Shown: positions 1 through 64,000 of the stretch, piece by piece
Numbering within the stretch: position 1 is the stretch's first letter
Layout: every line of letters starts with the position of its first letter
Assembly (NCBI RefSeq): GCF_004210375.1
Contig: NC_134834.1
Span: forward strand, 157,623,290 to 157,687,289
Origin: Tachypleus tridentatus
Lineage: Eukaryota; Arthropoda; Merostomata; Xiphosura; Limulidae
DNA length: 64,000 nt
Direction of reading: 5' to 3'
Notes under the pieces: generated by a model
Databases searched by the model: none
The model's input: only the letters and a program-made list of their open reading frames with translations
What the model was told of the DNA's origin: nothing
Translations under genes and position numbers: made by a program

Positions 1-205
1 TCGCGCCAAACATGCTCGCCCTCCCAGCCGTGGGGGCGTTATAATGTGACGGTCAATCCCACTTTTCGTTGGTAAAAGAGTAGCCCAAGAGTTAGCGGTG
101 GGTGGTGATGACTAGCTGCCTTCCCTCTAGTCTTACACTGCTAAATTAGGGACGGCTAGCACAGATAGCCCTCGAGTTGCTTTGTGCGAAATTCCAAAAC
201 AAACA
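1..205 (+). repeat. SINE-1 copy, cut by the window edge
   Basis: Body and tail of the common tRNA-derived SINE of this window (called SINE-1 here). It starts at the end of the tRNA-like head (CGCGCCAAACATGCTCGCCC), runs through the conserved body (TAATGTGACGGTCAATCCCA, then CTTCCCTCTAGTCTTACACT) and ends in a CAAAACAAACAAAC tail. The A-box half of the head lies to the left of the window. Little diverged from the other copies, so probably a young insertion. Confidence 0.9.
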
Positions 206-2449
206 AACAAAACAAGAACTGTTTTTCCACTGGCGTCTCTTCATCTGTGTCTGATTCTTAAAGAACAGTTATGTATGTGCTTTCAGTTTTTTTTTTGACT
301 GATCAGCTGAGAGGAGATAACATAACATGGACTCTTATCAGAGTAAACATGTTCATCCAGCCCTGATTCGTGAAATGACCAATTATCTTCAGGTTCGTAA
401 GCAATACAGTTTCAGGTTGTTAATATACGTGATACGTGTATATGTGTCATATGATAAGTGTAACTCACAATTCACTTCAGACAAGAAACGGAGCAGTCCA
501 GCAAAAAATTGAACTGTTTCCGTGCTATAGAAATATGTTCAACAATTGTTTTTTATAGTAATATTATTTTAGAGAAACAGCTGATTCACTCGTTCGCTGA
601 TGTTTTATTTCTTACCTATCGGCTATTACATAACACAGGCATCTCAAGTATTCGTGTGAACAGTGCATTGGAAGAAGGGCGATGTATCAAACTCACTTAA
701 AACTGTTTACTATGTCCAAACACTAGAAGGTTTGAGAACAACCAGTTGACAGGTATGAGATACACCATTATAGAATATGGTAGGTTTTTATCCTAATTAG
801 TTTGGTCAGAGTTAAACTTGCCAATGTTGGCAGTTTTCACTGTCATATTAACCAAACTATCAAATTAAAAATTATATAATGAAATACAAGTTTTCACACA
901 CCAAACACTTGACACAAACAAGTTACCGATAAAGTTAATTCCTTGATTCATTCGGACTTCTTAAGGCACGGATTTCTTGAGGCACACCAATGCATAAAAT
1001 TCATTATTCAGTTAATACATCTACAATAAACTGTACTAGCATGTCAACTGATGAATAAGAGTGAGCTCAACTGGTGATGTAATCAATAATGATTAATAGT
1101 TACTGGTTACTGTTTTAGTTTTGGTCAGAAGTCTGACTATAACCAGGTTAATCAAGTCGAGAAGAGAACCTATAACCTTGTTTTTCTCTCCACATGGTAG
1201 AAAATGTACTCCATCATTCAACATCTTGAGACCAGTGAATCCAGAATATAAACACGTTCAGATTTTGAAAATGGTGTATGAAAATCCTTAATGCCATACA
1301 GCTATTAAATGTTGCAAAACCTAATGTATTTTCTGCTTTTAAGCTCTGACAATCGCTGCATCACAGGTCGGATATCACATGTTAGTGGTTTATAATAATG
1401 GTATTGTGTGTTACCCTGTACTCATAACTGATTATAAAAGTGTCAGATATTAAGAACGTCAGATCTATATTTGTCTATTTATTATGGGCACAGGCTAGCT
1501 TTCTGTACAGTAAATAGTTACCAAAATGTTGGAGTCCTTCAGCTATTTTCCTCAAAGTTCATAGCTGGTCATCCATGGTGTTTATTCAAATGAATGGGCA
1601 CAATAGATGATCAGTTTAGTTCTTTGTCATCGATGCTGTATTAGATTTAACATCTGCATGGTTTCTAGATTCTGAATATTAACTCTCACGAATTATTGTG
1701 GTAATACGTTGGTGTTTCTTTATTGTTTATTTTGTTCAAACGTTTACAGGCTTTCAGATACACAGAGGTAGAGAAGCTGATAGTTGGTAACTAAGTTTAA
1801 TAAGATATAAGATGATGGTGATGTGAAACAAGTGAGCCAACGAATATTCAAAGGGACACCAAAAGAAGACTAAAATATTACTTCAAATGTTTAAAGTAAC
1901 TTGTTACTTGGAATTTATGGACTTAAGGGCATGCAATGCAATAACTGAAGCTGATACTTGATATTCCTATGCTCAGTGCCTTAGAAAATTTGAGTAAAAA
2001 GCATTTCGGTGACTAGGACACAGATGTCAATTAGTTGCGATACAGATTTGACTCTGGAGAACAGAACGATCTATAGATCTAAGATTAAAACTCAAAGGTG
2101 AAGGAACCATGAAAAATTGGCTGATTATTTGAAATACTTAAAAATATTGCATGAAAAGGTATTCTCAATTGTCTCCTGTAATCATGATTAGATACTCTTC
2201 GTCAAGTTCACAGAGAAACTGTTTAATGAATCTACAGGCCTAAGATACCTCATTTTTTCGTGGAAGTAGTTTTGTGGTAATTCAGCTTGAATTGGTTCCA
2301 CGGAACTACACATATGAGCAGAATAAAAAGCTGCATCTGTAGCTCTGGACTCGACAATGAGATAGTCTCCAGGGTTACTCGTATTTCCCCAAACTCAAAA
2401 GAATGGGAAAACAGAAATTTCTATTTCCAATTGCTATGACCATGTCATA
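206..2449. other. No gene recognised
   Basis: AT-rich sequence with only short open frames, such as 327-512 and 509-700, which show no recognisable domain. The right end may include further decayed Gypsy sequence leading into the recognisable fragment that follows. Confidence 0.5.
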
Positions 2450-3345
2450 AATGTATCAACGTTTGAACACTCTAAGGTGTCAATAGCATAGTGGAAGGAG
2501 CGTTTCTTTCAACTGTGGCTTATCTACTTATCAGGTACTTCATGTTAAGCAACCATTGTGTCACTTAGCACAAACTTCCTTTTGGCTAATGGTAATAAAC
2601 TAGATGACTGGAGAAGTGTTTCTTTTACTTCATCATAGCGACAAAGTGTGTTGAGTAAAAGAGGTGATTTTTTATCTATGTTCAGACATTAATATTTTAG
2701 GGATGGACCTACGGCAGAAATGGTCAGCTGTTATTGCTTGTGTAAAATTAAAACTGTAGTTCTGCAAAAAGTCATCTAGTGATCAGGCTGGAATAAGGAA
2801 CAATGAATTGCTTGCGTAAATAATGAAAAGAATAGAATAATCCTTGCTAATCTGCATGAAATATTTTATGGTCTGCTACTAGGTACACAGTCTAAAGTAT
2901 TATCACTGTTTAAAAAAGAATTTGCTGAAACACTGATTCTTTGAGCACAGGTGACACAAACTAGCGAGGTAGCTAGTTTCGCAGCCATTGCATACCGTTC
3001 ACAAATGAAGTCTATTGACGAGTGCAGAAGTGCAGTTTCTCAGCTACATGGTTTGTAGAGGTCGAATTTCTACTGATCTTGTGACGATCACAGCAGTAAA
3101 GGACTTTTCCTTACCTTCTAACTACCTAAAAGTTCACAGAATTTTAGGTGTTACATCGTGTTATCGATAGTTTGTGGCAAACTTATACAAGATTATATTT
3201 TTCACTGACTAAGGCTGGTTTCTATGATTTCAGTTACCAAACGTTAGAAGTACCAGAAAGTGAAATGGAAAAATGATCACATTCAAAATAACTCCACAGT
3301 AACAAATCCTTTGATGATGGCACCAAAATGTCACATTTTAAGTTT
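2450..3345 (+). mobile_element. Decayed Ty3/Gypsy retrotransposon fragment (reverse transcriptase region)
   Basis: Conceptual translation around 3060-3210 reads like the end of a Gypsy reverse transcriptase: an 'STDLVTITAVKDFSLPSNY' segment, then 'VHRILGVTSCYR', a stop, and 'FVANLYKI'. This matches the family pattern of TD..K..A(V)..WP.P.. followed by (F)LG...YYRRF...F..I. A weaker match to the preceding palm segment ('FLSTV' at about 2500) lies upstream. Stops and frameshifts are frequent, and no LTR or intact frame was found. Limits are approximate. Confidence 0.6.
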
Positions 3346-3963
3346 TTCTGAAGACTAGCTTCCTGGTTCGCCTGTTCTTTTGAATTATGTTAAAAATATA
3401 TTAATAAATAATATCGTGTTATTGATTCTAACGTAATTCGGATATGTATTTAAATTACTCATAACTTGTACTACTTACACTTCATTTAATTATACTTAAT
3501 CTAGTTCACATAACCGATGGTATTCGTGAAATTCATGATATAAATATCACCTAGACCACTAACATATCTGTTTTATTCCAGTTCGTCTGATGAAACCTGG
3601 TATTGAGAGAGGTGCTTTGTCGGTACTAGTTGTTGCAGATATAGTGTGGTTAACATACTTATTATGTACATGCACCTCACTCTAAATGCGTATGCACGCG
3701 CACTCATTTCAAGGAATGTAAACAACAGTCGGATGTAAATATACTTTAGTAGATATTTTATACAACAACATATTAAAGCTTGTTAATGGTTTTAAAAAGG
3801 CCTAATGTTAGGTCGTAGAAAAGCATTATAAGCTTATTTATTGATGGCATGAAGTGTGGTAATGATAGGCCTAACTAAACCAAATCTAAAAATGTACGCA
3901 AGTTACAAAATTAATTTGTGTTTTTATTGAATACAGGCCATATTTAATAAAGGCTTAACTAAT
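3346..3963. other. No gene recognised
   Basis: AT-rich spacer between the Gypsy fragment and the next SINE. No long frame or repeat is visible. Confidence 0.5.
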
Positions 3964-4225
3964 CTAGGTGGGTTAAGGCGTTCAAGTCGTAATCCGAGGG
4001 TCGCAGGTTAGAATCCCCGTAACACCAAACATGCTCGCCCTTTTAGTCCTGTGAGCGATATAATGTGACGGTCAATCCCACTATTTGTTGGTAAAAGAGT
4101 AGTCCAAGAGTTGGCGTTGGCTAATGATGACTAACTACCTTCCCTCTAGTCTTACACTGCTAAATCAGGGACGGCTAGCGCAGATAGCCTTCGTGTAGCT
4201 TTGCGGATAATTTAAAAACAAACAA
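3964..4225 (+). repeat. SINE-1 copy, nearly full length
   Basis: tRNA-like head (GGTGGGTTAAGGCGTTCAAG, with a mutated B box AGGTTAGAATCC) followed by the SINE-1 body and a short A-rich tail. The first bases of the head (GGCATGGCCA in other copies) are missing or diverged. Confidence 0.88.
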
Positions 4226-5649
4226 TTAACTAGTCTTAGGCCTATGACAAGTGGACTCACAAGATTTTAGTGTCTTCGAGTAGAATTCTTTATATTATTC
4301 CAGAAACCCTGTAGTTAAAAAAAGTACTATTGCAGTGGAAATAATAATCTGACCGCAAATACTTTGTGTGTCTCTGCTAGTTATTATAAGATCCTCCTCA
4401 TTTTCACTCAAATAATTTCATATTGTGTAAAATAAAATTCGTTAGATAGCCCAAAAAAACGTTAAGACTTTGCATGTGGCATTTTGCTGTGCAATTTTGA
4501 CATCAGTAAGGTTGCAATACTCACACGTAACAAAATGATATCGTAACCAGCTAAAAACTATAGTTTCCAGTAATATAAAGTCTCACCAACTAAACTAGGT
4601 CGCTGATATTACCTATTGGAGCTTTAGGCGTGAAAAGGTAACTGCTTTCCAAAGTGAAGAAGATGTAAAAAACAAAGAAGAAACAAAGTACTACCACTTG
4701 AAGGTAAGTAAGATAAACGTACCTACTGAAGTTGGCATTCCAGCCCGCATTATGATGGTAAACATTAATTAGTAGCGTAGTAGACAAATTATACTAGTAT
4801 AGAAAAACCTAACCAGTTATCTTAACTAGTTTTACTTCCACCCATCATCCAATAGGTCCACTGTAACTAGCAATTTTCAGACTCAAAGTAAGCTTTCTCT
4901 ACGATAAGGTGTTCATCCGCATAAAAGTAGTGCCAAGTTGTTTATATAATATTTTTATGTCTTTATTAATTTAATACATTCTTATATTTATCACAATATG
5001 TTTTAGTAATTATGTTTATAGTTTCTTTATTAAATCCATTAAATGTTAATTTTACCTTATTATATTAGTATGAATAATAAAATAATACAATTGATTACAA
5101 ACCTTACACAATATGAATAATTGTGAAGTTACAATGTTTATAAGAAACGAGTTTGGTACATTACTATTAACAGAGAGTAAATCACATATTGGAAAATAAA
5201 AAAATATTTTCTGTTATCAAAAGTATTTAAATTGATATTATTATAATTTTTTAAATTTCTAAATCTAAATAATTTGCCTGTACATCACAAATTGAACTAT
5301 TTTATATTTTTAATTCTACCAGATATATGATGTTAACAAAATTATTTATCTCAGGATTATTTATACCAATTAAATTGTTTATATACCTATCTGTAAGTTA
5401 AAGCAAAAATGTTCAAGTTATGTAATTTTCAATAAATCTATTCTCATAAAAATATATATAAAACTTGCAATACAAGTAGAGAAGTTAGCTCCCATTGGGA
5501 CTACTTTTTCGAGTTTAACTAGTTGGTTAGTGAAACAAATATAGAATTATTATAAATGCAGAAGCTTAGCATATATTTTATGTTTTTGGAGCTAAACATT
5601 CTTTCTTCCAGCGTAATAAAAGGAAAACAGAACTGTTAACTTATGAATT
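4226..5649. other. No gene recognised; very AT-rich
   Basis: From about 4940 to 5470 the sequence is almost only A and T with short runs. The minus-strand frame at 4590-4787 has a hydrophobic stretch but no family signature, so I do not call it a gene. Confidence 0.5.
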
Positions 5650-5880
5650 CGTAGTTAGTTAGTTTAGTTATCACCATTAGATTCCATCAAGGAACATAGG
5701 GCCGCAATCGCTTGCGGATTCTTCAACAGGTATTTTAAGTGAGTAGGTTGTTAGCCCACTGCACCGAGCCGTCCGTAATTTAGTAGTGTAAGACTAGAGG
5801 GAAGGCAGCTAGTCATCACCACCCACCGCCAACTCTTGGGCTACTCTTATACCAACGAATAGTGGGATTGACCGTCACAT
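5650..5880 (-). repeat. SINE-1 variant with a replaced 3' tail
   Basis: Read on the minus strand this is the SINE-1 body up to ACGGACGGCTCGG. The usual GCGCAGATAGCCCTCG tail is then replaced by about 110 bp of unrelated sequence that passes GCAAGCGATTGCGG and ends in repeated AACT units. The same tail occurs at 14881-15000, so it defines a subfamily. The tail may be borrowed from the 3' end of a partner LINE, which is inference. Confidence 0.8.
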
Positions 5881-5972
5881 TAGCGACTCGTAATCTGAGG
5901 GTCGCGGGTTCGCATCCCGGTCGCGCCAAACATGCTCGCCATTTTAAGCCGTGGGAGCGTTATATTGTTGTT
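5881..5972 (+). repeat. SINE-1 head in inverted orientation next to its own body
   Basis: A plus-strand SINE-1 head and start of body (GCGACTCGTAATCTGAGGGT, GGTTCGCATCCCGG, CATGCTCGCC) joined directly to the minus-strand body that ends at 5880. The junction CGTCACATTA/GCGACTCG shows the head has been flipped relative to the rest of the element, or a second truncated copy landed exactly there. Confidence 0.75.
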
Positions 5973-6305
5973 AATACATTGTAATCGTCAAATCATTGCA
6001 TAGAAACAAATAAATATTTTGTTATTTAACAAACCAAAGTTTGTGGTTATTAATGAAGGAAAACACTAAAACATTTTCATTTATTGGTAATCGTTTTGGT
6101 TTCCATTATCGTCATGATTGGTATTTTACCATCATTTGGACTGCATAGCAGCAGTTACATTGTAGATTGATATTCATCCATCCAGATACTGTTGATACGA
6201 AGAAGGAGAGATGTATTACTTTTATATTGAATATCATTATAATATAAACAGATTAACCGCATCACCATTTATAAATATAATACAACTTATGAACGAAGAT
6301 TAATT

Positions 6306-6475
6306 TCGTATTTTCAAGATGGTTGGTATGGGTATTAACATTTTAATTAAAATAAAGTACAGAAGAACATTTCGACCTTCTTAACCTGAAGATGACCTAA
6401 GAAAGACGAAACAATGTTCTGTTTTTTATTTTAATTAAAGTGCTAATACCCATACCAGCCGTTTTGAGAATACAT
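6306..6475. mobile_element. Foldback (MITE-like) element of about 170 bp
   Basis: Two arms of about 65 bp are imperfect inverted repeats: GGTATGGGTATTAACA on the left and TAATACCCATACC on the right, continuing inwards through TTTTAATTAAAATAAA. The centre holds AACCTGAAGATGACCTAAG followed by GACGAAAC. A fragment of the same family lies at 13795-13885. The central motif resembles sequences found at ends of Penelope-like elements, so it may derive from one. Confidence 0.6.
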
Positions 6476-6545
6476 TTTTACTTCAAGTAAATTTGTTGTC
6501 ATCACGAAGGTTAATTTTGATACACAATTATTCCAACACATTTGG

Positions 6546-6780
6546 GCATGACGTTGCCTAGTTGTTAGGACACTCGACTCGCAATCTGCAAGTCGTGGGT
6601 TCCAATTTCTGCTACTAAACAGGCTAACTCTTTCATTTATGGTAGCGTTATAATGTGACGGTCAACCACAATAGTAGGCAGTGGGTGGTGTAGACTGGCT
6701 CTAGTCCATCGTTGCTAAATTAGAGCTAGTTCAGATAGCCCTCATATAGATTTGTGGAAACGTAGAACAAACTAACACAA
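6546..6780 (+). repeat. SINE-1 copy, diverged
   Basis: Head with a recognisable A-box region (GTTAGGACACTCGACTCG) and B box (GTGGGTTCCAATTTC). The body is shortened, and the segment around the GTTGGTAAAAGAGTAGCCC motif is mostly missing. An old copy. Confidence 0.75.
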
Positions 6781-7448
6781 ACATTTATTAAATTTTCACT
6801 GTTCCTTTTTCTAGCATCATTCGCGAGTACAAATTAAGTCGCCATATTTACGTTTTCACACTTTCTGCCATCAACTTTAATAGTACCTCACACTGATCTT
6901 TCAGTTTTCCAAAATAGTTTCTTCTGCTTTTCAGAAGTTAGAAATATTAAAACGAATTCCGTTTCTCCTTTGACATTCTTTAAAGTTACATTTCTAGTGT
7001 TTTCTCTGTGTAAGACGCACAAATAAAAAGCTTTATTTTCTTGGTAGATCAAAAAGACAGTTATAAAAACAACCACTTTTTCATGGACTTATAAATCTGT
7101 AACTTCAGTTCTTAAATACTAAAAGGTAGTTAAAAAAAGAGTTATAAGTATTAAAATTAACCTTTTTACGGACTTATGTAATTGTAGCTTTAATTTTTGG
7201 CAGATACAAAATGACAGTTACGTGTATAAAAATAATTATTTTTCATATTCTTATCAAACTATAGTTTCCTCTGCTATATCTTTTATTTAATTTTGTTAAT
7301 GCTATATTTTTGGAAAATGCATAAAAACATTTCTCGAAACATTGTCTTTTGATTTACCTGATAGTCTTAGCATTTGTGAGATAGTGTAAAAGATTGTTGA
7401 CAGCAACAACTTTCTTTTCGAGTTTTGTGAAAACTTACACATTACGCA
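6781..7448. other. No gene recognised
   Basis: AT-rich sequence. The minus-strand frame at 6888-7076 (62 codons) is not recognisable as any family. Confidence 0.45.
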
Positions 7449-7572
7449 AGGACTACCTGCGAATACTCATCCCTAACTGTAAACAAATAAATTACAGGAA
7501 AGGCAGTTAGTCAACAGAACCCACTGACAAAACTTGGGCTACTCTTCTCCAATTTTACCTCCCTCTTATATT
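7449..7572 (-). repeat. SINE-1 fragment, strongly diverged
   Basis: Minus-strand match to the SINE-1 body: AACTTGGGCTACTCTTCTCC and GGAAAGGCAGTTAGTCA correspond to AACTCTTGGGCTACTCTTTT and GGAAGGCAGCTAGTCA in fresh copies. No head is visible. Confidence 0.6.
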
Positions 7573-7965
7573 GCACCTACGGTCCATAAGTGTGGGGTGC
7601 ATTTTTGAGGTAAGGAAACACAAACCACGAATCCATGGATTCACAGTGTAAACATGCTATCAGAATATAAGACAAAACGGAAGTATCAGCTAAAAATTAT
7701 CTATAATTTTCAAATTCATTTCCACACACAAAGTTTTACACTGTGCACTTCCTGTTGTAATGCACTTACTACTACATAAAATATATTTGTTATAATAAAG
7801 AAAACAATGTATATCAGTCTAGTAAACAAGTATAATAAATTTCAATATATCTATATTTAACTAATTTCTAAATTTAAATTACAGTTTAGCTCAGTTTTTT
7901 AGGCTATTTGAAATCATAATACGTAACATAATAAATTTAAAGCTTGTTTGAGATAAAGTATAATA

Positions 7966-9217
7966 TTAGGTCATCCTTTAAGTAATGTCCGATTTTAGGC
8001 TTAAAAAAAGACAAAAGATTTCAAACGCTTTTAATGTTATTTAATTGCTTCCTGCCAACGATTCACAAGTTTCTGAATGCCACTTCTATAAAATTCTTGG
8101 GGTTTGGAGAAAAATAATGTAGAGAAGGTAGTTGAACATCTTCATGCGTTCCAAGCTCTTTTTCCATTAAGATAGTTCTGTAAACTTCGAAATAGATGAT
8201 AATCAGATGGGGCAAGAACTGGAGAATAAGGAGAATGTGCAAGTTTTTTCAAGACTAGCTCTTCAATCTTTGCAGGTGTGATCCTTGCTGTACGAGGACT
8301 TGTATTATCCTGGTGTTACACAACACCGATTGATGAAAGCAGGACTCGTTTTCTTTCAGTGAAACATTCAGGTGCTCTAACTGTAGACAGTAGAAGTCTG
8401 ATGTAATCGTTGCATTGAGTGGCAGCAACTCAAAGTGGATCACATTAACAATATCCCACCGAACGCTTAACAATACTTTCCTAGGGTGGAGGTCCATTTC
8501 GGGTTGTGCTTTAGCCAGTTTACCTGCAATGAGCTATTGTCTGCAGCACTTAACATTTTCATAATATATCCATTTTTCATCTCCAGTCACTAACGTGTCT
8601 AAAAAGGTGAGTTAAGTTCACGAGAGTGTAGAGAAGTGCAAATGTCCACTCTTGCTCTCAGGTTGGCTTCTGTAAAATCATGGAGCATCTATTTTCCAAG
8701 TTTTGACACCTTTTCAAGCTGTTGCAGATGACGGTAAACTGTTGAATGGGTTAAATTAAGCTTCTGTGCTAGTTCTTCAACTGTTACATCGCAATCTTCA
8801 TCAAGTGTAGCCAGCAGCAAGTCATCATTAAACTAAACAGAACGACCTGAATGTGGCGCATCACTTAAGCTGTAGTCACCTAATCTGAACTTCTAAAACC
8901 ACATTCGACATATTCTTTCATTGACAGACTCCGCACCATAAACACCTTGAATGTTTCGTGTAGTTTCTGCTGCACTATTGCCTTTTTTAAACTCATAAAG
9001 CATTATATACCTAATGTGCTCCTCAGACAAATCCGTCTTTATAAGGATTTATTTGGTTAATGATCTGAAAATGTGGAGTTGAGTTTTTTTTTATTTGTTT
9101 GAACATTTTATACACGTTTTACTACATATTTTAGTTATTAAAGCATTCTACAACAACACAAATGATGATGCACTTTTTGTATTAAATTTTCGGACATTTT
9201 TTATGGGATGACCTGAT
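7966..9217 (-). mobile_element. Mariner transposon (DD34D type), inactive
   Basis: About 1.25 kb bounded by terminal inverted repeats. The left end begins TTAGGTCATCC..TTAAGTAATGTCCG and the right end reads in reverse as TCAGGTCATCCCATAAAAAATGTCCG. A minus-strand mariner transposase with frameshifts and stops fills the interior. Length and ends fit a complete mariner that has decayed in place. Confidence 0.88.
8060..9035 (-). pseudogene. Mariner transposase pseudogene
   Basis: Read from right to left, the frames show the N-terminal helix-turn-helix half (HIRYIMLYEFKKGNSAAET, then 'VEELAQKLNLTHSTVYRHL'). The catalytic half follows (IVNVIHFELLP, 'HQDNTSPRTA' with the second aspartate, and 'LAPSDYHLF' with the third). 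Cut-and-paste transposase of the DD34D class. Stops after MWF and inside the linker, plus at least one frameshift before HQDN, make it non-functional. Confidence 0.85.
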
Positions 9218-9379
9218 ACATAACACTATTGCTATTAGCAACAGTTTTTTACCATCTTCCAAAGTGGCATTTAAAGTGTGTGATATTTATTCTTTATGCT
9301 TCTTCAATTGTAGAATACTCATAAAGATTACTAAATGTAAAAGTCAGGTAAGTAGTTTTTTGACTTTTTCTTCATATCA

Positions 9380-9512
9380 GCTTGGCATGGCCAGGCAGTT
9401 AAGGCACTCGACTGGTAATCTTAAAGTCGTGGGTTTGAACCCCGTCACACCAAACGTGGTCGTCCTTTCAGCGTGGGGGCGTTATAGAGTAAAGGTCAAT
9501 CCCACTATTTTG
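9380..9512 (+). repeat. SINE-1 copy, 3' truncated
   Basis: Complete head (TTGGCATGGCCAGGCAGTTA, B box GGGTTTGAACCCC) and the first part of the body, ending after CAATCCCACTATTTTGAG. The second half of the body is absent. Confidence 0.88.
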
Positions 9513-9557
9513 AGAGTAACTTTATCTTAATCTTGGAATATTCTAATTTATTTTCCT

Positions 9558-9691
9558 TGTTTTGTTTGTTTAGAATTAAGCATAAAGCTACACAATGGAC
9601 TATTTGTGCTCTGGCCACCACGAGTATCGAAACCCGCATTTTAGTGTGCAAGTCCGCAGACATACCACTGTTCCACTGGGGGGCTCTTTTC
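9558..9691 (-). repeat. SINE-2 copy
   Basis: The second, shorter tRNA-derived SINE of this window. On the minus strand it reads GTGGAACAGTGGTATGTCTG, GCACACTAAAATGCGGGTTT (the B-box region) and ends in an AATTCTAAACAAACAAAAC-like tail. Its sense strand is the complement of the sequence shown. Confidence 0.82.
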
Positions 9692-9711
9692 CTTGAAAAT
9701 CACAGATTTAG

Positions 9712-9978
9712 CCCGATCCGGCCAGGTGGTTAAGGCACTCGACTTGTTATCTGATTGTCGCAAGTTCAAATCCCCGTCGCATCAAACATGCTCGCCCTTT
9801 CAGCCGTGGGGCGTGATAATGTAACAGTCAATCTCACTATTCGTTGGTAAAAGAGTAGCTCAATAGTTGGCTTTGGGTGGTAATGTCTAGCTGCCTTCCC
9901 TCTAGTCTTACAGTGCTAAATTAGGGACTGATAGCGCAGATAGCCTTCGAGTAGCTTTGCACAAAATAAAAAAAAAAC
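9712..9978 (+). repeat. SINE-1 copy, full length
   Basis: CCGATCCGGCCAGGTGGTTA head, B box GTTCAAATCCC, full body and a poly-A tail of AAAAAAAAAC. It directly follows a SINE-2 copy in opposite orientation. Confidence 0.9.
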
Positions 9979-10495
9979 AAATTTCTTCATATCCTGATCA
10001 AGATTTTGAGGGGTGTCTGTCTAGTTGAAATAGTTGAGAATTATTTTAGTGCTAAAATTTTGTTTTAAATTTGGACGTAAATTGTTTTTTGTGGAAAAAT
10101 TGTTCTCATGATGACAAAACAGCAGAATCGAAGCATTAAACTGAGTAGTGGTGCTAGCAGGAATCGTAAAAATTTAATGTGTAAAATAATTATTTAGGTG
10201 TACCCACGTGCACGACATGGTGTGAAGTGGTATTAAAGAACACTTACTAAAACGCTATAATATTTATACCTTATCAATTAATGGACCAAACATGCGTTTT
10301 TTGTGTGTTTTGCTTTTTTAGATGAAGACTTTTGTTTGTTTCATGTCTCTAGTATCGATTTATTTGCATGAGAAAAAGAATACTCTATATACCAACTTCC
10401 ATTCATTAATATCTTAAAGAGGACATACTGGAAAACTCTGTTCCGTTAAAACGTTTATTTGTAGCATGTACCTTTATGTTCTGCTCCATGTTCAG

Positions 10496-10623
10496 GGCCT
10501 GTCAATCTGACTACAAAACACTCTGGTAAACTTCTAGTTAGAATTAAAACTTTAGGTCAGTTAGAAACTGAAAATCAAGAAGATTTTCAAGATGAATTAA
10601 AGCAACGACAGTTTTACTTAGCA
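10496..10623 (+). CDS. Candidate isolated coding exon, unidentified gene
   Basis: A pyrimidine-rich stretch ends in the acceptor CCATGTTCAG. It is followed by 128 bp open in one frame and a strong donor, GCA/GTGAGT. The frame (2 nt, then 42 codons, ending in phase 0) translates to a polar, charged segment including 'LLVRIKTLGQLETENQEDF' and ends 'LKQRQFYLA'. It looks like coding sequence against a background where most frames close quickly. I do not recognise the protein. It is on the strand opposite the nrf-6-like gene and no partner exon was found. It could be an exon of a large plus-strand gene, a relic, or chance. Confidence 0.35.
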
Positions 10624-10949
10624 GTGAGTATAATTTAATTAGAAATAGAATTATTAATTAGATAATTCATACATAGTTGTTTTATTAATTACCGAAAAGT
10701 AACATAATACTGATATTTAGTGACAACAAAAAAACTCTGCGATAAAAAATATATTCGTTCTTTAAACTTATAGAAAAAAAGTGGAATTATTGTAGAGGTG
10801 TAATAATAAATAATAAATAGTTAAAGTACTTCGTTTTCTTATTAATTCTAATTCAACGAGGAGTTTGAGAACTGAGAGAATCTCGTATCTTATTTTTTTA
10901 ATGTTTTTATTAAATACTTTTTATTTGGTATGGATAATACATTCTTATT

Positions 10950-11145
10950 GTATATAATAGAATGATCGTTTAAATTCATCTGCAGTAACGTAAGGCTGAA
11001 TATAAGTATATAATAGAAAGATCGTTTTAATTCAACTACAATAATTTACAGGCTGATAATACGTATATAATAAACTAATCGTTTTAAGCATATAAGCATA
11101 TAATAGAAGGATCATTTTAATTCAACTTCAGTAATTTTCAAGCTC
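10950..11145. repeat. Imperfect tandem repeat, unit about 50-65 bp
   Basis: Three to four copies of a unit containing TATATAATAGAA.GATCGTTTTAATTCAACT. The copies differ by substitutions and small gaps, which points to an old minisatellite. Confidence 0.65.
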
Positions 11146-11785
11146 AAAAGGCAAACTATTTCTTGGATAAACAAAACGCAACTGACTCATGCATGTTTTC
11201 TCACAAATATTTATGTATTTGTGGTATTCAGGTACAGAGTTTCAAAATAATTCGTAAAACTGAATAATTATTCAAACCTGGACAACTCAGGAAAACTGGT
11301 AAAAACAAATAAACTTGGGTGTATAAACTTATTTACTTTCATCACAGTGTTTACGTTTATTAAAGCGTCCAGTATCCGAACTTCACTACCACTATTTGTT
11401 TGCTGAGGCCATAAACTGCAAAACGAGAAAAACACGAGAGAGGACTACAGGAATATTAATATTTATAAACAAGTCACGCCTTAGTAAAATATTTTGTAAG
11501 TGAATGGGTTATATACGTTAGTCAGTAGTTTAACGAGAATGACAAGCCATTCCAAGCCAGTTTGTACTGGTTTGTGTAATATCTGTATTAATAGGCTAAT
11601 TTCCAGGAAGTCCATACAGAAACATGACATGCTAATTTGCGACTTAAGGACAAAATCTACATTGTGTAGCCTTTATCTGTGTAAGAAAATTAAAATATGT
11701 TTAATTACATACAGGAATTGCATTAAGAATTGGAAGAATTATTTTAATATACCTGAAAAAGGTATAATTTGTATTATATTTGTTA

Positions 11786-11870
11786 TTGTTAAGCACAAAG
11801 TTATAGAATGTGCTATTTGTGCTCTGCTTTCCGCGTGTATCGAAACCGGTTTATAGAGTTATAACCTCAA
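11786..11870 (-). repeat. SINE-2 fragment
   Basis: The plus-strand text TTAAGCACAAAGTTATAGAA..GTATCGAAACCGG is the complement of the SINE-2 3' half. Diverged and truncated. It forms the end of an otherwise meaningless open frame at 11500-11856. Confidence 0.65.
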
Positions 11871-12554
11871 AGCCAATAAAGAAGAAAAACATATATTAAA
11901 CACAAGTTATTAGTATCTGTGTCAGCTTCGATTCCCCCATCCCCAGGATTTAAATTTTAAACCACGAACACAAGACCGAGAAAGGTATTTTCGTTTAACT
12001 TTTTAAGCAACGTGATGTGAATTTTTAAATGGTCCCTTTCAATTTTACTTTGGATTGTTTATCCTTTTCCTAAAATTCTAATTTGTAAATTATTTAAAAC
12101 TGATAACACCAGGTAATCCAAATTCATTTACGTAATCTGTTAACAATAAGAAAATTGATTATACAACTACATCGCCTAGAGCGCTAGACCACTACAACGT
12201 ACGTCGTAATTCAGCCAGTCTGATGAGCTCTTGTACTGCTGGAGGACTCCTTCGCCATGAATATAGCACATATACTGTGGTTGACACATTGTAAAATATT
12301 CTACATTACTTCTTATGGATTATTAGAATTAATTACTAATGTAGGTTTCCCTCGTTGACTCTGTTTGATTCACTTCTGAAACAAAGAACACTGGCTCGCT
12401 GCGTTTAGACACAAAATGGCTCTGTTCTCTTTTGCCCTAACACATTTTTTTATAATATCAAATATTTTTCAAAATCATACGATTTACACTGAGGGAATTA
12501 CAAACCCTAAAATAACAGAATATCAGTTGAAGAAAGCAACTGTTTAATATTCAG

Positions 12555-12734
12555 CAACATGTTTCGAAATTTTTAAGGACTTTACTACACCAATGAAAAA
12601 CAGCTGCTGAATCTTAACGTTGGGTCAGGAAATCTTGGAGGTCTACATGAATTCCGTTTTGTTTGTTTTTTAGCAGTGGTATGGATTATCTTAGCCCACG
12701 CTTATCTACTAGCTTCTATATATATTTACTCTAG
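12555..12734 (+). pseudogene. nrf-6-like pseudogene: remnant of exon 2
   Basis: Matches exon 2 of the intact minus-strand gene (55602-55772). The acceptor ATATTCAG is kept and is followed by TTTCGAAATTTTTAAG, against TTTCGAAGTTTTAAAG in the gene. The translation 'LNVGSGNLGGLHEFRF' aligns with 'TKVGSGNLGALHGFRF', and 'WIILAHAYL' with 'WVILAHTYM', including the histidine taken as catalytic in this family. A 4-bp loss near 12580 (relative to TTTTCTCTCTACACC) shifts the frame. The end at AG/GTATTA keeps a GT. Confidence 0.8.
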
Positions 12735-14880
12735 GTATTACGTAGTAAGGCTAAAAACATATCTCAAAGTGTAATTTTGTTATTACGTGAATCCGGCTAT
12801 AATTTGAAATAAGTTTATTTGTTTTATAATTCTCTCTAGGCTTTTATATTTAGGCCTGTCAAATATAGTCTAATCATCTAGAAATTATTCGAGATGTGTC
12901 AAGAAGTTATTTTTATTTTGAAATGCAAAAATTTCATGACTCTAGTGCTTGCAAGGTAGATATAGATCATTTAGTAGAGGTAGCCACTAGGGATACCGAT
13001 GATATTTCTATTTCCCTTTCCATTACATGAGTATACATGCAGTCAAGGCGGTACCAAGAGTGGTGCCAGTGATACCTATGAACACAAAGTTGCTTCATTG
13101 AAGACAAATATAGATTCGATTTCTTTGTATGGAAAGGTGCAAGATGTTTATCTCGCATAGAGTGACGTCAACGATTGGTACGGCCCCGCATACAGTTATG
13201 TACTTTTGAGCATTACTGGCACATTTAGGACAAAAACAGAAACGCTGTTTATATTCTTAATTAGTAAAACATTAACTCTATAATTGCATTTTGTTTTAAC
13301 ATATAATCATTCATCTGATGTGTTTATTTTTCGTACATTATGTATACATACTTTCAAGATAGAAAATAAATCAAGAGAGGGTAAATTGTTATTCTTATGC
13401 ACTCTGAAGTTTTATATTGTCACTAACGTATCGAAATAAATATACAAGTATACTGTGATAATAAAGAAAATTTTACGTATTGAAATACGTCATATGTCAC
13501 GAAAGGAATAGTATAGGAAGATGTAGAAGCGCACAATATTAAAGATATCATGTGAATGCCAATACCACAGTTGTTACATATTGACACAAGGTCATCACTA
13601 TGATTTTAATGTCCGATCAATTACAGCAACTGTTCAAAATGTCTTTCTTGCATCTAAAATGCATCACATCTGTGAGGAAACAGGTCCAATATGTCTTCCT
13701 TGCATCCAGAATGCATCACATTTGTGAGGAAACAGATATTACAGTAACAATTCTTGATGAGGAGAAACCCACTAGAAATAAAAACGTAACTTTTTGTTAA
13801 CCTGAAGATGACCTAGAAAGTTTGAAACGTTGTTTATTAGTAAAAGTGTTAAAACCCATACCAACCGTTCTGAGATACATTACAGCAACAAAGTTAATTT
13901 TATTTGGGCCACTTTCTCCCTTGGTATGAAATTGTATGAGACTTCTCACGGGACAACCGTAACTTTAACTGCTCCTTCAACCAAATATCAGCTGGTGTTG
14001 AGTTTGTCAAACAAAATGGCCATTGACGTGGAATGATCCTGTACTGAAAGTGCTCCTCCAAAACATTTTTCTCACACTTATCATTATAGGGGTACCTCCT
14101 ACATGAAAACTATAATTTCTACCATACCTCGTTCCTGTAGCATGGAAATCATACTGGTTGTGAGCATTGCAAGTGTGCATTCAACCTGCTGATATGCCTT
14201 TAAAAAATCCTTGTTCAATGACAATGTTAGCTGTAAAACCACACCATAGTGCTACTCTTGCATTATATAATAAATGGTATATGTGGATTAGTTTCCAATA
14301 AAACGATTCAGTTGTGCGTGTTGATATTTCCAGAAAGGGTGAACTTCTATGCAGAATAAACATGTTGAGTTAAATCAATTTTCTTCGGTGCCTAAAACCG
14401 ATGCAGCTTGTAAGAAATATTCGCAAAGTTGAACAAAGCGTGCACTGTTGCATCTATGTACGTATGTGTTGGCTTATTCCACTATCGCGAGGCTGACCAC
14501 AGCTAGTTGCTAGTACTCACTCTGCCTGTACCGTGCTTCTTACAAGTACAAACTGTCTTCTCGAATTTGTTTTGATAAAACTGCACACAAAAACACTAAC
14601 ACAAGGCCGTCTGCAGACGTTATGGAATTTATAGTATTCCCCAGGACAGATTTGGGATTGATTCCTTTGATATAATAAAGTTTCACGAGTTCGCCTGCCT
14701 TCACATTGGTTCAATTGGTTGAATGAGCTGTATTGCGCTCGACAGGCCCATTTATACCCATAGAAAATATACAAAACAAAAGCTTCAGTGATGCTCAGTT
14801 AGCATGTGATAACTGTAGCATTTAAGACCCGTGTGCATTTTCACTTTGCTGTAACAGATATAATCAAATACTATAAAAGT
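12735..14880. other. No gene recognised; presumed decayed introns of the plus-strand pseudogene
   Basis: Exons 3 to 5 of the duplicated gene would be expected here or a little further right, but I could not find them. The segment contains a two-copy 48-bp direct repeat at 13635-13732 (CTTGCATC..AATGCATCACAT..TGTGAGGAAACAG) and, at 13795-13885, a fragment of the foldback family seen at 6306-6475. The remaining short frames look random. Confidence 0.5.
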
Positions 14881-15222
14881 AGTTAGTTAGTTAGTTATCA
14901 CCATTAGATTCCATCTAGGAACATAGAGCCGCAATCGCTTGCGGATTCTTCAACAAGTATTTAAGTGAGTAGGCTGTTAGCCCACTGCACCGAGCCGTCC
15001 CTAATTTAGCAGTGTAAGACTAGAGGGAAGGCAGCTAGTCATCACTACCCACCGCCAACTCTTGGACTACTTTTTTACCAACGAATAGTGAGATTGACCG
15101 TCACATTATAACGCCCTCACGGCTGGGAAGGTGAGCATGTTTGGCGCGACGCGGGCGCGAACCCGCGACCCTCGGATTACGAGTCGCACGCCTTATGCGC
15201 TTTGCCATGCCAGGCCTACTAT
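14881..15222 (-). repeat. SINE-1, full-length copy of the tail-swap subfamily
   Basis: On the minus strand: head GCCTGGCATGGCAAAGCGCA, B box GGGTTCGCGCCCG, SINE-1 body, then GACGGCTCGGTGCAGTGGGC and the alternative tail ending in AACTAACTAACTA. It shares this tail with 5650-5880. The best reference copy of the subfamily in the window. Confidence 0.87.
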
Positions 15223-16344
15223 AAAAGTATCTATCTATAAATGATGCAACTGTAAATGAACTTATTTTTATCTTCAAAAGCCCGTTCTTTCCTGCGAATC
15301 AAAATGTACATTTTAAATTTTGTTTTTAAATACTTATTCAAGGTTAACCTCTTATTTCAACTGACTGGGCTGGTATCAAGCTCAGATTAATGAGTAAGAT
15401 TACCATTGGAACCGACCATCAGTGGTACCAAGGTCCTCTAACCATTATTACCTTTGACTGAGGTCTGCAGGCCCTTTCTACATTTCTTCTCCTTTTCCTC
15501 AGAACATCCTCACTGTGTTTGCATCCTAAAATCTCTCACTTGTTCTTTTGATCTTGATTATTTATTCCTTCAAAGTTCCAGAGTGTGGAAGTTTATACAG
15601 GAGGTATTGGAAAAAAAAAATTACTTTTATACTGGTTGAAAAGCCTACTGGTCCATATATGCAAACGGAAAGGTAACATACTAAACTTAAAATTATAGAT
15701 GCAGTAATGCTTACTAAAAGCATATTAAAAGTATTTGAAATGGTAGTGGAATTCAAGTTAAGATGTGTTGTATAGATTGATGAAATGCAATGTGCTTTCA
15801 TAACGAAAAATGAACAGAGAATGTTTTATTCAAAGCCAGGAAGCTGAAGGAAATATTTTTATAGAGAAGCAGTATTGGTACTTTGTGAATTTGGAAAAAT
15901 GATGTAGTTATAACTGCCAATAGAAAAGACGTTTTACAGAACACGTATGGGATATGGTGGGAAAATCTAAGGACTGGTAAGTTAAAGGAAAACTCTGGAA
16001 AAATAGATAATGATAAGCAGCAGAGATGGAAGAGAAAAATGGAAATAAGGCTAAGCAGCAGAAGACAAATAGAAGGGTTGTATATAACAGACGTTTTACA
16101 AATTTGATATAAAAATCCAAATAAATTTTGGTATCTAGTCTCCAGTATTAGTGAGGAAATAAAGGAAAGAGCTGGATGAAATAAATACGAGAAGTCTCAG
16201 AGAAAATTATTGAAAAAGAAATGTCACTGAAGCTTAAGGACAAAAATCTATGAAATAATAGCGAGTATAATTATGTTTCATGGAGCAGAAGCTTGGGCCA
16301 TATGAAAAAAGTAGTGTGGTATTATAGAAAGAATTGAGACGAGA

Positions 16345-16517
16345 ATGATAAGATTGTATTGGGAATATCTTTAATGATAAGATTGTATTGGGAATATCTT
16401 TAATGATAAGATTGTATTGGGAATGTCTTTAATGATAAGATTGTATTGGGAATATCTTTAATGATAAGATTGTATTGGGAATGTCTTTAATGATAAGATT
16501 GTATTGGGAATATCTTT
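16345..16517. repeat. 29-bp tandem repeat, six copies
   Basis: Unit ATGATAAGATTGTATTGGGA plus ATATCTTTA, repeated with starts at 16345, 16374, 16403, 16432, 16461 and 16490. Differences are limited to a single A/G alternation (GGGAATAT or GGGAATGT). It arose inside the LINE coding region and encodes a piece of its reading frame. Confidence 0.92.
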
Positions 16518-16708
16518 GAGAGATGATATTGGAAGTAGAGTTGGAGAATGTAAGATTACAGAAAAATTAAGGGAAGCAAGAGTGGGATGGTTTTAATAAG
16601 TGGTAAGAAGAGAAAAAAGGCGTGTAGTAAGAGTAGCATTGGAAACACCAGTAGAGGGACGAAGAATTAGGTAAAACAGAGAACAGGAGGCGAAACGTAG
16701 TAGACAGA

Positions 16709-16945
16709 GATATGAAGGATGTTGGTAGCAAGACGTGATAGGTAAAGATATGAGGGATGATGACAACAAGACGTGATAGGCAAGGATATGAGGGATGTTG
16801 GTGGCAAGATGTGGTGAACAAGAATATGAAGGATGTTGGTGGCAAGATGTGGTGAACAAGGGTGTGAGGGATGTTGGTGGCCAGAGTGGTTGACAGGGGT
16901 ATGAGGAATGTTGGTGGCGAGACGTGATGGATAGGGATATGAGAA
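16709..16945. repeat. 38-bp tandem repeat, about six copies
   Basis: Unit begins GATATGA(A/G)GGATGTTGGT, then GGCAAGA..TG, and starts at 16709, 16747, 16785, 16823, 16861, 16899 and 16936. Copies differ at about 10-20 per cent of positions by eye. It is the distal end of the LINE fragment. In RTE elements this part encodes a short arginine- and aspartate-rich tail, so the array probably began as a duplication of that tail. Confidence 0.85.
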
Positions 16946-17066
16946 AGATCAGCCTCATACCAGAATTGGGTTATGATGAAGATATACCTGATTATCATTA
17001 TGTTACTTTTTCTGAACCTCTTTAGAATAGATACGTAGAAGGTAAAGTAAAAAAGTACAGCAAAAC

Positions 17067-17189
17067 CTACCCCCTGCTAGTACAGCGGTATGTCTCCGGA
17101 TTTACAACGCTAAAATCAGGGGTTCGATTCCCCTCGGTGGGCTGAGCAGATAGCCCTTTGTGGCTTTGCTATACGAAAAACACACATAC
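17067..17189 (+). repeat. SINE-2 copy, well preserved
   Basis: Head CCCCTGCTAGTACAGCGGTA, GTCTCCGGATTTACAACGCT, B box GGTTCGATTCCC, then CTGAGCAGATAGCCCTTTG and an ACACACATAC tail. The best plus-strand reference for the short SINE. Confidence 0.88.
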
Positions 17190-17976
17190 AGCAAAACCTG
17201 GTGGACAAACTTCTATTTCAATAACTTCCTTCCTTCAAGAAGCATGGTGAGTGTTTCTTCTTAGACTATAAACTGAGTTAGATATTTTATGTACTTGGTA
17301 CATTTTTAAATATCAATAAAATATCAACTTAAACTTGTTGGTACACGTGATTACCAGACCAGTTCAGAAATGACAAATAGTGTAAAATAATATTGTACGT
17401 TCAGGTTTCCATAACAACAACGATTTACAAATTCTTTCAATAAACCGCAGAACTAAACATTTGAAGCTAATGATTTTTCCTTGGAACTCTTAGATGAGTA
17501 TTATGTTTGAAAAACCAGCGTATTCTAGCTTTGATATAATAACATTATTATATATTGTTCCGTTTGTTCTTTTTTAAGCACGAAGGTTGTTGAACGGACA
17601 ATCATCATGTCGCAAGGACCGAGTTTCGAAAATAAATTCGAAACAAATTGTTTATCGTATAGATTTAAATATTCATAATTACTCAAATTTTACGTTATGA
17701 CCATTATCTTTTCATCCCTTGTAGCGTAAGTTTCATATACATATATATTACTACGTACCAAAATGTATTATCACGTACCAAAATGTATTACCACGTACCA
17801 AAATGTTACTAGTTTTATCCTGAGCACGTCAGGTGTGCTCTCATAGACTGGAAAATAGTCCCCCAAATCAAGCTTATTTGCAGAATCAAACTCAAATCAG
17901 TTGTACGAGTATTTCAACTTCTTTAGACCCATATTTAAGATGCCAAGTAATCAATATTTAATTGTCTCTGTTTTAG
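17190..17976. other. No gene recognised
   Basis: AT-rich spacer holding one 20-bp triplication (17747-17806, listed separately). It sits immediately before the exon 6 remnant of the duplicated gene and is probably decayed intron. Confidence 0.45.
17747..17806. repeat. 20-bp tandem repeat, three copies
   Basis: ATTACTACGTACCAAAATGT three times with changes only at the sixth and seventh bases of the unit. Confidence 0.88.
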
Positions 17977-18056
17977 TGTGTTTCGTCCTATTGGTATTTC
18001 GCAGCAGACAGGCAGTTCCACCTTAACTCACCACTTATATTTATTACACTCTACAA
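17977..18056 (+). pseudogene. nrf-6-like pseudogene: remnant of exon 6
   Basis: Exactly 80 bp, the same length as exon 6 of the intact gene (50513-50592), and about four fifths identical to it by eye. The acceptor context GTCTCTGTTTTAG is identical and the donor ACAA/GTAGGTGTTT is conserved. The frame is open and reads 'SSYWYFAADRQFH', then 'SPLIFITLYK', against 'SPYWYLAADMQLY' and 'SPVVLITLYK'. Conserved methionine and tyrosine positions are replaced by Arg and His. Flanking intron similarity shows duplication at DNA level. Confidence 0.88.
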
Positions 18057-20249
18057 GTAGGTGTTTCATACTGTGTAAACATTTACTTTAATTTTCTTAA
18101 TAACGTTTACCAAGTTAAAGGTCAGCGGAACAAACCTTCATTTGATATATGAGTGTTCGTAAGGGAAAAGGTAGGGTTAAGCTGTTTAAACATTTACTTT
18201 AATTTACTTTCCAAGTTATTTGTTTACTGACGAATATCAGCATGTTTGTAACAGAGAGAAGAAGCCTTAAGTTACTATAATTATGACTGTTGGTTCTTGC
18301 GCACATGTGGACAAATCAACTTCACATTATTATGGAAATCATTACAAAAGTCAGACTGTATTTGCATTTCTTCTTCCTCGAGAGGAATTTTTTTAAAGAA
18401 TCAGTTTTTTGAATATGAGTTTATGAAATATTGGTCTAAGAGTTCCACTATCTTTCCTCACGGTTGTTAATAAGCAACATGTCGTATTCCTAAGCGTCAA
18501 TAAAGTAACTGCTTGTGAATCTAAGTTTACATTTATGCAAACCCTGTGTATTATGATCATATTTTAGGCTGAAATGTATATTTGAATTTTTAATTAAACA
18601 CGTTTATTACATCTGTTAAGATGTACTTAGGCTAATTTTTGGCATTCTAAAACTTACAATTAAAACGCACAAAACATCGAAACCTGTACATTACAAGATC
18701 ATAGATAAAGAAATTTAAGCAGAGGTGGTTTTCTTCATTACAATGTCTTACATTATTTGAAAAAAAAACAAACGGATTTAATGTGTGTCACGATGACCCA
18801 ATTTAGCTTAATATGACGGATTTCTTAAGTGAGGACTTGTTTTGACAAAGGTGGATGAACGCAATTATTTGCTATAAATATTTTCAAGCCCAGACAAGAC
18901 TTAATAACAATTTATATAGGAGCCACATATTGCTGTAATCAATAGTTTTACCTTCAGTTAACTCTCGTAGTATGTCCACAACTACACTTTGCTTTTTCTT
19001 TCTGACAATCATAACTTTTACTGAACCTCGCTGGCATAAAAATGGCCAATAAATTTTATGTTATACTGATTTTCTTTTTATGAAATCAATGGAAGAGGTC
19101 AAAATTCTTGAAGTTGCTGTTAGCGCAGTTTAAATCACTTTTCGTTGGGTCAGTTTTCCTTTATTATTTAATTGTAGTTTGTTATTAACTTCAGTATTAT
19201 CTTCAATACTGAGTAAATAATGTTATCATGATTTTAAACAATGATTTCTATAACTATTTAAATATAGTTTTGAACCGAAATAAAACTGACCACGCACGAT
19301 AATAATCAGTAACCGCCATTCCTGACATATTTTCTCACCCAGGTCACATTTCGCGTTTTCGACAATACTTGGCTAATACAAATGTAAGCTTTTATGAAAC
19401 TGACTGTAAGAAACGATAATCGGTTTCTTTCAAAAACAAATACATTTATGTCTGTGAAGTTTAAAGGTCAAAACTCATAAAAGTAAGTGTAATTACACAT
19501 GCTGAATTGACGCTGTTTATCTTGTTAAACCCAACAGAGGGTAAGTTGAGCAATTGAATAATACTGGGAAGTTAACGTGACGTAATTTATATAAATTTTA
19601 CTCCATAAGGAGTTTTATTCACGTGACAAACTTTGATTAGTTAAGGTCAATAGTGACAGTCGAAATTCAGTAACGTTTGATAGGCTTTTGTTTAGAGTAG
19701 CAAAAGGCACGCATAACACACCTACCCTAGTTTGGACAGAACCAGTGATGACAACAATTAACTTCAATCGTTATACTATTGATTCTAGTGTTGTTATTTA
19801 ATTATTGTATAAATGCATTACATTAGATAAACAACATAAATAATTAAGACAAAAATTTAGCGAAACAATATACATATTTCCTTTATTTATACACACTTAT
19901 CCAATTCTGAGTCTATTATACAACCAGATACCTTATTGCACTCCAAGAGCATGGTATTAACTCACCACATCACCAGACACAATCTTGCATGGCGACACAA
20001 CATGGAGCCTCATTAATATTCGAGGAAAGTCGCAAGTTCGCTAAGAAAGGGATACAACTAAACGTTACAAAACTAAACATGAGCATCCGGAAAACAAAAA
20101 CTGCATCATTATTTCCAAACACTCAAAACTGTGTTATTTATTGTTCATCTAACACATTTGCGACAAACTCTGCTAATGGGTTGGCAAGCAGACAAATTGC
20201 AGCTCATTGGATGAAATAATTGATAGTGACTAGCTTAGTATATACTGAG
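18057..20249. other. No gene recognised
   Basis: AT-rich. Exon 7 of the duplicated gene would be expected between here and 26.8 kb but was not found. The plus-strand frame 19989-20219 has no family signature. Confidence 0.45.
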
Positions 20250-21330
20250 ATATTATTCTCGTGTTCTTGTTATAGGGTCAGTTATATCTAAGTTAAGTCT
20301 CTCAAGGGGGAGAACTCTGCTGTGGTTATGGCTGATGTGGCCAGTTTTTCTTTGAGTAAGACACGTGATACAATGCCTCACACAATTTATCAATGTCTCT
20401 ATGCAAATGCAGCCATAAAACAAATTCCATTTGTTTACAATGATGTGTAATTCCCTCTACTGCTTTCTGTTGTTTTTTTTATTAGGCAAATTCCAAAACA
20501 TCTTTTGTCATAGAGCTTTGAAGACCTCTAATGGCACCACTGGTTGACATCTGAGTGGTTCGTAAAAATGGTACAGTACGTCATCCTGCACCCTTAACTC
20601 ACTATACAGAGGGCAAATGTTACTTACGCCAGTGCTGTGTTAACCAGTTTAAAATTGTCATGTTTCAACTTCCTGCAAGGTAAGTAATACCTAAGTTATG
20701 CATTTATTTTTAAAAAATCCTCTCCCATTTGTGGAGTATTTCCACAAGCAAACTTGCAACGGTAATAAAACTAGCTTTGTCTAACGAATACAAAGTGTCC
20801 AGAATCTGAAAATTCAAAGAATAATGTAATGTCTCTGGCTGGCTAGACAATCTGTCAGTATAACCATGCTGCTGGATCAGTTAGAGTTTTATTTTTCCGG
20901 TGTATTCATCCACAATGCAATCACTCCTTTCAGATATTTGAAGGTCATGATCAATTTTAGTAATACATGACCTACTAAAAGGTGAAATGTCTGGCATAAA
21001 ATATGAGCATTTGTGAGTAGTTAGCGTATAACATATACAGTTACAGGCTCTACGTCAGCTTTTGACAAAAGTGCTGTTATTACAACTGGCAACAGTATGA
21101 AAAACGAATTGACAGTCCTGAGTAGGGTGATCCAGTATCAGTTATTCAACCAAAGTATGCTTAAAGAACTGAAAATCTCGTTTGTATTCTTCACATACCT
21201 GCATCCGTACAAAATCAATAACAGTCTTAGTCAATACAAACAGTAGTTTTGATATTTTGGGAAAGACCGGCCACAAACTATCGATGTGAAATGCTGAAAG
21301 TTTAAGTTATTTCATTATATTTAAAGCGTG
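20250..21330 (-). mobile_element. Decayed Ty3/Gypsy element (RT end, RNase H, integrase start)
   Basis: Read from right to left on the minus strand. About 21310-21250 gives 'DSLWPVFPKISKLLFVLTK', the end of RT. About 21200-21090 gives 'CEEYKRDFQFFKHTLVE' and 'LILDHPTQDCQFVF', matching EEC..AF..LK..L...PIL..P.....F at the start of RNase H. About 20600-20400 gives 'LRVQDDVLYHFYEP' and 'VVPLEVF', and lower 'RDIDKLCEALYHVSYSKKN' and 'SSPLERLNLDI', which fit the zinc-binding and linker part of integrase. Many lesions, no LTR found. Confidence 0.65.
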
Positions 21331-22079
21331 GACTATTCCTTAATCATTTTAATCTATAGGGTGAATTGCTGCTTCTTCTTTGTCAGCTACGTGACTACAA
21401 ATCTCTACTACCATGTGCATTAAAACACACTTTCCTTGTTCTAATTACAAGCGTAGATATATTTTCATGTTTTCGGCTGTGGTTTAAAACATAAAACCAA
21501 AGACCAATGTGTCATATTCATTGAGAAGACATCTCTCCCATTGGAGTCAAAAGTGGAAGATTAGTTACATGTATTAAATTGCATGGTGCCAAATACATAC
21601 AATATTTCTAGAGTAATTATAGCAGTCTTAGGCCTAATTTTAAGACTTCACTTGACAATCTGTTAGTGAATATATCAATGAGTAGAAATGGCTTTTGATA
21701 CAACATTTTAAATTTCTCCACATAAGTAGATAAGTTTTCATGAGGCCCTCACATTTAAAGTTTTATGAGCTATGTCCTTTGGATTGCTTGGTTCTCATCA
21801 GCATTGAAACTGTAGCACAACTAAATGAAAACTGCTATTCTGTGGTCAAGTTTAATCTTGTCCGAATTGCTGCTTCAAATGTCCCTGAATGCATCCATTC
21901 AAAGTAACAGTTTGCCCGAAATGCTTAAGAAAATGGTTCAAATCCCATTTTTTTTCATTTTTTCTAATAAAAGCATGTTGACCTGCTTCAAATTATCACC
22001 ATACCAAAATGTTAGGACAAACAGGCGCCAACAATAGACTAAATGAAAGGCGTCCAACGCAGGGCAATCCACACTTATT
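21331..22079. other. No gene recognised; possible extension of the Gypsy element
   Basis: Further minus-strand RT should lie here if the Gypsy copy were complete, but I could not recognise it. A short plus-strand frame at 21825-22037 shows no domain. Confidence 0.4.
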
Positions 22080-22520
22080 TTCAGCTGTTCTTTGCGAAAA
22101 AGATATCAAACTTCAGAGAACAGCGGTAAAAGATCATTCCATAAACTATTAATGTTAGTGCGCAACAGAAAAGACTCCTCTAATTGTGTAAGATGCACAG
22201 ATGTTCAACAAGTGAGGACTGGCAGAAAGATATACGGTCCGATGATTCATGGTTTACATTTTTCCACACAGATGGGAGAAGACAGATCTGTGGACATCCA
22301 CACAAATCATTTGATTCCTCACCTCTTATGTTGTCCCAACTGTTTATGTCTTTCATAGTGGAGTAATGATTTGGGGCATGTTTTTCTGGCACACTTTGGA
22401 CTCCTTGAACGAATGTCTTAGCTTACATTGGCATTTCAGTTTAAGCGCATCCAGTAGTGCTTTATCTATATCTTGTGGTGGAAGGCTTCATCTGAGACAA
22501 TGTTTATCATCATCCTCAAA
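22080..22520 (+). pseudogene. Tc1-like transposase fragment (pseudogene)
   Basis: The translation gives 'VRNRKDSSNCVRCTDVQQV', then in a shifted frame 'EDWQKDIRSDDSWFTFFHTD', and 'SGVMIWGMFFWHTLDSL'. These match the Tc1 order R..H..W...DW..V..SDES.F....DGR, then G.VM.WG.....G...L. The first catalytic aspartate lies in RSDDSWF. At least two frameshifts. No inverted repeats were identified and the C-terminal third is not recognisable. Confidence 0.75.
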
Positions 22521-22847
22521 TTGTGCGTGCATAATTTGGAAAACATAAAGGAGACTTCAAAAAAATGTTAGAAGCACGTTTTTTCGTAGGGGAAGGCATT
22601 TTCTCACTCACAGCTCACAAAAATCGAAACATAATCACACCTGTTCGGTGCATTTTTAAGTTAGAGACGGTGATTGAAAATCAGATATTTTGTACGAAAG
22701 TCAACAAAAACAAATTTTGTTATTATATCCTAATTACACCTGCACGTGATAATTAATTTCACAATACACATGGTCGGGTGTGGTCAAATGATTAGCATGT
22801 TCGTGTTCTGAATCCTGTAATGCATGATTTGCCTCTGTTTCTGCAGG

Positions 22848-23121
22848 CCCGGTATGGGTAGGTAGTTAAGGCACTCGACTCGTAATATTGGTGTCGCAGA
22901 TTCGAATCTCCGTCACGCCAAATATGCTTGTCCTTTCAGCCGTGGGGGCGTTATAATGTGACGGTCAATCCGACTATTCGTTGGTAAAAGAATAGCCCAA
23001 GAGTTGGCGGTGAGTGGCGATGATTAACTGCCTTCCCTCTAGTCTTACACTGCTAATTTAGGGACGGCCAGCGCAGATTTCTCTTGAGTAGCTTTGCGCG
23101 AAATTCAAAACCAAACCAAAC
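22848..23121 (+). repeat. SINE-1 copy, full length
   Basis: GGCCCGGTATGGGTAGGTAG head, B box AGATTCGAATCTCC, complete body, tail AAACCAAACCAAAC. Confidence 0.9.
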
Positions 23122-24349
23122 TGTTTCTGCAAAATCGCGCTCTGCATTTTGGTGCCGTGAGTTTAATTTATATAATGTTGCCAGATCGGTTTCCCTCCTT
23201 TTTTGAGGTTTTTATAAATATTCAGTGGAGAAAAACCTATAGCTTTTTTTTTCTATAAGACTGTTTTATGAAAATACGTTTCAAAACTTAAATATATGCA
23301 ATAATAGGGAAAAGTTGAAAGTGTGAAAGAAATCTTAATTACTATGGACTCGTGATAAGGCATGAAAAGTTTGGTTACTGTTTTCTTCAATGCCTTTCTT
23401 AAACTCATTCGTTGACCAGCACGTAACAATTATTTTCTGTGTCATCATGTAATAATATATACATTTAAATACTGAAACAATACAGTGAAAAGTATAATAG
23501 GAAATAGGACCAATATTAAAGTGAGTTTTCACTTTCTGTTGTTTTGCTTAAGTAAATTTTTCCAGTTGTTGATCATTTATTTACGCCTACATGTACCTTG
23601 TGTCAAGCACCTTTGGGTCATTATTGTGTTATTATTGTAATTCAGTTATTAATGTATTATTATCGCTATGATATTTAAATATATTACAGCTACAAAATCA
23701 TTTGTTTGATAGTGATACTGAACCCGAGTTAATACGTAGTTATTATATTAGGTCTAATAATAATATTATAGCCCATTTCAACACTATGGATTGTTACAAA
23801 CTATTGATCAATAAATAAAACTGGATCTAATTGTTAAAACATATATTTATTTGTTGGGTTTTGGCAAGATGGTTGCGACAAGGAAGATGATACCGTTCGT
23901 GCAAAGTTTTGAAATTATTATTTCTGGCACATAAAAAAAGGAACTTACAAAATCATATGAAGTCAAAACTGTATTTCCTCATTCAAAACTTGATGTCAGT
24001 TTCTTTGTACCTCTTCAACAGTGCTATCTGTGAATCACAAGTAACCAAATATTTTTCTGTTCTTACTACTCACCATCATATAGATAAGCTAGATAATAGT
24101 ACAGTTTCTTTGAACAAAAATACAATTTCGTCGAGATAAATGTATTGATCTAATAAGGAACATACTTGCTACAAATTAGCACGTATAATTATTGTCTAAC
24201 GCTGGAAAAATAAATACAATTTAATTATTAACAAATACACTAATGCAACTATAAAGAAGTGTTCAGCTATCACAGTACGTTACTTCAGCACATCAAGAAA
24301 TGAACATTTACAATGTAATCTATGAATTTTTGTCACTTGTTTTTGATCT
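23122..24349. other. No gene recognised
   Basis: AT-rich spacer. Short frames at 23335-23532 (minus) and 23909-24139 (plus) have no recognisable features. Confidence 0.45.
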
Positions 24350-24466
24350 TTCGTTGGAAGGTAAGCGCAAAGCTACGTAATAGGTTATCTGTGCTCTGCC
24401 CACCACGAGTATCTAAACCCGGTTTCTAACGTTGGAAATCTGCAGACATTTGTGCCAGTGGATGGT
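24350..24466 (-). repeat. SINE-2 copy
   Basis: Plus-strand text GCGCAAAGCTACGTAATAGG, CTGTGCTCTGCCCACCACGA, GTATCTAAACCCGG is the complement of the SINE-2 body and B box. The head end is eroded. Confidence 0.75.
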
Positions 24467-24689
24467 GATGTCAATTGAAGATTGCACTGTAGGAACAGTC
24501 GCTAAATGTATAATGATATGACAAAAATATAATTACCACTGACAAGTAGGATTGGCATTGACGTTGATGGAATAAATAGTATAATGGAGCCAAAATTCAG
24601 ATTTTGTCATTTAAAAGACAGCGATCCTCACCTAATGGTTGTAAATTGTATCTTACTTTCACTTCGTTTAGCCACAGAAGTACTACCTG

Positions 24690-25140
24690 GTCATCTAACA
24701 ACGTTTTCAGACATTGAACGGCACAAACCTCTATAAATCAACCTTTCTATGTGATACACATCAACTCAATTGCGGACATGTTATGAACAGGGCATTAACA
24801 CATTTGGATGAATTGACTCTTGTTTCTCAGATGGCGAAAGACAAAATGCTCTGTACTGTAGAACAGATAATAAGTACACATTATATGACATAAACTCAAT
24901 CATTTGTATTTGATGTTATTATACTGAGAGCTAACAAAGAGGGCCATTTAACAGAATGTATAAAGCAGATGATCCTACACTTGCTGAATGTGTTGTCATA
25001 AAGATTAAAATAAAAGAAAAACCTATAATTAAAAACAAGCATTTGAATGATGAAGACAATTACAAAAAGTGCAGATGATTAATGATTTAATTGGTTACTA
25101 TAGAAGACTATTGAACAATGATGTCATGACATCACTTGGA
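24690..25140 (+). mobile_element. Possible Ty3/Gypsy reverse transcriptase remnant
   Basis: Weak plus-strand similarities in Gypsy order: 'TSINQPFYVIHINSIADML' near 24730 (like ..PI...PRR.P......V..ml) and 'LIGYYRRLLNN' near 25090 (like FLGL.GYYRRFI.N). Heavily decayed, and the first match could be chance. Limits are approximate. Confidence 0.35.
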
Positions 25141-26687
25141 ACAATTCTTCTTTGAAGCGCATTTGATGCTAATTAGTTGCTTTTATTTTTCCTAATACTT
25201 AGGTCTATTTGCTACAAAACTACACACTGGAAATGGAAAGCTAATTGAGGTGAAGTCAGACTGTAAATATTTTTAGTGGAGTTTACATGGCAAGTAAAAA
25301 CGAGGTTAACAGAAAAGATTAAAACAATTTTAAATGTTTGTTCCACCTAACGCTTTGTCCGTTAATAATAAGCTTTCTTTTACCCAGTTAGTGGAAAATT
25401 TCACATTCACGATGCCGTTTTACAACTGTTCAAAATGTTGAATTTTAAGTCAATGTCATAGAAGAAACGAAGTCCTTAGGAAAATCGATTACAAAGCTTT
25501 GATACCACTGATTTTTAAGTTATGTTTACCAATGTCTGACGCAGATGTGAAACATGTTTGCCCACCTTTTTTGATATCAAAACCAAACACAGAAGCAGGC
25601 GAGATATAGAATCTGTTACTGTAATAGTGACGGCCCAATTGGATTACAGCTGCACAATTTATAGCAAAGATTGCAGCGCCCCCTTCCCTAGAAAAATTGC
25701 TGTAAAATCTTAATTTATTAAAAGTCTCAGATGAACCGGAAATAAACTCTGAACCGTGTCATGACGCATTATAGCATTGATATTCTGTAGCAGGTTTCTT
25801 TGAAGCATTAACTGTACATATATGAGTCTGTGGTACTGTATTTTAGGTCATGAGCACAATGTTTTTTCCGATTTACTGTATGTATTACTGATTTCATTAT
25901 AATGTATTTAGGCTATGTGCACTTACTGTGGGTACCAGGCTGTATTCGTTTAATTCAACTTCTATTTAGACCATGTGCTCACAGTTAATTACATATTTCG
26001 AATTAATTTTGTTGTACACATTAATAATTTAATTTTAGGGTACCCATTTCAGATTTGTAATCAAATCTATGACCTTAAATTTGTAAATTTATTTGCACAT
26101 AGTACTTTATTTTGCAAGTTAAAATAAGTTTCGTACTATTAAATGTTTATTTTTTGTCAATGATGTTCATGTTTTGTAAAACATACATTAAATATGTGGA
26201 TCACTTTGGAGAAAAACGATATTTTTTCTCTCGAAATCTGCAGTGAAATCCTATTATTGTGTCAGATAAGAGTAACTTAAAGAGTTGACGGGGAACATTG
26301 TTGGACTTACACCTTTAGTTTATCATGTAAAAACAAACAAACACGAAATTCACAAAGAAAAATTGCGTTATGGATTTCAATGTTTTTGTGACTTTTTTAT
26401 AATGACTTAAGGTTTTTGTATATATTTCTAATTTAATTCAGAACATCAAAAATTTCGCTCTCTTTTTAAATTTTTAAAAGTAAAGTAATACAAAAATAAC
26501 AACATCAGTTCAGTCATTTACTTTAAAGTTAAGAAAATATATATAGAAGTTAATATGCCATATATATATATATAAAATATATAATATGTGTTAATCCTAA
26601 AGTGGCTTATAATCTGTCTTTAATTTTATAGAATATTTATTGATGTTTTCACTATGGGTTTTACATTCTATAACGTTTCAGAACGTC
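25141..26687. other. No gene recognised
   Basis: AT-rich, with TA microsatellite around 26540-26590. Probably intron of the plus-strand pseudogene, judged only from position. Confidence 0.45.
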
Positions 26688-26808
26688 CTCCGCTGGTACA
26701 GAGGTAAGTATACGGATTTACAGCGCTAAAATCAGTTGTTTGATTCCCCTCGGTGGACTCAGCAGATAGCCAGATGTGGCTTTGTTATGAGAAAACACCC
26801 ACACGCTC
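26688..26808 (+). repeat. SINE-2 copy abutting a pseudogene exon
   Basis: CCTCCGCTGGTACAGAGGTA, GGATTTACAGCGCTAAAATC, GATTCCCCTCGGTGGACTC, and a tail ending ACACCCACACGC. The SINE ends within about five bases of the acceptor of the exon 8 remnant that starts at 26811. Confidence 0.87.
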
Positions 26809-26810
26809 AG

Positions 26811-26931
26811 AACACGCGTAGAAACAGATGATTCTATCTTCATGTGACCTTATACTGAACTCGGTTCGTGTTTCACTGGGCTGGCCATGGGCTACCTGTT
26901 GTGGAAAAACAGAAATATCAAACTGAAACCA
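26811..26931 (+). pseudogene. nrf-6-like pseudogene: remnant of exon 8
   Basis: Exactly 121 bp, the same length as exon 8 of the intact gene (44690-44810). The acceptor GCTCAG/AAC is kept. The translation 'VETDDSIFM', stop, 'PYTELGSCFTGLAMGYLL', 'NRNIKLKP' aligns with 'IETGGYIHIRPYTHLGPYC', 'MATGYLL' and 'RRNIRLRP'. The conserved arginine before PYT is a TGA stop (CGA to TGA). The donor is GTAATC in place of GTAAGT, which is weaker. Confidence 0.87.
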
Positions 26932-27455
26932 GTAATCACAGAGAAACTGTTTACTATTCAAATTGTAGTAAAATAACTCTTGAAGAATTGTTGTTAGTAG
27001 CAGTAGTATAGAGTTACAAAAACAAATATGAAAACGTCTACTTTCACTATCTTTTTTTATATGAACTGAACAGCGCTCTAATAGAGTCGAAAATAATGTT
27101 GAAACGAAACGGCCTGATCTGAAAAATATTTTAAGGAATTTATTATTTATGTAAATTTAAAAAAAACAACAATTGTCTCAATGCTTTGGGCACTAGAGAT
27201 AAAACACTAAACAAAAATAGCCGGAATATAAAGACGAACTGAAAGCATGTATGATTTTCCGAAAACGTGATGCATGTATATTTTAAACCGTTGTGTTTAT
27301 AGCAATACCAGTACTATATCACATAAACGTAGTATTTGTATCTTTTCAAAGAACTAAAGTCCTTCAGCTGTACTTGTATCATATTATTAGCTTTCTTAAC
27401 TGTTGTACAAGAAGAGAGAAAAAAGTTTAGCTCAACTGAAAGTGTTATGACAAAA

Positions 27456-27580
27456 TGTAAAGATGAAATCATCGTCGTGGAAGATCTTCACTGATCATGG
27501 CCGACTGACCTACATTGTACTTCATACATCCGTTTGCTAAAAATATCAGGGTCACCACAAGTCAGGCAATTTATTATTTG
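27456..27580 (+). pseudogene. nrf-6-like pseudogene: first copy of exon 10
   Basis: A diverged copy of exon 10: TCGTCGTGGAAGATC, CGACTGACCTACATTGTACT and TCATACATCCGTTTGC follow TTGTCATGGAAACCA, CGGCTGACCTACATGACT and TGATACATCCGTTGAT of the gene (43371-43513). It has frame-breaking changes and no clear splice sites. It lies about 230 bp before a second, better copy. Borders are approximate. Confidence 0.68.
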
Positions 27581-27686
27581 TCCCTCACTATACTGATATA
27601 CTGATAGTATAGGGTAGAATGGCATATTAATCACTGTTCTGTCACGATTTAAATGAAACATTCAAATTAACGACTGTAATACCTAC

Positions 27687-27828
27687 GTTCCGTGAATACA
27701 CTATTGTCATGGGAACCATTCACCGTTCTTGGAAGACTGATCTAATGTCTTACTTGATACATCCGTTGGTTATATATGTCAGGGTTGATACAGTGAAGGA
27801 AATTCAGTTTTTCAGCCTCTTTAAATAG
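27687..27828 (+). pseudogene. nrf-6-like pseudogene: second copy of exon 10
   Basis: 142 bp against 143 bp for exon 10 of the intact gene. GTTCCGTGAATACACTATTG matches GTCCTGTAAATGCACTGTTG, and TGATACATCCGTTGGTTATA matches TGATACATCCGTTGATTATA. Lesions: the acceptor dinucleotide is AC at 27685-27686 where the gene has AG, a 1-bp loss within GATCTAATG shifts the frame, and the last codon is TAG (CAG in the gene). Similarity continues into the next intron (CGGTGACTCGTGTGAATG). Confidence 0.9.
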
Positions 27829-28208
27829 GTATTTGAAATACATTATATGCACGGTGACTCGTGTGAATGTGTCCCATTTTTATTTGTGGGAAAAAGAAAT
27901 TGCTGATATTAAATGCAATATAAGTTCCTTTATTTCCAAACTTTAGGTGAGTAAAAGGCTCATTGCCCATATTTCATGTTTACTCTAACTAAATCGTAAA
28001 AATATGTTTATCAGACATGATTCATTTAAAGACTTCATTTTCAGGCGTATAAAAAAACACAGACTTTGTATTGAATCTTTATAAGTTGAGTTCATCTTTT
28101 TGTTTAAAAAATATTCTCACTCTTGAAAAGTACGAATCTGGCTTGAACGTTGAGTTAAAACATATTTTTATTACGTTTAAGAATCTCATGAGGTCTTTCA
28201 AGAGCAAG

Positions 28209-28297
28209 TCTAAGGAATTATAACGCTATAATCCAGTGTTCGATTCCGTGGTGGACACAGCATATAGCTCAATGTGGTTTCGACCCTAAGACAAACA
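28209..28297 (+). repeat. SINE-2 fragment, diverged
   Basis: ATTATAACGCTATAATCCAG, GTTCGATTCC, GTGGTGGACACAGCATATAG and a tail ACAAACAAACAC. The front of the head is missing. Confidence 0.7.
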
Positions 28298-29305
28298 AAC
28301 ACTCGAGGGTAGAGTTAATTATTAATCTTCCATTTTATATAGCATTAAGTACTAACGCAAGTGAACATGTTATGTTTAAAAATACTCCACGAAGATCGTA
28401 GTGTGAATTCTCAGCTTAGTCATACAGATTCCTACCATATTTAATGCTGTAAGTAGGCATAGCGTCGGTCCTTCGGCTTATGTTAGAATTTCCCTTTGTA
28501 AAGCTATAACTATCTTTTTTTTCCTCAACCAAATAGTCAAAACTCTGTTCAGATTTGGACGAAAGAGACAGAAGAAAGTTAGGGCTAAGCAGTATTTCAG
28601 CATATCGTATAGACACAAAAACAACATTGTTGTAATTCCAAAATTATGATAAACTCATGGAACAAAGAAAAATATACATTAGTCAAAATGTTTTTTTGTC
28701 GTGTATATTTTTATAGAACAGCAAATAAAATACACCTTTAGAAAAATTACATGAATATTGTGTAAATGCGTTGAAGATGAATTTCGTAGTTTTATGTTAA
28801 CTTCATAAAAATTAGTATTGGTAATGTCCTACTGCTAGACTCCATACTTGCGTCGTCGCAACTTATTTTAGACGCCAGATTCCTCTAAAGTTACATTATT
28901 AGAAATGTTTTACAGATCTTCATTGGTCACAAAATGTTTTTAAAACTTCTGCTAATACTCAATTTATTGATGTTAAGTTGTTCAACAAACCTTGAAACTA
29001 CGATAGTATTTGAAACTGGCAATTAGCGCCTTTGTGTTCCATAAGTATACATTCATTTTTTTTCTTCATTATTACTTTCTTTAATAGTATTGATTAGAAA
29101 GATTAATGTGTATATTATTTTATTTATTTTAATTTCTATTATTACGTTTTTATCATACAATATGTTATGCATTGTTACCTTAATTTATGGACTAGGCTGC
29201 TGAACCTCGTGAGATATTATTGGGTTTATGACCAAAAACGTTATCATCGACAATGACTTCTAATCTTTACATGTAACAACGTAATAAAAACTGCAAAAAT
29301 ATACA
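28298..29305. other. No gene recognised
   Basis: AT-rich spacer. The terminal exon of the duplicated gene would be expected somewhere after 27.9 kb but was not found. Confidence 0.45.
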
Positions 29306-30463
29306 TACTCTTCAAAAAAAGAAATGCAAATTGGATATTTTATTTATTTTAAAGAGAAATATATGTAATAACGTTACAAGCTCAGAGTATGTAATGTTAC
29401 ACGTGTTAAGGCACTGATTGTCAGACCAAAATGACAATAAAAGTTGTGCACTTTGAAAACGGAGGAAAACAACGGATTTTTCGCCAAAACGAATTCGTGT
29501 CCAATACATTTGTTTGAGAGATCTGCATGTTCTGCAAGTGCAACATGTGCAAAATCCCTATAAAAGTGACGGGTTCTCGGTTTCTATAGCTCAGTGTTAA
29601 GCCACCGACACGCAATACAGTTACGCCAAGACTGACAGAAGCACAACGCAACAACGCCATTGGTCGAATGGAAGCAAGCGAATCTCGATCAGATGTTGCC
29701 AGAGCTGTGAATGTCCACCCAAGCACCATCACAAGGCTATGGAATTGTCACCAACAACATGGATCAATTCGTGACCGTCCACGATTTGGCAGACCTCGTG
29801 TGACCACACCCGCACAAGATCGCTACATCCGGTTACGTCACCTTCGGGATAGGACCACGACTGCGACGTCTACTGCCTCAACCATACCAGGGCTGCGTAG
29901 GATTTCCGATCAGACCGTACGCAACCGTCGACGAGATTCTTAGGCTCTATGTGCAACCCATCATGGTGAACGTCAACGACGTTTTTCAACATGACAACAC
30001 CCGTTCTCACACAGCCCGACTCACCACTGCCTTTTTGAGACACCACAACATCAACGTTCTTCCCTAGCCCTCCATATCACCAGATTTAAACCCCATCGAA
30101 CATCTTTGGGACAAGTTGGACCGACGTCTGCGACGGCGACAACCTCAACCGCAGACTCTACCTCAGCTTGCAGCAGCTTTGCAGGCTGAGTGGACAGCCA
30201 TTCCACAGGATGTGATTCGTCATCTCATCGCTTCCATGGGCAGGAGATGCCAAGCAGTTATTGATGCTCACGCGGGGCATACTCGTTATTGACGTTGAGT
30301 GACGTTAAATTTTAACTAGTGAGTGTGGTTTCGCCTTTGCAGACTTTGGATGTTCAGCAGTGAATGTGCAAAGTTTCACACATGTCATACAGAAATACCC
30401 GGAATAAACTTGTTAACAATTTGTCTCAAATTTTGCCTTTTGCGTTTCTTTTTTTGAAGAGTA
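29306..30463 (+). mobile_element. Tc1-like transposon, internally deleted
   Basis: Bounded by inverted repeats TACTCTTCAAAAAAAGAAA (left) and TTTCTTTTTTTGAAGAGTA (right), each ending in TA, the Tc1/mariner target. Total 1158 bp, shorter than the usual 1.5 to 1.7 kb, because the middle of the transposase is missing while both ends and both outer coding parts survive. GC content is visibly higher than the surroundings, which marks it as an insertion. Confidence 0.9.
29622..30292 (+). pseudogene. Tc1-like transposase with internal deletion
   Basis: The N-terminal helix-turn-helix half is intact ('LTEAQRNNAIGRMEAS', 'ARAVNVHPSTITRLW', 'DRPRFGRPRVTTPAQDRYI'). A gap follows where the first catalytic aspartate should be. 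The C-terminal half then reads 'FQHDNTRSHTARLTTAF' (second aspartate) and 'SPDLNPIEHLWDKLDRRL' (glutamate of DD34E), ending at a normal stop after 'HTRY'. A frame change and a TAG before the NPIEH segment add to the damage. It cannot make active transposase, but the intact ends could be mobilised by a full-length relative, if one exists. Confidence 0.87.
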
Positions 30464-32889
30464 TATTTAATTAGTCGTACTTATTACCAGGCTTATTTTT
30501 AATTTAGCTATAAATAGCTTGCTCTGATTGTTTAATGCTAGCAGATATACCTGTACGATGCAAGGTGAGAGGTTTATGAAAGTTTTTATTCCTGAAAATG
30601 TGTCATTGGTAATATAAAGATTGAAAGTACGTAAGATTAAGTAAGTAACATGTGGCTTATAAAAATCTCACTCAATAAAAGTATGTTTATCTTAAAGGTA
30701 TGTATAAACAATGCGGGAAAAAGATATCTCTCGAACGATTGATGGGATCTGAAAACAAATTGCACTCGTAGAATTAATGTTTTACCAGTTATGATATAAA
30801 TAGTTTTTCTGTTTGTTTTCTAAGTAATTACTAAAAGAACACAGATTGTATGTATACCCCATGTAATAAAACAAGAAACTGAAGAAATCCCATCTGTAAC
30901 TCTGATGGTCATCCCTACTGAGTGATCGATATTTAGCCAGCACTGAAATTAAATAAAATAAAAATAACTCCTTTTTGACTAATTCCAAATCATTTCTAGT
31001 TAATTACACTATATTTGACAGGTTAAAGTGTAAAGTCGTAGGAAAAATTAAAAAACAAACACACACACAAATTATCTTCTTTTCATTTGCAGCAAGATTT
31101 ATGAGTCACGTTTTAATATACACTTTTGAACAGGGAGCAAGCTACGTACTTGAAGACTACTAATTAGGTAGAGACAATAAGCAACTTTATACATAAAAAA
31201 ATCACAAAACCTGAACTGCTTAATTATAATGTAATCTTTCATAGTTCTATGTCTGTTTATTACGTCATCTTAAAACACACGTCAATTACTTAGACTTTCT
31301 AAGTAGCCAGGAATTAAGAAGTCAGTGACTAAGCAACCAGGGACTAAATAACTGGTAACTAAGCAGTCTGAGACTAACTGGATAGTAACTAACTAACCAG
31401 GGGCTAAGTGGACAGTAACTAAATGGCCAATGATTAAGTAGCAAGAGGTCAGTGACTAAGTAGCCAATGAATTATGCTAGTTCATCGTAAACGCTACAAA
31501 GACCTTGGGGAAAATTTCTGTCAACAGTTTATTACAGTGGCTAAAAGAGTTTCTCGGGACAATTTGTTACTCCAGTTTGCACTCTAGTTAATTCTTGGAC
31601 AGGATTACATGTGTTAAACATATTTTGATGAAGGCCTTTAAATTCTTAGAAATTTATTTCACATCTGAAAAGAATAATAAGTCTGCAATTGTATTTTAAT
31701 TAGTTAATATTTACCTATATTATTGTCTTATTTAGAGGAATATATTGAGAAAGACTTTGTTAAGAAATCTTTATGAAAGCTTGTAATACGAGTAAAAAAA
31801 GTAGTAAGATTATAAAACTTTGAAATTATTCATCTATTTCTAATAATTTCGTTTTTGTTGTTAATAATTTATTTGGCCAAGCCAATTTAATTGCATGTGT
31901 GTGATTTTTTTTCGTCGAGATTTGTCCTTAAACTATTTCAAATAATATCGATAGATGCCGCCCATTGAAGACTGTTGCATACCATAGAAACAGAAATGTT
32001 TACTTTTATCGTCACATTTAGTAAATTAAAATAAATATAACTCTCAGACGTTCTGTGATTATTTCCAATCGTCATTTCTTCACTTCAGTAGGGTATAACC
32101 ATTAAAGATGTTATTACTAAAACTATAATATCGTCAGCTTTTAAAGCCACTGAACTTACTTTACCATAAACTATAATATACTCCTTGTGCTGTTTTGACA
32201 CATATAACAAAAAATTCTTATCCCTAAAAAATATACATATGTCTTCTTAAATTTTACCGTTTCAAAAAAACTTTTAATTCAATACTGTGACCTTTGCGTG
32301 CGTGTGTGTGTGTGTATGTTTATAGCAAATATATGCAATTTGCCGATTAATAAGCGTTTATCACAATTATAGCTTACGAGGTTTATAGTATACTGACTGT
32401 AGCAAACCAACAATAATATTAAACTGTCTCTCCGCGTGACGCGATTCATAAAGTTTAAGGCAATGTTCTAGATAGTTCACTTGGCAACAAAACTGGCAAA
32501 CACTAGTATTTTACATACACACATTGCACATTGTTTATTTTTCTGCTCGAGGAAATATAGAGAAGAGGCGAGACTTTTGCAATGCACATTCAACTATACT
32601 TTACATGCATTAAACTTAAACAAACATGGATATTAAAATAATTCTCTAACATTAAATCCATTACACCTCCCACCTTAGAGGATTATAAAAATGTCGTTAG
32701 ACAATTTTAAGTAAGATATATATATATATACACACACACATTGAAAACAATACATTAAATATCATATAGTGCCAAAGAATTATACAATTTTAAGAATCAT
32801 GACAGCATATAACAAAATCAATACAAATAACCTTATGGTTATAAAAATACATAGCACGTAAAAGTTCTTACACACAAACGTTATATTTT
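30464..32889. other. No gene recognised; several simple repeats
   Basis: AT-rich. It holds an imperfect tandem repeat at 31301-31475 (listed separately), a GT run at 32300-32320 and a TA/CA run at 32715-32741. Short frames at 30782-30988 and 30975-31163 are unremarkable. Confidence 0.5.
31301..31475. repeat. Imperfect minisatellite, unit about 16-18 bp
   Basis: Ten or so diverged copies of a unit like AAGTAGCCAGTGACTA (AAGTAGCCAGGAATTA, AAGTCAGTGACTAAGCAACC, AAGTAGCCAATG). Unit length varies because of small gaps. Confidence 0.7.
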
Positions 32890-33360
32890 TGGCTTAACAC
32901 AATCAATAATCACAGGATTGAGATATTCTTTGAAAGCTGGAATATGTTAAAAAGAAGTAATGGGAATTTTTATGGTTATTTTTCCGTAGAGTTGACAAGT
33001 TTCACAAATCCGAGAAGCATCTTGTCTAATTTTTGGCCAAAATAAATATTTTATAACTTATCACGTACCTCGTTGACACTTAAATGGCCTCCCATGGGAA
33101 GTTCATGGGCCGCTTTCAATATATCAGAACGATATGCTATTGAAACAACGATTTGATAAACTACAGCCCAGACTTCTGAAGCTGATACATCTGGTGGTCT
33201 CTATTTTCTCATGAGCATACCATTTTTGAAAAAGTAGCCATTTGAAACTTTCCTTCATCATTTGAGAGTGTGTATTGAAATAGTGAAGAGATCTGTGGAT
33301 CCTTCTTTTGCTCGGCGATCAGTTTACTTCTAGCAAATGGAACTTCACCAGCTTAACCAG
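32890..33360 (-). mobile_element. Decayed Ty3/Gypsy integrase fragment
   Basis: The minus-strand translation gives 'KLIAEQKKDPQISSLF', then 'AHELPMGGHLSVNEVRDK', 'YFWPKIRQDASRICETCQL' in shifting frames, and 'IKIPITSF' followed by 'IPAFKEY'. This is the order of the integrase zinc-binding domain: H...GGHLG...T......FWP.....V...C..C, then a linker and the approach to the core. The H and C pairs are still visible. Frameshifts and a stop before IPAF. No LTR or core domain recognised. Confidence 0.72.
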
Positions 33361-33434
33361 ATCCCTCACGTCCATCATTATCACTCACAAAGGAGCTGTG
33401 AGATGGGCAATTATACACAAGGTTCATGTTACAT

Positions 33435-33512
33435 AAAAACCGGGGTTTGATACCAGTCGGAGGCAGAGCACAAATAACTCATTGTGTAACTTTGTGCTTA
33501 ATTCCAAATAAA
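33435..33512 (+). repeat. SINE-2 fragment
   Basis: AAACCGGGGTTTGATACCAG (B-box region), GGAGGCAGAGCACAAATAAC and GTGTAACTTTGTGCTTAATT match the 3' half of SINE-2 in sense orientation. Confidence 0.72.
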
Positions 33513-33802
33513 TGAAGCAAGGAAAACATAATCTATTTACTGTATGACATATTTTATTTATATATATATATTTCTCTTTTAACTGAGTTTTCAGTTTTAA
33601 TTGATACTTTTTATTAAAACTTAAGATAATATCTAACGTTTTTGTTTACACATTTTATAAATTATGCTTTGTTTCAATAACTTGCTTCATCTTTAGTACT
33701 TCAATAATGTCACTGTTTTCAGAGAAATTAATTGTATTTTTCTTTACTGTTAATTAAATGTTCCGTTCCACGACCACTCTCACATTTTTTATTTTTCACT
33801 TT

Positions 33803-33896
33803 TGTTTTACAGCAAAGCCACTTTGGGCTATCTACGGAGTCTACTACGAGAAATCGAAGTCCGGAGTTTAGCGTTGTAATTCAGTATACTTACCGA
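33803..33896 (-). repeat. SINE-2 copy
   Basis: Plus-strand text TTTTACAGCAAAGCCACTTT, GGGCTATCTACGGAGTC, TTTAGCGTTGTAATTCAGTA is the complement of the preserved copy at 17067-17189. Diverged in the B box. Confidence 0.75.
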
Positions 33897-35204
33897 AACA
33901 CATACTTTTCGGTTATCGAAAGCAAACAACAAATGGTTATGTAAATCCAATAACACTCAAGTCATTTTGTTTTTTTTACTTAGAGTAAATTAATAAAAAA
34001 AAATAATTGGTTTAAACAAGTAGACACAGGCTCGGGTTGTAACGGACTAACTGTGATATTTAAAATTGAATAAGCACATACAGTTGTTTACAGCTAGTGT
34101 ATCAGATATATTACATCAGTTATAATCGTGTAAACTTTCGCACGCTTAATTTTTTCTAAGATATAATTTGCACTTTTGTGTTTTATGAGCCTGGAAACTA
34201 GTTGTCCTTCATATTATCCTTCTTTAATGTAATTGTAATCATACGTTTGTTTCCGTCTCAATTTAGGCTAATTGCGTTAAAAAGTTATTGTAAAGGACAG
34301 CGTTTCAGTATAAATAGGTTACGCTAAACAAACCTGAAGACTGTTTTGTGTAATGCACAGAAATGAGCCACTTTTGAAACTCGACATTGTTCACCTTAAA
34401 TGGTTAATCCTGAGCATAATTATAATAATATACTTATTTCCACCACTATCTAAATTCAGACCAATTACGAATGGAATGTTTTGTCGAGGATAATGTTTTA
34501 ATTTTAATCTTCAGGATAAATAGGGTATACTGGAGCTGAAGGTCATATAACGTACAAAAACGAACTGCATCCAAAACTCACTTGTTCAGCCAACACTTTC
34601 TGGTTTTCACCCTTTTTGGCAATGATATAAATCTACCACTATATCTTAATGACTTAAACATGCCCTCAAAATGTTCTCCTTCTTAAAACTGTATAAACTA
34701 AAGGTTTTTTCTTTGTCTAGTTTTAATTATTGTAAATAAAACATTTGTTCTAATCAAGTTAAACAAATTGAGAACATGGACACGTTCGACGTTACAATCG
34801 TTATCACTATTTCGGTCTTATAAATCTGGAAGGGGCAGATACTTTTGACCTTCAACAAACACTTACATGACGAAAGTGTTGTCTTATCTTACTTTGATAC
34901 TTTTCAGTGATTTATAGCTCAGATCTCCACTTAACTTTTTAGATTCTACTTAAATCACGCTTGCAACTACTTAAACCAGTCTTTACGTTAGTTCTGGATA
35001 CAATATCTTCGAAAACAATATTTTTCTTTTAAATTCAGAACATATTTAAGGTTTTATTGTTTACCAAAATTAGGATTTCTTCTAGATATTTATATGAAGA
35101 TAATATGAGTTAACTAAAAAGACTGTTTTGAAACTGTTTTTATAATCTAGCATGGGCTAGCGGTTAGCGTTCCAAATTATAATTCCGAGACCTCCTCGCT
35201 TATT
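33897..35204. other. No gene recognised
   Basis: AT-rich spacer with no recognisable coding or repeat structure. At about 35150-35200 there is a tRNA-like stretch (GCATGGGCTAGCGGTTAGCG) that may be a decayed SINE head. Confidence 0.45.
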
Positions 35205-35211
35205 CTGGCTC

Positions 35212-35477
35212 TGCATGGCCAGATGGTTAAGGCACTCGACTCGTAATCCGAGGGTCGTGGGTTCGAATCACCTTCACACCAAACATGCTCGCCCTTTTAG
35301 CCGTGGGGGCGTTATAATGTGACGGACAATCCCACTATTCGTTGGTAAAAGAGTAGCCTAAGAGCTGGCGGTGGATAGTGATGACTAGCTGCCTTCCCTC
35401 TAGTCTTACACTACAAAATTAGGGACGGCTAGCGCAGGTAGCCCTAGTGTAGCTTTCTGCGAAATTCAAAACAAACC
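35212..35477 (+). repeat. SINE-1 copy, full length
   Basis: CTCTGCATGGCCAGATGGTT head, B box GGGTTCGAATCACC, complete body and tail GCGAAATTCAAAACAAACC. Little diverged. Confidence 0.92.
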
Positions 35478-35484
35478 AATGGGT

Positions 35485-35716
35485 TCGAGTTCTCGTGCTA
35501 CAAATAAATTTATATATATACATATATAAATTCCGTTCCATAATTTGTTAGCTCATTACAACAGTGACGATCACGTTCCACTATTCAATTAAGGTAGTCT
35601 AAGAGCTGACGACGGGTGCTATTGACCACTGAACATTCTTCAGTTTATAACTGGAAAATTAGGAAAGACTGCACAAATAGTCCTTGAATTAGTTTGCAAC
35701 CATATGCAAAACAAAA
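35485..35716 (+). repeat. SINE-1 copy, strongly diverged
   Basis: Follows the fresh copy almost directly: GGGTTCGAGTTCTCGTGC (B box), ACAGTGACGATCACGTTCCA, GGTAGTCTAAGAGCTGACGA and GTTTGCAACC..AAAACAAAA. A TATATA insertion splits head from body. Confidence 0.65.
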
Positions 35717-36094
35717 TAACTTTCATAAATATATTTTTATTAAAGATTATAGTGACAAGAAGTACCAACAAATTAGGTCACATAGTTGAAATGCCACTTC
35801 GAACAGATGGTGAAACCCATCATAGATTTGAGTTCAGGTCGGACACGCATGGTGCTGAAACTTGTGTTAACTTTACTGAGTAAGCTTTGGTGAGTTACTC
35901 ACGTGTTATTTTTCATATATATATATATATATTAACAGAAAACTTCTTATTATACAGGAAAACAACTGTATAAACATAAAACTTCAAGAAGAATATTAAT
36001 AAGTCTGACTCAAAATTCGTAATGCAGTTGAAACACCAGTGTTTCGAGTTTTTTTACGCAAAACTCAATACTAATATGTCGTGCCATAAAGAGA

Positions 36095-36235
36095 TTTCAG
36101 AGTGCCTAGTGGTAAACACATGATTGCAGATGTGAATGTTTCGAGTTTGAGACGTAATGAAACCAATCATGTTTTGCACATTAAGCAGTGGGCGTGTTAT
36201 AGGAGTGGCAATCAATTCTTTGGTTTAGAGGTCAC
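36095..36235 (+). repeat. Possible old SINE-1 relative
   Basis: GAGTGCCTAGTGGTAAACAC and ATGTTTCGAGTTTGAGAC look like a worn tRNA head with A and B boxes. AATCATGTTTTGCACATTAA and GGGCGTGTTATAGGAGTGGC recall the start of the SINE-1 body. A tentative call. Confidence 0.4.
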
Positions 36236-36576
36236 TTCAGGTGGCAGTTGCTGATGGCTGGTATACGTTTCAAAATTAAGATACATATGGTTTTGTTCAA
36301 AGGAACAAATAAAGACAGTGTTCAATAAAGAGATGAATCGTGTAAGTATACAAATAGTTTATATTAGCAACAACGGCAAATGACTTTTTTCGTTTTTGAA
36401 TACTTAACATAATTCCATATACAGTTCACATAATCACGGCTGGTTTTATGTATTCTCAATTTTAAGATTCTAATGAATTGTTTATCATCTCCATAATACA
36501 GTTCTCAGGTTGTGTTTGTGGCTGTTTTAATTGGCTGGTTCAACATTGTAAATAGCTATTGTATCGCCATGTCTGT

Positions 36577-36700
36577 TTGTTTGAAGTTAGGCACAAAGTT
36601 ACACAGTGGACTATATGTGCTCTACTCACAACAGGTATCAAAACCCGATCTCTAGTATTTTAAGCCCGGACATTTGGTGTGGCGCTGGGGGTATGTCGTC
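36577..36700 (-). repeat. SINE-2 copy
   Basis: Plus-strand text TTAGGCACAAAGTTACACAG, GTATCAAAACCCGATCTCTA, CGGACATTTGGTGTGGCGCT is the complement of a SINE-2 of near full length. Confidence 0.78.
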
Positions 36701-36869
36701 ATGACTGGAAGTTTGCAAAACGAACAGATTAATTGTCTTTACTGAAATGTCTAGATTGAATACAAACAAGTAAGACAAATAAGGGTTAAGTTATAAATTA
36801 ATTACCGTTTACAAGCAAGAAAAATGAATGTTGAGTTATATATCAGTTAACGTTTCCAATAAAAGTATA

Positions 36870-37140
36870 GTCTGGCAAGACTACGTGGTGAGAGCACTAG
36901 ACTCATAATGTGAGGGCCGCGGGTTCAAATTCCCGTCGCACAAAACATGCTTGTCCTTTCAGACGTAGGGGCGTTACAAAGTGATTGTCGATCCTATTAT
37001 TCGTTGGTAAAAGAGTAGCCCAAAAGTTGGCGGTGATGACTAGCTGCCTTCCTTTCTAGTCTTACATTGCTAAATTAGGGACGGCTGGCGCAAATAGCCC
37101 TTGTGTAGCTTTGCGCAAAATTAAAAAAACAAAGAAACAA
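36870..37140 (+). repeat. SINE-1 copy, full length
   Basis: TCTGGCAAGACTACGTGGTG head (A box diverged), B box GGGTTCAAATTCCC, body with a short gap around GTTGGCGGTGATGACTAG, tail AAAAAAACAAAGAAAC. Confidence 0.87.
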
Positions 37141-39090
37141 TAAAAGTACGAACTGAGTTGTATTTGAATTACCGTTTATAATGCATGGTCGCAATTTTTT
37201 ATTTTACAGGTAGTGTTTCTAGTCCTTTTATATGAGATGGCTCCAAAAAACAGTGGGTTATTTATGATGCTTCTCCCGTGAGTACAGAAACCAATTTTTT
37301 GTAGTGCGTGTTTTCAGATTTGGTTGTAAGTACCAAACTCAAACTTGAAGGAGTTTAAAAAAGTTTAATTTGTAAAGACATTGCACTTTTTTAACACAAT
37401 GTTTTTAATTTTTATCATAAACTTTACCAAAGCATTGTGCTGAATAGTTGAGCGATGAACTCCCTTGAGCTCAATTAACTTGAATTTCTTTTTCGTCCAT
37501 TTTGCATTGGCCTTTTCCATTTTCTTACAATTTTGTAATGTGTAAAATGAGATTAGAACCATTCCAAAGAAGTGACATTTTACTGTTCTGCAGTATGGTG
37601 TTATATATTAGATAAACATAAGAAAACTACGTTTACGATACTTTCTATTGGTCCATACACTCATGACGAATATGAGACTATGATATGAAATGTTGTCGTG
37701 ACAGCACCTCCTTTTGGTAACCTGATCGTCTATTGACGACCTATAGACAACTTTCAATGATGAAAAAAGAACTGAAGTAGATACCTTGTCTCATACATTT
37801 ATTTTAAATAAGTATTTTAGTAATTTACAAGCAATAGTCTCGTTTACTGTAGTATATGATGATGAAGTTTTAAAATCAAAATTATTGGAAATAAGAAACT
37901 CAATCAGTACTTCAAAATTAGAGATGGCTGTTTCTGGGCCTCGAGAGCTCTGACATGGCCGTTTATGATCTTGGACAGTGTCTCGCTGGAGCAAAAAATT
38001 ACAGAAATACATTAAATGTTTTATTGCTTTATTTATTTCTTAAATTTTACATTACAAAAAATATTCAGTATATAATATTACAGGATATATCATATATAAT
38101 AACACAAAGATTATAGCACATGTCACAATATATAACAGCACAATAGCATATAGTTTATCACTAGCTGAGCCAGTTGATATTTCATTTCACAGTGTTAATT
38201 TAGAATATAATAGTGTGTCCTACACCAAACAGAAATTCTTCCATTGTTTTCTGTCCAGAATTATAATTCTGACAAAGTGTGTGAAGTCAGTTTTAAGTGG
38301 ACGCCAATTTTATGCAACAAAGTGCCGAATGTTTCGCAACAATGTGTAATTTCTCATCTTGAAAAATACAAGCTATAATTACCAAATTACCTACGTAATT
38401 AGATTCTCAATTGGAAGCAAACACTCTTTTGAAGTAACTTTCCCGATATAATTAAATTCTCACTTTGAAACAACCAAACTTTCAAGATGTCTTCAAAAAA
38501 GTAGTAAAAACTAAATAAATATTTAGACTGTGTAAAAATATATTTGGGTGAAACATTGTCTGTATCCCGGCCGTTTAACCCACGTGTTGAAAATATCAAT
38601 TACCAAACAACACAGAAAACATGATGACTTTCCAAATATATTTCCACTATTTTTTCTTAATTTGATAATTTAACACAAGTAAATTAATTAAAAATCTAAA
38701 ATAATAATGTTTTATCATGAATATTTCAATTTCCTCTCCAATTTGCTCCTTCATAAAATGTCTTAAAACAAAAATTTGCAGTGTTACACAAACAACAAGA
38801 AAGACAGAATTTGTCAAGGTGCAGAAGCCATTCTTCACAAATTGGTCTGCACATCGACGCGAGTGAACTTCGTATTAGAAACATTCCTGTTGGTATGATT
38901 TGAATAAATCTTATATACACTAACACAGATGATGCATTCTTTTACATACGGAGAATCGGACTGTGAAGGATGGAAAAGTGGAGGGCACAATGTGTTATTT
39001 ATAGGAATTAATGAAACATAGTGGTTCTAATATATTAACACAGAAATTGATATGTAAGTAATAAGGAGCACGCGGACGTAATAACATGAC
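37141..39090. other. No gene recognised
   Basis: AT-rich spacer with several short minus-strand frames, none with a family signature. At 37209-37279 a 70-bp open stretch lies between TTTTATTTTACAG and CCC/GTGAGT. It could be a small plus-strand exon, but support is too thin to call. Confidence 0.45.
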
Positions 39091-39352
39091 TGTTTGTTTT
39101 TAAATTTCGCACAAAGCTACATGAGGGCTATCTGCGATAGCCGTCCCTAATTTAACAATGTGAGACTAGAGGGAAGACAGCTGGTCATCACCACCCACCG
39201 CCAACTCTTGAACTACTATGTTATCAACGGATGATGGGACTGACCGTTACATTATGGCGCCCTTATGGCTGAAAGGGCGAGCATGTTTGGTGGAAGGGGA
39301 TTTGAACCCTCGAAATACGACTCGAGGACCTTAACCACAAGGCCATACAGTT
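39091..39352 (-). repeat. SINE-1 copy, full length
   Basis: Complement of the full SINE: TTTTTAAATTTCGCACAAAG (tail), AGACTAGAGGGAAGACAGCT, GGGCGAGCATGTTTGG, CCTTAACCACAAGGCCATAC (A box). Confidence 0.9.
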
Positions 39353-39649
39353 AGTTAGGCAACTCTTCTTAAATCCATGATTTATATTGGCTTTGACCAA
39401 TTGTGGGCACGAAAGCAGACTTTGCCAATCCAAGAACTAAAGCAAACCAACAGTAGAGGATAAATAGATATTGTACTGGCTGATAAACAGACAGAACAAC
39501 CAAGTACCTTTTAGCTATTCCTTTCACAGTACGACACTTTACCAACTACTCTTAAAACTTGTAATACATCATACTGCAAAACTGACAAATAATTTACTAT
39601 AATTAATTCTAACAGAAATATCTCTAATATCAATAAATGTTGTAATTTG

Positions 39650-39763
39650 TCATCAAGCACAAAGCTAAACAAAGGGCTATCTGTGTTGTGCCTGCCACAG
39701 GTATCGAAACCCATTTTCTAGCAGTATAAGTTCGTGAACACACCTCTGTGTCACTGTGTAACA
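39650..39763 (-). repeat. SINE-2 copy
   Basis: Complement of SINE-2: CAAGCACAAAGCTAAACAAA, GGGCTATCTGTGTTGTGCCT, GTATCGAAACCCATTTTCTA, CACACCTCTGTGTCACTG. Confidence 0.8.
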
Positions 39764-40270
39764 AAATATAATCTGCACAAATCGGTTCAACGTTTAATCG
39801 TTTCAGTTATTGGTTTTACGAAACGACTACCGTAGGACATATAAGCATATGGTAAGAGTCACGAGTCAATTTCTTTGCACAAAATGGCCCAAAATTAACA
39901 ACTACCGCCGAAATACAAAAGATATAAGTGTTAGGTAACTAACTAGCTTTACATTGTTGTTTTAATCCATCTTTACATAGGTAACAGTCTATTTTTAGAT
40001 GTTTGTATAATAGAAATAATTATAATATAATTACAAGCTAGTTAGATGTTATAGTTATGTCTGATGTACGTAGCTAAGTCTTCAAAGGTAATTTTAGATA
40101 TTTTTTGGGGTTACTGCTTACTTTACCCGAACACAAAAGTGATTATAGAAATTACTATGGCCAATTTGGGTATATCCCAAATTGTTTGGCTCATATCCCA
40201 GTCGAAAATTTAAAAAAAACAAAACAGGTTTAACAATCGCCCAGGTTTTGTATATTTTTTTATATAAACG
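39764..40270. other. No gene recognised
   Basis: AT-rich spacer before the Penelope-like fragment. Its right part may belong to that element. Confidence 0.4.
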
Positions 40271-40303
40271 AAGACGACATTTCTAGCTAGTGCTCTTCGT
40301 CAG
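40271..40303 (-). other. Hammerhead-ribozyme-like core, degenerate
   Basis: The minus strand reads CTGACGA, then AGAGCACTAGCT (able to fold as a short hairpin), then AGAAA and TGTCGTC. This follows the hammerhead layout CUGAUGA - stem II - GAAA - (A/C)..GUC with a U to C change in the first box. Such motifs are known from the terminal repeats of Penelope-like elements, and a GIY-YIG fragment of that class lies 70 bp away on the other strand. The changes suggest it no longer cleaves. Confidence 0.4.
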
Positions 40304-40371
40304 ATCGTGTGTCATGAAAATATAAGTAGACAACAATTAAATTTATATTATATAAAAGAAGCAGAACTTTA

Positions 40372-40584
40372 TACATCGGACAGGCTGTCGGCTATCGAAC
40401 ACGAGAACATCTAAATCATATTAAGTTGGGGAATCAAGATACGCCTATATACAAACATTTCACTATCAACAACCAAACAGTTTATGATCTTTCGATTCTA
40501 GGACTTATTAGTGCTTCAAAATACATTAAAAAAAAAGAATGGCTGGGACTCCAGTCATGTGATTTATATGAACGCTTTTCTTAG
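40372..40584 (+). mobile_element. Penelope-like retroelement, GIY-YIG endonuclease fragment
   Basis: 71 open codons from 'YIGQAVGYRTREHLNHIKLG' through 'DTPIYKHF' and 'LSILGLI' to 'WLGLQSCDLYERFS' and a stop. This is the C-terminal GIY-YIG endonuclease of Penelope-like elements: YIG, then R...H, DT.V..HF, L...GL, and the terminal LG....GLNERF. The catalytic arginine and histidine equivalents are present. No reverse transcriptase was recognised upstream, so it is a 5'-truncated copy. Confidence 0.8.
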
Positions 40585-41235
40585 CGGTAGATTTCGATCT
40601 TCTATTTTTGTTTAAGTTTTAATGGCTGTCTACTTATCCTTCCACGAGTTGTAATTGTAATGTAATAGATATCACAGATGTAATTTTGCTTGAATTTACA
40701 AGTTCATCATTCCAAACACTACGCACGCAAGTTCCTTGAATTATGCGCATGCACCTTTGTTTTAAATTGTACGACCCGAACGCTACCTTGAAACGTCATC
40801 ATTTTTAAATAAAAATATATAAAAAAAACGTGACGACTCTTTAACCTGTTATTTTATTTTGATATTTTCGTCACCTATGCGGTTTTATCTATATTTTTTT
40901 ACATCTGAATCTAAACAGTATTGTTAACTTTGGTATATAAACGTATGAAAAGTGTCATTGTTCAAAAATGCCTTCTATAATTGCCCTGAAAAACAAAACA
41001 ACAACAAAACTAAGTTTCAGTTTCTTTTGTCATATAATTTAACCATTAGTTTGTAATGAAGATCGTAGTATTTGAGAATACAGAAAATGTTTTCAGCAGC
41101 TAACTCGAATTCTATGGTAAGTTTTTACTAGGGTGCTTGGATATTTTAAATTAACATTTATTGAAAATGTAAGTTAGAACATCAGACACTTGGTTATTCT
41201 TCCTTAAACAGCACTTAAACTAATTTTTTTTCGTT
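40585..41235. other. Spacer downstream of the nrf-6-like gene
   Basis: No frame of interest. It contains GAACGCTACCTTGAAACGTC near 40780, a fragment reminiscent of the 3' half of hammerhead-type Penelope ends, and AT-rich sequence that includes the likely 3' end of the nrf-6-like transcript on its right side. Confidence 0.4.
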
Positions 41236-41241
41236 TTTATT
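41236..41241 (-). terminator. Likely polyadenylation signal (AATAAA) of the nrf-6-like gene
   Basis: TTTATT on the plus strand is AATAAA on the minus strand, 44 bp after the stop codon. A second candidate lies at about 41156-41161. AT-rich sequence produces such hexamers by chance, so use is inferred only from position. Confidence 0.4.
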
Positions 41242-41284
41242 TACATGTTTATCTATAAACACTTTTCTTTAATCTATGAATTCA

Positions 41285-41524
41285 TCATAATCTCGAAATT
41301 ACGACAATGTTTTCCATTGTGTCTGAAGAACACTTTGAAGTACCACTTGGTATTGCATGGCCATTACTTTCTTCTTTTTGTTTCACAGAGTTTTGTATAG
41401 ATTTTTGATTCTTTGGTTGTGGAAGAAGAAATCGTTCCAGCTTGGTAAAGGGAACTTCAAATACCAGGTGAAGAAACGACGCCACGTTCATTGACAACAC
41501 AAGATACGTGAGAAATCTGCAGAC
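41285..41524 (-). CDS. nrf-6-like: nrf-6-like terminal exon 11 (240 bp with stop)
   Basis: Acceptor TTTTTTCTCCAG/GTC in phase 0, exactly matching the phase of the preceding donor. Encodes the last transmembrane helix ('FLTYLVLSMNVASFLHLVFE'), the family motif 'EVPFTKLERFLL', and a hydrophilic, serine- and lysine-rich tail ending 'MENIVVISRL' before the stop. Confidence 0.93.
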   Translation of the reverse strand, partial: VCRFLTYLVLSMNVASFLHLVFEVPFTKLERFLLPQPKNQKSIQNSVKQKEESNGHAIPSGTSKCSSDTMENIVVISRL

Positions 41525-44500
41525 CTGGAGAAAAAATAAATACACCAATAAGAGTTTGTTCGACTGTATATTTTCAACACAATTACTGACCACCCACCTA
41601 AAGGGAGGCTAAAGAAACGGGTTAGCATAACACATAAATTCCATTGTGTAAACAACAAACAAAAATAAATAACTAGATTTGATTCTATATAACCCTGATT
41701 GAAGAGGAAAATTAACAAAACATTCTTATAGAAAAAAACTTATAAAATTTTGGAAGTTGGTAAAATTTCTTTGATATAAATGTACATCAGGCAGGTGATA
41801 ATGCTGCCTATGTGGAACCCTGTCGGATTGTTCATCGCAGTGGTATTTTGAATATCTTCTCAATCGGTCACCATAACTTTACTATACAGCGTTCCTTATT
41901 ATAGCAATATCTATGTAATGACTGAGTCACAAGTTCTACGAATGCCTGCAAATATCATAGCATACATTTGTTCTTTTTTTGCTTGTTTTATATTACATGA
42001 TAACTCTAGAACCAAAACAATGGCAACAAACAATTTCACTGGGGTAACTTTGTTTAAAGCGGGGTATTCGCTTTTATAAGTATTATTAATAACTAGTAGC
42101 ATTTGTTTGTTTTTGAATTTCGCACAAAGCTACTCGTAGGCTATCTGCGCTAGCCGTCCCTAATTTAGCAGTGTAAGACTAGAAGAAAGGCAGCTAGTCA
42201 TCACCACCCACTGCCAACTCTTGGGCTACTCTTTTATCAACGAATGGTGGGATTGACCGTTACATTATAACGCCCCCACGGCTAAAAGAGCGAGCATGTT
42301 TGGCGCGACGGGGATGCGAAATAGCGCCCCTCAGATTACGAGTCGCACGCTTTAACACGCTTGCCCATGCCGAGCCACTAGTAGTAATTAAAAAAGGCAT
42401 AATTCTAGTATGAACGATGTTATCATTGCCCCTTGAAGTGAGTTTTATTCATATTTGGTGTGCATTTGAAAAGTTTAAGTACAGGGTGAAATAGGAATTA
42501 CTAGGTAATGAGGTATAAACTAATTATTACAGGGCCCGACATGGCCAGGTGGGTTAAGGCGTTCGACTTGTAATCCGAGAATCGTTGGTTCGAATCCCCT
42601 TCACACCAAATATGCTCGCCCTTTCAGCTTTGTGGGCGTTATAATGTGGCGGTCAATCCCACTATTCGTTGGTAAAAAAGTAGCCCAAGAATTGGGGGTG
42701 AGTGGTGAGGACTAGCTGCCTTCCCTCTAGTCTTACACTGCTAAATTAGGGATGGTTAGCGCAGATAGCCCTCGTGTAGCTTTTCGCAAAAATTGAAACC
42801 AAACCAAATTATTACAGTTGGAACCTCATTGTGTTTAGAAACTGGTCATAGATGCAACTTTCCTGTATTTATTGTAACACTGCATTAAAAATAAAAACAA
42901 GTAAAAACCTTTCCTAAAGGAAGTAATGTAGGGATGGCTAATTTCAATCCTTGAAAAGGAATGCAAACAAGATGGTAGGGGTAGGAATTTGGACCATCTC
43001 TACATAATATTAAATGTCATCCCTACCATCTTGTTTACATTCCTTTTGCAAGGATTGATATTAACCATTCCTACATTTATTTCCTTTTAGGAAAAGTTTT
43101 CTTTATTTTATATCAGTACACGGGAAAACTTTAACAAGATAAACACAGCTTATACTCAAACGTTTTATTATTAAAACAGTTACAAGTATTTAACAGAGAC
43201 GCTAATTTTACTAAGTGACATCTGTTAATTAAAAACATTTTGAAGTTCTGTGGTGATAAGAAGAAAAATGTTCCAAGTGGTGCGTTTACCAACTTGATAT
43301 AAAAAACTCCTTTAATAAACAATGTGACGCATTCACATGAGTCACCGTATATAGAGTGTAAGCCAATTACCTGTTCAAAATGGCTGAAGAACTGATTCTC
43401 CCTCACTGTACCAACCCTGATATATATAATCAACGGATGTATCAGGTAAGTCATGTAGGTCAGCCGTCCAAGAACGATAAATGGTTTCCATGACAACAGT
43501 GCATTTACAGGACCTAGTAATCACAGTCATGAATAAAAGTAGCATTCAATTTGAATCGATACATTGACATTTGTTAATGATACATGATAAATATCTCGAC
43601 TTTTTTGTAATTTCATATCGTACTTTTAGTAAACTTACCTCCATATCCATAAACACAAGCACACGTGATCCAAGCTAACCCTAAAGTAAACCCAGTTCTG
43701 TGGATTGAAGCATATATGATTCCAACTACAGCATTTGGTGTGATTCCATTATGCCAGTCATAAGCTCCAAAAACTACAGCTGAACAAGAGACAGTAGTTA
43801 CGATCCAGCCAATGGCCACAACAATCTGAAATAAAACAAAAGTTCTCTAGCGTATCGTTAGTATCTGGTATATTAATACTTAGGCTACCCATACTGGGAT
43901 TAAACAACAAATATAATACACGAAGTTACTTCACACATCAGTACTGTGTGCCACATTAACGATCCATAACCACTTACTGGGATCAAACAACAAATGTAAC
44001 ACAGGAACAATGATATATATTATATTTTATGAGTGAAAAAAATTTACTAAAGCAAGATAATTTCGCTTTCACTCTTTGCCGTGTCATTAATTGTTCTTAA
44101 TTATTATTTTGCTAGCTTTAGGGAGTTTTGAAAATCACGATGATGAGCAGGTAGTTTAATGACCAAAAGTTTATTATAAATTAAAAACTATATGATTAAT
44201 TAGTCAGCGCTTTTGTTCGTCGGTTTGTCTATTACTTCAGTGTTATCAGTACTGAGTTTGTATCTCATCGAAGTGCTATAGACACAAAAAAGTATACTGT
44301 GATACGTGAAAATTAACAAGTGATTATTTATCGTTGTTTGTGAAGTTAGGCATATTGTTAAATTAATTAAACCGTTAAAGGTTGAAAAACTGTTAGCTGA
44401 AGAAACACAAAGCCCTTTGTTATTGTTAACTGGACTGAACTTTGAGTTATTTTATATCCAACAATCCAAAAGTAAAAACAACAACAACATAAAGTATCAC

Positions 44501-47500
44501 AAACAGCTGCAACACTATTATATGTTTAATAAGAGCGTTTAATAAGGGCTTCAGCTCAACTGATGACATATTAATACTACAATTACACTTTCATTCTGGT
44601 TTAAAAACAACAACAAAAAACATAATTTTACAACATCACAAATATTTTCTGTCTTGTTGTATCCCGGATCTATGTGTCTATGTACTTACTGGTCTCAACC
44701 TAATGTTTCTGCGCTTCAGCAAAAGGTAGCCTGTGGCCATTCCGATGCAGTACGGACCAAGGTGAGTGTAGGGTCGAATATGAATGTAACCTCCTGTTTC
44801 TATGTTGGTTCTGAAACGCAGTATCATAATAACGTCTGTTAAAAACAATTGTATGTGTTTGAAAACTGTGACTAAAAGACTGAATTAATATTTTTATTAT
44901 CTTACTGTTGATAAAGCTACAAAAAGAGAAAGTTTATAAGGGTTTCGATACAATTAAAAAGCAGTCTTTAAAGGCGAAAACAAAATTTTTGTCTTAAGAT
45001 TTGTTAAATAAATCTTTTCACGATTGGGATTTGGCGATATTTCAACTGGTGGATAATATTTGTATCAAGCTGTATTCTATTTGGGTGTTAGCAGAAATAA
45101 AGAGCAAAGGTTGCTGTGGGAATTGCTTACAGATCACTAGATGATACTGATGAAATTAAAGATAACTTTTACAATGAAATTAAGTTTTCAGTTGTTAATG
45201 AGGCCATAATTGTGGGTGATTTTAATTTCAGCATTTAAATTGTAAAATGTTAAACCATAAGAGAAAAAAGTTTTTTTGGAAACTGTTTAAGATGGTTTTC
45301 TCCACCAACTGACCAAGGAACTTACTATAAATAACTATATTCTAGATTTATTGTTAAGTTCTAACACAGAAATGGTTGAAAGGGTGGAAGCTGGAGAAAC
45401 ATCCTGACGCAAATCACCATTGCTATGTTAGATACGATGTTTTCTGCAAATAGAGATGAGGAATAATAATATTTTGGTTAGATATTTTAGAGAACCAATC
45501 TTTGAAAGTATATGTCAAGAATTATCTGTTGTGAATTAAGCAGTTGGGTTCTTTGAAGACGATAATCAAACGAGGAGAAGTTTAGATAACTTTTAAAGTA
45601 ATAAACGTAAACATATTTCTTATAGAAAGAAAAGGGTGGTTGCAAGCAGAAAACCAGGTTTGCTCACATAGGGTAAGGAGATAAAATTAAAGAAAATTAT
45701 CACAGACTTAAGAACTTTAATTGACTGGTATGTCAGGAGATTTAAAATATTGTATAATATCAAAAAGTTGGTGAAACTGGAAATTAGGATATCAAACAGA
45801 ATGTATGAGAAAAGGATGGCTGGAAATTAACTGTAAGGATTTATTTAAATACATTGAGGGTAAACAAAATATTAGTTTGGCGATAGGATCCCTTAGAGAT
45901 GATAAATGAACACTCGTACCTGATGGTTATTAGATAGATGGGCTATTATTTTTTTCTTTTTATTCATGTTTTTATTTACGAATATTTAAGCAGTATTCCA
46001 TTTCTTGAACAGTTGACAGATGGAAACAACATCAAACAAGATTACTGCATTAATTCTAAGCAGGTTAAGAGAACATTAGGAAGCTGAAGGAACGATAAGT
46101 TTCTGTACCAGATAATGTTTAGCTAAGAGTTTTTGAAGGAGGTTAAAGATTAGATACGTGAACCACTTACTACTATTTTTTGTAGTAAAAAATAGGAGTC
46201 ATCTGGATAGGTGCCAGAGGGTTTGAAGTTGGTTAATGTAACTCCTCTTTACCAGGTAGGAAATACAAGTTCTCCTAGTAATTATAGGCCTAATGGTCTT
46301 ACATCAGTTGCAGAAAAAGTTTTGGAAAGTCTGTTAAAAGATGCTATGCAAACTCATTTAACAAATTAAGAATTGTATTGGATAGTCAACATTTTTTCAC
46401 TGTGGAAACATCTTGCGTTGCATTCTTTGAAAAGGCTAATATTTATGTGAATGATGGTAAGGGTTTAGATTAGATTAGATTTATCTAGGTTTGTAAAAAG
46501 TATTTGAAAAGGTGCCATATAAAAAGCTTGAAAATATTATAACTGTAGGTGTGTGAGAGAAGTTAGCTAACTTAGAAGAAAGGCTTGATGGAAGAAAGCT
46601 GAGGGCTGTTACAAATGATTGGGTATTCCTGGCTGTAAAGTGAATGGTACTACTTTACAAAACGATTTAGATTATTTAGTGAGTATGGCGAATAAATGAC
46701 AGATGGGTTTTAATTATAATGAAAACAAGATAATGCAGGTGGGTTTTTATAAATTCAACTATAAGCATAATATTAATGAGAATAATAGTGTCATAAAAGG
46801 ATGGGTTCATGGTGAACTGGTTGATCAGTTTCTGATGCTATCCAAGTAGTAAACTGTTGCTAGTTGTAAGACAAGCAAAGTTTTAGGTTGAATTTATAAA
46901 AGTACTAAATACAAGTTTAATCATGTCATACTTTCATTGTATAGATCACTAGTTAGGCTATACTTGTAGTAGTGTGTTCAGTCTTGGGCTTCTTATCTTA
47001 GGAAGGATATTGAATTTTTGAAAACGGTTTAGATAAGAGTTTCTAGAATGGCGCCTAGGATTTGAATGGTTGTCATACGAGGAGATTTTGAAATCTCTTA
47101 AATTGTTTTCTCTTGAGAAACGAAGAGTTACAATAGATCTGATTAAGGTGTTTAAGATTGTAAAGGGAATTGATAATGTTGACCCATCATTTTTTTCATA
47201 CTTAATGGTAAGAACAGTAGGACTAGGGGACACAAGTATAAATATTGGTATGAGAGAAGTCATCTTCAGCGAAGGCAATTTTTATAACAAGGCTGTTGGT
47301 CTTTTGAACGAGCTACGTTCGGGTGTTGTTGTGCAGAAAATAAATTTAAATGAGTTTAAGAGAAAGTTTGACAATTATACGAATGATAAAATCTGGATTT
47401 AAAGTTTTAGTTTAAGTTAGAAGATGGGATAGCCGATATGTTATATTACACGCTATATTCAGTTTTTAACTACATCATACAAAGAAAATCGTAAAACATC

Positions 47501-50500
47501 CAATTAAAGAACAAAACATACAAAATGAATTATACATTAAACATGTATTAACATTTTATAACGAAAATAAACATGTTATTATTGACTTAAAAATAGTAGA
47601 AACCTAGACACATTTACAGCGGATTTTAAGAAGAAAAATTGAATACGCTTTGATAAAGATGCCCTAAAATACACACAGTAAATATTAACTACAGCGAATG
47701 TGAAGAAGAGAAATGGAATACGTTATGACAGAGTAAAGATCTGGAATATGCAAGCACAGTGAATATCAAATGCAAAAATGGAATACGTTTGAAAATAATA
47801 AGTGACGACCTGGAACTCATAGTAACAGCGAATGTGGAAAGGAGAAGTAGAATTCGTTATGAAATTTTCAAATATTGGTAAAACTTAGACTAAACCACTT
47901 CAGAAATATTAAAGTCAAGAGAGAGGAAGGAAATGTCGGTACTGAGAGTTGCTAATGAAGAGTGTGAAATTCACACAAAAAATGTAAATATGTTCGCTCA
48001 AAAAATTGATATGAGAATGTGACATTAAAAAAAATGTCACTTAATATCTAATGTATCATTGAATAATGCTAGTAATATGTTAGGAATATATATGTGTACG
48101 TATTATAACAAAATTAAATATAAACATGAAATATATTTCTTACTTTGGGTCAAACAGCACAACTGATGGATTAAAATCCTTCCACACTGTAATTACTGCT
48201 ATAGAAACCCATGATGCTAAAATGCCAAAGGTGATGAGAACAAACCCCATACGTGGCCACCTGGTGGTGAAAAACAAATTATAATAACAGATAATGTTTT
48301 TTGGGGATTATTAATAAATCATTTAAATTTTCAGTACAATGATATGCGTGTTATTTCTTTTATGATTATATCTAATTAATTTGTATCTTTAACCGTAAAA
48401 CTAATGAAGAATTATTTGCTAATATTGAACTCATGACCTAGCAGGAAGGAGACTGTGGAACGACACCGGTTGCCAGCTCTTGAGCTAGTTTTTGTCTAAT
48501 CTAATAGGGTACTTTGACAGTCACTTTTAAAACGCATTCCCCAGTTCCAAAGAGCGAAACACGTTTTTAAGGCAAATGAATGCTAACTGTGAGCCTTCTG
48601 ATTTTAACTTCGGGCATGTTAGCCACTACGGCATTCTTGGTCCCAGCAGTGGGTGAAATGGAATTTTTTATTTGACTTCAGTCTGTGGAAAACAACTTCA
48701 GTGTACAGACCGTTAAGACGTAGCATGTGTTGGGTTTCGCAACATAGGAAGTAATGTTAACGCAAATGTAAAGAACATTGTGATAAGCAAGAAGTATTAG
48801 AAATTGTGTGTAGATTTATCAAAATATATATCTACGGAACCAAGAATCCCTGATTAATCTATAGGTATTTAGAAATTTAGATACTCATTGATTCCGGGTT
48901 GGGGAAAACCAAGATAATGTGAACATTACAAACATCTTTCTTGCATTACCTATAACTTTATTTTTAGCGAAACGTAAAACAATGTTATTCGATTATTATA
49001 AGTAATAAATGAAATCAGATGTTTATTCAAACAATAATAGAATTCTATCAAGAAAAGACCTTGAGCACAAGGGTTCCAAACTATGGGTTTCTGGAAAGAT
49101 TTGTAATTAATTAACAGAAACAAAAATCCTCGTGAGAAGCTCGAGGTCATACATGGTGAAGAATTTACGCCCCGCCCATCCACAACAAAACAGCGTTAGA
49201 AACAACTACTTTTCCAAGGTTACATCTTGCTGTAAGTCCGAATATTTTAAAAAAGAATCTCCAGCTAAAACTTCTATCAACCTGAACCTAGTTATATTAT
49301 TTCTGCGATAAGCATACATAACGAATCTCCAGTTTAAACTTATATCAACCTGAACCTAATTATATCATTCTGCGTTAAGCACACATCATGTTTTTTTTTT
49401 GCGTGTGTCTACAAAATAAAGAAAAAGTGGTACAAGTGGCAACGTCCTATTTCTTGAAACAGGCCTGATTTAGGACATAAAGTATGACCTATATAATATC
49501 ACTTTATTTTACCCAGGCTTAAGATTTATTAATGCTAGAACAGAGAAGACAACGGGGTTATGTTGTAAAATATAATAGATAAGTGACTTTTAAAAAGCTT
49601 GAGTAATATTTATTTATGAACCAACAAAGGATTAAGGCTTGTTTAAAATGTGCCGAATGCCTACTTAAAATGTCCAGCATGGTGAGATGGTTAGGGGTGC
49701 TCGACTTGTAATGTGAGGGTTGCGGGTTCGAATCCTTGTCGCACCAAACATGCTGGCCCTTTTAGCTGTGAGGGCATTATAATGTTACGGTCAATCCCAC
49801 TATTCGTTGGTAAAAGAGTAGCCCAAGAGTTAGTGGTGTGTGGTGATGACTAGCTATCTTTCCTCTAGTCTTGCTCTGTTAAATTGGGGATAGCTAACGC
49901 AAAAAGCTCTCATGAATCTTTGCAAGAAGTCACAAAAACGAACAAACACAGTCTATATGAATTATAAATGGAGATGGTCCGGCATGGCCAAGCGTGTTAA
50001 GGCGTGCGACTCGTAATCTGAAGGTCGCGGGTTCGCATCCCGGTCGCACCAAACATGCTCGCCCTTTCAGCCGTGGGGGCAGTATAATGTGACGGTCAAT
50101 CCCACTATTCTTTGGTAAAAGAGTAGCCCAAGAGTTGGCGGTGGGTGGTGATGACTAGCTGCCTTCTCTCTAGTCTTACACTGCTAAATTAGGGACGACT
50201 AGCACAGATAGCCCTCGAGTAGCTTTGTGCGAAATTCAAAACAAACAAACAATAAATGGAGATTTTGTGAAACTGTAGATAACGTACAGTCTAGTGAAAA
50301 TACAATACTTATCGTTCTAAACTTGCTACAGTTGAGAAGAGGGAAAGTTAGGATTATAACAATTAAAAAACGAACAACAACGTTCATTATATAAGGATTT
50401 ACTGAAGCCCAATCTAAGAGATGTAACATATGATACATTTTTAGATAACTAGTTTGCCTGTCTAGTTTAGTAACTGTGACTTAGTAAAGTTTATGTAACA

Positions 50501-53500
50501 TAAAACACCTACTTGTAGAGTGTAATAAGTACAACCGGCGAGATTAGATAGAGCTGCATGTCTGCTGCCAAATACCAGTAGGGCGAAATACACTAAAACA
50601 GAGACATTGTTTATTGATTAAAGTCATACTTTGCTGTTGGTTAGTAATTTAAGTAGGACATTAAAACTGAACAGTTTTTTAAATAAAATCACACCTTCTT
50701 CTTGGTTGGTAGTTTCAGTAGATTAAAACAGAACAATTTATTAATTAAAGTTACACCTTTTTCTTGGTTGGTAGTTTCAGTAGAACACAATAGATTAAAA
50801 CAGAACTGTTTATTAATTAAAGTAACACCTTCTTCTTGGTTGGTAGTTTCAGTAGAGCACAATAGATTACAACAGAACTGTTTATTAATTAAAGTTACAC
50901 CTTCCTGTTGGTTGTTCCAGTAGGACATAACATTATTTCCCATCTATTGTAACCCGCTATAATGAAAATTTAATGTTTGAACTACTGTTTCACAATTCTC
51001 GAGTTTAATTATCATTGCTGTTCTAATGTACATTTAATTTTCCTAACCAACTTACGAAGGGTTATTAGCAGACTTACTCATTTAAGTGCTTTCATGTAAA
51101 TCAATGCCGAATTGAGAGGTCGCTTCGGGAAATCCCCTTAAATAGGGTTTCGCGAAAAACCCAAGTTCCCTAAGAGGTTAAGTGAAAGATTATACTTGCA
51201 TACAAATCTCCAGACCGCGACGATTCGTTAGGTACTATTTAGGAGTTGGGGTGACTCATGAGGTGATGAGTGACATACACACAGACACTGAACTTTATTA
51301 AAGAAATTGTTACACTAATACACGTTCATTTGGGTGTTACATTTAGTAAGGAGCACGACAAGGTCTTTAGTAAGCAAACTACATATACAACTTGAATGTT
51401 AGATGTTATTAAAACTTAGCACGCTGTAAGTACAGAGCAGTGTTCTTTAGAGTGGAACCCTAACAAAATGTTCTTACTACCTATTATGATTGAACTAAAT
51501 TATCGTCAGTTTTCATTTGAAAGCTATAGCTAGTGTTACTGAACCGTAACTGGTTTTATTATAACTCAATGAACTAAGTTGCTGTGAAAGCTATATGTGC
51601 AGGCTGTGAGAACGTACATGACTGTTCGTTGTGTAATTTTCAATATAACACCAGTTTAGGTACGTGATAAAATATCGATATTCTTTCTGTACTATTGAAG
51701 AATATTGGTTTTCGTGTAAAACTAGGGAAAATGTAAATGTCTGAACGATAAAACATGTTGTTTGGTCTTCATTTATTTTATCATCATCATGTATATTTAT
51801 TTACATAAGGCAAGATTATCGTTTGCATACTTTTGAAACAAACTTGACATACAGAGACGTAGGTCCTCGCGGAATTCAGTTAGACCCAAAGTCTCTCCAC
51901 AAGCAATGTTCCCTTTAATCTTTCATTCCATGCGTGGAATAAATTTTTCATCTGCATCAGTATCAAGGCAATGTGCGCTACCAGTTTTATTGGGGTATAT
52001 TTTATTTTTAGACCATAGACCATAATGGATCGTTACGCCGCTTTGTAATGCTACCAAATTTGGACTTTAGGCCTAGCGATTGCCAAGGTCAATATGACCG
52101 TCAGTGTATTGAGACTTCTTATCACTATTGAGGATGTACGCGACTAGAATAATTAAGTGTTTCTGTACGGCCGCGCAGCTTAGGGGTAACACTGTCTGCG
52201 AGGGACCACTTTCTGATTGTATGTTCGCCTACAGTGTTTGATCTAACTTAACCAATCCTGTGACTCATTTTTAGAGCCCTCGGGAAGATCCGGGGGAATA
52301 GAGACGTTCGGGTCTGATCCACTATGGCCATCATGCTATTCTATTAATCTCTACCAAGTGTTCTTAGAGTATACCAGGAGTAATACATGTAGTTGGCCAA
52401 GTGTTCTTAGGGTATACCAGGAGTAATACATGAAGTTGGCGTTTGATTTTGTCCTTCCGTATTTCTCTGTAGTGGTTCTGCCTGTCAGAATATCTCTTTT
52501 AATGTCTATAGCTTTTCATTTATCTTAACCAAAATTCGCATGCGTGGAAAGCGAGGTAAGTAAATAAAAGGACCTGCCTTCTTCTACCTCGCTTCTTGGG
52601 GTCCATTGTCTTCAGCAGTGTTGAATAGACATGCTAACTAGTTGTTTTCTATAATATTAACTGGTTCATAATAAAGCATTAACCTTTAAAACTTTCAGCA
52701 GTTTTGAAGAAAATTTATGATTTGTTTCCTAGTACATTTTTATAAAAACACAAATATATAACAGTTTGTTTTATTTTACATCCTTAACGACGATTTTTCA
52801 AACTGTGTCGTTGTCTGGCAAACAACTGTTTTAATCAAAATTCTATTTTATCTTGTTTTTCAGAAAGTGGTTGAATAGGTAATATAGCTGAAGCTAAATT
52901 ATAGAAAAAATACTTACCATGTTTGTTGGATAAAGGAAGTTACTGAAGTAAAACATGTTTGCCCACCAGGTGTTCCTACATTTTTGTATTTCACTTTCTA
53001 CAAATCTACTCCAAAGTGGTCCAGAAGAAAGTAACGGAAGTAGAAACATCAGGGATATGACCAACATCAAAGGAGGGGTCAACCTTGAATAAATGCGTAA
53101 AGAACAAAACGAAAAACAGGCATTTCGCAGAGAAGATCTTTGAATATAAATACAGAAAGCTGAGTAGGTTATGTTAAAAATATTTTGGATATGTAAATCA
53201 GCAAGCCACGTGACAATCACGGTTGACATAAAGTCGCGATGAAACGTGATGTATAAGAACTACATTTTGACAATATCGATCAAACTGGAGCACCAGGACA
53301 ATATAGAAACAAGTCGTAAGGAAATAATATCCATTTGAAAAAAACAACAAACGTTCATAAGTCGCTTCCACGACGTATTTATTCTACCTTCGCATTTCTC
53401 AAGATGCTAAAGAATGAAATGTGTATTTATGCTATTCCATATCAGAACATATCCAAAAAATCTTCACACGCAGAGTTTTCTGCGATTAAACTATTGAAAC

Positions 53501-56329
53501 TGGCGTTTGGAGCCGTTGTTCTAGTACACTAAATGGCTAATGGAAAGCAGTAGGGTGATGGGTGTGCTTTAGACATAACAGCCTTGAAATGAAGCCTTTT
53601 ATAATAAAAACTACACTTCCGATTTTGAAAGGATCCACGGTCATCAGACAAAACGTGACTGGACGTAATGAGGTTCCAAAATAGTTTTGATATAAAGTAC
53701 TCAACCTCTCTATAATATCGATTGGTCAGTTACAGTCACTTGATACGTTGAACATACATACGTATATGTTGCTGAGTTTTTGATATTTCTTTCAGACAAA
53801 TTGTTTCATAAAGTTTAATTAAACTGTAATAGACAATTCAGAATGTCAAAACCAATAATTGATTTTAATTATATATATATATTTGAAATTTGAAATCTTC
53901 AAATATATATATATTTGAAATTTGAAATCTTTAATGGGATTTTAAACGTTAGAAACTCTAAGATCTGTTTTAGTTATTTAATTATCTCGGAAATAGAATC
54001 TGTGTTTAGTATATAACTTCTGATATTTAAAGCCTTATATAAATTTCTCTTATCATCTATAAATCCAGTTCTTATAAAATACACTACAAATACTTGAAAT
54101 GAGGATCGTCGCCACACCTACCTCCAGTAACGGTGTATCACGTATCTCACGAGATCCAAACGTCCATTTGTTCCTTTTAGTTTTTTCATTGTTGTGTAGA
54201 CAAGCGTCACCCCACTAAAAATACAAATAATAATTTTCAGAATTTTTTAATTAATTGGTACAAAACCCCTAATCGCGTTATATAAAACATTATTTCTCGA
54301 GTAGTAACTTCTGAGTTGTCAAATGTTGTTCTTACATATCTCTAATTCAAATTTGGTAACGAATTAATCAACAGAAACATTTAAAAATGCAGTCAAACTT
54401 GATTTTAATAAGTTTTATTGGAAATATTACTTTCTAAGTACAAGATCTAAAAGAAAACATATCATTTGTTATCTAATACAGTTAAAGTCTTATATATATT
54501 ACTGACGTGTTATACTTTCTTAATTAGACGTAGTGTTTCTTTGGAAACATCGCAGTCGAAGCAAATTATTACTTACGTGAGGAAAAAGAAAGTATCAACT
54601 TGTAGAAAGGAATTCCACACAGCCATGAAACTGACATCCTTTACCGCATATTGAAAATTTATAAGTTGACCTGTAACAGTGACAATTAACATTGTCGGAA
54701 ACAGAAACTGATGAAGCATACGTTTAAAGTAAGAACCAATTTATTTGTTTGTTTGAGCGCAAAACTACGTTATTTGCGTTTTGTCCATGGCGAGGAACCA
54801 CTACCTCCATAGATTTTAGCAATGCAAGTCTGCAAACGTAACGTTTATCCATTGGAAGGCAGGTAATAGTCAATTTGTCTTACTTCATAATTGTGTGACT
54901 ACTTACTGTTTGCTATAATAACTGGTTTCTATTTTTTTAAGTAACTGTCCCCCTATGGCTCAGTGCAGGTGGTTAGCTCATAATGTAGCTTTGCACTTGA
55001 AATAAACAAAGTAGATTACACACTTACACGAAAACCAATTTTATGGAATGTTATGCATCAGAATGAGTTATTTTAAAATCATTATACTAGTGACAATTCA
55101 TTGAACACAAACAAATAAACAAGTTAGTGGAGTGAAATGCCTTTTTCCTAAATACTTTTTACTTTATTTTTTTTATGACGTTACGTGCCTTTTATCTATA
55201 GCACGATTTTTGGAAAAGTAAAATGTGTTAACAATATACGATAAAAGGTAATTATTTTATCTATAGTTATTAAAAACTGATATATTTGAGAAAATGGAAA
55301 ATATTTTAATGAAACACGATTTTTTCATATGCAGACACCAAGCAAAACAACAATCAACTATCAAGGTTTAGCAAAATGTATAATTATCAACATAACTACA
55401 ACTGCATGCAGTTGTTTTTGGAAAATAAACATTGTACATATGTTGAAAATGTGCTACATGCATTTATGTACCGGGTTATATACATATATTTGAAGCTTAC
55501 TAATTATTAGCTAATTAAGATTGGTCAAATTATTTTCATTCAAAGATTAACAAAATTATACGATGAGATATGTTATTAGTCTTTTTGTAAACACTACTTA
55601 CTATAAGTATTCATAGAAGGTATCATGTAGGTATGGGCTAAGATAACCCACGCCATGGTAAAGAAACGGAAACCATGCAGGGCTCCAAGGTTTCCTGACC
55701 CAACTTTGGTGTTCAGCATCTGCTTTCCATTGGTGTAGAGAGAAAACGACTTTAAAACTTCGAAAATCTTTCCTGGATGAAAAAAATAGTGGTTTTAAAT
55801 TTGCATCTTGTCCATTCACACCTTGCCTTTCTTCAAAATTGGTATTTTGTTTTTCGTAATTTATGAAGAAGAAGGTATTTTAAAGGGTATGTTAGGACAA
55901 TAAGAGATAAAACCCTGGATTGTATAAACACGATAAGATTCTCTGTAAGCTGAAAGAAACTTTGACTTTAACAGTAAAACGAATATCCATTAAGGTGAAA
56001 AAATGATGGAATTAGGTTTGTGTCAATAACTATTATCTCAGGAAGAATTGAATGTGTTTTTACTATACTACCAATACTCTGCAGTTACATGTAGTAAAAT
56101 TACTCTGATCCACAAAAGTATTTTGAAGTAAATAGTAATTGACCCATGTTATTGGATCATAAAAGGTCAACACAACAGAGGACATCATTAACAGTACAAT
56201 ATCAAACACTCACCTTGCGAAAACCTTTTCTTCTTAGGATCTATTTTATTGTTATCAGTTTGGTACTGCTTCCACAAATCTATCGTTGTTCCTGAGACCA
56301 CCAACAATAAAATCGTTCCAAGTAGACAC
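41285..56329 (-). CDS. nrf-6-like: nrf-6-like acyltransferase-3 membrane protein, 5' part missing
   Basis: Eleven coding exons are visible (listed separately). Joined they give about 508 residues with no internal stop, and all phases match. The order of conserved blocks fits the acyltransferase-3 half of the 'nose resistant to fluoxetine' family: 'GSGNLGALHGFRF..WVILAH' with the presumed catalytic His, 'VDTFFFLTG', 'RYWRLTPP', 'WYLAADMQLYLISP', 'RPYTHLGPYCIGMATGYLL', 'VFGAYDWHNG', 'LTYMTYLIHPLIIY', and 'EVPFTKLERFLL' near the end. About ten hydrophobic segments indicate a multi-pass membrane protein. In C. elegans, family members act in uptake or transport of drugs and lipids; the substrate here is unknown. 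The signal peptide and NRF domain exons are not in view and should lie beyond 64000. The introns hold a CR1 LINE, SINEs and minisatellites. A decayed paralog lies at 12.5-27.8 kb on the other strand. Confidence 0.92.
42106..42379 (-). repeat. SINE-1 copy in the last intron
   Basis: Complement of a full SINE-1: TTTTTGAATTTCGCACAAAG (tail), GGGATTGACCGTTACATTAT, GCGAGCATGTTTGGCGCGAC, TTGCCCATGCCGAGCC (head). Same orientation as the host gene. Confidence 0.92.
42533..42808 (+). repeat. SINE-1 copy in the last intron
   Basis: GGGCCCGACATGGCCAGGTG head, B box TGGTTCGAATCCCC, complete body, tail AAATTGAAACCAAACCAAA. Opposite in orientation to the copy 150 bp away, so the two could pair in the intron RNA. 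Confidence 0.92.
42904..43101. repeat. Large inverted repeat (foldback element) in the last intron
   Basis: Arms of about 85 bp: AACCTTTCCTAAAGGAAGTA, GGGATGGCTAATTTCAATCC, GGAATGCAAACAAGATGGTA on the left, mirrored by CATCTTGTTTACATTCC, AGGATTGATATTAACCATTC, ATTTCCTTTTAGGAAAAGTT on the right, with a loop of about 25 bp. Arms agree at roughly 85-90 per cent by eye. No coding sequence, so a MITE-like element. Confidence 0.85.
43371..43513 (-). CDS. nrf-6-like: nrf-6-like exon 10 (143 bp)
   Basis: Acceptor TGATTACTAG/GTC, donor GAACAG/GTAATT. Encodes 'PVNALLSWKPFIVLGRLTY', 'MTYLIHPLIIYIRVGTVREN' and 'QFFSHFEQ'. LSWKPF..L.RLTY..YL.HP is the hallmark of the family C-terminal region. Two relics of this exon lie in tandem on the plus strand (27456-27580, 27687-27828). 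Confidence 0.95.
43639..43825 (-). CDS. nrf-6-like: nrf-6-like exon 9 (187 bp)
   Basis: Acceptor TTTTATTTCAG/ATT, donor GGAG/GTAAGT. Encodes 'VAIGWIVTTVSCSAVVFGAY', 'DWHNG', 'IYASIHRTGFTLGLAWITCA' and 'CVYGYG'. The YDWH and R..W-LG-AWI motifs are typical of the family. Two transmembrane helices. Confidence 0.95.
44690..44810 (-). CDS. nrf-6-like: nrf-6-like exon 8 (121 bp)
   Basis: Acceptor GCGTTTCAG/AAC, donor AGACCA/GTAAGT. Encodes 'NIETGGYIHIRPYTHLGPYC' and 'IGMATGYLLLKRRNIRLRP'. The R-PY-H-GPY-GM-GYLL pattern is one of the strongest family signatures. A 121-bp relative with a stop in place of the Arg is at 26811-26931. Confidence 0.93.
45050..47405 (+). mobile_element. Decayed CR1-type LINE, antisense in an nrf-6-like intron
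   Basis: Pieces in order on the plus strand: the end of the endonuclease near 45110-45230 ('VAVGIAYRSL..DD' and 'EAIIVGDFNF'), then near 46210-46370 reverse transcriptase 'VPEGLKLVNVTPLYQVGN', 'SPSNYRPNGLTSVAEKVLES', and near 46830-47400 the C-terminal segment 'WLSYEEILKSLKLFSLEKRR', 'VFKIVKGIDNVDPSFF' and 'LNEFKRKFDNY'. This matches CR1 and related elements (NYRPISLTSV..K.LE, then L.LFSLE.RRLR.DLI..FKI..G). Many stops. A 110-codon open frame at 47070-47402 is its C-terminus. Confidence 0.85.
47618..47865. repeat. Imperfect tandem repeat, unit about 60-75 bp
   Basis: Three to four diverged copies containing CAGCGAATGTG.AGA.GAGAA, GGAATACGTTATGA and GACCTGGAA. Lies directly downstream of the LINE inside the intron. 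Confidence 0.65.
48144..48260 (-). CDS. nrf-6-like: nrf-6-like exon 7 (117 bp)
   Basis: Acceptor TTCACCACCAG/G, donor CCCAAA/GTAAGA. Encodes 'WPRMGFVLITFGILASWVSI' followed by 'AVITVWKDFNPS', a transmembrane helix and the start of an extracellular-type loop. Enters with 1 nt, leaves with 2. Confidence 0.9.
48440..48642 (-). repeat. SINE-1 copy, strongly diverged
   Basis: Complement of a worn SINE-1: TTGCCAGCTCTTGAGCTAGT, TTTGACAGTCACTTTTAAAA, CAAAGAGCGAAACACGTTTT and GGGCATGTTAGCCACTACGG parallel body and head of the fresh copies. Confidence 0.62.
49255..49386. repeat. Two-copy direct repeat, unit about 65 bp
   Basis: GAATCTCCAG(C/T)(T)TAAACTT.TATCAACCTGAACCTA.TTATAT occurs twice in succession with few differences. 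Intronic. Confidence 0.8.
49672..49944 (+). repeat. SINE-1 copy, full length
   Basis: GTCCAGCATGGTGAGATGGT head, B box GGGTTCGAATCCTT, complete body, tail AAAACGAACAAAC. First of a head-to-tail pair in the intron. Confidence 0.9.
49977..50251 (+). repeat. SINE-1 copy, full length
   Basis: GGTCCGGCATGGCCAAGCGT head, B box GGGTTCGCATCCCG, complete body with few changes, tail CAAAACAAACAAAC. One of the youngest-looking copies. Confidence 0.93.
50513..50592 (-). CDS. nrf-6-like: nrf-6-like exon 6 (80 bp)
   Basis: Acceptor CTCTGTTTTAG/TGT, donor TACAA/GTAGGT. Encodes 'SPYWYLAADMQLYLISP' and 'VVLITLYK', the conserved W-YL-DMQ-Y-SP block. The upstream intron side consists of tandem repeats (50600-50930) that carry copies of the acceptor tract. 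A very similar 80-bp exon survives at 17977-18056 on the other strand. Confidence 0.93.
50600..50930. repeat. Intronic tandem repeat of about 70 bp, about five copies, next to the exon 6 acceptor
   Basis: Unit: AACAGAACTGTTTATTAATT, AAAGTTACACCTTCTTCTTG, GTTGGTAGTTTCAGTAGA. The three central copies are almost identical and the outer two more diverged. The left-most copy begins in the bases that form the polypyrimidine tract of the exon 6 acceptor, so every unit carries a CTGTTTTA-like tract on the minus strand. This explains the apparent overlapping frames on both strands here. Confidence 0.88.
52356..52441. repeat. Two-copy direct repeat, 43 bp
   Basis: CCAAGTGTTCTTAG.GTATAC, CAGGAGTAATACATG.AGTTGG occurs twice in direct succession with two differences. 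Intronic. Confidence 0.88.
52918..53083 (-). CDS. nrf-6-like: nrf-6-like exon 5 (166 bp)
   Basis: Acceptor TTATTCAAG/G, with the polypyrimidine tract partly eroded; donor AACATG/GTAAGT. Encodes 'LTPPLMLVISLMFLLPLLS', 'SGPLW', 'CRNTWWANMFYFSNF' and 'PTNM'. SGPLW and the W-W pair are family landmarks. The acceptor is chosen because it alone keeps the frame and joins RYWR to LTPP. Confidence 0.9.
53868..53935. repeat. AT-rich duplicated motif
   Basis: ATATATATATATTTGAAATT, TGAAATCTT occurs twice, forming a short two-copy repeat with TA microsatellite. Confidence 0.75.
54122..54214 (-). CDS. nrf-6-like: nrf-6-like exon 4 (93 bp)
   Basis: Acceptor ATTTTTAG/TGG, donor TGGAG/GTAGGT. Encodes 'GVTLVYTTMKKLKGTNGRLD' and 'VIHRYWR': the end of the helix, a cytoplasm-like basic loop and the first half of the conserved RYWRLTP motif, which is completed by the next exon. 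Confidence 0.92.
54577..54670 (-). CDS. nrf-6-like: nrf-6-like exon 3 (94 bp)
   Basis: Acceptor TGTTACAG/GTC, donor CTCAC/GTAAGT. Encodes 'AVKDVSFMAVWNSFLQ' and 'VDTFFFL', the block in which the family has a near-invariant VDTFFF motif at the start of the second core helix. Enters with 2 nt and leaves with 2 nt. Confidence 0.92.
54741..54856 (-). repeat. SINE-2 copy, diverged, intronic
   Basis: Plus-strand text GAGCGCAAAACTACGTTATT, AAGTCTGCAAACGTAACGTT, ATCCATTGGAAGG is the complement of a worn SINE-2. Confidence 0.6.
55602..55772 (-). CDS. nrf-6-like: nrf-6-like exon 2 (171 bp)
   Basis: Acceptor CATCCAG/GA, donor CTTATA/GTAAGT. Encodes 'KIFEVLKSFSLYTNGKQML' and then the signature start of the acyltransferase-3 domain, 'GSGNLGALHGFRF' and 'WVILAHTYM', with the conserved histidine. 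A frameshifted relative is at 12555-12734 on the plus strand. Confidence 0.93.
56214..56329 (-). CDS. nrf-6-like: nrf-6-like exon 1 of those visible (116 bp)
   Basis: Acceptor TTAACAG/GTG, donor CAAG/GTGAGTG. Enters with 1 nt and leaves with 1 nt of a codon. It encodes the first transmembrane helix of the acyltransferase half ('LLGTILLLVVSGTTIDLW') and a basic linker ('DPKKKRFSQ'). An upstream exon ending in phase 2 is required but was not found in the window. Confidence 0.85.
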
Positions 56330-56760
56330 CTGTTAAACAGTGTAATTTTTTAACAATAAGGATTATAAATATATTGTCGTACGAGGTTCTTTAATGTGGT
56401 TGCAAAAATATTTTTGGAATCAGGATTACTGAAACATGTTTTAGTTAAAACAAAGGTTTTCTAATACAGGCTTCTAATAGGTCACTTACTATGTAAGTGA
56501 AAGTAAAACTAAATGATCTACAGCTATGCCCTTTCATAATCCCATTCATGGTACACTATCTGGATATAAAAGTTCTATTCTTAGCTTAACTAGTGTTTGC
56601 AAATTCCTTTAATTAATAATAATAATATTTTGTACTAGAGGAATTAAAATGTCGTAAAATGTGTTAGTAAACAAATTATGCAAATACACACAAAAACATT
56701 ATTTTATTTACAACATTTTTTAAGCTAAATATTCTCAGGAAAGAAGACAACATTAATAGT

Positions 56761-57029
56761 TTTGTGTGAATTTCGCGCAAAGCTACACCAGAGCTGTCTG
56801 CCCTAGCCGTCCATAATCTAGTGGTGTAAGACTAAAGGGAAAGGAGCTAGTCATCACCATCCACCGCCAACTCTTGGGATTTTCTTTTACCAACGAATAG
56901 TGGCATTGACTGTAACATTATAACGCTCCCATGGCTGAAAGGACGAGCATGTTTGGTGTGACGAGTATTCGTACCCGCCACCCTCGGATGCCGAGTCGAG
57001 TGACTTAACCATCTAGCCATTCCGGGCCT
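56761..57029 (-). repeat. SINE-1 copy, full length
   Basis: Complement of SINE-1: GTGAATTTCGCGCAAAGCTA (tail), AGACTAAAGGGAAAGGAGCT, GACGAGCATGTTTGGTGTGA, TTAACCATCTAGCCATTCCG (A box). Confidence 0.9.
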
Positions 57030-57730
57030 CAACATTAATAGAGGGTAAATAAAAGAAGTCCTAGTAACAAAACATACAGTCCTGTTCTTAAGAAACAGAA
57101 GGATGTTCAGTTATATCTATCTTAATAATTTCATTCCGTCTTAGATATAGAACGAATTTAAATGCTTAGACTTTGGTTAAAAGTTTTATCTATTATAACT
57201 GGATTTGACAGTTCATTAATAAATGATTTTATTGCTTACAATTCATTATTCGTATTTTTGTAGTTTACTAATATTCTAGGTTCTCACATGTTTTTTTTTG
57301 TAAGTTAAATTCTGTTTGCTTCAGTTATTGTATCCCACCTGATGATGCCAGGTAAAAATGGTGAAACTTGTGAACAAAATAAATAAACAAAAGTTTTACT
57401 GTGTACAACGGTTAAAGCTTGCGTGAATCTTAAAAGCATAGTTCTTTTCAATATGCAATTAATAAATTATGAGAATACTTAAATTATACGAAACGTATTT
57501 CGATACTTCCAGAATTTTATTCGATTCAATTGTCTCACAGCTTATACACAAAGCAATGTTTAGAAATATATATTTTTCGATTTTCATAATTTTATAATAA
57601 TAATTAATTAGACCACAACACTTGATTTAGCATATGTTATTATGGTTATAAGAAAATAACAGAAACAGTATGACAATTGCTGGCATCTGTTGGTATCCTA
57701 CAAGACCTCTTATGATTCAAAAAATAATCA

Positions 57731-59282
57731 CACACAATGCTGGCCAAAATCTTAAGGACAATAAACATAAAGCAAAATATGCATTTTGCGTTGTTAGACT
57801 CAATCGCTTATTTGAGTAGAGCTTCGAAAGATGAAAATAAGAGAAGGTAAAATAAAAAAAAAATTTTAGCATTTAATAGGAAAAATATAAAAACACTATG
57901 AAATTAGCCTAAATACTAGCTGGTCAAAAGTTTAAGATCATACCAAAAAGAAGTCTAAACAGGGTAGGAAATGCCCAACAAGAGGTCTCAGTAGTGCGTT
58001 GCACGGCCGTCATTGCGAATAGCTGCGAACATTCGCTTTGGTATGGTCGATATAAGCGTTTGCAGAAGGCTGGCTCAAATGTTATTCCAAGTGGCGAAGA
58101 TGGCTTCACGAAGATCATGCACTTTTTAGAATAGACGTCCATTTCTATAGATTTCCCTTGCAATCCACCCCCAGACATTTTCAATAGGGTTCAATTCGGG
58201 CGAACACGCTGTATGGTCCAAAAGAATCACGTTATTCGCCATGAAAATGTTCTTTGTCCTGCGGGCATTGTGGATTGCAGCGTTGTCCTGCTGAACGATC
58301 CAGTTATTTCCACACAAACGAGGGTCTTCGGTCAATAAGGATGCTCTCTTCAACATGCCAAATGTAGCCAGCTGCTGTTTTACCCCCCTGTATAACCTAA
58401 AGCTCCATTGTTCTATGGAAGGAAAAATCATCCCAGATCATGATGGAACCTTCTATACGACACAGTGACACAGTTATCGCGCCAGTAATGTTGAAAGCCA
58501 TCTGGATCATCCAGGTTAAATTTTTTCTCATCAGAAAACAAAACTTTCCTCCACTTTTCTACGTCCCATGTATTGTGCTTCTCAGCAAAGTTTAACCAAG
58601 CTGTTTTGTGGTGTGCAAGAAGGCGTGGCCTTTAAAGATGTTTACGGTTTTTAAAGCCTTTCTCTCGTAGATGCCGTCTTATTATTCTTGAGATGCATTC
58701 TGCGGCTGTAAGGGCCTTAATCTGGTCCGACGATCGGCTGGTGTCTTGCCAGACAACACGTTGAATCCTCCTGCTCAACGACGGGGAAATTTTCTTGGGC
58801 TGACCACTTGAAATTCTCGTTCCGTGTCCCTCAGGGTCTTTTAAGAAATTTGCATAAGCAGTTTTACTACGCCCAAGCTCACCAGCGATGGCATGTTGAG
58901 AGAGACCTTGCTTTACCAGCTCGACAATTCTGCCACGTTCAAACTCTGTCAACTTTTTAGCCTTTGCCATGCTTTTACCCAATGGAACACAGGAGATGTC
59001 AGTGGGAGATGTTGACAACGCTGATGATTGAACACAAATGCCTAAATTCGTTACGTGTTTACTGATTAATGCTTTGTTTCAGTATGGTCTTAAACCTTTG
59101 ACCAGCTAGTATTTAGACTAATTTTGTAGTTTTCACATTTTCCCCATTAAGTGCTAATTTTTTTTCCCCTTTTCTTATTTTCATCTTTCGAAGCTCTACT
59201 CAAATAAGTGGTTGAGTCTAACAATGTAAAATGCACATTTTTTCTTTATGTTCATTGACCTTAAGATTTTGGCCAGCAGTGT
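57731..59282 (-). mobile_element. Tc1-like transposon with long IR/DR ends
   Basis: About 1.55 kb with terminal inverted repeats of some 210 bp (57731-57943 and 59082-59282). Each arm holds an outer motif TGCTGGCCAAAATCTTAAGG and an inner relative CTAGCTGGTCAAA(A/G)(G)TTTAAGA.CATAC, the IR/DR layout of many Tc1 elements. The arms also share AGTAGAGCTTCGAAAGATGA. Arms agree at about 85-90 per cent by eye. The transposase pseudogene is on the minus strand. Confidence 0.92.
57988..58970 (-). pseudogene. Tc1-like transposase, nearly complete but broken
   Basis: Starts at 'MAKAKKLTEFERGRIVELV', with paired helix-turn-helix modules ('QHAIAGELGRSKTAYANFL', 'TAAECISRIIRRHL'). A TAA follows at 'FKNRKHL', before '[12 protein letters not shown]'. 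Then '[15 protein letters not shown]' (first Asp), a frameshift after '[13 protein letters not shown]', 'WIVQQDNAAIHNARRTK' (second Asp), 'SPELNPIENVWGWIAREIY' (Glu) and a second TAA at 'NGRLF'. The C-terminal 'KVHDLREAIFATWNN' and 'RATHY' remain. All three catalytic residues are still present, so loss of function is by few lesions. Confidence 0.9.
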
Positions 59283-60611
59283 ATATATAATAATAATGAT
59301 ATACATAATAATAGGTGATTTAAATAGCAACTGTGTTTCATTTCGTTGTACGAAGACGGATCCAAATTATATTAAACAACCGAATTTTACAGATAATAAT
59401 GACTGTGTATTGACCAGTTATGGCATCTTTAAACACATACCAGTTTTGCTCATAACACCAGTGATATTCTGACTGTCCTAGTCAAAAGTGTCAAAGTTTT
59501 ATATATGCATAATTTACTAGTCTGGTGTGTCTTCATGCTCAATCTCCATCGAAACCAACTTTTGAATATTTAAAAATTTAATTACAAAAGATTAAACTGG
59601 TGGGATTACTGAACCATTTTCGATACGTTATTTTCTCAATTGATTATTCATTAAGCTGAGGGATCGTCGTCTGTTCTTGATAAATACTTCCAAAAAGCCG
59701 TTGTTTCTCTGCCTTACTGCATCCACGAATTTAAGAACACCTAAACACGAACAACACACTAACTATAACATGTAGTAGACACCATAAATATGATAAAAGT
59801 GCGTTGACGCCTCAGAAGATTACACATAATAAACTCAATACATCTACACGTAATAACACAGGTAAAAAAGTTAAGAAAGGAAACACTAAACGAAGTAAAA
59901 CAGATCAAATCTGATCTGGTCACAACTACACAAACAAACGGACCCAAAACTATTTTAGCTACACCTAAATCGCTACACGAACAACCATAAACCGTATTAA
60001 AGATAACGCATTCTTAAAAAGTCAAATATATCAAAAAGCATATTTATTATTTGAAAGTTGTCTTTTTAATCAAAGGTACATTTTCCAAACCTTTAGTTAG
60101 AAAAGAGTACAAAACATTCTTGTATACTTAACATCTGAACACAAAATCCAAGTTAACACATATACTCGTTAGTATATTTAAAAATCATGGATTTTACAAG
60201 TAATATCATACCAGAATAAACTTATTCCAATTCATTTTACTCATCTTAACTTTATGGATATAATACAACTTATCTACATAAGAACGTATCACACACATTT
60301 GTACCTTACTTTTACTTGGATATTCTTACACATATAAGTTGAATACCTGAAGCTGACAAATAAGTAACATATAGTTACTTCACAATATATATATTTTTTG
60401 TACATGTAGTTACTTCAATTGTATGAGTAAAAGCTTCATACGATATATATTGTATGAAGTAAAGTAGTAGCTGTGATTTTCTCAATACCACAAGATGGTG
60501 GTCAGTAACGTCAGTTTGTGTAATATTCCACAAATCAGTCAGTGGTATTTTAGGTCAACGTGCTGGGTAGAACACCACTGTCTCAGGTTTCATGTAGGCC
60601 TGTGCTCTTTA
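59283..60611. other. No gene recognised
   Basis: AT-rich, with palindromic AT stretches around 60440-60475 (CTTCATACGATATATATTGT). I looked here on the minus strand for the missing 5' exons of the nrf-6-like gene and did not find them. Confidence 0.45.
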
Positions 60612-60950
60612 ATAGTATTTCCCAAAGTGGGAACCACGGCCCATCTGGAGACTGGATAGCTTTCTCCAGGAGTCAGCAAATAAATGGGCCGAAAACAAAG
60701 ATGCCGAATTAATGTTAATTCCAAATAAACAATAAAACATATGTTGAAAGGAGATGTTATTGTTTTACTGTGGCACAATTTTACAATCACCATGCTAAAG
60801 TAGTGAAGGATTAGGATGTTAAAGTCACATTTTAAGACATTTGTTTAATGTTCCAACCTTAAACAAATGTCTTAAAATGTGGCCTCGATGGCCTCGATCT
60901 TTCTTACTTACATAAATAGAGCCGCAGAATAAAAGAGTTTGGGAACCACT
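60612..60950. mobile_element. hAT-type non-autonomous element (MITE)
   Basis: The right end reads in reverse AGTGGTTCCCAAACTCTTTT, the widely shared end of one hAT group, and the left end is AGTATTTCCCAAAGTGGGAA. Flanking 8-mers GCTCTTTA and GGTCTTTA differ at one base, as expected for a hAT target duplication. 339 bp, no coding sequence. Confidence 0.7.
60826..60881. repeat. Perfect 22-bp hairpin inside the hAT-type element
   Basis: CACATTTTAAGACATTTGTT(TA) and its exact reverse complement are separated by 12 bases (ATGTTCCAACCT). Perfect pairing in an otherwise worn element. Confidence 0.92.
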
Positions 60951-61053
60951 GGTCTTTATCACTTACACAGACTTTTTGCAGCATCTGAACTCATCTTGTG
61001 AATCTAACAGTTCTAGCTTTTGGAGTCTGAAGAGTGGCCAAAAGCGAATGAAT

Positions 61054-63173
61054 AATTTGTTTAGTAAACTTTGACAGAAAGATACTGTACAAATTCTTAT
61101 ACAACGTATTGCAGATAAAACATGTTAATTTGTTTAGTAAACTTTGACAGAAAGATACTGTACAAATTCTTATACAACGTATTGCAGATAAAACATGTTA
61201 ATTTGTTTAGTAAACTTTGACAGAAAGATACTGTACAAATTCTTATACAACGTATTGCAGATAAAACATGTTAATTTGTTTAGTAAACTTTGACAGAAAG
61301 ATACTGTACAAATTCTTATACAACGTATTGCAGATAAAACATGTTAATTTGTTTAGTAAACTTTGACAGAAAGATACTGTACAAATTCTTATACAACGTA
61401 TTGCAGATAAAACATGTTAATTTGTTTAGTAAACTTTGACAGAAAGATACTGTACAAATTCTTATACAACGTATTGCAGATAAAACATGTTAATTTGTTT
61501 AGTAAACTTTGACAGAAAGATACTGTACAAATTCTTATACAACGTATTGCAGATAAAACATGTTAATTTGTTTAGTAAACTTTGACAGAAAGATACTGTA
61601 CAAATTCTTATACAACGTATTGCAGATAAAACATGTTAATTTGTTTAGTAAACTTTGACAGAAAGATACTGTACAAATTCTTATACAACATATTGCAGAT
61701 AAAACATGTTAATTTGTTTAGTAAACTTTGACAGAAAGATACTGTACAAATTCTTATACAACGTATTGCAGATAAAACATGTTAATTTGTTTAGTAAACT
61801 TTGACAGAAAGATACTGTACAAATTCTTATACAACGTATTGCAGATAAAACATGTTAATTTGTTTAGTAAACTTTGACAGAAAGATACTGTACAAATTCT
61901 TATACAACGTATTGCAGATAAAACATGTTAATTTGTTTAGTAAACTTTGACAGAAAGATACTGTACAAATTCTTATACAACGTATTGCAGATAAAACATG
62001 TTAATTTGTTTAGTAAACTTTGACAGAAAGATACTGTACAAATTCTTATACAACGTATTGCAGATAAAACATGTTAATTTGTTTAGTAAACTTTGACAGA
62101 AAGATACTGTACAAATTCTTATACAACGTATTGCAGATAAAACATGTTAATTTGTTTAGTAAACTTTGACAGAAAGATACTGTACAAATTCTTATACAAC
62201 GTATTGCAGATAAAACATGTTAATTTGTTTAGTAAACTTTGACAGAAAGATACTGTACAAATTCTTATACAACGTATTGCAGATAAAACATGTTAATTTG
62301 TTTAGTAAACTTTGACAGAAAGATACTGTACAAATTCTTATACAACGTATTGCAGATAAAACATGTTAATTTGTTTAGTAAACTTTGACAGAAAGATACT
62401 GTACAAATTCTTATACAACGTATTGCAGATAAAACATGTTAATTTGTTTAGTAAACTTTGACAGAAAGATACTGTACAAATTCTTATACAACGTATTGCA
62501 GATAAAACATGTTAATTTGTTTAGTAAACTTTGACAGAAAGATACTGTACAAATTCTTATACAACGTATTGCAGATAAAACATGTTAATTTGTTTAGTAA
62601 ACTTTGACAGAAAGATACTGTACAAATTCTTATACAACGTATTGCAGATAAAACATGTTAATTTGTTTAGTAAACTTTGACAGAAAGATACTGTACAAAT
62701 TCTTATACAACATATTGCAGATAAAACATGTTAATTTGTTTAGTAAACTTTGACAGAAAGATACTGTACAAATTCTTATACAACGTATTGCAGATAAAAC
62801 ATGTTAATTTGTTTAGTAAACTTTGACAGAAAGATACTGTACAAATTCTTATACAACGTATTGCAGATAAAACATGTTAATTTGTTTAGTAAACTTTGAC
62901 AGAAAGATACTGTACAAATTCTTATACAACATATTGCAGATAAAACATGTTAATTTGTTTAGTAAACTTTGACAGAAAGATACTGTACAAATTATTATAC
63001 AACGTATTGCAGATAAAACATGTTAATTTGTTTAGTAAACTTTGACAGAAAGATACTGTACAAATTCTTATACAACGTATTGCAGATAAAACATGTTATT
63101 TGTTTAGTAAACTTTGACAGAAAGATACTGTACAAATTCTTATACAACGTATTGCAGATAAAACATGTTAATT
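61054..63173. repeat. Satellite array, 73-bp unit, about 29 copies
   Basis: Unit begins AATTTGTTTAGTAAACTTTG, continues ACAGAAAGATACTGTACAAA, TTCTTATACAACGTATTGCA, and ends GATAAAACATGTT. Copies are almost identical. I see CAACATATT for CAACGTATT in three copies (61690, 62712, 62931), one TTATTATAC and one 1-bp loss near 63097. The unit contains the palindrome AACATGTT at each junction and the near palindrome GTTTAGTAAAC. The period is not a multiple of three and no long frame runs through it, so it is non-coding. Confidence 0.97.
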
Positions 63174-63739
63174 GCCAGTACCGTTTTTGTTCGAATCTTT
63201 ACCAGATACATAATATCAATTCTATCCCTTCTTTTATTATACTTTACAGTTATGGAAAGCTGGATCATATCAACCTTGTTTTCTGATGTTGAACTATAAC
63301 GCCTGTAAGTTTTGAGCAAGTAGTTGGTGACAATCTGGCTGTTTTCATGCTACTTAACTCTGTTTTTTTTTAACAGCTTTCTCTTACAGAGTATCTGCGA
63401 AACCCTTTTATTGTTCTTTCAGAGAAATATTCTTCAAGCGAACACATCGTGTAGTTTCAGTAATATCGATTTCTTGAGAATGTTATTTTTAGTAAGGCCA
63501 GAGTTATCAGAAAATACCTAGCTACTTGAAATATAGAATGATTTCAGAAACATTCGGCAAACAACTGATCACCCAGTTAGATTAACTGAAACCACAGTAG
63601 ATAGCTTTAATAAAAATGAATGTACCGTCGCCTGTTTTCTCCAGATAAAAAAAAAACCTTGGATACTGTATGACACAATGGTCTGAGGTTTTTGGTTTTC
63701 GAGCTTTATGGAAAACACACAATGTAGAGAGCACCAACT
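63174..63739. other. No gene recognised
   Basis: AT-rich flank of the satellite. A 65-codon plus-strand frame at 63324-63521 is unremarkable. Confidence 0.45.
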
Positions 63740-63931
63740 ATGAGTATTTTCCTCTTGAAAAGGGCTGTTAGCTTGATACTATTCATCATACATGTTAGCG
63801 ATGTGTCATTAACAGACACAAATTTCTGTTTTGTCTGTCAATTCGCAGATGAAATGGAAATCTTGAAAAATTTCCCTACTGTTTCAATAACCCCCTACAG
63901 TTTTACAACTTGTATCAAACAAATAGACTAA
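63740..63931 (+). CDS. Possible small secreted peptide or first exon
   Basis: 63 codons from ATG to stop. The N-terminus looks like a signal peptide: Lys-Arg at positions 7-8, hydrophobic core 'AVSLILFIIHV', then a polar 'SDVSLTDTN', a plausible cleavage zone. The remainder has three cysteines ('CFVC' and one near the end) and no known domain. No promoter or Kozak context is convincing, and random AT-rich sequence can produce such a frame. Confidence 0.2.
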   Translation: MSIFLLKRAVSLILFIIHVSDVSLTDTNFCFVCQFADEMEILKNFPTVSITPYSFTTCIKQID

Positions 63932-64000
63932 AACTGTAAAAGACAGAATAAAAAAGAACGTTCCGAAAACACAGTTATAACATTTTCTAAAGTCTATACT

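Follow-up and report, generated by a model that had tools for sequence, protein, structure and literature searches.

The closest described counterparts of the locus reported here are duplicated (unprocessed) pseudogenes, with which it shares retained introns, stop codons and indels, a neutral substitution pattern and functional relatives nearby. In C. elegans the acyltransferase-3 (OAC) family, which includes nrf-6, comprises 63 genes, of which four are pseudogenes, and the available text of that study describes acyltransferase-3 genes with tandem paralogs, as found here (PMC12799122). Extensive tandem duplication has been reported in several gene families of the mangrove horseshoe crab, with no nrf-6-like cluster or pseudogene named in the available part of that report (PMC7210998), while in krill nrf-6 has been treated as a lipid-transport gene (PMC11294593, available text). 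Among the papers listed on nrf-6 and on horseshoe crab genomes (including PMC7815833, as far as its available text goes), none deals with a relic of the present kind, judged by title and the available part of the abstract and with few subscription journals covered.

The window, by which we mean the whole stretch of 64,000 nucleotides analysed, corresponds to C10:157623290-157687289 of the 2.17-Gb assembly of the horseshoe crab Tachypleus tridentatus and contains an intact nrf-6-like gene, G1 (Table 1). GT and AG bound 10 of 10 introns between its coding exons, an AG precedes exon 1, each of exons 1-10 is followed by a GT-type donor, and its protein contains Acyl_transf_3 (PF01757; E 4.3e-21 in Pfam, with 75.8 bits where the cut-off is 31). 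The 5′ coding part of G1 was not found within the 64-kb window, and neither strand of the window gave anything for the NRF domain in a loose motif scan; this N-terminal domain (PF20146) would be expected in the 5′ coding exons of G1. Outside the window lies a second intact paralog, G2, in which all 11 exons are present with the lengths seen in G1 except for exon 1 (107 versus 116 bp as modelled) and in which Acyl_transf_3 is again found (E 9.9e-22). Searching the genome with protein matched at least 85 places (85 of the 85 scored, among 312 candidates), located on C10 (including 157, 128 and 21 Mb) and on C6, C3, C2 and additional contigs, which makes the family a large one. A Coagulin (PF02035) search of the genome gave 19 matches, all exceeding the cut-off, four of them on C11 within 6 kb and jointly spanning profile positions 1-174 apart from 71-74, and 0 of 14 control genomes matched; coagulogen is not known outside horseshoe crabs, so this points to a genome of that group. 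The viral contigs scanned with the G1 protein gave no relative, and the window itself gave no Rfam match at gathering scores and no ARAGORN match. Of two transposase fragments one lacked a Pfam match, as did two LINE-like fragments.

Table 1. Features of the nrf-6-like cluster and of the decayed copy, in window coordinates.
Feature	Position	Strand	Remarks
Exon 7 relic with some intron 7	6092..6253	+	relic sense; upstream of exon 2 relic
Exon 2 relic with flanks	12533..12784	+	exon with 4-bp deletion, 8-bp and 1-bp insertions
Exon 5 relic, piece 1	16971..17068	+	exon positions 15-116; one in-register stop, two deletions
13-mer TACAGCAAAACCT, two perfect copies	17056-17068, 17187-17199	+	like a target-site duplication
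SINE-like insert in exon 5 relic	17069..17186	+	118 bp, between the two 13-mer copies
Exon 5 relic, piece 2	17187..17283	+	begins at repeated 13-mer; donor GTGAGT
Exon 6 relic with flanks	17948..18087	+	exon at 17976-18055 (80 bp), free of stops and indels
Exon 8 relic	26807..26947	+	121 bp, no indel, one in-register stop
Exon 10a relic	27424..27568	+	more decayed; 78/113 aligned exon bases as in G1
Exon 10b relic	27631..27884	+	better copy; 118/142 exon bases as in G1
Exon 11 (last exon) relic with flanks	28370..28691	+	four in-register stops, three indels
G1, intact nrf-6-like gene	41285..56329	-	11 coding exons, one 508-aa open frame
G1 exons 1-4	56329-56214, 55772-55602, 54670-54577, 54214-54122	-	
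G1 exons 5-8	53083-52918, 50592-50513, 48260-48144, 44810-44690	-	
G1 exons 9-11	43825-43639, 43513-43371, 41524-41285	-	
G2, second intact paralog	113080-101062 (outside window)		45 kb upstream of G1

The plus strand of the window carries the remains of a further copy, located by BLASTN of the two intervals and by Smith-Waterman alignment of each G1 exon with 30-bp flanks. The relics, scored as exon plus 30-bp flanks, reached 203-609, while 200 simulated sequences, each 41 kb long and matched in trinucleotide composition, gave mean best scores of 92-123 per exon and a maximum of 177 when searched with the 11 exons. Fitted P values were 0 (below precision) for exons 2, 6, 10b and 11, 7e-14 for exon 8, 2e-9 for exon 7, 3e-8 for the better piece of exon 5 and 7e-7 for 10a. 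The relics run in the order 2, 5, 6, 8, 10a, 10b, 11 along the plus strand such that 6 of 11 exons are colinear, with exon 7 out of order and, within positions 1-41000, found only at 6092. The alignment of the second exon 5 piece begins at 17175, within the insert. Pairwise DNA alignment thus bore out the five segments recognised in the first-pass annotation (exons 2, 6, 8 and twice 10, in the correct order), together with the functional lengths it gave for exons 6 and 8 and the 142 of 143 bp for the better exon 10 relic. The additional in-order relics that it predicted were found for exons 5 and 11; exons 3, 4 and 9 gave none, and exon 7 is present but displaced. The exon 11 relic lies outside the interval originally assigned to the duplicate. 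For exons 1, 3, 4 and 9 nothing rose above the null in positions 1-41000 on either strand (lowest P 0.08, exon 1, minus strand), and profiles built from the gene and the relic, searched at E below 0.01, revealed no additional copy in the window. Genome DNA searches with relic exons 8 and 11 returned self-matches only and missed the G1 exons as well, and are therefore too insensitive to show absence.

In keeping with the claim that splice-site context and some intron sequence are shared, the alignments cross the exon ends and up to about 57 bp of adjoining intron aligns. Both acceptor and donor motifs are retained at relic exons 6 and 8 and donors at exons 5 and 10b, the acceptor of 10b being lost. 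Of the 8 relic exon pieces (exon 5 counted as one and exon 7 included), 7 carry a stop or indel, exon 6 being the one spared, and in 10b these lesions comprise a 1-bp deletion and a stop at the last codon. Decay by stops, frameshifts and a lost acceptor, as originally proposed, was therefore confirmed, as was the inverted, tail-to-tail arrangement of a DNA-level duplicate with its exon-intron junctions kept. The statement that no piece exceeds 60 codons did not hold, since stop-free plus-strand runs reach 65 codons in exons 2 and 10b and 80 in exon 11, with any ATG-started reading in the longest stop-free run of each relic exon spanning at most 39 codons. The relic would now be unable to make a full protein and probably yields no product. 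The two 13-mer copies bounding the exon 5 insert share the same differences from G1, suggesting that the insertion postdates the first exon changes, and BLAST detected stretches resembling the insert elsewhere in the window at 26692-26803, 28208-28301, 33808-33895 and 9584-9671.

Changes private to each of the relic, G1 and G2 were counted over exons 2, 5, 6, 8, 10b and 11 and their flanks, leaving out 10a and 7. Relic-only changes were as frequent in exons (158/902, 0.175) as in flanks (84/478, 0.176; Fisher P = 1) and were spread evenly over the three codon positions (55:50:53, P 0.88). In G1 the private changes were 60/902 in exons versus 68/478 in flanks (P 9e-6) with codon positions at 15:12:33 (P 0.0016), and in G2 85/902 versus 59/478 (P 0.096) with codon positions at 28:15:42 (P 0.0016), such that G1 is constrained by both measures and G2 by codon position, its exon-flank contrast not being significant. 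The equal exon and flank rates and the even codon positions of the relic suggest that it lost constraint at or near its origin, leaving, within the power of about 900 sites, no apparent trace of a functional period after the split. A plain pairwise comparison of relic and G1 appears to say otherwise, with differences at 139/588 of positions 1 and 2 and at 92/296 of position 3 (P 0.019); however, this deficit only looks like constraint until the constraint on G1 itself is removed.

These observations are best accounted for by an unprocessed, DNA-level duplicate of a member of the nrf-6-like cluster that was inverted, was unconstrained near birth and then decayed, a reading to which we give a probability of about 0.88. 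A genomic stretch with its exons and introns would have been copied in inverted orientation to lie tail to tail with G1, and from birth or soon afterwards the copy would have evolved without measurable constraint, perhaps because it was born incomplete or without a promoter. Substitutions, small indels, the SINE-like insertion in exon 5 and the loss of exons 1, 3, 4 and 9 would then have followed, with exon 7 either having moved or being part of another fragment. Chance or domain-only matches scattered without order, for which the displaced exon 7 is the sole point, have a negligible probability and are ruled out by the simulated null, every score lying above its maximum of 177, with six exons colinear and splice junctions included in the alignments. 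Only marginally less improbable is a processed (retro-)pseudogene, as distances between the relic exons run to kilobases and both splice motifs and flanking intron are still present; alignment through splice junctions into intron excludes a spliced retrocopy. There is a fair deal more to be said for the remains of at least two dead copies, with 10a, the displaced exon 7 (6092) and a further weak exon 7 match between G1 and G2 (window coordinate 84755-84846, E 4.5e-6) coming from others, although we consider this rather less than an even chance. Exon 10 is present twice with very unequal decay, and the private changes (32 in 10a, 2 in 10b) are hard to square with a recent local doubling; the exon 7 relic is displaced; and exon identity to G1, which ranges from 0.65 (exon 8) to 0.83 (10b), is not simply predicted by one copy of one age, making gene conversion or several copies possible. 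Against this, the profile search of the window plus 100 kb on either side (264 kb, E < 0.01) detected neither a second relic of exons 2, 5, 6, 8 or 11 nor the match at 84755, a genome search with G1 exon 7, which also missed the 6092 relic, returned only G1, its 128-Mb copy and G2, and rearrangement with exon doubling would suffice to explain the pieces within a single decayed duplicate.

The parent of that duplicate is less certain. Over exons 2, 5, 6, 8, 10b and 11 (10a and 7 again left out), three-way p-distances were 0.285 for relic-G1, 0.313 for relic-G2 and 0.204 for G1-G2, with the flanks giving 0.402, 0.383 and 0.349, respectively. In a four-exon tree (2, 5, 10 and 11) that included three further paralogs, the relic, G1 and G2 stood apart from these with 97% ultrafast bootstrap, and in the AU test a pairing of relic with G1 (P 0.60) was not separated from a pairing with G2 (P 0.45), a relic outside G1 and G2 being weakly disfavoured (P 0.037). 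That the relic is an inverted copy of G1 specifically, with G2 a more distant relative, may be entertained at something like one chance in three. The best tree pairs it with G1 by a small margin (delta lnL 0.68), the two adjoin, its exon distance to G1 is slightly the lower and it shares 85 exon sites with G1 only versus 60 with G2 only, a sharing that may just reflect G1 having changed less than G2. The flanks point the other way, with 68 sites common to the relic and G2 only versus 59 for G1, and the exon 2 relic matches G2 (113 bits) as well as G1 (111 bits), the exon 2 tree pairing it with G2 at only 59% and separating the trio from the three other paralogs at only 50%. Identity of the exon 10 relic is 81% to G1 and 79% to G2. 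Intron 10 had been considered as a tie between relic and G2 (a 1103-column alignment, 60%) and was discarded, as a three-way alignment, from which about 1.28 kb of G1 was left out, leaves the middle of the intron near random and hardly above chance. Of the initial claim that the relic is a duplicate of G1, the descent from a cluster member stands while the assignment to G1 in particular is no more than possible, G2 being about as near; what the data carry is a probable duplicate of some member of a small gene cluster.

For the mangrove horseshoe crab, a rate of 1.37e-9 neutral substitutions per site per year has been given, the calibration being a divergence of 135 million years from the Atlantic species (PMC7210998, available text). 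At this rate, half the relic-G1 Jukes-Cantor distance corresponds to about 146 million years for third positions (distance 0.401) and, for flanks confined to alignable stretches and thus biased towards similarity, to about 131 and 109 million years for the pairwise 5′ and 3′ flanks (0.358 and 0.298) and about 210 million years for the three-way flanks (p 0.402, about 0.58 corrected). The branch leading to the relic in the four-exon tree, with a length of 0.40, corresponds to about 290 million years. With a borrowed rate and two of the five values falling below 135, the split of the relic would be placed very roughly at 110-290 million years, and the relic may be older than the divergence of the living horseshoe crabs. 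That it is a deep-time neutral fossil, which lost constraint near birth and before the living horseshoe crabs separated, is tentatively put at a little below an even chance. If so, the same broken pieces should lie beside the ortholog in Limulus, Carcinoscorpius and Tachypleus and would offer a non-coding clock spanning over 100 million years.

Recognising the relic revises both the number and the orientation of genes in a cluster where an ORF scan sees nothing. If the age holds, a lineage that mutates slowly can keep its pseudogenes readable for more than 100 million years, which would supply neutral sequence with which to date duplications and splits among horseshoe crabs. In other respects the relic is an ordinary pseudogene, and both tandem duplicates and pseudogenes are already known from its family; only the possible age adds interest. 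Unlike the C. elegans OAC family, the setting here is a horseshoe crab, with the dead copy inverted beside two intact genes. In contrast to the usual duplicated pseudogene, the relic is inverted and tail to tail, has lost four exons with one displaced, and is apparently very old yet readable.

A block at ~128.075-128.131 Mb of the same contig (NC_134834.1) matches the window from ~39957 to 64000 and onward to ~88856 with an identity of 95.9-99.8%, lying 29.6 Mb from its counterpart in the 157-Mb stretch and also carrying the intact nrf-6-like acyltransferase gene (G1). When 13 probes of 600 bp were compared with this block, eight matched in line and five did not. At the two places by the 128-Mb block where exons 11 and 2 of the relic, the decayed inverted gene copy, would be expected, only repeat-type matches were found. 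From the distances between flanking matches, the 73-bp satellite (Table) is estimated to span ~7.4 kb more in this block than in the window. The block would have arisen by segmental duplication in recent times, or else would be a haplotig put in the wrong place in the assembly.

Intron 10 is 558 bp long in G2, the second intact paralog, and 590 bp in the relic, with that of G1 being 570 bp once an extra stretch is removed (Table). This stretch contains two SINEs arranged head-to-head, and parts of it are matched by intron 5 of G2 in inverted orientation. Dozens of copies of the tRNA-like SINE listed in the Table are present within the 264 kb made up of the window and 100 kb on either side. The transposase remains are bounded by inverted repeats at 57734-57943 and 59082-59282.

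Table. Features in window coordinates (above 64000, downstream flank)
Feature	Position	Details
Extra stretch, G1 intron 10	41737-43012	~1.28 kb
Weak exon 7 match	84755-84846	E 4.5e-6; same sense as G1; between G1 and G2
Satellite	61053-63173	73-bp unit, 29 copies
SINE, tRNA-like (judged by eye)	e.g. 42102-42372, 49980-50249, 35213-35479	~280 bp
Tc1/mariner-like transposase remains	57734-59282	HTH_Tnp_Tc3_1, 21.4 bits (cut-off 21.1)

The weak exon 7 match was absent from a profile search of the 264 kb at E <0.01. Elsewhere on the contig, a protein search revealed two sets of nrf-6-like exon matches at ~21.494-21.531 Mb and 21.728-21.741 Mb, with near-equal scores and ~210 kb between them, which are perhaps a recent duplicate pair.
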